42,379 nucleotides of DNA, taken from Rhodoplanes elegans (GTDB lineage: Bacteria; Pseudomonadota; Alphaproteobacteria; Rhizobiales; Xanthobacteraceae). The notes below the pieces were generated by a model that was given only the letters and a program-made list of their open reading frames with translations, had not been told where the DNA came from and made no database searches. A program made the translations under genes and the position numbers. The stretch spans positions 1-42,379 of the forward strand of contig NZ_NHSK01000054.1 of assembly GCF_016653355.1 (NCBI RefSeq), given 5' to 3'. Position 1 is the stretch's first letter. The number at the start of each line of letters is the position of its first letter. This document shows, piece by piece, positions 1 to 42,379 of this stretch.

Positions 1-325
1 CCGCCTTCGCCGTCGTGCCCGCGGCCGCACCGGCCGTGGCTGCGCCACCGGCACCGCCGATCTCGTCGGGGTGCAGCACCACGAGGCGCAGGCCGTCGGG
101 GGTCGCCCGGACGGCGAGATGGACGTGGGCGCCCTGCGGCAGCGGCACCGCGGTCTGCACGTCGATCAGCGAGTCGCCGACGGCGAGCTGGACATGGGTC
201 TGGTCGAGCACCCGCATCACCAGGGCGTCGACGATCTGCCCCGGCGTGAAGGCCGGCGCGTTGCCGCCGCCTTGGGTGTTCAGCGCCACCGCGATGGGCG
301 AGACGACGAGATCCACGGGCCGCAT
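1..325 (-). CDS. FliK-like flagellar hook-length control protein, N-terminal fragment (cut by window edge)
   Basis: An open frame runs leftward from an ATG at 325-323 off the window edge, giving 108 residues with no stop. The visible protein has a stretch of alternating hydrophobic and polar residues (IVDALVMRVLDQTHVQLAVG, then DVQTAVPLPQGAHVHLAV) followed by an Ala/Gly/Thr-rich tail. This resembles the N-terminal domain of alphaproteobacterial FliK-type hook-length control proteins, where a small beta-rich module precedes a low-complexity region; that assignment is from memory of the family and is tentative. It lies just downstream of the LysR gene on the same strand, 31 bp from its stop. 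A near-match to a CtrA box lies 46-61 bp upstream of the start, which would fit a flagellar gene. The C-terminal domain that would confirm the call is outside the window. Confidence 0.45.
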   Translation of the reverse strand, partial: MRPVDLVVSPIAVALNTQGGGNAPAFTPGQIVDALVMRVLDQTHVQLAVGDSLIDVQTAVPLPQGAHVHLAVRATPDGLRLVVLHPDEIGGAGGAATAGAAAGTTAKA

Positions 326-356
326 CCGTCGGTTCGAGGGGTCTCCACCCTGAACG

Positions 357-1331
357 CTAGCAGGCGGGCGTAAACCGAACGTTAACCTCTGGGTTGCGGC
401 GAAGCCGTTCGTGAGACGACTTCCCCGTGACGGCGTCGATGCCGTCCACGGCCCGCAGCGCGGGAATGACGAAATCCGTGAAGGCCCGCACCGCAGGACG
501 CATGAAGCGCGCAGACGAATAGGCCAGAAAGGCCTCGGTCGGCTTGACCTCCCAGTCGGCCAGGATGCGAACCAGGCGGCCCTCCCCCAGCGCCTCGGTC
601 ACGAGCAGCCGTTGCACCGGTCCGGCCGCGTGCCCGCCCATCAGGGTCCGGGTGATCACGTCGGCATTGTTGGTCCGCAGCACCGGTCGGACCGGGACCT
701 CGATCGTCTCGTCGGCGCGCTGGAGGGTGAGGTGGTCGCCGGGCGACACCGCCGACGTGACGACGAGATCGAGGTCGGCGAGCTGCGCCGGCGTATCGAT
801 CGGGCCGACCCGCGCCAGAAAGGCAGGAGCGCAGACCATGATGCGCCGGATCAGACCAAGCCGGCGGACCACCAGCTCCTGGCCTTCGGGCCGGCCGTAT
901 TTCACCGCGAGATCGTAGTTCTCGTGGACGAGGTCGACGCTGCGGTTCTCCAGCACGAGATCGACGACGACACCAGGATGCTCGGCCTGGAACGCCAGCA
1001 CGAGCGGATAGAGGTGCCGGACGCCGATGCAGGAGGGGGCATGAACACGCAGCGGCCCGTCGATCGCGCCCATGTCTCGGCGCACCCCTTCGAGTGCGGA
1101 GTCGATGGTGGCGAGGGCCGATCGGCTCGCCTCGTAGAGAGACTGGCCCTGCGGGGTGGGACGCACCAGACGCGCGGACCGGTCGAGCAGCCGCGCTCCG
1201 ACATGCCGCTCGAGGTTGCGCAGATGCTTGGTCACCGCCGGCTGTGACACCGAAAGGTCGCGCGCGGCGGCGGTCACCGAACCGCGCTCGACCGTCCGCA
1301 CGAAGGCCCGCAGGGCAAGCGCCAGATCCAT
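357..1331 (-). CDS. LysR-family transcriptional regulator
   Basis: This is a 324-residue LysR-type regulator. The N-terminal winged helix-turn-helix (about residues 4-62) has the family pattern: FVRTVERGSVTAAARDL followed by SVSQPAVTKHLRNLE. The remaining 240 residues form the periplasmic-binding-like effector domain, for example the segment LRVHAPSCIGVRHLYPLV. The length is normal for the family apart from an extra polar tail of about 20 residues at the C terminus. The gene is divergent from the L,D-transpeptidase gene, with the starts about 100 bp apart, so that gene is the most natural regulated neighbour. The inducer is unknown. The start is the ATG at 1331 because the HTH begins directly after it. 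An inverted repeat at 1344-1367 lies immediately upstream. Confidence 0.9.
   Translation of the reverse strand: MDLALALRAFVRTVERGSVTAAARDLSVSQPAVTKHLRNLERHVGARLLDRSARLVRPTPQGQSLYEASRSALATIDSALEGVRRDMGAIDGPLRVHAPSCIGVRHLYPLVLAFQAEHPGVVVDLVLENRSVDLVHENYDLAVKYGRPEGQELVVRRLGLIRRIMVCAPAFLARVGPIDTPAQLADLDLVVTSAVSPGDHLTLQRADETIEVPVRPVLRTNNADVITRTLMGGHAAGPVQRLLVTEALGEGRLVRILADWEVKPTEAFLAYSSARFMRPAVRAFTDFVIPALRAVDGIDAVTGKSSHERLRRNPEVNVRFTPAC
371..386 (-). promoter_or_regulatory. Near-consensus CtrA-type box (one mismatch)
   Basis: On the plus strand the sequence reads TAAA-N7-TTAAC, one base from the CtrA consensus TTAA-N7-TTAA(C). It sits 46-61 bp upstream of the FliK-like start, inside the last codons of the LysR gene. 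CtrA control of flagellar genes is established in alphaproteobacteria; its action here is inference. Confidence 0.35.
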
Positions 1332-1343
1332 TCATTCCTCGCG

Positions 1344-1367
1344 GTTATAGGATCTATCACCCATAAC
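1344..1367. promoter_or_regulatory. AT-rich inverted repeat between the divergent LysR and L,D-transpeptidase genes
   Basis: GTTAT (1344-1348) and ATAAC (1363-1367) form an inverted repeat around a smaller dyad, ATAG-GAT-CTAT (1347-1357). It is the only AT-rich patch in this short divergent gap and lies 13 bp from the LysR start. It is a plausible autoregulatory operator or promoter, but it is not a clean T-N11-A box. Confidence 0.3.
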
Positions 1368-1430
1368 ACCTGGACGCGGTCGGTGCCAGCGGGCATCCAT
1401 GGTGTCGGACAATCGACAGGAGTGGCCCGC

Positions 1431-2117
1431 GTGACGATCGATCGACGCAAGTTTCTGAGCGGCGCGATGGCGGCGAGTTCCGGCCTGCTGGCCGGCTGCG
1501 CGACGACCCAAGATACGAGCCGGCTTCAGCCGGGCGGCCCGGTCGCGCGTGAATACGCGGCCATGTACGGGGCGATCGACACCGAGCCGTTCCCGATACC
1601 GGCGGTCGATCTCTCGACGATCGACACGCGTTTCCTGCGCCGCGAGGTCGCCTTCAGGACCACCGAGCAGCCCGGAACCATCGTCGTCGATCCCGGCGCT
1701 CGCTACGCCTATCTGGTGCTCGAGCGCGGCCGCGCGATGCGCTACGGCGTCGGCGTCGGCAAGGAGGAAGGGTTCAACTTCCGCGGCAGCGCCGTGATCG
1801 CGCGCAAGGCCGAGTGGCCGCGCTGGACGCCGACCCCCAACATGATCCGCCGCGAGCCGGAGCGTTACGGGAAGTATGCGGGCGGCATGCCGGGCGGTCC
1901 GGAAAACCCGCTCGGTCCGCGCGCCCTCTATCTCTACCGGGACGGCCAGGACACCTATTATCGGCTCCACGGCACGGTCGAACCGGCGACCATCGGCACC
2001 ATGGTGTCGTCGGGCTGCGTCCGGCTGATCAACCAGGACATCATCGACCTGTACCGCCGGGTCCCGACCGGGACCAAGGTGGTCGTGCTCCCGTCGGGCG
2101 GCGAGGCGACGAGCTGA
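1431..2117 (+). CDS. L,D-transpeptidase (YkuD fold) lipoprotein
   Basis: This is a 228-residue YkuD-domain enzyme that forms 3-3 cross-links in peptidoglycan or attaches proteins to it. The catalytic signature is intact: His180 in YRLHG, then SSGCVRL with nucleophile Cys196 and Arg198. The N terminus carries twin arginines (residues 5-6) and a hydrophobic stretch ending in LLAGC, a lipobox with Cys23. It may therefore be a Tat- or Sec-exported lipoprotein. The chosen start is a GTG preceded by a purine-rich ACAGGAGT at 1416-1423; a longer frame opens at 1383 but has no better ribosome site and would bury the signal sequence. The gene converges on the ATP12 chaperone gene with only 3 bp between the two stops. 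Confidence 0.88.
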   Translation: MTIDRRKFLSGAMAASSGLLAGCATTQDTSRLQPGGPVAREYAAMYGAIDTEPFPIPAVDLSTIDTRFLRREVAFRTTEQPGTIVVDPGARYAYLVLERGRAMRYGVGVGKEEGFNFRGSAVIARKAEWPRWTPTPNMIRREPERYGKYAGGMPGGPENPLGPRALYLYRDGQDTYYRLHGTVEPATIGTMVSSGCVRLINQDIIDLYRRVPTGTKVVVLPSGGEATS

Positions 2118-2120
2118 GGG

Positions 2121-2897
2121 TCAGCCCTCCGGCACCAGCTCCAGCACCGCGGCGGCCGCGTCGAACTCGCTGCGGCGATGCGAGCGGCGGGCGAGCGCCT
2201 GCTCGTCGTGGCCCCACAGCTCCATGTTCCAGTCCTCGTCGACATGGGCCGCCGCCCAGGCGTCGTCGGCCGTGACGACGCCCTCGGCGAGCGCGAGCGC
2301 GAGGAGCGCCGAGCCGGTCAGCGCCGTCACCACGTGCAGGGCGCCGAGCCGCCAGGCGCCGGGCGGGATCAGCCGCCGCATCGTCTCGACGGCCCGCTCC
2401 GGCTGGGTCGCGAACACCACCCCCTCGACCAGCACGAAGCGCGCCCCGTGACTGTCGCGCGCCCAGGCCAGCACCGGGTCCCAGGCGCGGCTCTGCTTGT
2501 CGACCAGCCGGGCCGGCCCCTCGGCCCGGTAGACGAGGAGATCGGAGCCGAGATAGCGGGCGATCTCGGAGGCGACCTCCTCGGGCGTCTCGACGACCGC
2601 GTCGATGATCGCGTTGGCGAGCCGGGTCAGCGGCATCGTGCCGGGATCGATCATCTCGGTCTGCGCCCGCCACTCGGCGGCGCAGCGCTCGGCGATCGCC
2701 GCCGTCGGGAAGGCGAGCGTCCGCCGCGCCGGGGTACGCACCGGCCGGCCGTCGAGTTCGACCGCGACACCCTCCGGCGCCTCGCGCAGCGTCACCTCGG
2801 CGTAGAAGCGCCGCCGCAGCGGCCGCATGGTGCGCCTGGCCGCCTCGTTCGGATCGGCCGGGCTCGCGGCGAAGAAGTCTTCGAACAGATCGGACAT
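2121..2897 (-). CDS. ATP12-family F1-ATPase assembly chaperone
   Basis: This 258-residue protein is a homologue of mitochondrial Atp12, which binds the F1 alpha subunit before it assembles with beta. The ATP12 region (about residues 28-160) begins at the segment RRRFYAEVTLRE. The C-terminal helical domain carries the conserved acidic-aromatic motif DEDWNMELWGHDEQA. Bacterial copies are largely confined to alphaproteobacteria, which supports the taxonomic call. The start at 2897 (MSDLFEDFF) is preceded by a strong GGGGAGA site; the frame continues upstream but without family similarity. No other ATP synthase genes are nearby, so the context adds nothing to the function. Confidence 0.85.
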   Translation of the reverse strand: MSDLFEDFFAASPADPNEAARRTMRPLRRRFYAEVTLREAPEGVAVELDGRPVRTPARRTLAFPTAAIAERCAAEWRAQTEMIDPGTMPLTRLANAIIDAVVETPEEVASEIARYLGSDLLVYRAEGPARLVDKQSRAWDPVLAWARDSHGARFVLVEGVVFATQPERAVETMRRLIPPGAWRLGALHVVTALTGSALLALALAEGVVTADDAWAAAHVDEDWNMELWGHDEQALARRSHRRSEFDAAAAVLELVPEG

Positions 2898-3198
2898 CGG
2901 TCTCCCCGCGGCCACGACTCCGGCGGAGGCGAAGGGCGGCCGGCCCCGCTTATCTAGGGGCCGCGAGGCGCCGCGGAAAGCGCCGGCGCACCACCCTCCC
3001 CGCCGCGCCTTGCGCGCCGCGGTCGTCCGGCCGCCGGAAACAATTGTCCTGGCGATCCGAAACGCAGAAGCCGCGTTCCCGGCCCAATTGGGTTTCATGG
3101 TCACGGGCGTTCGCCGGCCCGGACCGCCGACCAGGGCTCTCGTCCGCGCCGCGACCGCCGGGGCCGATCCGTCCCGGTCATCGTTCAGGAGTCTTGCC
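2898..3198. other. Divergent intergenic region with two CAATTG palindromes
   Basis: This gap lies between the ATP12 chaperone and the first small secreted-protein gene. I see no gene in it. It contains two short perfect palindromes, ACAATTGT at 3040-3047 and CCCAATTGGG at 3083-3092. A third CAATTG occurs at 3640-3645, at a similar distance upstream of the second secreted-protein gene. These may be operator half-sites or chance. Confidence 0.35.
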
Positions 3199-3573
3199 AT
3201 GATCGGAAAATCCGTGATGGCCGCGGCCGTCGCCGCGCTGCTCGGCCTGTCGCTCTTCTCCGTCACGAGCGAAGCGCGCGCGCAAGGCCGGATGATCGAA
3301 ACTCCAGGCCGACCCGGTCCGGGAGCACCGGGCCTCGGCCCGAGGCCCGGATCGGGACCCGGACCAGGGCTGCGGCCGGGTCCGGGCTGGGGCCCGGGGC
3401 CGGGTCCCTGGGTGGCTCGGCCGTGGGGCTGGGGCGCCTATCCGTGGGGCTTCTGGGGCTATCCGGCCTATTGGAACGGCTCCTATCCGACCTTCAGCGA
3501 GGTCGACGAGATGCCGTGCCTGCGCAAGGTGTGGCTGAGCAAGACGCGGTGGACGTGGCGGCGCCTGTGCTGA
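3199..3573 (+). CDS. Small secreted Gly/Pro/Trp-rich protein, paralogue 1
   Basis: This is a 124-residue exported protein with no assigned function. A signal peptide covers about residues 1-29, with a hydrophobic core and an Ala-x-Ala-type end before QGRMIE. The middle is low complexity, built of PGPG repeats then W/G/Y-rich sequence. It ends in a compact basic-aromatic block with two cysteines: PCLRKVW, then TRWTWRRLC at the C terminus. The start is the ATG after CAGGAG (3186-3191). The next gene encodes a similar protein with the same C-terminal block, so the two form a tandem paralogous pair. Similar glycine-rich exported proteins with a C-terminal W/R/C block are frequent in Rhizobiales; a surface or matrix role is only a guess. 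The two cysteines could form a disulfide. Confidence 0.75.
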   Translation: MIGKSVMAAAVAALLGLSLFSVTSEARAQGRMIETPGRPGPGAPGLGPRPGSGPGPGLRPGPGWGPGPGPWVARPWGWGAYPWGFWGYPAYWNGSYPTFSEVDEMPCLRKVWLSKTRWTWRRLC

Positions 3574-3767
3574 GCACGACGGGCGGCCGCACACGGCTTC
3601 GATCGCAAGATCCGGGACCGAACGCTGTTTACCGCGGCACAATTGGTCCGACGCGGCGTTGGGCGATCGAGAGCCGATGCCGCCCTCGTCGTCCCTCGCG
3701 GGAGTGCTGCTCGCGAGCGCGCCGACGAACCGGCCCTGCCCGGCTCGTTCAGCGAAAGGAGAACGGC

Positions 3768-4067
3768 ATGATCCGGACATCTGTGGTGGCGGCCGCGGCC
3801 GTGGCGGCGCTCGGCCTCGTGGCGACGTCGACGCCCTCGCACGCTCAGCGCGGCATCGGCTGGCAAGGCGGCGGCTGGCACGGCGGCGGCTGGGGCTACC
3901 CCGCCTACGGCTATCGCTACGGTTACGCCCCACGCTACGGCTACGCTCCGCGCTGGGGCTATGCGCCGGCCGGTTATTACGGCTACGCCGCTTCGCCGGG
4001 CTGGGGCGCCCCCTGCGTCCAGCGCGTCTGGTGGCGCGGCGCCTGGCGGCTGCGCCGCGTCTGCTGA
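3768..4067 (+). CDS. Small secreted Gly/Tyr-rich protein, paralogue 2
   Basis: This 99-residue exported protein is a paralogue of the one encoded at 3199-3573. The signal peptide ends near residue 26 (THAQ-type cut after SHA). The body has GGGW repeats followed by repeated RYGYAP units. The last 20 residues carry the shared block: PCVQRVWW, then WRLRRVC. The ribosome site AAAGGAG at 3755-3761 supports the ATG at 3768. The two paralogues share architecture but not the middle sequence, so the C-terminal Cys/Trp/Arg block is probably the functional part. Function is unknown. Confidence 0.75.
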   Translation: MIRTSVVAAAAVAALGLVATSTPSHAQRGIGWQGGGWHGGGWGYPAYGYRYGYAPRYGYAPRWGYAPAGYYGYAASPGWGAPCVQRVWWRGAWRLRRVC

Positions 4068-4234
4068 TCGATCGCCTCGCCGCGGGCGACCCTTCTCACG
4101 GGCGCCCGCGGCGCTTCGCCTTGACCTTGCCGAGATGCGCCCGTAGGTGCCCGGCGGTACGCGCCTGCTCCCCTGTCGCGGGCGTCGACACCGCATCCTG
4201 CCGGCTCCGCCGCGCGCAACTCGCAGCAAGGTCC

Positions 4235-4687
4235 ATGAACGCCTCTCACCCCCTCGCCGCCGCCGCTTTCGGGCTCGCCCTCCTCGCCGCCGCGCCCGCG
4301 CAGGCGCAGTTCGCCACGCCCGAGGAGGCCGTGAAGCAGCTCTACGCGCTCTACGGCACCGGCAAGACCGATCTCATGGGCCTGCCCAACGAGCCGAAGG
4401 TGCTGCGTCGCTACTTCGTGCCGGCCGTGGTCCAGGGCTATCAGAAGGCCGAGCTGATCGACGCCGACTTCTTCGTCCAGGGTCAGGACTTCGAGCTGTC
4501 CGACGTCACGGTCGCGCCCGCCATGGTGACCGGCGACAAGGCGACGATCGCCGTCGATCTCAAGAACATGGGCCAGCCGCTTCATCTCGACTTCGAGCTC
4601 GCCAAGGGCAAGGACGGCTGGCGCATCGCCGATGCCCGCACCCCGAAAGGCGACACGCTGCGCAAGATGCTGGCGCGGTCGCGCTGA
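4235..4687 (+). CDS. Exported protein of the DUF3828-like type
   Basis: This is a 150-residue periplasmic protein with a signal peptide (residues 1-24, ending APAQAQ). The mature part begins with FATPEEAVKQLYALYG, a helix typical of DUF3828-like and NTF2-like periplasmic domains. It continues as alternating strands (DFELSDVTVAPAMVTGDKA) and ends in a segment suggesting a wrapped beta-sheet, GKDGWRIADA. I do not recognise a specific function. It follows the two small secreted proteins on the same strand but is separated by 167 bp, so cotranscription is uncertain. Confidence 0.7.
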   Translation: MNASHPLAAAAFGLALLAAAPAQAQFATPEEAVKQLYALYGTGKTDLMGLPNEPKVLRRYFVPAVVQGYQKAELIDADFFVQGQDFELSDVTVAPAMVTGDKATIAVDLKNMGQPLHLDFELAKGKDGWRIADARTPKGDTLRKMLARSR

Positions 4688-4987
4688 GCCGATCGCGGCA
4701 CGCTCTGTTCGTCGATCGCGATACGACCGGCTGCGGGCGTCACCTCCGGTTGCCCGTCCGCAACCGATCGTGTCCGGAAATTTCGCCACTGTTGCATTTT
4801 TCTCGCGGCCGCAGGACACACCCCACGGAGGCGGCCGGTATCTTTCTACAGCATTGATTTTGCTTTTCTTTTTTCGTGCGGCGCGGAGCCGCTGCGGCAT
4901 TTGGCCGACTTGCGGCGTGTCCGTGGTGCACGCCGTGGAACCTGTACAAAGCCGGACGCGCCCTGCAATTTAGGATCTTGGAGTCGC
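4688..4987. other. Intergenic region upstream of hpnG, AT-rich island
   Basis: No gene is visible in these 300 bases. From about 4785 to 4880 the composition drops sharply in GC and includes a pyrimidine run (TTTTGCTTTTCTTTTTT, 4857-4873). In this GC-rich genome such an island most likely holds the hpnG promoter. The T-run has no stem before it, so I do not call a terminator. Confidence 0.4.
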
Positions 4988-5728
4988 ATGGGGGACGTCG
5001 CGCGCCGGGGACCGCGCGCGTCGTTATTCGGGGGTGGTTTCTTGATCGTCGTCGTGGGGCTGGCGTTCGAGGCGAAGATCGTCGCGGACGCGGGGATGCG
5101 TGTGATCTGCAGCGGCGACGGCCGCAACCTCGCCGCGTCGTTGACGCAGGCGATCGACGACGAATGCGGCGGGCTGATCAGCTTCGGGGTGGCCGGCGGG
5201 CTGCATCCGGATCTCGAGCCCGGCACCTGTGTGGTCGCGGCCGAGATCCTGTCGGGCAGCGCCCGTTTCCCGACCGATCCGACGTGGTCGCGCAAGCTCG
5301 CCGACACGATTCCGGGGGCGGTGCGCGGCGCCATCGTGGGCGTGCCGAAGCCGGTCGCCCACACGGCCGCCAAGCGCAGCCTGCACGACTCGACCGGGGC
5401 GCTCGCCGTCGACATGGAGTCCCACATCGTCGCCGAGATCGGCGCCGCGCACGCCCTGCCGGTGGCAGCGATCCGGGTCATCACCGATCCGGCCGACCGC
5501 GCGCTCCCGAAGGCGGCGCTCGCCGCCATGCGGCCGAACGGCACCACCGACATCCTCGCCATGGTGCGGCAGGTGATGCGCCAGCCCAAGGAGCTGCCGG
5601 CCCTGATGCGCACGGCGCTCGACGCGCGCGCGGCCCGTGCCACGCTGGTGCGCGGCCGTCGGCTGCTCGGCCCCGGCCTCGGCCTGGCCGAGTTCGCCGC
5701 CTCCGCGACGCCGTCCTTCGGCGGCTGA
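4988..5728 (+). CDS. hpnG: Hopanoid-associated phosphorylase HpnG
   Basis: This 246-residue protein belongs to the purine nucleoside phosphorylase/MTA-SAH nucleosidase fold. It matches the hopanoid-associated group (HpnG), reported to act on adenosylhopane to give ribosylhopane in bacteriohopanepolyol side-chain synthesis. Visible family marks are GLAFEAKI near the N terminus, ISFGVAGGLHPDLEPG in the nucleoside-binding core and AVDMESHIVAEIGA carrying the Met-Glu pair that contacts ribose. The chosen ATG follows TTGGAG. A TTG at 5042, preceded by GGGGGTGG, would begin the protein directly at IVVVGLAFEAK and matches relatives' N termini about as well. Other hopanoid genes are not present here. 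The gene converges on the gamma-carbonic anhydrase gene. Confidence 0.82.
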   Translation: MGDVARRGPRASLFGGGFLIVVVGLAFEAKIVADAGMRVICSGDGRNLAASLTQAIDDECGGLISFGVAGGLHPDLEPGTCVVAAEILSGSARFPTDPTWSRKLADTIPGAVRGAIVGVPKPVAHTAAKRSLHDSTGALAVDMESHIVAEIGAAHALPVAAIRVITDPADRALPKAALAAMRPNGTTDILAMVRQVMRQPKELPALMRTALDARAARATLVRGRRLLGPGLGLAEFAASATPSFGG

Positions 5729-5805
5729 GCGCGCGCGAGCGAGGCGCACCGCCTCTCCCTCGTCACCGCCAGACCTGATCCGGCGGTCCATCGTCTTTCA
5801 GGCGT

Positions 5806-6336
5806 TCAGCCGATCGGCTTCAGCGCGGCGGCGTAGAGCTTGGCGCGCTGCACGTAGCCGTCGGCGCCCGCCCGGATGCGGTCGACCGCGGCGTCGTCGA
5901 GGGTGCGCACCACCTTGCCGGGCGCCCCGACGATCAGCGAGCGCGGCGGATAGGTCTTGCCCTCCGGGATCACGGCGCCGGCGCCGACGATCGAGCCCTC
6001 GCCGATCTTGGCGCCGTTCATCACGATCGCGCCCATGCCGATCAGGCTGTTCGACGCCACCGTGCAGCCGTGCATGATCACGTTGTGGCCGATCACGCAG
6101 TCGCTGCCGATGGTGAGCGGAAAGCCCATGTCGGTGTGCAGCGTCGCATTGTCCTGGACCTGCGAGCGGACGCCGATCTCGATCCACTCGTTGTCGCCGC
6201 GCAGCACCGCGCCGAACCAGACGCTCGCCTCGTCGAGGAGCCGCACCCGGCCGATCAGCACGGCCGTGTCGGCGACCCAGAAGCGGCCGGCCGGCGGCAG
6301 CTCGGGGACGAGATCCTGCAGGGCGTAGATGGGCAT
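5806..6336 (-). CDS. Gamma-carbonic anhydrase family protein (left-handed beta-helix)
   Basis: This 176-residue hexapeptide-repeat protein is of the gamma-carbonic anhydrase/YrdA type. The left-handed beta-helix spans about residues 30-140. The three zinc-binding histidines are present: His67 in ATLHTD, then His84 and His89 in VIGHNVIMHG. The conserved GAVLRGDN motif (residues 42-49) is also there. The C-terminal helix closes the trimer. Many bacterial members bind metal but have no measured anhydrase activity, so the exact reaction is uncertain. The start at 6336 gives the usual MPIYAL N terminus. The upstream gene on the same strand is a small membrane protein, 124 bp away. Confidence 0.88.
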   Translation of the reverse strand: MPIYALQDLVPELPPAGRFWVADTAVLIGRVRLLDEASVWFGAVLRGDNEWIEIGVRSQVQDNATLHTDMGFPLTIGSDCVIGHNVIMHGCTVASNSLIGMGAIVMNGAKIGEGSIVGAGAVIPEGKTYPPRSLIVGAPGKVVRTLDDAAVDRIRAGADGYVQRAKLYAAALKPIG

Positions 6337-6460
6337 GCGTCGCGCCTCCGGGTCGAATGGTCGGATCGTGCGGTGGGGTCGAGCGTTTCCGCCCCCCCCT
6401 TAGCCCGGAGACGGGACCAGCGGAAAGTGCCGCGCGCGGCGGGCGGCGCGGCCGCCGCAC

Positions 6461-6805
6461 TCAACCGATCAGGCGCGCGAGCCCGCTGGTCACGACCTCG
6501 ACGGTCATCACCACGATGGTGCCCGACATCAGGCTCCACAGGCCGGCGATGATGGTGGCGATCATCACGAACTCGAAGCGCCGGCGCTCGATGATGCGGC
6601 CCCGCACGGTGTTGCGCATGATGATGAAGGGCGCCGCGAAGACCAGGAACGGCACCGCCGCGAAGCTCGCGGCCGAGGCGCCCTGCTCCAGCAGCCGGAA
6701 CGAGGCCGGCCGCTGCGCCCACATCTGGTAGCCGGTGGCGATCAGGCCGGCGAAGGCGAAGCCAATGGACAGGGCGAGAAAGTTCTGAATCGACTCCGGC
6801 GACAT
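6461..6805 (-). CDS. Small polytopic membrane protein, function unknown
   Basis: This is a 114-residue protein with three predicted membrane segments (about residues 8-26, 44-64 and 84-106). A basic loop, RNTVRGRIIERRRFE, lies between the second and third. I do not recognise a characterised family; it resembles conserved hypothetical membrane proteins of Rhizobiales. The start is placed at the ATG at 6805 (MSPESIQNF); an ATG five codons upstream would add MRSRV. A perfect CtrA-type box lies 69-84 bp upstream, which suggests cell-cycle control. Confidence 0.65.
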   Translation of the reverse strand: MSPESIQNFLALSIGFAFAGLIATGYQMWAQRPASFRLLEQGASAASFAAVPFLVFAAPFIIMRNTVRGRIIERRRFEFVMIATIIAGLWSLMSGTIVVMTVEVVTSGLARLIG

Positions 6806-6873
6806 GACACGGCTCCGCACGCACTGCGACCCGACAGGTGTGCCCCATCCGGCCCGCCGCCGCCACGCTATCG

Positions 6874-6889
6874 TTAAAGAACGGTTAAC
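6874..6889 (-). promoter_or_regulatory. Perfect CtrA-type binding site (TTAA-N7-TTAAC)
   Basis: The plus strand reads GTTAAAGAACGGTTAAC at 6873-6889, an exact TTAA-N7-TTAAC. TTAA is very rare in this GC-rich sequence, so the spaced pair is unlikely by chance. It lies 69 bp upstream of the small membrane protein start and about 170 bp upstream of the plus-strand gene at 7060. The distance favours control of the minus-strand gene. A single further CGGTTAACG occurs at 6998-7006. Confidence 0.55.
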
Positions 6890-7059
6890 GCGAGAGGGCG
6901 CGGGATCGAGGCCCCGTGGTTCGAGACGCGGTGCTGCGGCGCGCCGCCCGACGAGGAAACGACATCGCGACGTGCAGCCGCCCGCCTTGGCGAGAAGCGG
7001 TTAACGACCGCGTGGCACACTCCGCGCCGAACTCGGACGGCGTGGCGTGAGCGTGGCGT

Positions 7060-7839
7060 ATGGTGGACGTGGCGTATGGGGCGCGGGTGCGGCCGGCACG
7101 GCGGCGGCACAGCCGCAGGGCCATGGTGGCGATGGCCGGCCTCGTTGTGGTGGGTGGCGTCGCGGTCGCGGCGGGCATGTGGTCCGTCTGGGCCCGCTGG
7201 CCGGCGACGCCGGCGCCGGTCGCGGCCGATGCGCCGCACCTGCCGATCGTGGTCGCGGCGGAGACCTTCACGGTCGCGCCGGGCGCGATCCGGATGGCGA
7301 TGCAGCGCCGGCCCGGCCCGCAGGAGCGCCTCGATCTCGTCTACGCCTGGCCGGACCTGACGCCGCCGCGCCCCGTGGACCCGGTTACGACCGGAGCGAT
7401 CGCCGGCGACCGGATCGCGAGCGATCGCCTTCCGGGCGAGCGGCTTCCGGGCGAGCGCGGCCCGGGTGACCGCGTCTATGTCACGATCGCACCGGCCGCC
7501 GGCGCGCTGGAGCCGGCCGAACGGCTGCGCGTCCTCTGGCTGCGCTACGTCCGTGACATGCTCGAGCCGGCCCCCGACGGGCTCGCCGTCGTCGAGTTCC
7601 GCGACGGAACGCCCTATCAGGGCGAGGACCTCGCCTGGGAGGAGAACGCGCCGGAAAAGTTCCTGGCCCGTTGCGAGCGGCCGACGCCGGGCCGCCCGCC
7701 GGCGACCTGCCTGACCGAGAAGATCGTCGGCGGCGCCGTGGTGACGATGCGGTTCCCACGCGAGTGGCTCGCCGACTGGCACAAGGTCGCCGACGGCTTT
7801 TCACGGCTGCTCGTCACCGTCCGGCCGAAGGCCGGGTGA
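7060..7839 (+). CDS. Membrane-anchored conserved hypothetical protein
   Basis: This 259-residue protein has a basic N terminus (residues 11-20 rich in Arg), one membrane segment (about 23-45) and a soluble, presumably periplasmic domain. It is probably a type II membrane protein. The domain has the segments RIRMAMQRRPGPQERLDLVY-like near residue 80 and CLTEKIVGG with MRFPREWLADWHKVA near the C terminus. Similar sequences occur as unknown proteins in Rhizobiales. Residues 117-138 are a short tandem repeat (DRIAS, DRLPG, ERLPG, ERGPG), encoded by 15-nt units at 7408-7473. The start is uncertain because no good ribosome site precedes the ATG at 7060; an ATG at 7123 after CAGGG is an alternative. 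The gene converges on the DUF3126 gene. Confidence 0.65.
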   Translation: MVDVAYGARVRPARRRHSRRAMVAMAGLVVVGGVAVAAGMWSVWARWPATPAPVAADAPHLPIVVAAETFTVAPGAIRMAMQRRPGPQERLDLVYAWPDLTPPRPVDPVTTGAIAGDRIASDRLPGERLPGERGPGDRVYVTIAPAAGALEPAERLRVLWLRYVRDMLEPAPDGLAVVEFRDGTPYQGEDLAWEENAPEKFLARCERPTPGRPPATCLTEKIVGGAVVTMRFPREWLADWHKVADGFSRLLVTVRPKAG

Positions 7840-7889
7840 GGCCACTGCGCCGCTCTAGGAGTGAAACAATGATGCCGGTGCTCGGCTTC

Positions 7890-8050
7890 GTGCCCCGGAC
7901 AAGGTGCGGCAGGCCGCAGGCCTGATGCGCCGCAGATCCGGGGCCCGGAGCGCCACGAGGGCCATAAGCTAAAAAAGATTCACCCGACCGTCTCGCCCGA
8001 TCGCCCATAGTGTCCCGGTTCGCGGCGCGATGCGCCGCGCCCGGGACACG
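7890..8050. repeat. Bipartite GC-rich palindromic repeat, element C
   Basis: Two hairpin-forming blocks fill the convergent gap between the genes ending at 7839 and 8074. The first (about 7893-7944) pairs CCCCGGA with TCCGGGG. The second (8011-8048) pairs TGTCCCGG with CCGGGACA and has an inner GCGGCG/CGCCGC stem. Between them is an AT-rich AAAAAAG. The design matches the A elements at 12964, 14535 and 38028 but the sequence is different. It may act as a two-way terminator. Confidence 0.6.
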
Positions 8051-8073
8051 AGGCTTTCGCCGAATCCGATGCC

Positions 8074-8283
8074 CTACTCCAGATCGGTGCTGAGGATCGC
8101 CATCTGGAAGTTGTAGGAACGGTCGTCGTCCTCGTCGTCGACGAACAGCACGCCGATGAACTCCTCGCCGATATAGACCTCGGCCGAATCGTCCTTCTTC
8201 GGGCGCGGCACGACGCGCAGGCGGGCATTGCCGAACAGGCGGCGCAGATAGCCTTCGAGCTTGCGGATTTCAACGGCGTCCAC
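8074..8283 (-). CDS. DUF3126-family small protein
   Basis: This is a 69-residue acidic protein of the DUF3126 type, found mainly in alphaproteobacteria and without a known function. The sequence starts at MDAVEIRKLEGYLRRLFG and ends in a strand and acidic loop (EEFIGVLFVDDEDDDRSYNFQMAILS). The start is a GTG at 8283, preceded at proper distance by AAAGGAG; a longer frame to 8406 adds an Arg-rich stretch with no similarity. It lies 162 bp downstream of cysE on the same strand, an arrangement often conserved in Rhizobiales in my recollection. Confidence 0.82.
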   Translation of the reverse strand: MDAVEIRKLEGYLRRLFGNARLRVVPRPKKDDSAEVYIGEEFIGVLFVDDEDDDRSYNFQMAILSTDLE

Positions 8284-8445
8284 GGGCGGGCTCCTTTTCC
8301 GTCGTCGGGATCGGCGGCGGCGCCAGGAGCGGCGCGCCGGTGATGGGTGGGGAGTCCATACGGGGGCCGGCGCGGTCGCGCAAGGCGCCCGGTGGACATC
8401 TGCCATCCGTATGAGGCGTAAGCCGATTTCGCTCCGCCCGCGGGC

Positions 8446-9267
8446 CTAGAGGCCGAGCTCGCGCAGCATCTGGTCCATGGCGTGCGACGGCTCGGCGCAG
8501 CCGGCATCGCCGACCACCTTGGCGGGCACGCCGGCGACCGTGGTGTTGTGCGGCACCTCCCGCAGCACCACCGAGCCGGCGGCGATGCGGGCGCAGTGAC
8601 CGATCTCGATGTTGCCGAGGATCTTCGCCCCCGCCCCGATCATCACGCCATGGCGGATCTTCGGGTGGCGATCGCCGGTCTCGTTGCCGGTGCCGCCGAG
8701 CGTCACGTGATGCAGGATCGAGACGTCGTCCTCGATCACGGCGGTCTCGCCGACGACGAGGCCGGTGGCGTGGTCGAGGAAGACGCCGCGGCCGATCCGG
8801 GCCGCCGGATGGATGTCGGTCGCGAACACGACCGACGACCGGCTCTGCAGATAGAGGGCGAAGTCGCGCCGCCCGCGGCTCCACAGCCAGTGCGCCAGCC
8901 GGTGCGCCTGGATGGCGTGGAAGCCCTTGTAGTAGAGGAGCGGCTCGAGGAACCGGCTGGTCGCCGGGTCGCGGTCGACGACCGCGACGATGTCGGCCCG
9001 GAACGCCTCGCCGATCTCCGGGCTCGCGTGCAGCGCATCCAGATAGGCGCCGCGAATGAGCTCGCTGCCGAAGTCGGGATGGTCGAGCCGCGCCGCGACA
9101 CGGCGAACCACCGCATCCTCCAGCCGGTCGTGATGCAGCACCGCGCCATACGCAAAGGACGCGAGCTCCGGCTCGCGCCGGGCGACCGCCTCGGCCTCGG
9201 TGCGGATGCGGTCCCACACCGGGTCGACGCGGCCGAGCGTCCTGGTGATGCTCCGGTCCTGCAACAT
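8446..9267 (-). CDS. cysE: Serine O-acetyltransferase
   Basis: This enzyme acetylates L-serine with acetyl-CoA to give O-acetylserine, the carbon acceptor for cysteine synthesis. The 273-residue protein has the alpha-helical SATase N domain (residues 10-140, including FRADIVAVVDRDPA and the KGFHAIQAHRLAHWLW helix). The left-handed beta-helix follows, with DIHPAARIGRGVFLDH and the catalytic block ILHHVTLGGTG with GDRHPKI. The C-terminal tail continues past VVGDAGCAEPS; tails of this kind mediate cysteine feedback or binding to CysK. The start at 9267 (MLQDRS) has GGGAGAA upstream and is preferred to the longer frame at 9345. It is followed by the DUF3126 gene. Confidence 0.93.
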   Translation of the reverse strand: MLQDRSITRTLGRVDPVWDRIRTEAEAVARREPELASFAYGAVLHHDRLEDAVVRRVAARLDHPDFGSELIRGAYLDALHASPEIGEAFRADIVAVVDRDPATSRFLEPLLYYKGFHAIQAHRLAHWLWSRGRRDFALYLQSRSSVVFATDIHPAARIGRGVFLDHATGLVVGETAVIEDDVSILHHVTLGGTGNETGDRHPKIRHGVMIGAGAKILGNIEIGHCARIAAGSVVLREVPHNTTVAGVPAKVVGDAGCAEPSHAMDQMLRELGL

Positions 9268-9341
9268 GCCGTTCTCCCGCGCGCCGCCGGGCCTGCGTGC
9301 CGGCATCTTACTCCCGGCGTGACCGGACGGCACGCCGTTCC

Positions 9342-10094
9342 TCACGGCCGCTCGGTCAGGAACTCCAGCACGGCCGCCTTGTAGACGCGGTCGCCGACCG
9401 CCAGCATGTGGTCGCGGCCCGGGATGTCGACCAGCTTGGCACCGGGGATGAGATCCGCGAGCTCGCGGCCCGGTCCGGAGACGTCGTCCTTCGTCCCGAT
9501 GGCGATCAGCACGGGGGGCTCGATGCGCCCGACCTCGGTGGTCGTGAGCGTCTGGCGTGAGCCGCGGATGCAGGCCGCGAGCGCCCGCAGATCGGACTTG
9601 GTGCGGTCCGCGAAGGCCCGGAAGGTGCGGCCCTGCGGATCGGTCACGTCGGCGAGCGAGGGCGCCTCCATGGCCTCGGCCACCGCGTCCGGCAAGCCGG
9701 CGCCGTCGACCAGGTGCCAGCCGAGCCCGCCGAAGGTCGCCGAGCGCACCCGCTCCGGATGGGCGAGCGCCAGGAACGCCGTCACCCGCGCCCCCATCGA
9801 GTAGCCCATCACGTCGGCCTTGCCGATGCCGAGATGGTCGAGCAGCGCCCGCACGTCGTCGGCCATGGCGCCGGCGTGATAGGCGGCCGGCTCGTAGAGC
9901 TTGGTCGAGGCGCCGTGGCCGCGCATGTCGAGCGCGATCACGCGGCGGCCAGCATGGGTGAGGGTGTGGACCCAGCGCGGGTGCACCCAGTTGGCCTCCT
10001 TGCTGGAGGCGAAGCCGTGGACGAGCACGATGGGCTCGCCCTCGCCCTTGTCCAGATAGGCGAGCTCGACAGGACCGTTCTTGAAGGACAGCAT
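9342..10094 (-). CDS. Alpha/beta-hydrolase
   Basis: This 250-residue alpha/beta-hydrolase has all catalytic elements. The oxyanion motif is HGF (residues 26-28), the nucleophile is Ser99 in GYSMG, an acid lies at Asp203/204 (GTKDD), and the base is His229 in GRDH. The cap region is short. The substrate cannot be deduced. The start ATG at 10094 gives the usual FKNGPVELAYLDKGEG beginning. It lies 29 bp downstream of the large unknown membrane protein gene on the same strand and 74 bp upstream of cysE, so a common transcript is possible. Confidence 0.85.
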   Translation of the reverse strand: MLSFKNGPVELAYLDKGEGEPIVLVHGFASSKEANWVHPRWVHTLTHAGRRVIALDMRGHGASTKLYEPAAYHAGAMADDVRALLDHLGIGKADVMGYSMGARVTAFLALAHPERVRSATFGGLGWHLVDGAGLPDAVAEAMEAPSLADVTDPQGRTFRAFADRTKSDLRALAACIRGSRQTLTTTEVGRIEPPVLIAIGTKDDVSGPGRELADLIPGAKLVDIPGRDHMLAVGDRVYKAAVLEFLTERP

Positions 10095-10123
10095 TCTCGT
10101 GAGGACAGTTGGAAGGAGCTTGA

Positions 10124-11293
10124 TCAGGCCGGCTGCGTCGCCGTCCGAGGGGTGAGCGAGAGAGCCGCGGCGGCGCGCGCGGCTTTTCGGGCGCGTCGCT
10201 TCTTGGAGAAGGCGAACACCCGACGGGTGGCGCGCTCGGTCAGGCTCTTGACCAGAACGAGCGCCCAGATCAGCGACATCAGCGCGCTGAACGACCAGTT
10301 GAACAGCGTCATGGCGCCCGTGGTCAGCACCAGCGCGGCGCGGCCGCCGAGCTTGAGGATCGCGCGCGTCTTGCCGCCGTTCTTCTCGGCGATCTTGGCG
10401 AGGCGCGCCACGTCCTTCGGACCTTCGGCGAGCTTCAGCCCGTCGAGGGCCGCGCGCGTCCCGGCCTTGGCCTGCACCTTGCCGGCGTCGCGGACGAGAT
10501 CGACCAGTGGCTCGGCCTTGTCGAGCTTCACGGCGGCCTTCAGGCCGCGCGCGGCCGTGGCGGGCTGCAGGAGCGCGGTGCCGGAGACGGCGCGCCGGGC
10601 CTGGGCGAGATCGACCACCCCTCGGAGCGAACGCGCCGTGAAGGCGACGAGCCCCGCCCCCATCTTGCCGGTCTTCCAGGCCGCCTTGACGACCGAGACG
10701 CCGGCGCGCGCCGGCGCCGCGGCGCCGAGCGACACATAGGTGCCGGCCGTGACGGCGAGACCGACGCAGGCGAGACCGAGCACCAGCTCGTCGGCTTCGG
10801 CGCCGGTCGCCAGCCGGCCGCCCTCGCGCACCGCGTCGCGGATGTCGCCGAAGACGAACAGGTCGCCCAGGAGTGTGCCGGCGAGGCCGGCGCCGTCCTC
10901 CGGCTCGCCGGTGACGAGGCCCATTCCGAAGCTCTTCGCCGAGCGCGCCGCCTGCGCGGACGCCGTGCCCGCCGCGGCGACCCGCGCCAGAAGCCCCGGA
11001 TCGAGCGTGATCGCCCGCGACTGCGCGAGCTCGGCAAAGCTCTGCGCCAGTTCGGCATCGCCGGCGGCGAGCGCCGCCTCGATCTCGCGACGCGCGACCT
11101 CGGGCGTGAGTGCCTTGTCGACCGCGCGGTCGGCGAGCCGCACCGGGTTGTTCTGGTCGAGCAACAGGCCGGCCGAATCGAGCGCCGTCGGCGTGGCCAG
11201 CCACAGGCCGCCCGCCACGGTCGCCACCACCAGGAATGGCAGTGCGAGCTCGCTGCGCAGCCTTGCCCGTCGCTCGGATCGTTCTGTCGGCAC
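10124..11293 (-). CDS. Conserved membrane-associated protein, function unknown
   Basis: This 389-residue protein has an N-terminal membrane segment (about 17-37), hydrophobic stretches around residues 165-190, and a C-terminal pair of segments (about 320-350) followed by a strongly basic tail (KKRRARKAARAAA). The segment between residues 55 and 110 is helical and rich in Ala/Glu. I recognise no characterised family; it resembles large conserved hypothetical proteins of alphaproteobacteria. Reading from its start it is followed after 29 bp by the alpha/beta-hydrolase gene. Topology and role are unknown. Confidence 0.65.
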   Translation of the reverse strand: MPTERSERRARLRSELALPFLVVATVAGGLWLATPTALDSAGLLLDQNNPVRLADRAVDKALTPEVARREIEAALAAGDAELAQSFAELAQSRAITLDPGLLARVAAAGTASAQAARSAKSFGMGLVTGEPEDGAGLAGTLLGDLFVFGDIRDAVREGGRLATGAEADELVLGLACVGLAVTAGTYVSLGAAAPARAGVSVVKAAWKTGKMGAGLVAFTARSLRGVVDLAQARRAVSGTALLQPATAARGLKAAVKLDKAEPLVDLVRDAGKVQAKAGTRAALDGLKLAEGPKDVARLAKIAEKNGGKTRAILKLGGRAALVLTTGAMTLFNWSFSALMSLIWALVLVKSLTERATRRVFAFSKKRRARKAARAAAALSLTPRTATQPA

Positions 11294-11456
11294 TAGGAAA
11301 TCCTATCCGGTGTCGCTATGGTCCGCACGCGTTTGTCGTCCTGCCGACCCGGTTCCGTTCACGCCCGGACGACAGTCTCGCTCCAAGCTCCGTTCACGTA
11401 CATCCCGATCGCGTACACCCGGATCGCTGACAAGACGTTGCCGCAGAGGTGGAATC

Positions 11457-11705
11457 ATGGCGGACAAGATCGTACCCCACTTCCATAACGATCCCGGCGT
11501 TCAGACGATCGCCATCGGGGCCAAGCGCTTCATGTGCATCGGCGCCAGGCCGCCCTTCGATCATCCGCACGTCTTCCTTGATATGGGGGACGACAGCGAG
11601 ATCGTCTGCCCCTACTGCTCTACCCTCTACAAGCACGACGCCACCCTGCACGGCTTCGAGGCGCGGCCGCCCGAATGCGCACTCGAGGAGAGCCGCGCCG
11701 CCTAG
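11457..11705 (+). CDS. Zinc-finger (CHCC) protein related to complex I subunit NDUFS6
   Basis: This is an 82-residue protein of the zf-CHCC family (the bacterial relative of mitochondrial complex I subunit NDUFS6). The putative zinc ligands are Cys27, one of the histidines in FDHPHVF (residues 34-40), and the CPYC pair (Cys51, Cys54). In alphaproteobacteria such proteins are linked to complex I assembly or stability. The ATG is preceded by GCAGAGGTGG. The stop is 12 bp before the GTG of the FAD monooxygenase, so the two genes are probably translated from one mRNA. Confidence 0.85.
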   Translation: MADKIVPHFHNDPGVQTIAIGAKRFMCIGARPPFDHPHVFLDMGDDSEIVCPYCSTLYKHDATLHGFEARPPECALEESRAA

Positions 11706-11717
11706 GCGTCTCCCCCG

Positions 11718-12953
11718 GTGGTCGAGTCGCGGACGATCCTGATCGCCGGCGCCGGCATCGGCGGGCTGACGGCGGCGCTCGCGCTCGCCGACCGCGGGTT
11801 CCGGGTCGTGGTGCTGGAGCAGGCGACGAGGCTGGAGCCGACCGGCGCCGGCCTGCAGCTCTCCCCCAACGCCACCCGCGTACTGATCGGGATCGGCGCA
11901 GCGCCGAAGCTGAGCGCCGTCGCGGTGACGCCGGACGTGGTGCGGGTGCGCAACGCCCAGGGCGACGACCTCGCCCGCATCCCGATCGGCAACGCGCCGC
12001 AGCGCTACGGCGCCCCCTACTGGGTCGCGCATCGCGGCGACCTCCACAGCGTGCTGCTCGAGCTCTGCGCGACCCGGCCGGACATCAAGCTGGTGCTCGG
12101 CGCCCGGGTCGACGAGTACGCCGTGCACGCCAACGGCGTGACGGTGGCGTCGGCCGGGCCGACGGTCCTCGGCGAGTTTTCCGGGCTCGTGCTGATCGGC
12201 GCCGACGGCGTGTGGTCGCGGGTGCGGGCGCGGCTGTTCGACGACGGCCCGGCGCTGGCGGCCGGGCGCACGGCGTGGCGCACCCTGCTGCCGGCCGAGG
12301 CGGTGGCGCCCGAACACCGCGCCCCCACCGTCAATCTGTGGCTCGGCCGCGGCGCCCATCTGGTCCACTATCCCGTCCGGGCCGGCGCCATGATCAACCT
12401 CGTGGCGATCGCCGAGGACGACGAGATCGTCACCGGCTGGAGCGCCCCCGGGCTGCGCGAGGAGGTGCTGGAGCACTTCCCCGCGCACCGCTGGTCGGCC
12501 ACCGCGCGCGACCTGCTGGCGCGGCCGGAGCAGTGGCTGCGCTGGTCCCTGCACGGCCGCCCGGCGGCGCGACACTGGGGCCGCGGGCCGGTGACGCTGC
12601 TCGGCGACGCCGTCCACCCCACCCTGCCGTTCCTGGCCCAGGGCGCCGCCATGGCGATCGAGGACGCCGCGGTGCTTGCGGACGCGCTGGCGCGCCGGCC
12701 CGACGCGCCGCAGGCGGCGCTGCGCGACTACGAGAGCCGGCGCAAGGCCCGCACCGCGGGCATCGTGCGGGCGGCGCGCCGCAACGACCTCGTCTATCAC
12801 CTCGGCCAGCCGGCCGCGGCGCTGCGCGACCTCGCGATGCGGACCATCGGCGGCGAGACGGTGCTGGCCCGGCACGACTGGGTCTACGAATGGCAGCCGC
12901 CGGCGTCGTTCGCGACGCCCTCCCCGCCGACGCAGGGCGATGGAGTGGGATGA
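11718..12953 (+). CDS. FAD-dependent aromatic-ring-type monooxygenase
   Basis: This 411-residue group A flavoprotein monooxygenase is of the salicylate/3-hydroxybenzoate hydroxylase type. The Rossmann FAD motif is GAGIGG (residues 11-16), with an acidic residue at the end of the second strand (VVLEQ). The DG motif is GADGVWSRVR (161-170), and the second FAD motif is LLGDAVHPTLPFLAQGA (about 294-310). These enzymes use NAD(P)H and O2 to hydroxylate; the substrate is unknown. The start is a GTG with no clear ribosome site, suggesting translational coupling to the zinc-finger gene 12 bp upstream. It converges on the M24 peptidase gene across a repeat element. It is on the opposite strand from the amide-catabolism cluster and is probably not part of it. 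Confidence 0.85.
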   Translation: MVESRTILIAGAGIGGLTAALALADRGFRVVVLEQATRLEPTGAGLQLSPNATRVLIGIGAAPKLSAVAVTPDVVRVRNAQGDDLARIPIGNAPQRYGAPYWVAHRGDLHSVLLELCATRPDIKLVLGARVDEYAVHANGVTVASAGPTVLGEFSGLVLIGADGVWSRVRARLFDDGPALAAGRTAWRTLLPAEAVAPEHRAPTVNLWLGRGAHLVHYPVRAGAMINLVAIAEDDEIVTGWSAPGLREEVLEHFPAHRWSATARDLLARPEQWLRWSLHGRPAARHWGRGPVTLLGDAVHPTLPFLAQGAAMAIEDAAVLADALARRPDAPQAALRDYESRRKARTAGIVRAARRNDLVYHLGQPAAALRDLAMRTIGGETVLARHDWVYEWQPPASFATPSPPTQGDGVG

Positions 12954-12963
12954 TGCGGCTGTC

Positions 12964-13083
12964 GTCCCGGGGCGGCGCGAAAGCGCCGAGCCCGGGACCA
13001 TACCCCCTGTCCGACGTGAGCCACTGCCGCCGTGGGTATGGATCCCGGGCTCGCGGACCTGACGGTCCGCGCCCCGGGATGAC
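12964..13083. repeat. Bipartite palindromic repeat, element A copy 1
   Basis: Two strong hairpins, at 12964-12998 (GTCCCGG...CCGGGAC ends) and 13042-13080 (TCCCGGG, inner CGCGGACC/GGTCCGCG), are joined by about 43 bp containing CATAC and TATGG. It fills the gap between the FAD monooxygenase stop (12953) and the M24 stop (13090). Copy 2 at 14535-14655 is in the same orientation; copy 3 is at 38028-38148. Confidence 0.8.
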
Positions 13084-13089
13084 AGTGCC

Positions 13090-14313
13090 CTACCCCAGCA
13101 TCAGCTTCTCGTCGTAGGGTGCCCGCGAGAGCACGTGCGGGGCGCCCTCGGTGACCAGCACCATGTCCTCCAGCCGCACGCCGCCGCCGCCGCGCACGCC
13201 CGGCACCCAGATCAGCGGCTCGACCGCGAACACCATGCCGGGCTCGAACTCGTAGGTCGGCGCGCCCGGCAGCGTCTCGCCGATATAGGGCGGCTCGTTC
13301 GCGCCGATGCCGACGCCGTGGGCGATGAACAGCGACAGGAACCGCCCGTCGAGCCCGTACTTGCTCGCCGCCCGCACGATCGCGTCGGTGCAGTCCTTGT
13401 TGGTGCGGCCGGGTCGCATCTCGGCGATGCCGGCCATCAGCCCTTCGTAGACGGCCGTGAAGATGCGCTTCTGCTGATCGGACGGCTTGCCGCAGATGAC
13501 GGCGCGCGCGACGTCGCCGAAATAGCCGCCATAGGCCGCGCCGATGTCGATGAAGACGATGTCGCCGGAGCGGATCAGCTTGTCGCCGCAGATGCGGTTG
13601 GGCGGCGCCATGTGTTCGCCCGAGGCGACGAACGGAGTCATCACGTGCGAGTACTCGCCGCCGAGCCGGAACAGCGTGCGCATCGCCTCGCCGGCGACCT
13701 CGCATTCGCGCACCCCGTCGGCGATCGCCGCCGTGGCCGAGGCCGTGACGGCGTCGGCGATCGCGGTCGCCTCTTCGAGCAGCACGATCTCCTCGGGCAG
13801 CTTGTGGCGGCGCGCCATCAGCATCGGCGTGTCGCCGTCCTCGATGGCGAGCTTGGGGAAGTGGCGCTGCAGCGCCTTCACGAAGACGATGTTGGCCTCG
13901 TCGAGGCCGAGCTTCGCATCGGTGAGGCCGTGCTTGCGCAGCACGGGTCCGAGGATGTCCTTGACCATGCCGTCGACGAGGGCGACCTCCTCGATGATCG
14001 GGATGGTGTGGGCCTCCTCGATCCACGGCATGGTGAGGTCGACGCGATCGCGCTCGCCACCCGAGCAGAACAGGATCGGGGCGTGCCCCTCGACCAGCAG
14101 CGCGCCGTTGAGCGCCGTCGTCTTGCCGGTGATGAGCTGCGGCCGCAGATCGGTGAGATACCGCTGGTTCTCGTCCTTCCAGACGAGCAGCGCGTCGAGC
14201 CCGGCCTTGCGGCGCTGCTCCTGCGCCTTCGCGATGCGCTTCTGCCGCAACGCAGCGACGTCGAGGCGCCTCTCGTAGCCGACATTGAAGGGGCCGCGCG
14301 CATACCGGTCCAT
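13090..14313 (-). CDS. M24-family metallopeptidase (Xaa-Pro peptidase/creatinase-like group)
   Basis: This 407-residue protein has the creatinase N-terminal domain (about residues 24-165) and a pita-bread catalytic domain (about 175-405). The five metal ligands are present: Asp256 in FIDIGA, Asp267 in FGDVAR, His332 in AHGVGI, Glu365 in AVEPL and Glu382 in VRLED. The proton-shuttle His234 (SGEHM) is also kept. It is therefore a metal-dependent hydrolase and not a true creatinase, which lacks these ligands. The C-terminal layout, with a Gly-rich loop between the two glutamates and an APYDEKLM tail, looks closest to creatinase/ectoine-hydrolase-like members. It is the last gene of the minus-strand amide-catabolism cluster, but it is set apart by 391 bp and by a repeat, so cotranscription is unproven. 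Substrate unknown; an imidopeptide or N-acyl amine is likely. Confidence 0.85.
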   Translation of the reverse strand: MDRYARGPFNVGYERRLDVAALRQKRIAKAQEQRRKAGLDALLVWKDENQRYLTDLRPQLITGKTTALNGALLVEGHAPILFCSGGERDRVDLTMPWIEEAHTIPIIEEVALVDGMVKDILGPVLRKHGLTDAKLGLDEANIVFVKALQRHFPKLAIEDGDTPMLMARRHKLPEEIVLLEEATAIADAVTASATAAIADGVRECEVAGEAMRTLFRLGGEYSHVMTPFVASGEHMAPPNRICGDKLIRSGDIVFIDIGAAYGGYFGDVARAVICGKPSDQQKRIFTAVYEGLMAGIAEMRPGRTNKDCTDAIVRAASKYGLDGRFLSLFIAHGVGIGANEPPYIGETLPGAPTYEFEPGMVFAVEPLIWVPGVRGGGGVRLEDMVLVTEGAPHVLSRAPYDEKLMLG

Positions 14314-14704
14314 GCGGACTGTCTCCTCGAATTTTCTGAGCTGTCGCGGTCGGGTCGAGCCGCCCGGGAGGGGATCCCGGGTCCGCGATCATCGGGGCGA
14401 GGAGACTACACGACCCCGGCGCGTGCACAGAACCCGCGGTCCTGCAGAGCAGCCGTCGCGGAATCGGAGGGCGACGAATTGTCTCCCGGACCCTGTATGA
14501 CAGGTGTGCGGTGCAGAAACGATGGCACTGGCTCGTCCCGGGGCGACGCGCAAGCGCCGAGCCCGGGACCCATACGCCCTACCTGTCGTGAGCCACTGCC
14601 GCTGGGGTTATGGATCCCGGGCTCGCGGACCTGCGGTCCGCGCCCCGGGATGACGGATTATGCGCACGCCGACGAGGGGAAGAGGGAAGAGCAGCGCGCG
14701 CCCC
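14314..14704. other. 391-bp intergenic gap holding repeat element A copy 2
   Basis: I see no gene here. The right half is occupied by the A element at 14535-14655. The left half has an inverted CCCGGG pair (14363-14368 and 14376-14381) within 75 bp of the M24 start and probably contains the M24 promoter, since the gap is long for an operon. Confidence 0.45.
14535..14655. repeat. Bipartite palindromic repeat, element A copy 2
   Basis: This is nearly identical in plan and closely similar in sequence to copy 1: hairpin 14535-14569, linker with CATACGCC and TTATGG, hairpin 14614-14651. It starts 50 bp beyond the ABC permease stop. Together with copy 1, in the same orientation, it brackets the M24 gene. 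Confidence 0.8.
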
Positions 14705-15463
14705 CTACTTCCCCGACCAGTGCACGAAACGGCGCTCGATCGTGAGGAACAGGAGATTCAGCCCGTAGCCGAGCGCGCCGGCGGCGGCGATCGCCGCGTA
14801 CATCCGCGGCATGTCGAAGAGCTGCTGGGCCTCGAAGACGCTGTGGCCGAGGCCGTCTTGCGAGCCGATGAACATCTCGGCGACAACGATGATGACGAGC
14901 GCGAGCGACACGCCGTTGCGCAGGCCGACGAAGGTCTGCGGCAGCGACTCCCACAGCATCACGTCGAAGAGCACGCGCAGGCGCGAGGCGCCCATCACCT
15001 TGGCGGCGAGCAGCCGCGTCTTTCGCGCATTCATGACACCGTAGGCGACGTTGAACAGGATGACCAGAATCGCCCCGAAGGCGGCGACCGAGATCTTGGT
15101 CTCGTCGCCGACGCCGAACAGAACCAGGAACAGCGGGAACATGGCCGAGGCCGGGGTGGAGCGGAAGAAGTCGATGACGAATTCGAGCGAGCGGTAGAGC
15201 CGCTCCGACGAGCCCAGCATGATGCCGAGCGGGATGGCGATGACGGCCGCGATGATGGTCGCCATCGTCGTGCGGTAGACGGTCTTGACGAAGTCGAAGC
15301 CGAGCGCGCCGCCGTCCATGCCCTTCCAGAAGGCCTTGAAGGTCTCGGCCGGCGACGGCAGAAGCACCGGGTCGACCCAGCCGCGCGCCGTGACCAGCGA
15401 CCAGATGGCGAGCAGGCCGGCGACGCCGACCAGCGGCAGGAAAGAATCGAGCCGGCGGATCAT
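14705..15463 (-). CDS. ABC transporter permease (SsuC/NrtB/TauC type)
   Basis: This 252-residue inner-membrane permease has about six membrane segments. The ATPase-docking EAA loop is recognisable as AAKVMGASRLRVLFDVMLWESLPQ (the conserved Gly lies in VMGAS). The family imports small organic anions or amides such as sulfonates, nitrate, cyanate, or pyrimidine precursors. Its ATG overlaps the ATPase stop by 4 bp (ATGA), so the two are translationally coupled. The substrate is inferred from neighbours: a cyclic amide or imide degraded by the enzymes encoded upstream. Confidence 0.88.
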   Translation of the reverse strand: MIRRLDSFLPLVGVAGLLAIWSLVTARGWVDPVLLPSPAETFKAFWKGMDGGALGFDFVKTVYRTTMATIIAAVIAIPLGIMLGSSERLYRSLEFVIDFFRSTPASAMFPLFLVLFGVGDETKISVAAFGAILVILFNVAYGVMNARKTRLLAAKVMGASRLRVLFDVMLWESLPQTFVGLRNGVSLALVIIVVAEMFIGSQDGLGHSVFEAQQLFDMPRMYAAIAAAGALGYGLNLLFLTIERRFVHWSGK

Positions 15464-16323
15464 CCTCGCCTCACCTCGCGCTGGAACACCTCGAGGCAGT
15501 GCGCCTTGAGTCGGACGAACTCCGGATCCGACAGCGTCTCGTCGCCGCGCGGCCGCGGCACGTTCACAGGCACGAAGTCGGCGACCCGGGCGGGGTGACG
15601 CGACAGCAGCAGCACCCGATCGGCGAGATACACGGCCTCCTCGAGGTCGTGCGAGACCAGCACCATGGTGGTGCCGCTCTCGATGAACAGCTTCTGGAGC
15701 TGCTCGCGCATGAACAGCGTCATCTCGTAGTCGAGCGCCGAGAACGGCTCGTCGAGGAACAGGATCTCGGGCTCGACGACGAGCGCCCGCATGATCGAGA
15801 CGAGCTGCTGCTGGCCGCCCGACATGTGATAGGGATGCAGGTTGAGATCGATCTTGACGCCGAGCCGCTCGACCAGCGCCTCGGTGCGCGCCTTGCGCTC
15901 CGCCGCCGGCACCTTCATCAGCTTGAGCGGATAGGCGATGTTGTCGAAGGCGCGCATCCAGGGGAACAGCGCCTCGCGGTAGTTCTGGAACACGTAGCCG
16001 AACTTGATCTCGGAGAGCAGCATTCCGTCGAACAGGATGCGGCCGGCGTCCACCGGGATCAGCCCGGCGATCATGTTGATCAGCGTGCTCTTGCCGCAAC
16101 CGTTCGGGCCGAACACCGAGATCAGCTCGCCGCGCGGGATGTCGAGGTCGAAGTCGTCGTAGATGACGGTCTTGCCGAAGCGCTTGCTGAGGCCCCGGAT
16201 GGTGACGTGCGGCCGCTTACCGACGCCACCGACCGGCGGGGTCGAGGGGAACTCCTCGCCGTGATGATCAGGCGACGAGTATCCCATCGGTGGGGAGCGG
16301 ACGGCGTCCGGCGTGGCGTCCAT
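15460..16323 (-). CDS. ABC transporter ATP-binding protein (SsuB/NrtD/TauB type)
   Basis: This 287-residue ATPase carries every nucleotide-binding motif. Walker A is GPNGCGKST (residues 72-80), the Q-loop glutamine is Gln113 (FQNYREALFPW), the signature is MSGGQQQ (167-173), Walker B is ILFLDEP (187-193), and the switch is VSHD. About 38 polar residues precede the usual start of the domain. The ATG at 16323 is chosen; an upstream frame to 16374 is possible, and internal ATGs or GTGs would shorten the tail. It is coupled to the permease by a 4-bp overlap, and a palindromic repeat separates it from the binding-protein gene upstream. Confidence 0.9.
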   Translation of the reverse strand: MDATPDAVRSPPMGYSSPDHHGEEFPSTPPVGGVGKRPHVTIRGLSKRFGKTVIYDDFDLDIPRGELISVFGPNGCGKSTLINMIAGLIPVDAGRILFDGMLLSEIKFGYVFQNYREALFPWMRAFDNIAYPLKLMKVPAAERKARTEALVERLGVKIDLNLHPYHMSGGQQQLVSIMRALVVEPEILFLDEPFSALDYEMTLFMREQLQKLFIESGTTMVLVSHDLEEAVYLADRVLLLSRHPARVADFVPVNVPRPRGDETLSDPEFVRLKAHCLEVFQREVRRG

Positions 16324-16378
16324 GAGCGGCGACCTGTCGGGAGCTGAGATGTTACAGACGCGACCTGACCTCAATCCG

Positions 16379-16476
16379 TCATCCTGATGTGTTCGCCCGC
16401 AGGGCGAGCCTCGAAGGATGCGGCCCGGGCCGTCGCCCTTCGAGGCCCGGCTTCGCCGGGCACCTCAGGGTGACGG
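16379..16476. repeat. Palindromic repeat, element B copy 1
   Basis: A hairpin-rich element runs from TCATCCTGATG to CACCTCAGGGTGACGG, containing GCCCGCAGGGC, CCTTCGAGG and GGCCCGGCTTCGCCGGGC stems. It starts 53 bp after the binding-protein stop (in transcription direction) and ends 56 bp before the ATPase start. Its relative is at 22966-23058. Placement between the binding-protein gene and the membrane components recalls the REP element between malE and malF, which stabilises the upstream mRNA. Confidence 0.75.
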
Positions 16477-16528
16477 AACAGACGTGCGGCACGGCGGGAA
16501 CTTCGACGCTGTCCCCTGCGGATCGGCA

Positions 16529-17509
16529 TCAAAATCCCTTCACGACCTTCTTCACATCGATCTTCTCGGGCACGACGCCTATCTCGGTACCGAAGTCGGC
16601 GAACTGCTGCAGCCAGCCGAGCTGCTCGGGGCTCATGTCCTTGGTCATCGTGTAGCCGAGCATCGGCACCTCGTCGACGACGTTGTCCGGCGTCATCGTG
16701 TTCTTGGCGAGGTACTTTCGCGCCTCGGTCGGGTTCTTCTTGATGTAGTCCACGGCCTCGGCCCAGCCCTCGGCGAAGCGCTTGGCGACGTCCGGGCGCT
16801 TGGCGATGAAGTCCGACGTGAAGGCGCAGCCCGCCGCGAAGGCGTCGGCCTTCGGATTGCCGAGGATGTAGGTCGAGATCACGCCCGCCTCGATGCGCTT
16901 CGCCACCCCCATCTTCTCCATGATGGTGGCGCCGGGCTCCAGCGTGTAGCCGCCGTCGAACGTGCCGGCCTTCATGGCGTTGACGTGCTGGCCCATGTCG
17001 AGCTGATCGATCGTGTAGTCGCCGTCCTTCAGCCCGACCTTGGCGAGCACGCCCTTCGCCGTGTTGAGGTTCGCCGGTCCCGGCGCCGACATCAGCTTGA
17101 GGCCCTTGAGATCGGCGATCGACTTGACCTTGTCGGTGAGGCCGGTGCGGACGACGAACTGCTCCATCTTGTAGTCGGGCGTCTGGCTGTGCATCGCGAT
17201 GTACATGGCGACGCCCGGCTTCTTGACGTTGGCGTTGAGGCCTTCGAGCGTGACCAGAACGGCCGAGACCTCGATCTGGTTGGTCATCAGCGCCGCGACA
17301 TTGGCCGGGCCGCCCATCAGCTTGATGGTCTCGGGCTCGATGTTGCGGGCCTTGAAGTAGCCCCGCTCGATCGCCACGAAATAGGGCAGCGACGACGAGA
17401 TCGGGAACACCCCGACCTTCACCTTGTCCTGCGCCGCGGCCGGGGCGCCCGAGACGCCGAGGGCCACGAGCGCGGCGGCGAGCGCTCCGATCGTTCCGAA
17501 CAGCTTCAT
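16529..17509 (-). CDS. ABC transporter substrate-binding protein (NMT1/SsuA-like)
   Basis: This 326-residue periplasmic protein has a signal peptide (residues 1-26, ending APAAAQ) and a two-lobe NMT1/SsuA-like fold. Visible marks include KVGVFPISSSLPYFVAIERGYF near the mature N terminus, a family hallmark, and SAPGPANLN in the middle, where relatives contact ligand. It delivers substrate to the permease and ATPase encoded downstream. It follows the ring-opening amidohydrolase gene by 161 bp on the same strand, and the pairing suggests that the ligand is the ring compound itself or a close precursor. The ligand cannot be read from the sequence. Confidence 0.9.
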   Translation of the reverse strand: MKLFGTIGALAAALVALGVSGAPAAAQDKVKVGVFPISSSLPYFVAIERGYFKARNIEPETIKLMGGPANVAALMTNQIEVSAVLVTLEGLNANVKKPGVAMYIAMHSQTPDYKMEQFVVRTGLTDKVKSIADLKGLKLMSAPGPANLNTAKGVLAKVGLKDGDYTIDQLDMGQHVNAMKAGTFDGGYTLEPGATIMEKMGVAKRIEAGVISTYILGNPKADAFAAGCAFTSDFIAKRPDVAKRFAEGWAEAVDYIKKNPTEARKYLAKNTMTPDNVVDEVPMLGYTMTKDMSPEQLGWLQQFADFGTEIGVVPEKIDVKKVVKGF

Positions 17510-17670
17510 CAGACGGCTCCCGTGGGTCCTGGCCTCTTCGCCGCGCGGTATGCTCAGGAGGAACGGCGGGTCAGGGTGGTTGGACGGTTGTCGGATCAGA
17601 GGACCGGAGTGCGGCGTGCCGCACTCCGAATTCAGTGTATTTCAAGCAAGGCGCGTGCCACCCGGCGCCG

Positions 17671-18765
17671 TCACTCTCCGACATCCACGATGGCGATCAC
17701 CGGGCCACCACCATGCGGGCCCTGATGCATGGCGTCGACCGACACGAAGACGCAGGGGTCGCCGATCGCCGCCGCGGCGACGCCGCCGACCGCGCCCTTG
17801 GCGTGGCGGTGGTGATGCACGTCGGAATCGTCGAGCATGATCTGGCGGCGGCCGCGCAGGCTCGCCCGCTTGTCCGCCTCGCACTTGATGAAGACGTTGA
17901 CGAGCTTGCCGTTCAGATCGGCGGCGCGGGCGCGCTCCGGCAGGTCGAGGCCGGCGTCCCGGATCGCGTCGTAGATGCCGTCGATGTCGAGGGCGTCCTT
18001 CATCACGGCGTGGCCGATGCGGTAGCGCCCCCCTGCCCCGGGCTTGTTGCCGAGCAGCACGATCTGCGCCTTGGTCAGCTCGACGCCCGACGAGCAGGAG
18101 GCGACCGAGGAGTAGAGATCGAGATTCTTGCAGATCTCCTCCGCCTTGGGCATCGCGATCTCGCCGAGCGCGACGGCGATGCCGAGCGCCGTCGTGCCGT
18201 TCGACACACCCATCGAATCGTGCACCTCGCAGGCGACCGTCTGGCCACGATGCTCGGCATCGCGCACCGAGTCGATGGTGAGAAGCGGCGTCTTGGTCTG
18301 GACGTAGTGCACGTCCTTCGGGTTCTCGATCCCGGCGTCGCGCATCGCCGCCCTCACGGCGGCCGCGACCTTCTCGACCATGGCGGGCCGGCCGATGTCC
18401 TCCGGGAGCAGATCCTCGGACAGCGCCGTGCCGATGGCGAGCCGCGCCTTGTCGGCCGGGCCGGTCTTCTCGTCGCGCGCGAACACGGTCGCGTGTGGCG
18501 TGATCACGCCGTCGCAGCCGCCCGACCACACCATCGGGATGCCGGCGATCTCGGCCTCGCTGCGCTTGCCCTTGCTCTTCAGCACGCGGCGGAACGCCTG
18601 GTCCGACAGGAGCCGGGTGAAGTCGTTGACGCCGCCGTTGCCCTCGGTCTTGCCGATGACGGCGATCACCTGGTCGGCGGAGAATTGTCCGGCGTCGATG
18701 CAGGCGGCGAGCCCGGAGGCGTCCTGCACGCTCTTGATCTGGATCTTGGCGACATCGATCGCCAT
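17671..18765 (-). CDS. Ring-opening amidohydrolase (cyanuric acid hydrolase/barbiturase family)
   Basis: This 364-residue enzyme belongs to the small family of cyanuric acid hydrolases (AtzD/TrzD) and barbiturases, which open six-membered cyclic amide rings. The family has three similar domains, each giving one Lys and one Ser to a shared active site. The three lysines appear as Lys39 (IGKTEGNG), Lys158 (VQTKTP) and Lys294 (FIKCEAD). Candidate serines are Ser81 (SGGCDG), Ser226 (SSGVEL) and Ser342 ([10 protein letters not shown]). The C-terminal metal/structural loop HQGPHGGGP is intact. As I recall, typical members read SGGTEG in the first domain and VSGGAEHQGP in the third. Here they read SGGCDG and [10 protein letters not shown], so the substrate may differ from both known ones. 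It sits between hyuB and the binding-protein gene. Confidence 0.88.
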
Positions 18766-18785
18766 GCTTCACGTCTCCTTCTTGG

Positions 18786-18819
18786 TCTTTGTATGCGTGT
18801 CTTCGTCTTTGTATGCGTG
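18786..18819 (-). repeat. Two direct copies of a 14-15 bp motif before the amidohydrolase gene
   Basis: TCTTTGTATGCGTG occurs at 18786-18799 and again at 18806-18819, a 20-bp period, 20-55 bp upstream of the amidohydrolase start. It lies in the 85-bp gap after hyuB. The AT content is unusual here. It may be an operator or an mRNA leader element, or a recent small duplication. Confidence 0.45.
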
Positions 18820-18850
18820 GTCGTCGTCATCGGCTGGCGGCGCGGCGCCG

Positions 18851-20725
18851 TCAGCTCGTCCGCGTCCACGGCTTGCACGCACCGCTCAGCATCGCCGCAA
18901 ACCCCGGGCCGCGGTCGATCATCGACAGCGGCGCGGCTCGCCGCAACCTGATTTCATCCCGCAGTGCGGCCGTGGCGTTCGTATCGGGGATCGCAACGCC
19001 GTCGATGCCGATGGTCAGGACGACGCCGTAGTCGTCGTGCGCCGCCTCCGGCGAGACGCGGCCCTCGGTGACGTCCCGCGCCACCAGCTCCGGCTCGCGC
19101 GAGAGCGGGTCACCCCAGCCCCCGCCGCCCGTCGTCACCACGCGGACCACCTGCCCGGCCTTCACGGGCTCGCCGTCGACGAGGCCGCCGAGCGCGCGCG
19201 CCTCGCCGTCCAGATCGACCGTAACGCAGAAGGGCTGACCGGCCGCGCCGCCGTTGACGCCGTAGCAGCCGAGCCGCACCCGATCGGCCGTCACGATGGT
19301 GCGGCAGTCGACCAACGCACGATAATGCTTCTCGTAGCCGAGCCCGCCGCGACGGAAGCCCGCCCCGCCGGAATCGGTGCGCAGCGCGAGCTTCTCGACC
19401 AGCAGCGGAAAGCGCGTCTCGGTGAACTCGGCCGGCTGGTTACGCGAATCCGGCACGATGTGGATGGCGTCGTTTCCATCTGCGTACCAGCGCCCGCCCG
19501 AGCCGCCGCCCAGCACCTCGCGGGACAGGAACGGTGTGCCGTCGCGCCCGATGCCGAAGAAGCCCGTGTAGCGGATCGTCTCCTGGTCGGCCGGGATGCG
19601 GCCGTCGACGGCCTGCGCCACCGTGCCGGCGAGCAGCCCGAGGCAGCGCAGCAGAACGAAAGAGCGCGCATTGGTGGGCGCCGGCCATTCGGGCGTGATC
19701 AGCGTGCCCTTGGGCGGGAAGATCACGTCGAACACCTCGCAGACGCCCTCGTTGACGTCGATCTCGGCGGCGCGTTCCGGCGTGTCGGCGAGGTTGCGCA
19801 GGATCGGCGCGATCCACTTGATCAGGAAGGCGCCGTCGGCATAGTCGGCCGGCCAGTTGATCGGTCCCGCCGACTGCGGATCCGTGCCGGTGAAGTCGAG
19901 CGTGATCTTTCGTCCGCGCTTGATCATTCTCAGCGCGAGCTTGTGCAGCTTGGGATCGGTCAGCCCGTCGTGCTCGACGTAATCCTCCCACGCATATTCG
20001 CCGTCGGCGATCTTCGGGAGGAGCTCGTCGGCGAAGATGTCGCGGCACTTGTCCAGGATGGCCTGGAAGCACGCCTCCACGGTGTCGCGGCCGAACCGCT
20101 CGAACAGCTCGGCCATGCGGCGCGCGCCCACCAGGCAGGCCTGCATCTCGGAGTCGAGATCGGCCGCCAGCATCTCGGGAACACGGGTGTTGCGCTTGAT
20201 GATGGTGAACGCCGCCTCGTTGCGCACGCCCTGGTCGTAGAATTTTATGGGCGGCACCGCGAGGCCTTCCTCGAACACCGAGGTCGCCGTGCCCGGCATC
20301 GAGCCCGGCACGCGGCCGCCGATGTCGTCGTGATGACCGAACGCCTGGATGAAGGCGACCACCTCGCCGTCGTGGAACACCGGCACGGTCGAGCACAGAT
20401 CGGGCAGATGACCGATCGAGCCCTCGGTCAGATAGGTGTCGTTCATCAGGAAGACGTCGCCGGGGCGCATGGTCTCGGGCGGAAAGTCGCGCACCACGGC
20501 GTTCGGCATCGCCGAGTAGGAGCGGCCGGTGAGCTTGCGACACCGGCGATCGAACAGCCCGACCCGATAATCGTGCGCCTCGCGGATCATCGGCGAGCGC
20601 GCGGTGCGCTCGATCGCGTACTCGATCTCCGCCTCGATCGAGTTGAGCGTCCCCTCGACGATCTGCAGGACGATCGGATCGACGGCGGCCTTGGCGGCAG
20701 TCACGTCACGTGGCTGCATGGTCAT
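18851..20725 (-). CDS. hyuB: Hydantoinase/oxoprolinase family subunit B
   Basis: This 624-residue protein is the B subunit of ATP-dependent hydantoinase/5-oxoprolinase-type enzymes, which couple ATP hydrolysis to opening of lactam or imide rings. It matches the family along its length. The segments PNAVVRDFPPETMRPGDVFLMND and AFGHHDDIGG lie in the first third, and the C-terminal Gly-rich TTGGGGWGDP motif is present. Its ATG overlaps the hyuA stop by 4 bp, as usual for coupled A/B genes. The 624-residue length is slightly above the usual 520-600. Neighbouring ring-opening amidohydrolase and amidases indicate that the two systems act on the same compound or on successive intermediates. Confidence 0.92.
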   Translation of the reverse strand: MTMQPRDVTAAKAAVDPIVLQIVEGTLNSIEAEIEYAIERTARSPMIREAHDYRVGLFDRRCRKLTGRSYSAMPNAVVRDFPPETMRPGDVFLMNDTYLTEGSIGHLPDLCSTVPVFHDGEVVAFIQAFGHHDDIGGRVPGSMPGTATSVFEEGLAVPPIKFYDQGVRNEAAFTIIKRNTRVPEMLAADLDSEMQACLVGARRMAELFERFGRDTVEACFQAILDKCRDIFADELLPKIADGEYAWEDYVEHDGLTDPKLHKLALRMIKRGRKITLDFTGTDPQSAGPINWPADYADGAFLIKWIAPILRNLADTPERAAEIDVNEGVCEVFDVIFPPKGTLITPEWPAPTNARSFVLLRCLGLLAGTVAQAVDGRIPADQETIRYTGFFGIGRDGTPFLSREVLGGGSGGRWYADGNDAIHIVPDSRNQPAEFTETRFPLLVEKLALRTDSGGAGFRRGGLGYEKHYRALVDCRTIVTADRVRLGCYGVNGGAAGQPFCVTVDLDGEARALGGLVDGEPVKAGQVVRVVTTGGGGWGDPLSREPELVARDVTEGRVSPEAAHDDYGVVLTIGIDGVAIPDTNATAALRDEIRLRRAAPLSMIDRGPGFAAMLSGACKPWTRTS

Positions 20726-22812
20726 CTTCCGCCCTCCCCGCCCTCGGCGCGAATGATCAGGATGCCGTGCGGGTCCACGGTCAGGGTCTGGCCCGGAAAC
20801 ACCACCGTGGTGGAGCCGAACTCCTCCACCACCAGCGGGCCGACGATCGTCTCGCCGGGCGCCAGCATGGCGCGCGAAAAGATCGGCGTGTCGACGAAGG
20901 CGCCGCCGAACCACACCAGCCGCCGCGCCGGCGGGACCGCGGCGCCCTCGCGCGCGGCGAGCCGCGGGATCGCCGGGCGCTCGATCACGCCGAAGCCCGA
21001 GACCGTGAAGTTGACCAGCTCGATCTGCTGGCGGCCGCGATAGTCGTAGCCGAAGGTCTTCCGGTGCGCCGCGTGAAACGCGTCGATCAGGCCGTCGACG
21101 AAGGCCACGTCCACCGGCCCGGCCGGCGCGACCACCCGCACCTCCATGGACTGGCCGGCGTAGCGGATGTCCGCCTCGCGCACGAGCCGCACCCGCTCGG
21201 CCGCGATGCCGTCGCGCTCCAGCGTCTTTCGCGCGTCGTCCTCCAGCCCGGCGTAGATCGCCGCCACCGCCGCGACGTCGATCGCGCTCTCGTGCATCAC
21301 CTTGGTGACGATGTGATCAGTTCTCCAGTCGACCGCCAGGAGCCCGAAGGCCGAGAGGTTGCCGGGGTTCGGCGGCACGATGCAGGCCTTCATGCCGACC
21401 AGCGCCATCACGGCCGGCGACTGCGCCGGGCCCGAGCCGCCGAACGACAGCAGCGCGAAGTCGCGCGGATCGATGCCGCGCTGCACCGTCATCTGGCGGA
21501 TGGCGTTCGCCTGGTTCCAGTTGGCGATCTCGATGATGCCCTCGGCGAGCCGTTCCGGGCTCATGTCGCCCGGCAGCTGCACGGCGAGCGCCGCGAGCCC
21601 CGCCCGCGCGCGTTCGCGGTCGAGCGGGATGCCGCCGCCGATCAGCGCCGGCGGGATACGGCCGAGCACCAGGTTGGCGTCCGTGATGGTCGGCTGATCG
21701 CCGCCGTTCGGGTAGCACATCGGCCCCGGATCGGCGCCGGCCGATTTCGGCCCGACCTTCAGGTGGCCCTCGCGCGAGATCCAGGCGATCGAGCCGCCGC
21801 CGGTGCCGATCGTCTTGATGTCGATCATCGGCAGCCGCACCGGAAACGGGCCGACCGACCCGCCATTGGTGACGGTCGGACGGCCCTTCTCGATCAGGCA
21901 GAGATCCGTGGACGTGCCGCCGGCGTCGAGCGTCACCAGATCGGGAAAGCCGGCGATCTCGGCGATGACGGCGGAGCCGAGCGCGCCGGCAGCGGGACCG
22001 GACAGCGCCGTGGTGATCGGCTTCTTCATCACCTGCTCGGCGCCGGCGACGCCGCCCGAGGACTGCATCACCAGGAACGGCACCTGCCGCAGCTCGGGGC
22101 CGAGCTCGTCGGCGATGCGGCGCAGGTAGCGGCCGACATGCGGCTTCACGAACGCATCGACCAGCGTCGTCACGGTGCGCTCGTACTCGCGATACTCGGG
22201 CAGCACCTCGCAGGAGAGCGACAGCACGGCCTCCGGGTACTCCTCCGCGACGATCGCGGCGACGCGGCGCTCGTGCGCGGGATTGGCGTAGGCGTGGATC
22301 AGGCAGATGCCGATCGCCTCGATCCCCTGCTGCTTGAAGGCGCGTGCCGCGGCCCGCACCGCGTCCTCGTCGAGCGGGCGCAGCTCGCGGCCGAGAAAGT
22401 CGAGCCGGCCGCCGACCTCGCGCACGCGGTGCAGCGGCACGAGACGATCGGGCTTCACCCAGAAATAGGAGTTGCCGTAGCCGTCCGGCACCGACTGACG
22501 GGCGATCTCGAGAACATGGCGGAAGCCCTCGGTGACGATCAGGCCGAGTGAGTCGATGGCGCCCTGCAGCAGCGCGTTGGTCGCGACCGTGGTGCCGTGC
22601 GCGAGGCCGGCGACGTCGGCGATGTCGGCATCGGCGCTCTTCAGGATCTCGACGACGCCGCGCACCAGGCCGATCGCGGGGTTCTTCGGCGTCGAGGCGA
22701 CCTTGGTGACCCGCATGGCGCCCGAGGCGGCGTCGACCGCGACGATGTCCGTGAAGGTGCCGCCGGTGTCGATGCCGATCCGCACTCCCGCCTGCGTCGC
22801 GCCCTGCGCCAT
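20722..22812 (-). CDS. hyuA: Hydantoinase/oxoprolinase family subunit A
   Basis: This 696-residue subunit contains the sugar-kinase/actin-type ATP-binding fold of HyuA. The N-terminal phosphate loop is DTGGTFTD (residues 15-22), with a second, LDAGGTSTDLCLI, in the middle domain. The three Pfam regions expected (Hydant_A_N, Hydantoinase_A and the C-terminal domain) are all covered. Relatives act on N-methylhydantoin, 5-oxoproline, hydantoins, caprolactam or acetone (as carboxylases), so the family alone does not fix the substrate. The start at 22812 (MAQGAT) has GGGAGAC upstream; 28 further upstream codons are not conserved. A T-N11-A palindrome at 22917-22931 lies 105 bp upstream and is the probable LysR operator. 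Confidence 0.93.
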   Translation of the reverse strand: MAQGATQAGVRIGIDTGGTFTDIVAVDAASGAMRVTKVASTPKNPAIGLVRGVVEILKSADADIADVAGLAHGTTVATNALLQGAIDSLGLIVTEGFRHVLEIARQSVPDGYGNSYFWVKPDRLVPLHRVREVGGRLDFLGRELRPLDEDAVRAAARAFKQQGIEAIGICLIHAYANPAHERRVAAIVAEEYPEAVLSLSCEVLPEYREYERTVTTLVDAFVKPHVGRYLRRIADELGPELRQVPFLVMQSSGGVAGAEQVMKKPITTALSGPAAGALGSAVIAEIAGFPDLVTLDAGGTSTDLCLIEKGRPTVTNGGSVGPFPVRLPMIDIKTIGTGGGSIAWISREGHLKVGPKSAGADPGPMCYPNGGDQPTITDANLVLGRIPPALIGGGIPLDRERARAGLAALAVQLPGDMSPERLAEGIIEIANWNQANAIRQMTVQRGIDPRDFALLSFGGSGPAQSPAVMALVGMKACIVPPNPGNLSAFGLLAVDWRTDHIVTKVMHESAIDVAAVAAIYAGLEDDARKTLERDGIAAERVRLVREADIRYAGQSMEVRVVAPAGPVDVAFVDGLIDAFHAAHRKTFGYDYRGRQQIELVNFTVSGFGVIERPAIPRLAAREGAAVPPARRLVWFGGAFVDTPIFSRAMLAPGETIVGPLVVEEFGSTTVVFPGQTLTVDPHGILIIRAEGGEGGR

Positions 22813-22916
22813 CGCGTACCGTCTCCCGATGAGGCGCCCGGAGCGGGCGCGAGGTCCGACAGCAAAAGTATGCGAAGCGCAGTTGTCCTTGTCCAAGCGG
22901 GATTGGCGAAGCCATT

Positions 22917-22931
22917 ATCGGAAAAACCGAT
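22917..22931. promoter_or_regulatory. Perfect palindrome fitting a LysR-type T-N11-A box
   Basis: ATCGG-AAAAA-CCGAT is a perfect 15-bp inverted repeat with T at 22918 and A at 22930, exactly 11 bases apart. LysR-type regulators typically bind T-N11-A dyads in the 5' region of the operon they control. It lies 105 bp upstream of hyuA and 154 bp downstream of the LysR stop, so it could control hyuA onward. Confidence 0.55.
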
Positions 22932-22965
22932 GGCTCTGACGGTCGCGGCGCGCACCGCCCGAGCG

Positions 22966-23058
22966 CCTCATGGTGAGGAGCGCTCCGCAGGAGCGCGTCT
23001 CGAACCATGTGGCCGCCATCCTTCGAGACGCCCGCTGCGCGGGCTCCTCAGGATGAGG
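22966..23058. repeat. Palindromic repeat, element B copy 2
   Basis: This element runs from CCTCATGGTGAGGAG through GCTCCGCAGGAGC and CTTCGAGACGCCCG to CTCCTCAGGATGAGG. It sits 26 bp after the LysR stop in the direction of transcription. It shares the ATCCTTCGAG core and CTCAGG ends with copy 1 at 16379. It may terminate or stabilise the LysR transcript before hyuA. Confidence 0.75.
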
Positions 23059-23084
23059 CGGATCGACGCATTTCGCCGCCCGCG

Positions 23085-23978
23085 TCACTCCACCAGCGCG
23101 GCGCGTACCACGGCGAAGTGGCTCTCCTTGCGGCGCGACAGGGCCTGGCGGCGGCGGTAGAGGTTCATGCGGATGTTGCGTTGCGGCGTGATCGGCAGCG
23201 CCCGCAGCACGCCGAGCGCGACCTCGTTCTCCACGCAGGCGCGCGGCACGATGGCGAGCCCCCGCCCCGACTGCACGATCACCTTGATGGTCTCGATGTT
23301 GTCGGCGACCGCGAGGATGTTGGGCCGGATGCCGAGATCGGCGAACATCGCGTGGACGACGCGGCCGTAGCCGACCGACAGCTCGCTCATCACGATCGGC
23401 TCCAGCACCAGGCGGCCGAGATCGACCGCGCCGGTGCCGCGGGCGAGCGGGTGTGCCGGATGCGCGATCAGGGTCAGCTCGGCCTCCGCGAGCGGCTCGA
23501 ACACGATGCCGGCCGGCACGTGCTCGGGATCGGATTCGATCGCGAGGCCGGCGTCGATCTTCTCCTCGGCGAGCAGCGCGAAGATGGTCTTGGTGGGAGC
23601 CGTGAGGATGTCGAGGCGCACCGTGCGCAGGCTGTCCGGCACCGCGTGGAACAGCTTGGGGATCACGATCTGCGCCATGCCGGAGCCCATGGCGAGCGTG
23701 AAGGTCTCGGACGGCGCGCGCTTGAGCCGGCGGGCGATGTCGCCGAGGCTGTCGAAGTCGCCGACGACGCGCTCCGCCTCGTAGAAGAAGGTGCGGCCCG
23801 CCTCCGTCACCTCGATGCCGCGCGGCGTGCGGCGGAACAGCGAGAAGCCGATGCTCTCCTCCAGCATCCGCACCTGCTCGCTGACGGCCGACTGCGACAC
23901 GTTCAGCCGTTCCGCAGCGCGGGTAAAACTGCGCTCGCGGGCGACGCTCAGGGCGTAGCGGATCTGACGGAGCTCCAT
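23085..23978 (-). CDS. LysR-family regulator of the amide-catabolism cluster
   Basis: This is a 297-residue LysR-type regulator with a typical N-terminal HTH (about residues 3-60: ALSVARERSFTRAAERLNVS, then QSAVSEQVRMLEE) and an effector-binding domain. It lies between the amidase pair (27 bp upstream) and hyuA (272 bp downstream), all on the same strand. This is less common than the divergent LysR layout. The T-N11-A palindrome in the LysR-hyuA gap is the natural candidate site. It probably responds to the substrate or an early intermediate. Its protein resembles NAC/Cbl-like group LysR proteins only in general form, so no inducer class can be named. Confidence 0.92.
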   Translation of the reverse strand: MELRQIRYALSVARERSFTRAAERLNVSQSAVSEQVRMLEESIGFSLFRRTPRGIEVTEAGRTFFYEAERVVGDFDSLGDIARRLKRAPSETFTLAMGSGMAQIVIPKLFHAVPDSLRTVRLDILTAPTKTIFALLAEEKIDAGLAIESDPEHVPAGIVFEPLAEAELTLIAHPAHPLARGTGAVDLGRLVLEPIVMSELSVGYGRVVHAMFADLGIRPNILAVADNIETIKVIVQSGRGLAIVPRACVENEVALGVLRALPITPQRNIRMNLYRRRQALSRRKESHFAVVRAALVE

Positions 23979-24005
23979 TCTCGCCTCCGCCGATCCGCGA
24001 CGTTA

Positions 24006-25208
24006 TCAGACTCTGGCGCCCCGTCGCCCCGCATCGAGGGCGGCGCCGACCAGGCGCTCGTCGGCGCCCGGCGCACCGATCAGCGAGAGGCCGACCGGCA
24101 GGCCGTCGACGCTCGCGAACGGCATCGTCACCTGCGGCGTGCCGGCCATGCCGGAGACCGCGGTGAGCGCGATGATGCCGGTGCGCAGCCCCCACATGGT
24201 CGAGCGCTTCTGGCCGGCGAGCGGCGCCGGGAACGGCGTCGTCGGCAGCGCGATCAGGCTGCCGTCGGCCAGCAGCGCGTGGACGCGCTCGCGCACCTGC
24301 TCCCGGGTCTCGCGCGCCGCCGCGAGCTCGTCGGGGCTCGCCTTGATGCCGCGCAGAAAATTGTCGGCGACCTCGAAGGAGAAGCGCGGATTGGTGCCGT
24401 CGATCCAGTCGCCGAACGTGGTCCAGGCCTCGCGACCCTGCAGCGCCGCCTGGTGCGACGACCAGGCGGCGAGCCCGGTCGGCGACAGCGTCACCCGCTC
24501 GATCGCCGTCTCGCCGCCGAACGCCTTGGTCAGCGCCGCCTCGACCGCGGCGGCGGTCGCCGGCTCGGCGACGGCGAGCGCGTCCTCGGCGAGGAAGATG
24601 CGCTTCGGCCGCGCGGCCTCGATCGACGACTCCAGCAGCACCGCACTGACGCGGGCGAAAATGTCCGCGTCGTCGGCCATCCAGCCGACGGTATCAAAAC
24701 TCGGCGCCTGCGGCAGCATGCCGGCGACCGGCACGCGGCCGTGCGTCGTGCGGATGCCGTAGAGGCCGCAGAAGGACGACGGCACCCGCACCGAGCCGGC
24801 CGTGTCGGTGCCGATGGCGAACGGCACGGTGCCGCCGGCGACCGCGGCGGCCGAGCCGCTCGACGAGCCGCCCGGGATCCGGCCCGGGGCGCGCGCGTTG
24901 GTCGGCGTGCCGTAGAACGCGCTCTCGCCGAAGATGCCGCGCGAGATCTCGTCCGTGATGGTCTTGCCGATCATGGTGGCGCCGGCGGCGACCAGCGTCT
25001 CGATCGCCCAGGCGGTCTCCTCGGCGGGCGGATGGCTGTCGCGCCAGTCGAAGTTGCCGCCCCCGGTGCGGTGGCCCTTCACGTGGAACAGGTCCTTGGC
25101 GCCGAACGTGAGCCCGCTCAGCGGGCCGCGCGGCTTGCCGTCGAGACGCACGTCGACGTCGTGACAGAACGCGTTATGAGGATCCGAGAACGAGGCAGCG
25201 TCGGTCAT
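24006..25208 (-). CDS. Amidase-signature family amidase (short form)
   Basis: This 400-residue amidase-signature enzyme hydrolyses a C-N amide bond. The Ser-cisSer-Lys triad is complete: Lys38 (FGAKDLF), cis-Ser115 in PGGSSSGSAAA, and nucleophile Ser139 in GTDTAGSVRVPS. The length matches the short amidase group (about 400 residues), which includes indole-acetamide hydrolase-like plant AMI1. Its ATG overlaps the stop of the upstream amidase by 4 bp, so both are translationally coupled. In cyanurate pathways an amidase-signature enzyme (AtzE) acts on 1-carboxybiuret, so one of the two could play an equivalent role. That is inference from context. Confidence 0.9.
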   Translation of the reverse strand: MTDAASFSDPHNAFCHDVDVRLDGKPRGPLSGLTFGAKDLFHVKGHRTGGGNFDWRDSHPPAEETAWAIETLVAAGATMIGKTITDEISRGIFGESAFYGTPTNARAPGRIPGGSSSGSAAAVAGGTVPFAIGTDTAGSVRVPSSFCGLYGIRTTHGRVPVAGMLPQAPSFDTVGWMADDADIFARVSAVLLESSIEAARPKRIFLAEDALAVAEPATAAAVEAALTKAFGGETAIERVTLSPTGLAAWSSHQAALQGREAWTTFGDWIDGTNPRFSFEVADNFLRGIKASPDELAAARETREQVRERVHALLADGSLIALPTTPFPAPLAGQKRSTMWGLRTGIIALTAVSGMAGTPQVTMPFASVDGLPVGLSLIGAPGADERLVGAALDAGRRGARV

Positions 25209-26662
25209 GCGGCAAATCCGGGCGCGATGGTTTTGGTCGGGACGAGCTCCTGCATCACGCGGGCGACGCCCAGCACGGTCGCCTCGCCGAGCCGCGGCGC
25301 GGCGACCTGCAGGCCGACCGGCAGGCCGTTGACGTCGAGGCCGGCCGGCACCGAGGCGGTCGGCACGCCGACCAGCGTGAGCACATAGGTGGGCGCGATC
25401 CAGTCGATGTAGCTCTTCATCGGCTGGCCGGCGATGTGGGTCGGATGGTTCTGCTCGACCGGGAACGGCGGCACCGGAACGCACGGCGTCAGCAGCACGT
25501 CGTAACGTGAGAAGAACGCGCAGGTGCGCTCCCACAGCCGGGCGCGCGCGGCCTCCGCCTCCACCACCTGGGCGAGGCTCAGCGACTTGCCGTAGGCGAT
25601 GTTGCCGGCGAGGTTCTTGCCCATCCGGTCGATCTGATCCATGCGCGAGCGATGTGTGAGCAGCACGGCGGCACCGCGCAGGACGGGGAACGCCTCGCGG
25701 CCATCGGCGAGATCCAGCACCGTCTCCTCGACGACGGCGCCCGCCTCCTCCAGCACGCGCGCGGCGCGGCGACACAGGGCCGCGATGCCGCTGTCGATGC
25801 CGACGCCGGAGACGTCGTCGACATAGCCGACCCGGAGACCCTTCGCCGAGAAGGCCCGCACCTTGTCCAGCAGGCCGTCCATGGTCACGGGCAGCGAGAT
25901 GGGAGAGCCGGCGCAGGGACCGGCGATCGCCTCCATGGCGAGCGCGACGTCCTGCGCGGTGCGCGCCATCGGGCCGGAGACGCGCAGCGAATCCCACGGC
26001 AGCGCGGAGGGCCGCAGCGGCGTGAGGCCGGGCGTCGGGCGCAGGCCGACGACGCCGCAGAACGACGCCGGCACCCGCAGCGAGCCGCCGAAGTCGGTGC
26101 CCTCGGCGAGCGGGAACAGGCCGGCTGCCAGCGCCGCGGCGCCGCCGCCCGTGGAGCCGCCGGCGGAGAGGCGGACATCCCAGGGATTGCGGGTGACGCC
26201 GAACACCTCGTTGAACGTGTTGGCGCCGGCCGCGAACTCCGGCGTGTTGGTCTTGGCGACCACGATGGCGCCGGCCGCCTTCAGCCGGCGAACCACCTCG
26301 GCGTCGGCGGCCGGGATGTTGGTCTCGTAGAGCTTGGAGCCGAAGGTCGTGCGGATGCCGGCCGTCTGGGTCACGTCCTTGATGCCGACCGGCACGCCGT
26401 GCAGCGGCCCGAGCGGTTCCCCGTGCATCACGGCCGCCTCGGCGGCGAGCGCCGCCTGACGGGCCTGCTCACGCGCGATGGTGCAGACGGAGTTGATCGG
26501 CCCGTCGCGGCGCTCGATGCGGTCGATCACGGCCTCGACCACCTCGCGCGGCGACACGGCCTTGGTGCGGATCGCGGCGGCGAGCGAGACGGCGTCGAGC
26601 CGGGCGAGGTCCTCGGCGGACGAGACCGCGGCGGAGGACACGGACGAGACGGAGCTGGTCAT
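25205..26662 (-). CDS. Amidase-signature family amidase (long form)
   Basis: This 485-residue amidase has the triad Lys95 (VGIKDV), cis-Ser170 and nucleophile Ser194 (GTDFGGSLRVPAS). The usual GGSSGGSAAA loop reads AGGSTGGGAAA, so the second Ser is Thr and the final Ser is Gly. The catalytic cis-Ser is kept. It is the first gene of the minus-strand cluster. The ATG at 26662 is favoured by AAGG six bases upstream; a GTG at 26692 would add ten residues. Three CCTCGAGGA copies lie 33-72 bp upstream. The product's substrate is unknown; short peptides, N-carbamoyl amines and linear ureides all fit the family. Confidence 0.9.
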   Translation of the reverse strand: MTSSVSSVSSAAVSSAEDLARLDAVSLAAAIRTKAVSPREVVEAVIDRIERRDGPINSVCTIAREQARQAALAAEAAVMHGEPLGPLHGVPVGIKDVTQTAGIRTTFGSKLYETNIPAADAEVVRRLKAAGAIVVAKTNTPEFAAGANTFNEVFGVTRNPWDVRLSAGGSTGGGAAALAAGLFPLAEGTDFGGSLRVPASFCGVVGLRPTPGLTPLRPSALPWDSLRVSGPMARTAQDVALAMEAIAGPCAGSPISLPVTMDGLLDKVRAFSAKGLRVGYVDDVSGVGIDSGIAALCRRAARVLEEAGAVVEETVLDLADGREAFPVLRGAAVLLTHRSRMDQIDRMGKNLAGNIAYGKSLSLAQVVEAEAARARLWERTCAFFSRYDVLLTPCVPVPPFPVEQNHPTHIAGQPMKSYIDWIAPTYVLTLVGVPTASVPAGLDVNGLPVGLQVAAPRLGEATVLGVARVMQELVPTKTIAPGFAA

Positions 26663-26985
26663 GAACAGCCTTGCGACAGGGCCTTGGGACACGGCCTCGA
26701 GGACTTGAGCCTCGAGGATTTGCGGCCTCGAGGATCTGGGGACCGGGCGGCCCCACGGCCCTGCTTAGCAGCGCCGCCAATTGCATGCAAAATTCGTGCA
26801 GGTTCTCCGGCGCGCGGTGGGCCGCGGTCCGCGGTCCGCGGCACCGACCCGAGGATCGATCACTTGCGATGTAAACCGACTTGGACAAATCGCCCCGGCC
26901 GGTCATACACTCGCGGCGCCGCCGACCATCCGGGCCGCGCGCGCCGGACGGCTCGGGGTTGATGATCCCGGACGTGAAATCCCCC
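26663..26985. other. Divergent intergenic region between the amidase operon and the broken MBL gene
   Basis: No gene is visible. The left part carries the CCTCGAGGA array. At about 26819-26844 there are three tandem CCGCGGT-like units. A GC-poorer stretch, AATTGCATGCAAAATTCGTGC (26778-26798), is the most likely promoter area for one of the divergent genes. Confidence 0.4.
26695..26734. repeat. Three CCTCGAGGA units upstream of the first amidase gene
   Basis: CCTCGAGGA occurs at 26695-26703, 26710-26718 and 26726-26734, spaced 15-16 bp apart, with TTG and TTTG-containing linkers. CCTCGAGG is itself palindromic. The array covers the position expected for a promoter or operator of the amidase operon. 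Confidence 0.5.
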
Positions 26986-27240
26986 ATGCAGTCATCTACG
27001 CCAGACTCCCAGCTCCAGCCGGTCGGCGCCGGCGCCTATGTGTGGCGCGGTGCCGACGGCGAATCCAACGCCGGCGCGGTCGACACCGGCGACTCGCTTC
27101 TCGTCGTCGACACCCAGCAGAACGAGAGCCTCGCCCGCACCTTCCGAGCCACGCTCGCCGATCAGCTCGGCAAGCCGATCCGCGCCGTCGTCAACACGCA
27201 TTATCACCTCGATCACGTGGCCGGGAACGAAGCCGGCGAC
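26986..27240 (+). pseudogene. Metallo-beta-lactamase-fold hydrolase, truncated after the zinc motif
   Basis: From the ATG at 26986 about 83 residues match the start of an MBL-fold hydrolase: the first beta-strands (GAGAYVWRG, DTGDSLLVVDTQQ) and the metal motif THYHLDH followed by VAGNE. Similarity ends abruptly near 27236. The frame then reads through unrelated sequence (Pro/Ala/Arg-rich) antisense to the ABC permease gene until a stop at 27438. MBL hydrolases of this type are about 280-320 residues, so roughly three quarters is missing, including the remaining zinc ligands. It is almost certainly non-functional. An upstream ATG at 26962 is an alternative start. The junction coincides with the C terminus of the converging permease gene. 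Confidence 0.75.
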
Positions 27241-27250
27241 GTCCCGGGCA

Positions 27251-28108
27251 TCACCGTGGCTCCTCCGCCGCCACCACGTCCTGCCAGCGCAGGAACGGCG
27301 CCGTCGCGACGACCAGGATCCAGTCGGTGGTCTTGCCGAGGATCGCGAAGGCGACGATGGCGGCGACGATCTGGGCCGGCTTGCCGAGCTGCTGGCCGTC
27401 GACCAGCAGATAGCCGAGCCCCTCGCCGGCCCCCATGAACTCGGCCGCGACGACGAACATCCAGCCGAGCCCGAGCCCGGCCCGCAGCGACACGACGAAG
27501 CTCGGCAGCACGGCGGGCAGCAGGATCCGCCGCACCATCGCGGGGCCGCTCAGGCGAAAGATGCGGCCGACCTCGACGACCTTGCGGTCGACCGCGACGA
27601 TCGCCCCCATCACGCCGAGATAGACCGGGAAGAACACGCCGACCGCGATCAGCGCCACCTTGGACGCCTCGAAGATGCCGAGCCACAGGATGAACAGCGG
27701 CACCCAGGCGATCGACGGGATGGCGCGCAGCGCCTGGAGGGTCGGGTCGAGGAGCGAGCGCGCGAGCGCCGAGTAGCCGGCGATCGCGCCCATCACGGTG
27801 CCGGCGACCGCGCCGAGCCCGAAGCCGGCGGTGACCCGGGCGACGGTCGCGGCGGTGTGGCGGGCGAGCTCCCCGGTGACGGCCAGATCCGCGAAGGTCT
27901 GGGCGATGCGCGAGGGCGGCGGCACCAGGCGGCCGTCCGACAGCCCGGCCCGCACCGCGAGCTCCCAGCCGACCGCGGCGACGATGGGTACGACGAGGCC
28001 GAGCGCGACGCCGCGCCAGCGCCGGCGCTTGGTCTCGCGGCGCGGACGGCCGGAGACGCCGGCCTGGGCCGGCGCGGCGATCCGCACGCTGTCGATCTCG
28101 GCACTCAT
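27251..28108 (-). CDS. ABC transporter permease (SsuC-like)
   Basis: This 285-residue inner-membrane permease has a basic N terminus and about six membrane segments, and an EAA-type loop with the conserved Gly (RIFRLSGPAMVRRILLP). The N-terminal PPPSRIAQTFADL segment is typical of SsuC/TauC. Its partner is the binding protein 37 bp upstream. No ATPase gene follows, although ssuA-ssuC-ssuB is a common order; the sequence past its stop is instead the broken MBL gene. It ends in FLRWQ, close to normal, so the gene itself seems whole. It is different in sequence from the permease at 14705. Confidence 0.85.
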   Translation of the reverse strand: MSAEIDSVRIAAPAQAGVSGRPRRETKRRRWRGVALGLVVPIVAAVGWELAVRAGLSDGRLVPPPSRIAQTFADLAVTGELARHTAATVARVTAGFGLGAVAGTVMGAIAGYSALARSLLDPTLQALRAIPSIAWVPLFILWLGIFEASKVALIAVGVFFPVYLGVMGAIVAVDRKVVEVGRIFRLSGPAMVRRILLPAVLPSFVVSLRAGLGLGWMFVVAAEFMGAGEGLGYLLVDGQQLGKPAQIVAAIVAFAILGKTTDWILVVATAPFLRWQDVVAAEEPR

Positions 28109-28145
28109 CGCGACGGCGGCATGGGGAGCAACGCGCGAGCCCGGA

Positions 28146-29129
28146 TCAATTGCCGGCCGCGGCGAGGCGGTCCTCGATCAGGGCATCGACGGTCGCCTTC
28201 ACGTCCACCGAAGGCGCGATCACGCCGGCCTGCTGGAGCGCGAGCCCGGCGGCGAGGATCGACTCGCGCTGCGGCGCGCCGATGCGGCTGTGGGTCAGCT
28301 CGGTGCGCTCCTTCAGCTGCTTCTCGACCACGGCCTCGGGCAGCTTGGTCACCGCGACGAAGGTCTTCTTCAGCCCCTCGGGATCGGCCAGCGCCTGCTT
28401 GCGCGCCTCCTCGTAGACGGCGAGCACGCGCGCCACCAGCGCGGGATGATCCTTCAGGAAGGCCTCGCGGACATTGAGGATACCCCAGGTGTTGGCCTCC
28501 GGCTTGCGGTGGAACAGCACCGCGCCGTCCTCCACTTCGGCCTGTGCCATCATCGGGTCGAGGCCGGCCCAGGCGTCGACGTCGCCGCGGATCAGCGCGG
28601 TCTTGCCGTCCGGGTGCTGCAGCAGCACCGGCTTGATGTCGCGCTCGGTCAGCCCGGCGTCGAGCAGGGCGCGGACCAGGAAGATGTGCGGATCGGTGCC
28701 GCGCGTCACGGCGACGCGCTTGCCCTTGAGGTCGGCGACCGACTTGACGGCCGAGTCCTTGCGGGTGACGAGCGCGGTCCATTCCGGGCGCGAATAGACG
28801 TAGATCGACTTGATCGGGTTGCCGTTGATCTTCGCCACCAGGGCGGCGGAGCCCGCGGTCGAGCCGAAGTCGATCGATCCGGCGTTGAGGAACTCCAGCG
28901 CCTTGTTGGAGCCGAGCGACTGCACCCAGCGCACCGCGATGCCGTCCTTGGCGAGCTCCTTCTCCAAGAGCCCCTTGTCCTTGAGCACGAGCGACACCGG
29001 ATTGTAGGTCGCCCAGTCGATCCGGATCTCCTTCGGCGCGTCGGCCGCGTCGGCGGGCGCGACGGCGAAGGGCAGGACGAGGGCACCGGCCAGGAGACCG
29101 GCCGCGGCACGGCGCGACAGTGACGACAT
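28146..29129 (-). CDS. Aliphatic sulfonate-type ABC substrate-binding protein (SsuA-like)
   Basis: This 327-residue periplasmic protein has a signal peptide (residues 1-28, ending ADAAD) and the SsuA fold. Marks are DWATYNPVSLVLKDKGLLEKEL at the start of the mature part, FLNAGSIDFGSTAGSAAL and NTWGILNVREAFLKDHPALV. These match the aliphatic sulfonate/taurine/nitrate group, though individual ligands vary. The ATG follows an excellent GGAGG at correct spacing. It is divergent from glnD with an AT-rich palindrome between them. The ATPase is not in the window, so the transporter may be incomplete or may share another ATPase. Confidence 0.88.
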   Translation of the reverse strand: MSSLSRRAAAGLLAGALVLPFAVAPADAADAPKEIRIDWATYNPVSLVLKDKGLLEKELAKDGIAVRWVQSLGSNKALEFLNAGSIDFGSTAGSAALVAKINGNPIKSIYVYSRPEWTALVTRKDSAVKSVADLKGKRVAVTRGTDPHIFLVRALLDAGLTERDIKPVLLQHPDGKTALIRGDVDAWAGLDPMMAQAEVEDGAVLFHRKPEANTWGILNVREAFLKDHPALVARVLAVYEEARKQALADPEGLKKTFVAVTKLPEAVVEKQLKERTELTHSRIGAPQRESILAAGLALQQAGVIAPSVDVKATVDALIEDRLAAAGN

Positions 29130-29435
29130 GAGAGACCTCCGCGCGTCGGGGTGGCCGGGCGCCCGCGCGGCGGCCCGGATCAGGGACAGGATTGGCGTGC
29201 GATTCTCGAAGCTGCCGCCGCCGAAATCCGGCCGACGGGATGCGGGAAAACCCTGACGCAACCCGGGCGAATGGTCAATAATACAGAGATTACTTGTATT
29301 TAGCGGTTCGGAGCATGGTCTTCTCCGAAGCCCGGGCGGGGGCAGAACAGCGTTCTTCGCGGCGTTCCGGCATCCTGCGGCGGCGGCCGTGACGCGTGGC
29401 CGTGACACGATGCGCCGGGTTCGCTATCCAGGGGC
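29130..29435. other. Divergent intergenic region between the SsuA-like gene and glnD
   Basis: I see no gene. One AT-rich segment (about 29269-29303) stands out from GC-rich flanks and probably holds the promoters. It contains the inverted repeat described at 29280-29300. Confidence 0.45.
29280..29300. promoter_or_regulatory. AT-rich inverted repeat upstream of the SsuA-like gene
   Basis: AATACA (29280-29285) and TGTATT (29295-29300) form a 6-bp inverted repeat with a 9-bp spacer, centred about 160 bp upstream of the SsuA-like start and 145 bp upstream of glnD. It is a candidate operator for a dimeric regulator. The binding protein is not obvious. Confidence 0.4.
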
Positions 29436-32267
29436 ATGACCGACATGAAGACCCGGCCGCTCCGCCCCGAATGCGAGCTGTTCGACGTCGAGGCCGTCGC
29501 GGCCGACCTCGACCGGCTCGCCGCCGAGCATCAGGGACGCGAACGCGAGCTGCGCATCGCCGTCGCGCAGCGCCTCAAGGCCGTGGTCACCGAGGGGCGC
29601 GCCAAGGCCGAGCAGATGCTGCTCGCCGACAAGCACGGCCGCCATTGCGCCGAGCGGCTGTGCCAAATGCAGGACGCGGTCATCGCGATCCTCTACGACT
29701 TCGCCACGACGCACCTGTACGCGACCCAGAATCCCTCCGAGGCCGAGCACATGGCCGTGGTCGCCACGGGCGGCTACGGCCGCGGCCTGATGGCGCCGGG
29801 CTCGGACATCGATCTCCTCTTCCTCCTGCCCTACAAGCAGACCGCCTGGGGCGAGTCGATCGCCGAGGCGATCCTGTACTGCCTGTGGGACATGGGCCTG
29901 AAGGTCGGCCACGCGACGCGCTCGATCGACGAGAGCGTCCGCCAGGCCAAGGCCGACATGACGATCCGCACCGCGATCCTCGAGTCGCGCTTCCTGTTCG
30001 GCGAGCAGAGCCTGTTCGACGAGCTGGTCACCCGCTTCGACAAGCAGGTGGTGCAGAACACCGGCCCGGAATTCGTCGCCGCCAAGCTCGCCGAGCGCGA
30101 GGACCGGCTCAAGCGCGTCGGCCAGTCGCGCTACCTGGTCGAGCCGAACGTGAAGGACGGCAAGGGCGGCCTGCGCGACCTCCACACGCTGTTCTGGATC
30201 GCCAAGTACGTCTACCGGGTGCGCACCCCGGAGGAGCTGGTCGAGCGCGGCGTGTTCGACCGCCAGGAGTTCAAGCTGTTCCAGCGCTGCGAGGACTTCC
30301 TCTGGTCGGTGCGCTGCCACATGCATTTCGTCACCGGCCGCGCCGAGGAGCGGCTGTCCTTCGACATCCAGCGCGATCTCGCGGTCCGGCTCGGCTACAC
30401 CGAGCACCCGGGCATGCAGGACGTCGAGCGCTTCATGAAGCACTACTTCCTGATCGCCAAGGATGTCGGTGACCTCACCGCGATCCTGTGCGCGGGCCTG
30501 GAGAGCCGGCACCAGAAGGACGTGCCGATGCTCAACCGCTTCGTCAACCGCCTGCGGCCGCGGCCGCAGCGGACGCTGCGCGAGAGCGACGACTTCATCG
30601 TCGACAACAACCGCATCAACATCGCCGATCCGGACGTCTTCTCGCGCGACCCGAAGAACCTGATCCGCATCTTCCATCTCGCCCAGAAGCACGCGCTCGC
30701 CTTCCATCCGGACGCGATGCGCACGGCGACGCGCTCGCTCAAGCTGATCGACAAGCAGCTGCGCGCCGACCCGGAAGCGAACCGACTCTTTCTCGAGATC
30801 CTCACCGGGCGCAACGACACCGAGATCGTGCTGCGGCGGATGAATGAGGCCGGCGTGCTCGGCCGCTTCATCCCCGAGTTCGGCCGCGTCGTCTCGATGA
30901 TGCAGTTCAACATGTATCACCACTTCACCGTGGACGAGCATCTGTTGCGCTGCATCGGCGTGCTGGCCGAGATCGAGACCGGGCAGAGCGAGGAGTACGG
31001 CCTCTCCAACGAGCTGATCCGCAGCATCCAGCCGGAGCACCGCGATCTGCTCTACGTGGCGCTGTTCCTGCACGACATCGCCAAGGGGCGGCCCGAGGAC
31101 CACTCCATCGCCGGCGCCAAGATCGCCCGCCATCTTTGCCCGCGCTTCGGCCTGTCGGCGGCCGACACCGAGACGGTGGCGTGGCTGGTCGAGTATCACC
31201 TCGTGATGTCGACCATCGCGCAGTCGCGCGACCTCTCCGACCGCCGCACCATCGAGAACTTTGTGCAGATCGTGCAGTCGCTCGAGCGCATGAAGCTGCT
31301 CACCATGCTGACCACGGCCGACATCAAGGCGGTCGGCCCGGGCGTGTGGAACAGCTGGAAGTCGCAGCTCCTGCGGGCCCTCTATTACGAGGCCGAGCCG
31401 GCGCTCACCGGCGGCTTCTCCGAGGTCAACCGGGCGCAGCGCGTCGCCGCGTCGCAGACCGCGTTCCGCAAGGAGATCGCGTCGGTCACCGACTGGCCGC
31501 CCGAGCAGATCGACAAGTATATCGGCCGGCACTACCCGGCCTATTGGCTCAAGGTCGACCTTGCCTCGCAGGTCGGCCACGCGCGGTTCGTGCAGGAGAC
31601 CGAAGCGACCGGGCTGCCGCTCGCCACCCGCTTCGCCTTCGACCAGAGTCGCGGCGTCACGGTGCTGACCGTGCTGGCGCCCGACCATCCATGGCTGCTG
31701 TCGGTCATCGCCGGCGCCTGCGCCTCGGCCGGCGCCAACATCGTCGACGCACAGATCTACACGACCACCGACGGGCTCGCGCTCGACACCATCTCGGTGT
31801 CACGCGAGTTCGAGCGCGACGACGACGAGGCGCGCCGCGCCGCCCGCATCACCGAGGCGATCGAGAAGGCGCTGCGCGGCGACATGAAGGTGCCGGACAT
31901 GCTGGCCAAGCGCCAGCCGGGCCGCGCCCGCATCCGCGCCTTCCGGGTGGAGCCCGAGGTGTCGGTCAACAATCAGTGGTCGCACCGCTACACCGTGGTC
32001 GAGGTGTCGGGCCTCGACCGGCCGGGCCTGCTCTACGAGCTCACCTCGACGCTCTCGAAGCTCAACCTCAACATCACCTCGGCGCATGTCGCGACCTTCG
32101 GCGAGCGCGCCGTCGACGTGTTCTACGTCACCGACCTGATGGGCGCCCGCATCACCTCGCCGACCCGCATCGCCACCATCAAGCGGGCGCTGCTGCAGCC
32201 CTTCGCGCCGCGCACCGACCGCTCGTCGTCGACCGAGGCGAGCGACGCCTCGGCCGTCGTGGGGTAG
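29436..32267 (+). CDS. glnD: Bifunctional PII uridylyltransferase/uridylyl-removing enzyme
   Basis: GlnD senses glutamine and adds UMP to, or removes it from, PII proteins (GlnB/GlnK), controlling nitrogen assimilation. The 943-residue protein has all domains. The nucleotidyltransferase motif GGYGRGLMAPGSDIDLL lies at residues 112-128. The HD phosphohydrolase domain follows, with HHFTVDEH and LFLHDIAKGRPEDHS (about 480-550). Two C-terminal ACT domains start near residues 741 (VLAPDHPWLLSVIAG) and 851 (VSGLDRPGLLYELTS). The length is normal for alphaproteobacteria. The ATG at 29436 is weakly supported (CAGGGG); an ATG at 29445 is equally possible. Its presence near an amide-degradation cluster may be coincidence. 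Confidence 0.97.
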   Translation: MTDMKTRPLRPECELFDVEAVAADLDRLAAEHQGRERELRIAVAQRLKAVVTEGRAKAEQMLLADKHGRHCAERLCQMQDAVIAILYDFATTHLYATQNPSEAEHMAVVATGGYGRGLMAPGSDIDLLFLLPYKQTAWGESIAEAILYCLWDMGLKVGHATRSIDESVRQAKADMTIRTAILESRFLFGEQSLFDELVTRFDKQVVQNTGPEFVAAKLAEREDRLKRVGQSRYLVEPNVKDGKGGLRDLHTLFWIAKYVYRVRTPEELVERGVFDRQEFKLFQRCEDFLWSVRCHMHFVTGRAEERLSFDIQRDLAVRLGYTEHPGMQDVERFMKHYFLIAKDVGDLTAILCAGLESRHQKDVPMLNRFVNRLRPRPQRTLRESDDFIVDNNRINIADPDVFSRDPKNLIRIFHLAQKHALAFHPDAMRTATRSLKLIDKQLRADPEANRLFLEILTGRNDTEIVLRRMNEAGVLGRFIPEFGRVVSMMQFNMYHHFTVDEHLLRCIGVLAEIETGQSEEYGLSNELIRSIQPEHRDLLYVALFLHDIAKGRPEDHSIAGAKIARHLCPRFGLSAADTETVAWLVEYHLVMSTIAQSRDLSDRRTIENFVQIVQSLERMKLLTMLTTADIKAVGPGVWNSWKSQLLRALYYEAEPALTGGFSEVNRAQRVAASQTAFRKEIASVTDWPPEQIDKYIGRHYPAYWLKVDLASQVGHARFVQETEATGLPLATRFAFDQSRGVTVLTVLAPDHPWLLSVIAGACASAGANIVDAQIYTTTDGLALDTISVSREFERDDDEARRAARITEAIEKALRGDMKVPDMLAKRQPGRARIRAFRVEPEVSVNNQWSHRYTVVEVSGLDRPGLLYELTSTLSKLNLNITSAHVATFGERAVDVFYVTDLMGARITSPTRIATIKRALLQPFAPRTDRSSSTEASDASAVVG

Positions 32268-32456
32268 AGCGACGCCGGGACGACGGAGCGTCGCGGCGGG
32301 GAGACCCGCGGGGCGCACCTTCGACCGGCCGAGGGCGGACCCGGGGTGGTCCTCCCGCCTTTCTGCCAATTGCCAAAGTCCGGCCCGAGGGCTACGACTC
32401 GGGCAATCCCAACGCGACAATCCCCATAACGCCACCGACCCCCAGTGCCTCGTCCG

Positions 32457-33506
32457 ATGGCCAAGACCAGCGCGGGACGTTACTTCGAAGACTTTCGCAT
32501 CGGTGACGTGATTCGGCATGCGGTGCCGCGGACCGTCACGACCGGCGACGTGGCGCTCTACACGGCGCTCTACGGCCCGCGCTTCGCGGTGCAGAGCTCC
32601 GACGCCTTCGCCCAGGCGATCGGCTACCCGCGATCGCCGATCGACGACCTCCTCGTCTTCCACGTCGTGTTCGGCAAGACCGTTCCGGACATCTCGCTCA
32701 ACGCCGTCGCCAATCTCGGCTACGCCGAGGGGCGCTTCCTCGCCACCGTCTATCCGGGCGACACGCTGACGGCGACCTCCGAGGTGATAGGCCTCAAGGA
32801 GAACTCGAGCCGGCGCACCGGCGTCGTCTATGTCCGCTCGACCGGCTGGCGCCAGGACGGCACCAAGGTCCTCGAATACGTGCGCTGGGTCATGGTCAAC
32901 AAGCGCGACGAGGCGGCCAAGCCCCACACCGAGCTGGTGCCGGAGCTGGCGACCACGGTCGACCCGGCGAGCCTCGGCGCCGCCTGCCCGTCGATCCATG
33001 CCGCGGGATGGGATTTCGGCCTCTCCGGCGCGCCCCACCGGTTCGACGGCTACGCGGTCGGCGAGAAGATCGACCACGTCGACGGGATGACGGTCGAGGA
33101 CGCCGAGCACCAGTTGTCGACGCGCCTCTACCAGAATACGGCCAAGGTGCACTTCAACCACTTCGCCCAGGTGCGCACCCGGATCGGCCGCCGGCTGATC
33201 TACGGCGGGCACGTCATCTCGCTCGCCCGTGGACTGTCCTACAACGGCCTCGCCAACGTCTTCCACGTCGCGGCGATCAACAGCGGCGCCCATGTCGCGC
33301 CGCTGTTCGCCGGCGACACCGTGTTCGCCTGGTCGGAGGTGCTCGGCAAAGCGGATCTGCCCGGCCGCAGCGACGTCGGGGCGCTGCGGCTGCGCCTCGT
33401 CGCGACCAAGGACCGCACCTGCGAGGACCACCCGCTGCGGGCCGGCCACGACTACGAGCCGGGCGTCATCCTGGACCTCGATTACTGGGCGCTGATTCCG
33501 CGCTGA
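32457..33506 (+). CDS. mch: Mesaconyl-CoA hydratase (ethylmalonyl-CoA pathway)
   Basis: This 349-residue double hot-dog (MaoC-like) protein matches mesaconyl-CoA hydratase, which converts mesaconyl-CoA to beta-methylmalyl-CoA in the ethylmalonyl-CoA pathway for acetyl-CoA assimilation. Diagnostic segments are FFEDFR-type N terminus (RYFEDFRIGDVI), FHVVFGKTVPDISLNAVANL, and VIGLKENSS in the first domain. The second domain begins near residue 180 and carries HFNHFAQVRTRIGRRLIYGGH, as in relatives. The ATG at 32457 (MAKTSAG) fits the family start; a GTG at 32445 would add four residues. It lies between glnD and sdhCDAB on the same strand, 258 bp before sdhC. Confidence 0.9.
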   Translation: MAKTSAGRYFEDFRIGDVIRHAVPRTVTTGDVALYTALYGPRFAVQSSDAFAQAIGYPRSPIDDLLVFHVVFGKTVPDISLNAVANLGYAEGRFLATVYPGDTLTATSEVIGLKENSSRRTGVVYVRSTGWRQDGTKVLEYVRWVMVNKRDEAAKPHTELVPELATTVDPASLGAACPSIHAAGWDFGLSGAPHRFDGYAVGEKIDHVDGMTVEDAEHQLSTRLYQNTAKVHFNHFAQVRTRIGRRLIYGGHVISLARGLSYNGLANVFHVAAINSGAHVAPLFAGDTVFAWSEVLGKADLPGRSDVGALRLRLVATKDRTCEDHPLRAGHDYEPGVILDLDYWALIPR

Positions 33507-33764
33507 GCGGCCGCGCCTCCGCCGGCCGAAACGGCGCGCGCGCGCGGCGTCCGCGACGCGTGTTTTCCGCACCGCGCACGCGGGTTTCCCCGCATTGAAA
33601 TCGTGCCGCCGTGCGGCACAGTCGACCGTCGCCCGCCGGGCTGTTCGGTCTCGCCCCCGGCATGCAATCACAAGGACCCCGGCATCCACCGCAGGCCGTC
33701 GATTGGGCATTGCACAACAGACGCGCTTCTGCTTCAAGGGACAAGCCTTCATTGGAGCAATTCC
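33507..33764. promoter_or_regulatory. Region between mch and sdhC, likely sdh promoter with a hairpin
   Basis: No gene is present. A small perfect hairpin, GTGCCGC-CGT-GCGGCAC, lies at 33603-33619, about 100 bp after the mch stop, without a T-run. The second half is less GC-rich (GGGCATTGCACAACAGACG, 33706-33724) and probably contains the sdhCDAB promoter. GGAG at 33754-33757 is the ribosome site for sdhC. Confidence 0.4.
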
Positions 33765-34175
33765 ATGGCTGAACGCCCGGCGCGGGTCGAGCGGCCGCTT
33801 TCGCCGCACCTCCAAATCTATCGTCTGACCTTCACGTTCCTGATGTCCGGCTTCCACCGGGTCACCGGGATCGTTTTGTATGTCGGCTTCCTCCTCGTCG
33901 TGTGGTGGCTGCTGGCCGCCGCCTCGGGGCCGAACGCCTATGCCTGGATCCAGTGGTTCATGAGCACCTGGATCGGCCGGCTGGTGCTGCTCGGCTTCTC
34001 GTGGGGCCTGATCCACCACTCGCTGGGCGGCGTCCGCCATCTGATCTGGGACACCGGCCGCGGCTTCGCGCCCAACGAGCGCGAGTGGCTCGCCCGCATG
34101 ACCCTGATCGGCTCGATCTCGCTCACCCTGCTCGCCTGGATCATCGGCGGCTTCGTGATGGGAGGCCTGCGATGA
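33765..34175 (+). CDS. sdhC: Succinate dehydrogenase cytochrome b556 subunit
   Basis: SdhC is a membrane anchor of complex II. The 136-residue protein has three membrane segments and the family motifs RPLSPHLQIY at the N terminus and SGFHRVTGI before the first segment. The heme-ligand region is LIHHSLGGVRHLIWD. The ATG at 33765 is preceded by GGAG; a longer frame from 33603 covers non-conserved sequence. Its TGA overlaps the sdhD ATG by 3 bp (ATGA), so the pair is coupled. Confidence 0.95.
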   Translation: MAERPARVERPLSPHLQIYRLTFTFLMSGFHRVTGIVLYVGFLLVVWWLLAAASGPNAYAWIQWFMSTWIGRLVLLGFSWGLIHHSLGGVRHLIWDTGRGFAPNEREWLARMTLIGSISLTLLAWIIGGFVMGGLR

Positions 34176-34561
34176 AGTCGACCAGCATCCGCACCCCGAT
34201 CGGCAAGGTGCGCGGCCTCGGCTCGGCCAAGTCCGGCACCGAGCACTGGTGGGAGATGCGGCTCACCTCGATCGCGCTGCTGCCGCTGACGCTCGCCGCG
34301 ATCGTCATCGTGATCTCGCTGATCGGCCGCAACCACGCCGCCGTCGTCCAGATTCTCGGGTCGCCCCTCGTCGCCATCACCATGCTGCTGTGGGTCTACG
34401 CGGTCACGCTGCACATGCGCCTCGGCCTGCAGTCGGTGATCGAGGACTACGTCTACGGCAAGGCGATGAAGACGGGCCTGCTGATCGCCAACACGTTCCT
34501 CACCATCGTGCTCTGGCTGGCCTGCACCTACGCGATCCTCAAGCTTTCCTTCGGAGTCTGA
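34172..34561 (+). CDS. sdhD: Succinate dehydrogenase hydrophobic membrane anchor subunit
   Basis: SdhD is the second membrane anchor of complex II. The 129-residue protein has three membrane segments, the quinone-side motif GSAKSGTEHWWEMRLT near the N terminus, and the heme-ligand segment LHMRLGLQSVIEDY. GGGAGG at 34160-34165, within the end of sdhC, serves as ribosome site. It is followed by sdhA after 3 bp. Confidence 0.95.
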   Translation: MKSTSIRTPIGKVRGLGSAKSGTEHWWEMRLTSIALLPLTLAAIVIVISLIGRNHAAVVQILGSPLVAITMLLWVYAVTLHMRLGLQSVIEDYVYGKAMKTGLLIANTFLTIVLWLACTYAILKLSFGV

Positions 34562-34564
34562 TCG

Positions 34565-36400
34565 ATGGCCGTCAACGGTTCCGGAAACGGCGGCGCGCCG
34601 GCGGTGAACGGCCGGGCCTATCCGCTGGAAGACCACACCTACGACGTGGTGGTGGTGGGCGCCGGCGGCGCGGGCCTGCGGGCCGTCGTCGGCTGCAGCG
34701 AGGCGGGGCTGCGCACCGCCTGCCTGACCAAGGTGTTCCCGACCCGCTCGCACACGGTCGCGGCGCAGGGCGGCATCTCGGCGGCGCTGGGCAACATGGG
34801 CCCGGACGACTGGCGCTGGCACATGTACGACACCGTCAAGGGGTCGGACTGGCTCGGCGACCAGGACACCATCGAGTACATGTGCCGGAACGCGCCGGCC
34901 GCCGTCTACGAGCTCGAGCACTGGGGCGTGCCCTTCTCCCGCACCGAGGAAGGCAAGATCTACCAGCGGCCGTTCGGCGGCATGACGACCAACTACGGCC
35001 AGGGCATCGCCCAGCGCACCTGCGCGGCGGCCGACCGCACCGGCCACGCGATGCTGCACACGCTGTACGGCGCCGCGCTGAAGCACTCGGCCGAGTTCCT
35101 GGTCGAGTACTTCGTCCTCGACCTGATCATGGACGACGAGGGTGCCTGCCGCGGCGTCATCGCGCTCAACATGGACGACGGGACGCTGCACCGCTTCCGC
35201 GCCCAGATGACCATCCTGGCGACCGGCGGCTACGGCCGCGCCTACCTGTCCTGCACGGGGGCCCACACCCAGACCGGCGACGGCAACGCCATGGTGCTGC
35301 GCGCCGGCCTGCCGCTGCAGGACATGGAGTTCGTCCAGTTCCACCCGACCGGCATCTACGGCTCGGGCTGCCTGATCACCGAGGGCTCGCGCGGCGAGGG
35401 CGGCTACCTCGTCAACTCCGAGGGCGAGCGCTTCATGGAGCGCTACGCGCCGTCGGCCAAGGATCTGGCCTCGCGCGACGTCGTCTCGCGCGCCATGACG
35501 ATCGAGATCCGCGAGGGTCGCGGCGTCGGCCGGAACAAGGACCACATCTTCCTGCACCTCGACCACCTGGACCCGAAGATCCTGCACGAGCGTCTCCCCG
35601 GCATCTCGGAGAGCGCCAAGATCTTCGCCGGCGTCGACGTGACCAAGGAGCCGATCCCGGTCATCCCGACCGTCCACTACAACATGGGCGGCATCGCCAC
35701 GAACTATCACGGCGAGGCGGTGATCCGGAAGGACGGCAACCCCGACTACATCGTCCCGGGCCTGATGGCGCTCGGCGAGGCCGCCTGCGTGTCGGTGCAC
35801 GGGGCCAACCGGCTCGGCTCCAACTCGCTGATCGACCTCGTGGTGTTCGGCCGCGCCGCGGCGCTGCGCTGCGCCGAGGTGCTGGAGCCCGGCGCCAGCC
35901 AGCCGAGCCTCTCGGCGGCCGAGACCGACAAGGCGCTCGCCCGGCTCGACCGCTTCCGCAACGCCAACGGCGCGACCCCGACGGCCGAGCTGCGCTCCCG
36001 CATGCAGCGGGTGATGCAGTCGAACTGCGCCGTGTTCCGCACCGGCGAGGTGCTGGCCGAGGGCGTCAAGCTGATCGACGAGGTTCTGGCCGGCGCGGCC
36101 GACGTGAAGGTGTCGGACCGCTCGCTGATCTGGAACACCGACCTCATGGAGACGCTCGAGTTCGACAACCTCATCGCCCAGGCGGTCGTGACCATGAACT
36201 CCGCCGTCAACCGCAAGGAAAGCCGCGGCGCGCACGCCCGCGAGGACTTCCCGGAGCGCGACGACAAGGAGTGGATGAAGCACACGCTGGCGTGGCTCGA
36301 TCCCGAGAGCCGCAAGGTGACGATCGACTACCGGCCGGTGCACACCTACACGATGACCAACGAGGTGTCGTACATCGAGCCGAAGGCGAGGGTTTACTGA
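34565..36400 (+). CDS. sdhA: Succinate dehydrogenase flavoprotein subunit
   Basis: SdhA oxidises succinate to fumarate and passes electrons to SdhB. The 611-residue subunit has the FAD Rossmann motif [10 protein letters not shown] (residues 31-40) and the covalent-FAD histidine His63 in [10 protein letters not shown]. The active-site segments [10 protein letters not shown] and [13 protein letters not shown] are present, as is the capping-domain region [18 protein letters not shown]. It begins with a short Gly/Asn-rich extension before the flavin domain. Coupled in sdhCDAB; sdhB follows after 1 bp. Confidence 0.98.
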
Positions 36401-36401
36401 C

Positions 36402-37184
36402 ATGGTCGAATTCACCCTGCCAAAGAACTCGCGGGTCGGCGACGGCAAGGTGTGGCCGAAGCCGGACGGCGCCACCAACACGCGCGAGTTCCGCGTCTAT
36501 CGCTGGAATCCGGACGACGGGAAGAACCCGCGCGTCGACACCTTCACGGTCGATCTCGACGACTGCGGGCCGATGGTCCTCGACGCGCTGTTGTGGATCA
36601 AGAACAAGGTCGACCCGACGCTGACGTTCCGGCGCTCGTGCCGCGAGGGCATCTGCGGCTCCTGCGCCATGAACATCGACGGCGTGAACACGCTCGCCTG
36701 CACCAAGGACATGGGCGAGATCAAGGGCGCCGTGAAGGTGCTGCCGCTGCCGCACCAGCCGGTGGTCAAGGATCTGGTCCCGGACCTCACCAACTTCTTC
36801 GCCCAGCACGCGCTGGTGCAGCCCTGGCTGCAGACCGCGACGCCGGCGCCCGAGAAGGAGTGGATCCAGAGCAAGCACGACCGCGAGATGCTCGACGGTC
36901 TCTACGAGTGCATTCTCTGCGCCTGCTGCTCGACCTCGTGCCCGGAATACTGGTGGAACCCGGACCGCTATCTCGGTCCCGCCGCGCTCCTGCACGCTTA
37001 TCGCTGGGTCATCGACAGTCGCGACGAGGCGGCCGGCGAGCGGCTCGACCAGCTCGAGGATCCGTTCCGCCTGTTCCGCTGCGTCACCATCATGAACTGC
37101 TCGAAGGCGTGCCCGAAGGGCCTCAACCCGGCCAAGGCGATCGCCGAGCTGAAGAAGCTGATGGTCGAGCGCCAGAAGACCTGA
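36402..37184 (+). CDS. sdhB: Succinate dehydrogenase iron-sulfur subunit
   Basis: SdhB carries electrons from the flavin to quinone through three Fe-S clusters. The 260-residue protein has the [2Fe-2S] ligands Cys80, Cys85, Cys88 and Cys100 ([10 protein letters not shown], then NTLAC). The [4Fe-4S] group is Cys170, Cys173 and Cys176 in [12 protein letters not shown]. The [3Fe-4S]-region cysteines 227, 233 and 237 lie around [13 protein letters not shown]. It is the last gene of sdhCDAB and is followed by a strong intrinsic terminator. Confidence 0.98.
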
Positions 37185-37210
37185 ACCCGATCCTCTGCAT
37201 CGCGGTTTTT

Positions 37211-37245
37211 TCCGGGACGGCCCGTGGGTCGTCCCGGAGCTTTTA
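37211..37245 (+). terminator. Intrinsic terminator after sdhB
   Basis: TCCGGGACG (37211-37219) pairs perfectly with CGTCCCGGA (37230-37238), giving a 9-bp GC-rich stem with a 10-base loop, followed by GCTTTTATGG. T-run 37204-37211 on the other side could serve the opposite strand. It ends the sdh transcript; the T-tract runs into the VOC gene's ribosome site (GGAG). Confidence 0.75.
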
Positions 37246-37258
37246 TGGAGAACAAACC

Positions 37259-37648
37259 ATGATCGATCATGTCGGCTTCCCGGTGGCGGACTATGCGGCC
37301 TCGCGCGCCTTCTACGCCGCCGCGCTGGCGCCGCTCGGCTATTCGCTGATCATGGAGTTCGGCCCGGACGAGACGGACATGGGCCACGCCGCCGCGGGCT
37401 TCGGGCGCGACGGCAAGCCGGACTTCTGGATCGGCGGCGAGGGCGGCCTGACCGGCGTCCTTCATGTCGCGCTGTCGGCGTCCGACCGCGCGACGGTCGA
37501 TGCGTTCCATGCGGCCGCGCTCGCGGCCGGCGGCCGCGACAACGGCGGCCCGGGCCTGCGCCCGCATTATCACCCGAGCTACTACGCCGCCTTCGTGCTC
37601 GATCCCGACGGCCACAACATCGAGGTCGTCTGCCACGCGCCGGCGTGA
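37259..37648 (+). CDS. VOC-superfamily (glyoxalase/dioxygenase-like) protein
   Basis: This is a 129-residue vicinal-oxygen-chelate protein. It has one beta-alpha-beta-beta-beta repeat pair starting MIDHVGFPVADYAASRAFYAAAL and ending DPDGHNIEVVCH, with potential metal ligands His4 and Glu122-like near the C terminus. Family members include lactoylglutathione lyases, extradiol dioxygenases and antibiotic-binding proteins; this short form usually has no assigned reaction. The ATG follows GGAG. It sits just after the sdh terminator and is likely to have its own promoter or read-through expression. Confidence 0.85.
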   Translation: MIDHVGFPVADYAASRAFYAAALAPLGYSLIMEFGPDETDMGHAAAGFGRDGKPDFWIGGEGGLTGVLHVALSASDRATVDAFHAAALAAGGRDNGGPGLRPHYHPSYYAAFVLDPDGHNIEVVCHAPA

Positions 37649-37747
37649 CCGTCACGACGCGGCGTCGCGCCCAGGCGGCATCGCCGTCGCGGTTCGGAAC
37701 CTCGTTCGAACGCGCCGGGTTTGTCCGGAGCGACGAACGAGGGACGC

Positions 37748-38005
37748 ATGCAGGACATCGATCCGCGCCGGCCGGAGCCGGGAAACGCCATCGTCATGGC
37801 ATCCGATCCGACCGGACCAAAAATTCCGCCCGGACCCGACCCGCAGCCGGTACCCCCGGCTCCGGTCGAGCCGCCGGTGCCGGGGCCGGCCGGCCCGCGC
37901 AGCCCCTATCCGGTGAACGATCCCGGCATCGCCGACCCGACCCAACCCGGCTCGGAGCCCGACTACGTGCCACCGATCCCGCCCGGCGGACCCGGGCAGA
38001 TGTAG
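37748..38005 (+). CDS. Small proline-rich protein, function unknown
   Basis: This is an 85-residue protein with about one quarter proline (for example PPGPDPQPVPPAPVEPPVPG). It has no signal peptide or membrane segment and is presumably disordered. I do not recognise it. Coding is supported by an ATG after GAGGGA and a full-length frame ending 22 bp before the repeat element at 38028. The composition bias makes the evidence moderate only. Confidence 0.5.
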   Translation: MQDIDPRRPEPGNAIVMASDPTGPKIPPGPDPQPVPPAPVEPPVPGPAGPRSPYPVNDPGIADPTQPGSEPDYVPPIPPGGPGQM

Positions 38006-38027
38006 CCGAGCAAGAGAGAGCCTCCGT

Positions 38028-38148
38028 CGTTCCGGGGCGCGACCCGAAGGGGCGCGAGCCCGGAACCCATACGCCCGTTGTCAGCGGCTCACGAAAGACC
38101 GGGGTCATGGATCCCGGGCTCGGCGCTGAAGCGCCGCCCCGGGATGAC
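38028..38148. repeat. Bipartite palindromic repeat, element A copy 3
   Basis: Hairpins at 38028-38067 (GTTCCGG...CCGGAAC) and 38111-38145 (ATCCCGGG...CCCGGGAT) are joined by a linker with CATACGCC and TCATGG, as in copies 1 and 2. It fills the gap between the converging proline-rich and MDR genes and reaches into the MDR gene, whose stop is at 38105-38107. Confidence 0.78.
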
Positions 38149-39199
38149 CGGGGACGTCCGGATAATCGATCAGCGGACACAGGCTGCCGCCCTCCGGTGC
38201 CAGCATCTGCTCCAGCTGCCCCGGCAGGTCGAAGAACGGCACCGCCGGCGCGAGCAGGGCGTCGAGGCGGTCGTCGGCGAGCAAAGCGAGCGCCGCCCCG
38301 AGCCGCCGCCGGTACGACCAGCGCGGCCGGCGCGACGGCGACACCTGTCCGACCTGGGACGATCTCAGCGTCAGCCGCCGGCTGTGGAAGGCGCCGCCGA
38401 GCGGCGCGGCGACCGTGCCCTCGCCGTACCAGCTCAGCTCCAGCACGGTCGCCTCGAGCCCGGCGAGCGACAGCGCCGTCGCGAGACCCGCCGCGCTGGC
38501 GCTCGCATGGATCACCAGGTCGCAGGCGCCGTCGCAGCGCTGCGGCATCGCGTCGGGGGTCGCGAAGCGCACCCCCAGCGCCGCCGCCGCGACGGCGCGC
38601 TCCGGCGCGATGTCGACGAGCGTCACGTCGGCGCCCGGCAGCCGGGCGCAGAGGTATGCGACCAGAAGCCCCACCACCCCGGCCCCGACCACGGCGATGC
38701 GGTCGGCCGGGCCGGCCGCCGCATCCCACACCGCGTTGAGGGCCGTCTCCATGTTGGCGGCCAGCACGGCGCGCCGCGCCGGCACGCCGTCCGGCACCGG
38801 CACCACGGCCTCGGCCGGCACAACGAAGCGGGTCTGGTGGGGAAACAGCGCGAACACCGTGCGCCCGACCAGATCCGGCCGCCCCGCCTCGACGTAACCC
38901 ACCGTCGAATAGCCGTATTTGACCGGGAACGGAAAGCCGCCGGACATGAACGGCGCCCGCATGCGATCGTGCTCGGCGGCCGGCACGCGGCCGTGCAGCA
39001 CGAGGCGCTCGGTGCCGCGGCTGACGGCGCCGTGCCGGGCCCGCACCAGGACCTCGTCGGGTGCGGGCGAGGTCAGCGTCTCGCGGCGGATCTCGGCGCG
39101 GCCGGGGGCGACCGTCCACAAGGCGTCGGCCTGCAGGGGATCGGCCGGTGCGGCGTCGATGGGAGCGGAGAAGGACCGAGGTGGGCGTGTCACTCGCAT
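38105..39199 (-). CDS. Zinc-independent MDR-family dehydrogenase
   Basis: This 364-residue medium-chain dehydrogenase/reductase has a GroES-like N domain (with SRGTERLVLHGRVP and FPVKYGYSTVGYV) and a Rossmann domain with VVGAGVVGLLVAYL. The usual catalytic and structural zinc cysteines are absent. Such proteins are annotated as zinc-binding alcohol dehydrogenases, but the reaction is unknown; in other rhizobia they flank tetrahydropterin synthase-like genes in my recollection. The last 14 residues (GHPGAALQRRARDP) are encoded by the repeat element. The ATG at 39199 is divergent from opgH, with 70 bp between starts. Confidence 0.8.
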   Translation of the reverse strand: MRVTRPPRSFSAPIDAAPADPLQADALWTVAPGRAEIRRETLTSPAPDEVLVRARHGAVSRGTERLVLHGRVPAAEHDRMRAPFMSGGFPFPVKYGYSTVGYVEAGRPDLVGRTVFALFPHQTRFVVPAEAVVPVPDGVPARRAVLAANMETALNAVWDAAAGPADRIAVVGAGVVGLLVAYLCARLPGADVTLVDIAPERAVAAAALGVRFATPDAMPQRCDGACDLVIHASASAAGLATALSLAGLEATVLELSWYGEGTVAAPLGGAFHSRRLTLRSSQVGQVSPSRRPRWSYRRRLGAALALLADDRLDALLAPAVPFFDLPGQLEQMLAPEGGSLCPLIDYPDVPGHPGAALQRRARDP

Positions 39200-39269
39200 A
39201 TCCGTTATTGGACCCGGGAACCGCCCCATCGCTATACCCGCGTACGATGCGGCAGGGCAGGGGGACTTG

Positions 39270-41147
39270 ATGTCGGTGCAGGCGGCCGCGGCGGATCCGA
39301 CGGAGGATCGACAGACAGTTCCGCAACGGACCGTTCCGGCCGGCGCGCGGCGCGCGCTGTTCGCCGGGCTCGTGCTGCTCACCATGGCGGGCCTCGTGGC
39401 GCTCGCCGCCGCGGCGCTGGCGCCGGGCGGCCTGTCGGGTCTCGATCTGATCCTTCTCGTGCTGTTCGGCGTCACGCTGCCATGGACCGTCATCGGCTTC
39501 TGGAACGCCGTGATCGGCTTTCTGATCCTGCGTCTCGCCGACGATCCGGTCGCCGCCGTGCTGCCGGTCGCGGCGCGGGTGGCGCCGACCGCCCCGATCG
39601 CCGGCTCGACCGCCATCCTGGTGTGCGTGCGCAACGAGGCGCCGGAGCGGATCGTGCGAAACCTTCGGCCGCTTCTCGCCGGGCTCGCAGAGACGCCGCA
39701 CGCCGACCGGTTCCACGCCTACGTCCTGAGCGACACCAGCGACCCCGCCATCGCGGCCGCCGAGGAGGCGGGCTTCGCCGCCCTCGCCGCCGAATTCGTC
39801 GGACGCATCGCGCTCACCTATCGTCGGCGCACCGACAATGCCGGCTTCAAGGCCGGCAACATCGCCGAGTTCTGCAATGCGTGGGGGCACCTGCACGACT
39901 TCGCCGTGACGCTCGACGCCGACAGCATCATGCCGGCCGAGGCCGTGCTGCGCATGGTGCGGATCGTCGAGGCGGATCCGAAGCTCGGCATCCTCCAGGG
40001 CCTCGTCATCGGACGCCCGGCGACCAGCGCCTTCGCGCGGCTGTTCCAGTACAGCATGCGCCTGTCGATGCGCTCCTACACCTATGGCAGCGCCTGGTGG
40101 CAGGCCGACTGCGGCCCCTACTGGGGCCACAACGCGGTGCTGCGGTTGAAGCCATTCATCGCCCACTGCGAGCTGTCGGCGCTGCCCGGCACCGGGCCGC
40201 TCGGCGGGCACGTGCTGAGCCACGACCAGATCGAGGCGGTGCTGATGCGCCGCGCCGGCTTCGAGGTGCGGGTGCTGCCGGAGGAGACGCTCGGCTTCGA
40301 GGAGAACCCGCCGACCCTGATGGAGTTCGTGCGGCGCGATCTGCGCTGGTGCCAGGGCAACATGCAGTACTGGCGCTTCCTCGGCCTGCCCGGCCTGAAG
40401 CCGATCAGTCGTTATCAGCTCGTCTTCGCCATCCTGATGTTCTTCGGCTCGCCGGCCTGGGTGGGGCTCGCCGTGCTGATCCCGCTCGTCGCCGCGCTGG
40501 GGGCCGACGGCCGCCCGGCGATCGATCCGGCGATCGGCCTCGCCCTGTTCTGGATCCTGCTGCCGATGTGGTTCGCGCCGCAGATCGCGACCGTGCTCGC
40601 CATGGTGACGCGGCCGCGCGGCGCCGAAGCGTTCGGCGGCGCCGCCGCGTTGGTGCCCAATGCGCTGCTCGCCATGACGTTCATGCAGCTCCTGGTGCCG
40701 ATCATGTGGCTCGCCCATACGCTGTTCCTGGTCCGGCTGGCGCTCGGGCGCGGCATCGGCTGGGGCGCCCAGGCCCGCGACGACCACGCCGTGCCGGTCG
40801 GCCTCGCGCTGCGGCTGCTGTGGCCGCAGACGTTCCTCGGGCTCGCCGTGCTGATGCTGGTCGGCGCGACGGCGCCGGCTGCGCTGGCCTACGCCGCCGT
40901 GATGGCGCTCGGCCCGGCGCTCGCCGTGCCGCTGGCGGTGCTGACCGCCTCGCCCGCAGTCGGACGCTTCATGCAGAGCGCGGGGCTGTGCCGGTTGCCG
41001 GAGGAGCGCGATCCGCCCCTGATCCTGCGTGTCGTCCAGGCCGCGGCGGCGCTGCCGTCCGCGGTCCGGCCGTCGACCTCGCCCGCGCCCACCGTGCTGT
41101 CCCCGCCCGCCGAACTGCCGTCATGCTCCAGCGCCTCCGCGCCCTGA
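39270..41147 (+). CDS. opgH: Glucans biosynthesis glucosyltransferase (OpgH/MdoH type)
   Basis: This 625-residue inner-membrane glycosyltransferase 2 enzyme builds the linear beta-glucan backbone of osmoregulated periplasmic glucans. The GT core has ILVCVRNEAPER, LSDTSD, the donor-binding LDADS, GGHVLSHDQIEA (catalytic acid region) and FVRRDLRWCQGN (QxxRW-like). N-terminal membrane segments (about residues 28-50 and 55-85) and four or more C-terminal ones surround it. The usual partner opgG is not in the window. The ATG at 39270 has GCAGGGGG upstream. The next gene starts inside its last 25 bp, so translation is coupled. Confidence 0.88.
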   Translation: MSVQAAAADPTEDRQTVPQRTVPAGARRALFAGLVLLTMAGLVALAAAALAPGGLSGLDLILLVLFGVTLPWTVIGFWNAVIGFLILRLADDPVAAVLPVAARVAPTAPIAGSTAILVCVRNEAPERIVRNLRPLLAGLAETPHADRFHAYVLSDTSDPAIAAAEEAGFAALAAEFVGRIALTYRRRTDNAGFKAGNIAEFCNAWGHLHDFAVTLDADSIMPAEAVLRMVRIVEADPKLGILQGLVIGRPATSAFARLFQYSMRLSMRSYTYGSAWWQADCGPYWGHNAVLRLKPFIAHCELSALPGTGPLGGHVLSHDQIEAVLMRRAGFEVRVLPEETLGFEENPPTLMEFVRRDLRWCQGNMQYWRFLGLPGLKPISRYQLVFAILMFFGSPAWVGLAVLIPLVAALGADGRPAIDPAIGLALFWILLPMWFAPQIATVLAMVTRPRGAEAFGGAAALVPNALLAMTFMQLLVPIMWLAHTLFLVRLALGRGIGWGAQARDDHAVPVGLALRLLWPQTFLGLAVLMLVGATAPAALAYAAVMALGPALAVPLAVLTASPAVGRFMQSAGLCRLPEERDPPLILRVVQAAAALPSAVRPSTSPAPTVLSPPAELPSCSSASAP

Positions 41148-41866
41148 CCGGCCTTCTCGGATCGCTGCGGACCTATCACGGCCGCCGCGCTCACCGGGCC
41201 GGGCTCGACCGGCTGTATGCCGGCTACGTGTCGCCGGGCGACCTCGTGTTCGACGTCGGCGCCCATGTCGGCGACCGCACCGCGGCGTTCCGCCGGCTCG
41301 GCGCCCGGGTGGTGGCCGTCGAGCCGCAGCCGCATCTCGTGAAGGTACTCGGCCTGATGTTCGGTCGCGATCCCGCCGTGACGATCGCGCCCGTCGTGGT
41401 CGGCCGCAGCGAGGGCACGGCCGAGCTGCTGATCAACCGCGACAACCCGACGGTCTCGACCGTGTCGGAGCAGTTCGTCGCGGCGGCGGCCGGCGCGCCC
41501 GGCTGGGCGGAGGAGCGCTGGACCGAGCGACTCACCGTGCCGATGACGACGCTCGACGCGCTGATCGCCCGCCACGGCGTCCCTGCCTTCATCAAGATCG
41601 ACGTCGAAGGCTTCGAGGCCGAGGCGCTGCACGGACTGTCTCACACGGTCGCGGCGCTCTCCTTCGAGTTCACGACGATACAGCGCGACGTGGCGGTCGC
41701 GGCGCTCGCCCGTTGCGCCGCGCTCGGTTACGAGAAGTTCGAGGCGTCGCTCGGCGAGTCCCATCGCTTCGAGCACGGCACCTGGCGGAGCGCCGAGGAG
41801 ATGCGCGCCTGGATCCTCGGCCTGCCGCACGCGGCGAACTCCGGCGACGTCTATGCGGTCCGCTGA
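41123..41866 (+). CDS. FkbM-family methyltransferase
   Basis: This 247-residue SAM-dependent methyltransferase is of the FkbM type, with motif I DLVFDVGAHVGDRTAAF, VVAVEPQP (acidic ribose-binding end of strand 2) and the characteristic FIKIDVEGFEAEAL. Members methylate sugars or polyketides. Overlap with opgH (25 bp) and with the next membrane protein gene (14 bp) puts all three in one tightly coupled operon, so a glycan or other envelope compound is the likely target. That is inference. Confidence 0.88.
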   Translation: MLQRLRALTGLLGSLRTYHGRRAHRAGLDRLYAGYVSPGDLVFDVGAHVGDRTAAFRRLGARVVAVEPQPHLVKVLGLMFGRDPAVTIAPVVVGRSEGTAELLINRDNPTVSTVSEQFVAAAAGAPGWAEERWTERLTVPMTTLDALIARHGVPAFIKIDVEGFEAEALHGLSHTVAALSFEFTTIQRDVAVAALARCAALGYEKFEASLGESHRFEHGTWRSAEEMRAWILGLPHAANSGDVYAVR

Positions 41867-42379
41867 GGGGCGCGGCGCCGCCGGCCTCCGGCTCGCGGTG
41901 CCGGCTGCAGGACTTTCGCCATCGCGCGCGGCGGGTTCCGCGCCGCGGATCATCGTCACGCTGATCGCGCTCGCCGGCTTCGGCCTCACGCTTCTCGTGT
42001 TCTGGCCCGGCGTGATGACCTACGACGCGCGCTACGTGCTGGTGGCGGCGCGCGCCGGCGTCTACGGCGACTGGCAGTCGCCCGTGATGGCGTGGGCGTG
42101 GCGGCAGATCGATCTCCTGGTGCCCGGCCCGCCCGGCATGCTGCTCGTCACCGCGGCACTCTACTGGAGCGGCTTCGCGTTCGTCGGGGCGGTGCTGGCG
42201 CGCCGCTCGCCATGGCTCGGCGTCGTCGCGGTGCTGCTCGGCTTCGCGCCGCCCGGCTTCATGTTCCTCGGCATCATCTGGCGCGACATCCTGTTCGGCT
42301 GCGTCTGGCTCCTCGCCGCGGCGCTGGCGTTCGCGTCGGCCAGAGAAGAGCCCCCCACCCCCGGCGCGCATTGCGCGCC
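41853..42379 (+). CDS. Polytopic membrane protein (GT-C-like), N-terminal fragment
   Basis: An open frame starts at the ATG at 41853, overlapping the FkbM stop, and runs off the window after 175 codons. The protein has a polar N terminus (about 32 residues), a membrane segment, then an external loop WPGVMTYDARYVLVAARAGVY with GDWQSPVMAWAWR, and further membrane segments. The loop, with an acidic residue after PGVMTYD and the aromatic DWQSP, resembles GT-C-type membrane glycosyltransferases and DUF6020-like proteins. Function is probably sugar transfer at the envelope, but the active site is not all visible. Confidence 0.6.
   Translation, partial: MRSAEGRGAAGLRLAVPAAGLSPSRAAGSAPRIIVTLIALAGFGLTLLVFWPGVMTYDARYVLVAARAGVYGDWQSPVMAWAWRQIDLLVPGPPGMLLVTAALYWSGFAFVGAVLARRSPWLGVVAVLLGFAPPGFMFLGIIWRDILFGCVWLLAAALAFASAREEPPTPGAHCA

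Follow-up and report, generated by a model that had tools for sequence, protein, structure and literature searches.

The oxidative pathway of pyrimidine breakdown in Rhodococcus erythropolis leads from pyrimidine through barbiturate and ureidomalonate to malonate and urea, with barbiturase and ureidomalonase as enzymes (PMC3758960). The known members of the HyuAB family are either enzymes of cyclic amides or carboxylases, and a HyuAB-like enzyme of Aromatoleum, IaaCE, was proposed to open the N-heterocycle of 2-oxoindoleacetate with ATP (PMC8453981). Reversible opening of a pyrimidinedione ring has a precedent in LumH (PMC12746152), a paper on lumichrome in whose main text the strings "hydantoin" and "barbitur" do not occur. 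An earlier note on the DNA studied here knew of no characterised pathway that pairs HyuAB with an ATP-free amidohydrolase; none was found in the open-access literature searched, whose coverage of this enzyme family is incomplete.

The window (the whole 42,379-nucleotide stretch of Rhodoplanes elegans DNA that was analysed) carries ten consecutive minus-strand genes between positions 13090 and 26692 (Table 1). This layout, already described in the earlier note, was confirmed from open reading frames and Pfam families, and the families named there (two amidases, a LysR regulator, HyuA, HyuB, a ring-opener, an ABC importer and an M24 hydrolase) were borne out by Pfam profiles. All three 4-bp overlaps were found again, at 25205-25208 (amidase/amidase), 20722-20725 (HyuA/HyuB) and 15460-15463 (ATPase/permease). 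The 5' limit had been placed at 26662, where a start is possible, but the first amidase reading frame extends to 26692. The likely start of HyuA is at 22812 (residue 29), because its close relatives align only from residues 6-37 onward, mostly 20-37. The M24 gene begins 391 bp after the permease gene. A scan for promoters and terminators was uninformative, with two promoter-like sites (0.9 expected) and three terminator-like sites (4.1 expected). Just upstream of the cluster, on the same strand, lie genes for a second NMT1-type binding protein and permease (27251-29408).

Table 1. Genes of the cluster, listed in the direction of the minus strand
Gene product	Coordinates	Strand	Profile matches and remarks
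AmiA, amidase-signature enzyme, 495 aa	25205..26692	-	PF01425 347 bits; start possibly 26662
AmiB, short amidase-signature enzyme, 400 aa	24006..25208	-	PF01425; NCBIfam PRK08310 460 bits (cut-off 391); 4-bp overlap with AmiA
LysR-family regulator	23085..23978	-	PF00126/PF03466
HyuA, ATP-binding subunit of ATP-dependent cyclic-amide hydrolase	20722..22896	-	PF05378, PF01968, PF19278
HyuB, metal-site subunit	18851..20725	-	PF02538 449 bits; alignment to 6yra_B
BAR, AtzD/barbiturase-family ring-opening amidohydrolase	17671..18765	-	PF09663 (Amido_AtzD_TrzD) 474 bits (cut-off 25)
SBP, NMT1/SsuA-type periplasmic binding protein	16529..17509	-	PF13379/PF09084
ABC importer ATPase	15460..16374	-	PF00005
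ABC importer permease	14705..15463	-	PF00528 on longer ORF; 4-bp overlap with ATPase
M24-family hydrolase	13090..14313	-	PF00557 163 bits (Peptidase_M24) and PF01321 (Creatinase_N)

Among solved structures BAR scored highest with barbiturase (5hwe, 506 bits); the best cyanuric acid hydrolase scored 320 bits. Substrate specificity in this family has been assigned to five positions, which are Asn195, His321, Lys325, Val345 and Ser/Ala346 in barbiturases and Arg195, Thr321, Arg325, Gly345 and Gly346 in cyanuric acid hydrolases (PMC3758960); for the first position of the barbiturase group PMC4051656 gives glutamine rather than the asparagine of PMC3758960 and of the window. BAR has N, H, K, V and D at these places, as do all 79 aligned relatives (of 80 loci, one had no BAR gene call). 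It thus matches four of the five barbiturase residues, with Asp instead of Ser/Ala at position 346 in the window and in 79/79 relatives, a position that is spanned by one of the peptides used for retrieving the loci. None of the five cyanurate residues is present in BAR, while all five are found in a second PF09663 copy of the same genome, on contig C63. The serines and lysines expected for the three Ser-Lys dyads are in place at 6/6 positions (numbering of PMC3758960). An assignment of BAR as a cyanuric acid hydrolase was rejected on these specificity residues, although the NCBIfam cyanuric acid amidohydrolase model NF052395, which may not separate barbiturases, passed its cut-off (455 bits, cut-off 360). 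BAR is thus a probable barbiturate hydrolase, judged by its sequence, and would form ureidomalonate without ATP. Its exact ring could differ from barbiturate, because the fifth signature residue is Asp.

The domains of HyuA and HyuB (PF05378, PF01968, PF19278 and PF02538) are encoded in adjacent, overlapping genes. In an alignment to 6yra_B, read by eye, HyuB keeps the Asp, His, Asp and His metal ligands of CapB (positions from PMC8453981); from its chain names and matching numbering 6yra appears to be CapAB. The caprolactamase equivalogs NF050156 and NF050157 gave 505 and 197 bits with the window proteins (cut-off 1000), and identification of HyuAB as caprolactamase or acetophenone carboxylase was rejected on scores far under the equivalog cut-offs. 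Outside the close group the best HyuA match had 54% identity (plasmid records), so no substrate can be transferred to HyuAB. In an order-wide sample 206 of 397 genomes had a HyuA match at E<=1e-100; the matches listed, the window's own excluded, did not exceed 49% identity across the greater part of the protein (a single partial match had 55%), and the close group was therefore too rare in that sample. The window genome holds three HyuB-family matches in 6.5 Mb, from which the chance of finding such a gene in a given 20-kb stretch can be calculated as about 1%.

Relative loci were retrieved by searching with short peptides taken from BAR of the window, which favours near relatives, and the best 80 of 128 were compared, using gene calls from a codon-score caller made for this analysis. 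At identity thresholds of at least 60% (HyuA, HyuB, ATPase, permease), 45% (SBP, LysR) and 50% (AmiB), these 80 loci contained HyuA in 31, HyuB in 34, SBP in 34, ATPase in 31, permease in 30, LysR in 29 and AmiB in 8; AmiA was present in 32 and M24 in 2. Every one of these genes found was on the strand of the ring-opener except LysR (21/29). Among the 44 loci with long flanks, 20 had both HyuA and HyuB, and 19 had all three importer genes as well. The best 80 come from bins or genomes labelled Alphaproteobacteria, Betaproteobacteria and Rokubacteria. The core LysR-HyuA-HyuB-ring-opener-SBP-ATPase-permease recurs in alpha- and betaproteobacterial loci, and in two actinobacteria genes related to HyuAB and to the ring-opener are more loosely clustered. 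The surroundings of the core are more variable. AmiA-like genes in the 80 loci showed 47-58% identity, except those of two Rhodoplanes (88%); AmiB occurred in the two Rhodoplanes and, directly after the ring-opener, in six other alphaproteobacterial loci; M24 was confined to two Rhodoplanes loci (L006, from Rhodoplanes tepidamans DSM 9987, and L048), which are also the only ones to share with the window the arrangement of AmiA-AmiB upstream and M24 downstream. The earlier note had reasoned that relatives carrying these genes apart would speak for a chance grouping; HyuAB, ring-opener and SsuA-like families were found repeatedly associated. Its view of the ten genes as one cluster holds for the conserved core but not for all ten as a single conserved unit.

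Co-occurrence was also determined across the family of the window, in 391 genomes. Of these, 40 had close HyuA (E<=1e-220), 37 had BAR (E<=1e-130) and 30 had both, against 3.8 expected (the Fisher values ignore relatedness among the genomes). In 26 of the 30 the two genes shared a contig, and their starts were separated by no more than 5,017 bp. Among the ten genomes with HyuA only, HyuB ran straight into the importer genes in six, and the other four are truncated at the end of a contig, with a BAR fragment in one of them (G546). Three genomes that are 99-100% complete (G477, G511 and G571) have the order HyuA-HyuB-SBP-ATPase-permease without BAR, with an amidase in G511 and G571, and a search of all three found no PF09663 gene. 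In the HyuB tree, as drawn, these three are nested among BAR-bearing operons; a drawback is that the BAR-less state of near-complete genomes with no PF09663 gene comes from a single clade. Seven genomes had BAR only: G533 and the six described here. No HyuAB was found in the stretches around BAR in G406, G514 and G668, the last of which (locus L009) has BAR followed by AmiA and no HyuA in the genome at E<=1e-220. For G440, G488 and G633 the BAR coordinates are identical with the ones in L060, L025 and L014, three loci in which HyuAB sequence runs up to the end of the contig. Locus L022, with BAR and AmiA but no HyuAB nearby, was not counted as HyuAB-free, its genome (G573) having HyuAB elsewhere.

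Genes near BAR in some relatives fit oxidative pyrimidine breakdown via barbiturate, as far as their sequences tell. In the best 80 of 128 loci the neighbours included cytosine-deaminase-like genes (24), CoxL-type Mo-hydroxylase genes (11), malonyl-CoA decarboxylase genes (4) and NCS2 permease genes (3); the CoxL-type genes are candidates for barbiturate formation, uracil oxidation being putative for each. Three loci (L007, L012 and L067) have the order HyuA-HyuB-CoxM-CoxS-CoxL-permease-BAR. Within 16 kb, Embleya has BAR (66%), HyuA (54%), HyuB (64%), an NCS1 permease and a cytosine deaminase over cut-off, together with a CoA-transferase, a carboxyltransferase and a carbamate kinase. Here BAR is separated from HyuAB by pyrimidine genes. 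A 2OG oxygenase encoded near L044 was considered as a possible thymine hydroxylase; in its comparison thymine dioxygenase ranked eighth. HyuB at 60% or more was absent from 20/24 cytosine-deaminase loci and from 4/4 malonyl-CoA decarboxylase loci of the best 80 of 128, which makes the pyrimidine genes stronger evidence on BAR than on HyuAB. Searching the window genome for Mo-hydroxylase and cytosine-deaminase relatives gave no close ones (best 40% and 39%), and the compound imported there can thus only be deduced indirectly.

The predicted SBP structure (mean pLDDT 91) belongs to the fold family of SsuA, TauA and Thi5. Assignment of a ligand by structure was given up: the model is good, yet the 50 matches listed, at 11-20% identity, bind many ligands, including sulfonates, thiamin precursors and PQQ. 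NCBIfam matches of the permease were of SaoP/TauC/SsuC type, all under cut-off. AmiA has Lys105, Ser180 and Ser204 at the places of the Lys-cisSer-Ser triad, judged by sequence motifs, and we take these to be the catalytic residues. Malonamidase E2 matched AmiA or AmiB with 94-100 bits, below many other amidases; by position, both are candidate ureidomalonate-cleaving enzymes. The M24 hydrolase has visible metal-ligand motifs, whose residues presumably bind the metal. Its identification as the ectoine hydrolase DoeA was rejected (TIGR02993, 87 bits, cut-off 613); it looks like a Rhodoplanes-type accessory. LysR would be the regulator of the cluster.

With moderate confidence we propose, from gene content and signature residues, that the cluster serves the catabolism of barbiturate-type oxopyrimidine rings, with two ring-openers in parallel. 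The NMT1-type ABC importer would bring in the ring compound. BAR would probably convert barbiturate to ureidomalonate without ATP, and HyuAB may open this ring or one closely related to it, such as a 5-substituted barbiturate, with ATP, whose use could drive forward an otherwise reversible ring opening. AmiA and/or AmiB would then cleave the acyl-urea or malonamate so formed, with release of ammonia or urea on the way to malonate. In some relatives, though not in the window genome, Mo-hydroxylase and cytosine-deaminase-like genes could feed the pathway from cytosine or uracil. The earlier note had described uptake and degradation of an unidentified cyclic amide, imide or ureide; the cluster type is supported, and the specificity residues and gene neighbours now suggest a barbiturate-type oxopyrimidine as the ring. 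It had also left a choice between two-step opening and two related rings. Two consecutive steps agree poorly with the HyuAB operons that are kept in genomes where the search for PF09663 found nothing; ring-openers that act in parallel or replace each other agree better.

That independent catabolic genes came together here by chance is very improbable, even though such families are common in the window genome (15 CoxL-type and three HyuB-type matches) and the positions of M24 and AmiB are not conserved. For the cluster core it is already contradicted by the order and strand shared across alpha- and betaproteobacterial loci, by the strong co-occurrence of HyuA and BAR in the 391 genomes, and by the correlated divergence of BAR and HyuB (rho 0.76 vs 0.78 for HyuA-HyuB, a comparison that has no neutral gene pair as baseline). 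HyuAB might instead open no second ring and be an ATP-dependent enzyme cleaving the ureidomalonate that BAR forms from barbiturate. HyuB adjoins BAR in most loci holding both (gap of 12-129 bp in 24/34, best 80 of 128), blastp recognised no AmiA/AmiB-like gene near BAR and HyuAB in Embleya and Nonomuraea, and the product of barbiturase requires a second hydrolase (PMC3758960). We nevertheless consider this unlikely: in G477, G511 and G571, which keep HyuAB and importer, the search found no PF09663 gene, AmiA or AmiB comes immediately after BAR in loci that lack close HyuAB (e.g. L009 and L057), and a ureidomalonate-cleaving enzyme would depart from the known family members, which are cyclic-amide enzymes or carboxylases (PMC8453981).

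It is also rather unlikely that BAR and HyuAB degrade another cyclic imide or ureide (cyanurate, hydantoin or a purine-derived ring), the pyrimidine genes of the relatives belonging to a separate pathway. The Asp at the fifth specificity position, the cyanurate model over its cut-off, a window genome in which no close relative of Mo-hydroxylase or cytosine deaminase was found, the absence of HyuB from most cytosine-deaminase loci and an importer fold family that binds many ligands would all agree with it. Opposed to these are the specificity residues of BAR (four of five for barbiturase, none for cyanurate), the cyanurate-type copy that the genome already carries on C63, the Mo-hydroxylase and permease genes inside the operon in L007, L012 and L067, and the pyrimidine genes between BAR and HyuAB in Embleya. 

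HyuAB is best read as a parallel, ATP-driven ring-opener rather than as a step after barbiturase, acting side by side with BAR, as suggested by which genomes keep which enzyme. More tentatively, and with some doubt, the close-group HyuAB may be an ATP-driven barbiturate-type hydrolase unrelated to barbiturase, which replaces barbiturase, as in the BAR-less genomes, or accepts rings that are closed to barbiturase, for example 5-methylbarbiturate derived from thymine. If so, fully oxidised pyrimidine rings would be opened by two unrelated enzymes, and gene clusters of the oxidative pyrimidine pathway would be defined in proteobacteria and actinobacteria as well. The loci suggest that this pathway is more widespread (Alphaproteobacteria-, Betaproteobacteria- and Rokubacteria-labelled bins or genomes and two actinobacteria) and offer candidates for the genes that import the compound, form barbiturate and cleave ureidomalonate, as well as a substrate class that can be tested for the HyuAB family. 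The pairing of a simple ring-opener with an ATP-driven one that also occurs without it is unusual, and it raises the question why ATP should be spent on a ring that a neighbouring enzyme hydrolyses without it.

Like the R. erythropolis pathway, the window has a ring-opener of barbiturase type, and some relatives add Mo-hydroxylase, cytosine-deaminase-like and malonate genes. It differs by its HyuAB and NMT1-type ABC importer, a combination not found in the open-access literature searched, by the lack of a close Mo-hydroxylase relative in its genome and by the Asp at one specificity position of BAR. With the cyanuric acid clusters (AtzD/TrzD and an AtzE-type amidase) it shares a PF09663 enzyme next to amidase-signature enzymes, but BAR has none of the five cyanurate residues and the cyanurate-type copy is separate, on C63. 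Pfam domains and the four CapB metal ligands seen by alignment place HyuAB in the ATP-dependent hydantoinase/5-oxoprolinase/caprolactamase family (HyuAB, CapAB); unlike CapAB, it is far under the caprolactamase cut-offs and belongs to a distinct close group usually accompanied by BAR. A HyuAB-like enzyme is shared with the indoleacetate pathway of Aromatoleum (IaaCE), whose ring differs from the one proposed here. Degradation of the lumichrome C-ring by LumH, LumI and LumM resembles the proposed route in that a pyrimidinedione is hydrolysed in successive steps, of which the first is reversible (PMC12746152).

The cluster occupies the minus strand of contig C54, the window. The genome measures 6.54 Mb, and of the named organisms Rhodoplanes tepidamans matches it most closely (93% for BAR, the PF09663 ring-opening amidohydrolase). 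Its ten genes extend from the amidase gene AmiA through the M24-family hydrolase gene (see the table). The gene families named in the earlier note were borne out by Pfam and NCBIfam, and the three 4-bp overlaps claimed there were exact. Because the alignment of most close relatives begins at residues 20-37, HyuA probably starts at 22812. The gap between LysR and HyuA contains a G+C-rich stretch, palindromic at its core, which resembles a dispersed repeat of the organism's bacterial family; the 14 bases at its end are found a single time in the window. Just upstream of AmiA are a further permease and an NMT1-type binding protein; no ATPase gene was seen between them and AmiA, and this binding protein had no tblastn match in the Rhodoplanes locus L006. 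The predicted structure of the cluster's own binding protein, SBP (mean pLDDT 91), matches the broad SsuA/TauA/Thi5 fold family.

Coordinates of cluster ends and of features in the window and related loci
Feature	Position	Strand	Remark
AmiA	25205-26692	minus	first gene of ten
M24	13090-14313	minus	last gene of ten
Permease and NMT1-type binding protein	27251-29408	minus	
G+C-rich stretch	23017-23049	minus	
Second AtzD/Bar family gene	C63:11173-12255		L001, L192
Embleya carbamate kinase	L222:9718-10623		adjoins BAR
FdrA-like/AllG-like genes	L031:11170-14120		
FdrA-like/AllG-like genes	L033:15373-18407		
FdrA-like/AllG-like genes	L042:13776-16780		

The cluster is genuine and conserved, and most of it can be explained. 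Scanning genomes with BAR yielded 128 loci, and the best 80 were scored for gene presence by tblastn above set identity thresholds. HyuA was present in 31 of these 80, HyuB in 34, SBP in 34, the ATPase in 31, the permease in 30, AmiA-like genes in 32, AmiB-like genes in 8, LysR in 29 and M24 in 2. Among the 44 of them with long flanks, 20 had both HyuA and HyuB, and in 19 the set of HyuAB plus importer was complete. The commonest order in relatives was LysR-HyuA-HyuB-BAR-SBP-ATPase-permease-AmiA; in Rhodoplanes (window, L006, L048) AmiA and AmiB are upstream and M24 occupies the downstream place. In a second, independent sample of 391 genomes of the family (cut-offs E<=1e-220 for HyuA, E<=1e-130 for BAR), HyuA was found in 40, BAR in 37 and both in 30, against 3.8 expected (Fisher p 1e-29, a value that ignores kinship among the genomes). 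Of these 30 genomes, 26 carry the two genes on one contig, with no more than 5,017 bp from start to start, and 4 carry them on separate contigs. Divergence was correlated for HyuA-HyuB (rho 0.78), BAR-HyuB (0.76) and, more weakly, BAR-AmiA (0.44), values that have no neutral gene pair as baseline.

BAR scored 506 bits against the solved barbiturase 5hwe and 320 bits against the best cyanuric acid hydrolase. Five residues (positions 195, 321, 325, 345 and 346) are thought to tell the two activities apart, according to PMC3758960. BAR has the barbiturase residues at four of them (N, H, K, V) and the cyanurate residues at none; the fifth is Asp, versus Ser/Ala in the barbiturase set. All 79 aligned relatives, from the best 80 of 128 loci, have the same five residues as BAR. 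Counting against a barbiturase are the NCBIfam cyanurate model, which passes its cut-off on BAR, and PMC4051656, which gives glutamine, not asparagine, at the first position for the barbiturase group. The second AtzD/Bar family gene of the genome, 43% identical to BAR, has all the signature residues of a cyanuric acid hydrolase.

A different ring-opening amidohydrolase, with the signature R-Q-R-G-G, lies beside a Mo-hydroxylase in five loci (L195-L199; G694, G704, G730, G732, G751), and possibly represents a further specificity group of the family. The CoxL of these loci is 82-84% identical to that of the window-cluster relatives, the Mo-hydroxylase being of the same type. They also hold a flavin-monooxygenase-like protein and a ~170-aa protein, one example of which was scanned and gave no Pfam match; four of the five have an amidase; G704 and G751 have the window-type importer alongside.

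The pathway described in PMC3758960 leads from uracil through barbiturate and ureidomalonate to malonate. Uracil would be oxidised to barbiturate, the ring opened to ureidomalonate, and malonate disposed of. Near BAR, the best 80 of 128 loci contained a cytosine-deaminase-like gene (24), a CoxL-type Mo-hydroxylase (11), a PRK07236-type flavin monooxygenase (6), malonyl-CoA decarboxylase (4) and an NCS2 permease (3). One representative of each family was scanned, and the deaminase, CoxL and permease names are family-level because their representatives fell below the NCBIfam cut-offs. Within these 80 loci HyuB (at least 60%) was absent from 20 of the 24 deaminase loci and all four decarboxylase loci, and present in 7 of the 11 CoxL loci; in L007, L012 and L067 the Mo-hydroxylase and permease are placed between HyuB and BAR. 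In the plasmid collection BAR reached at least 60% in only two records, Nonomuraea and Embleya, which were also the two best HyuA records among the matches listed (54%). Both contain BAR, a carboxyltransferase, a CoA-transferase and HyuAB, over 22 kb in Nonomuraea; the Embleya locus holds these within 16 kb, together with carbamate kinase, a PucR regulator, an NCS1 permease and cytosine deaminase, and blastp found no counterpart of its deaminase or kinase in the Nonomuraea locus. Judged by gene content, the neighbours of BAR in relatives, including Embleya, fit the oxidative pyrimidine pathway. The window genome has no close Mo-hydroxylase or cytosine deaminase; since the best matches reach only 40% and 39%, it is uncertain what feeds its cluster, with barbiturate itself as one possibility.

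Three loci (L041, L044, L051) have genes for a 2OG-Fe(II) oxygenase and for an alpha/beta hydrolase inserted between LysR and the genes of the Mo-hydroxylase; several solved enzymes match the oxygenase, thymine dioxygenase ranking only eighth. FdrA-like genes occur in five of the best 80 of 128 loci (L031, L033, L042, L024, L043) and AllG-like genes in three, L024 and L043 having FdrA only; they come after BAR or after the cluster to which it belongs, and most of the loci are betaproteobacterial. If oxamate carbamoyltransferase is taken as a model, these genes and carbamate kinase could take part in a phosphorolytic cleavage of ureidomalonate that yields malonamate and carbamoyl phosphate.

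In six of the ten genomes with HyuA and without BAR at the set thresholds, HyuB runs straight into the importer. No PF09663 match was found in G477, G511 and G571 (99-100% complete), G607 (87%) or G458 (66%); G484 has two, elsewhere in the genome. AmiA comes next in G511, G571 and G607, and as a fragment in G458. Near the importer, G484, G571 and G607 have a close relative of the Mo-hydroxylase gene. In the HyuB tree these six operons and G573, where BAR is at a separate place from HyuAB, are spread over four positions among the BAR-bearing operons, of which two are well supported, including a clade of G607, G571, G477 and G511 inside BAR-bearing relatives. Conversely, in G668 (L009, 90% complete) AmiA comes after BAR, and HyuA was not found at E<=1e-220. 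As BAR and HyuAB are separable yet share amidase and importer, they are best read, from their gene arrangement, as parallel ring-openers. HyuB retains in alignment all four metal ligands of caprolactamase (positions from PMC8453981), which makes the ATP-driven chemistry described there plausible for HyuAB. For LumH, another pyrimidinedione hydrolase, a reversible first step is documented in PMC12746152; the rationale for HyuAB might be that ATP drives a reversible ring opening.

Within the limited set of open-access papers searched, none was found that joins HyuAB with a barbiturase. We infer that the cluster encodes a novel form of the oxidative pyrimidine pathway: compared with that pathway, it adds HyuAB, a putative second ring-opener driven by ATP.
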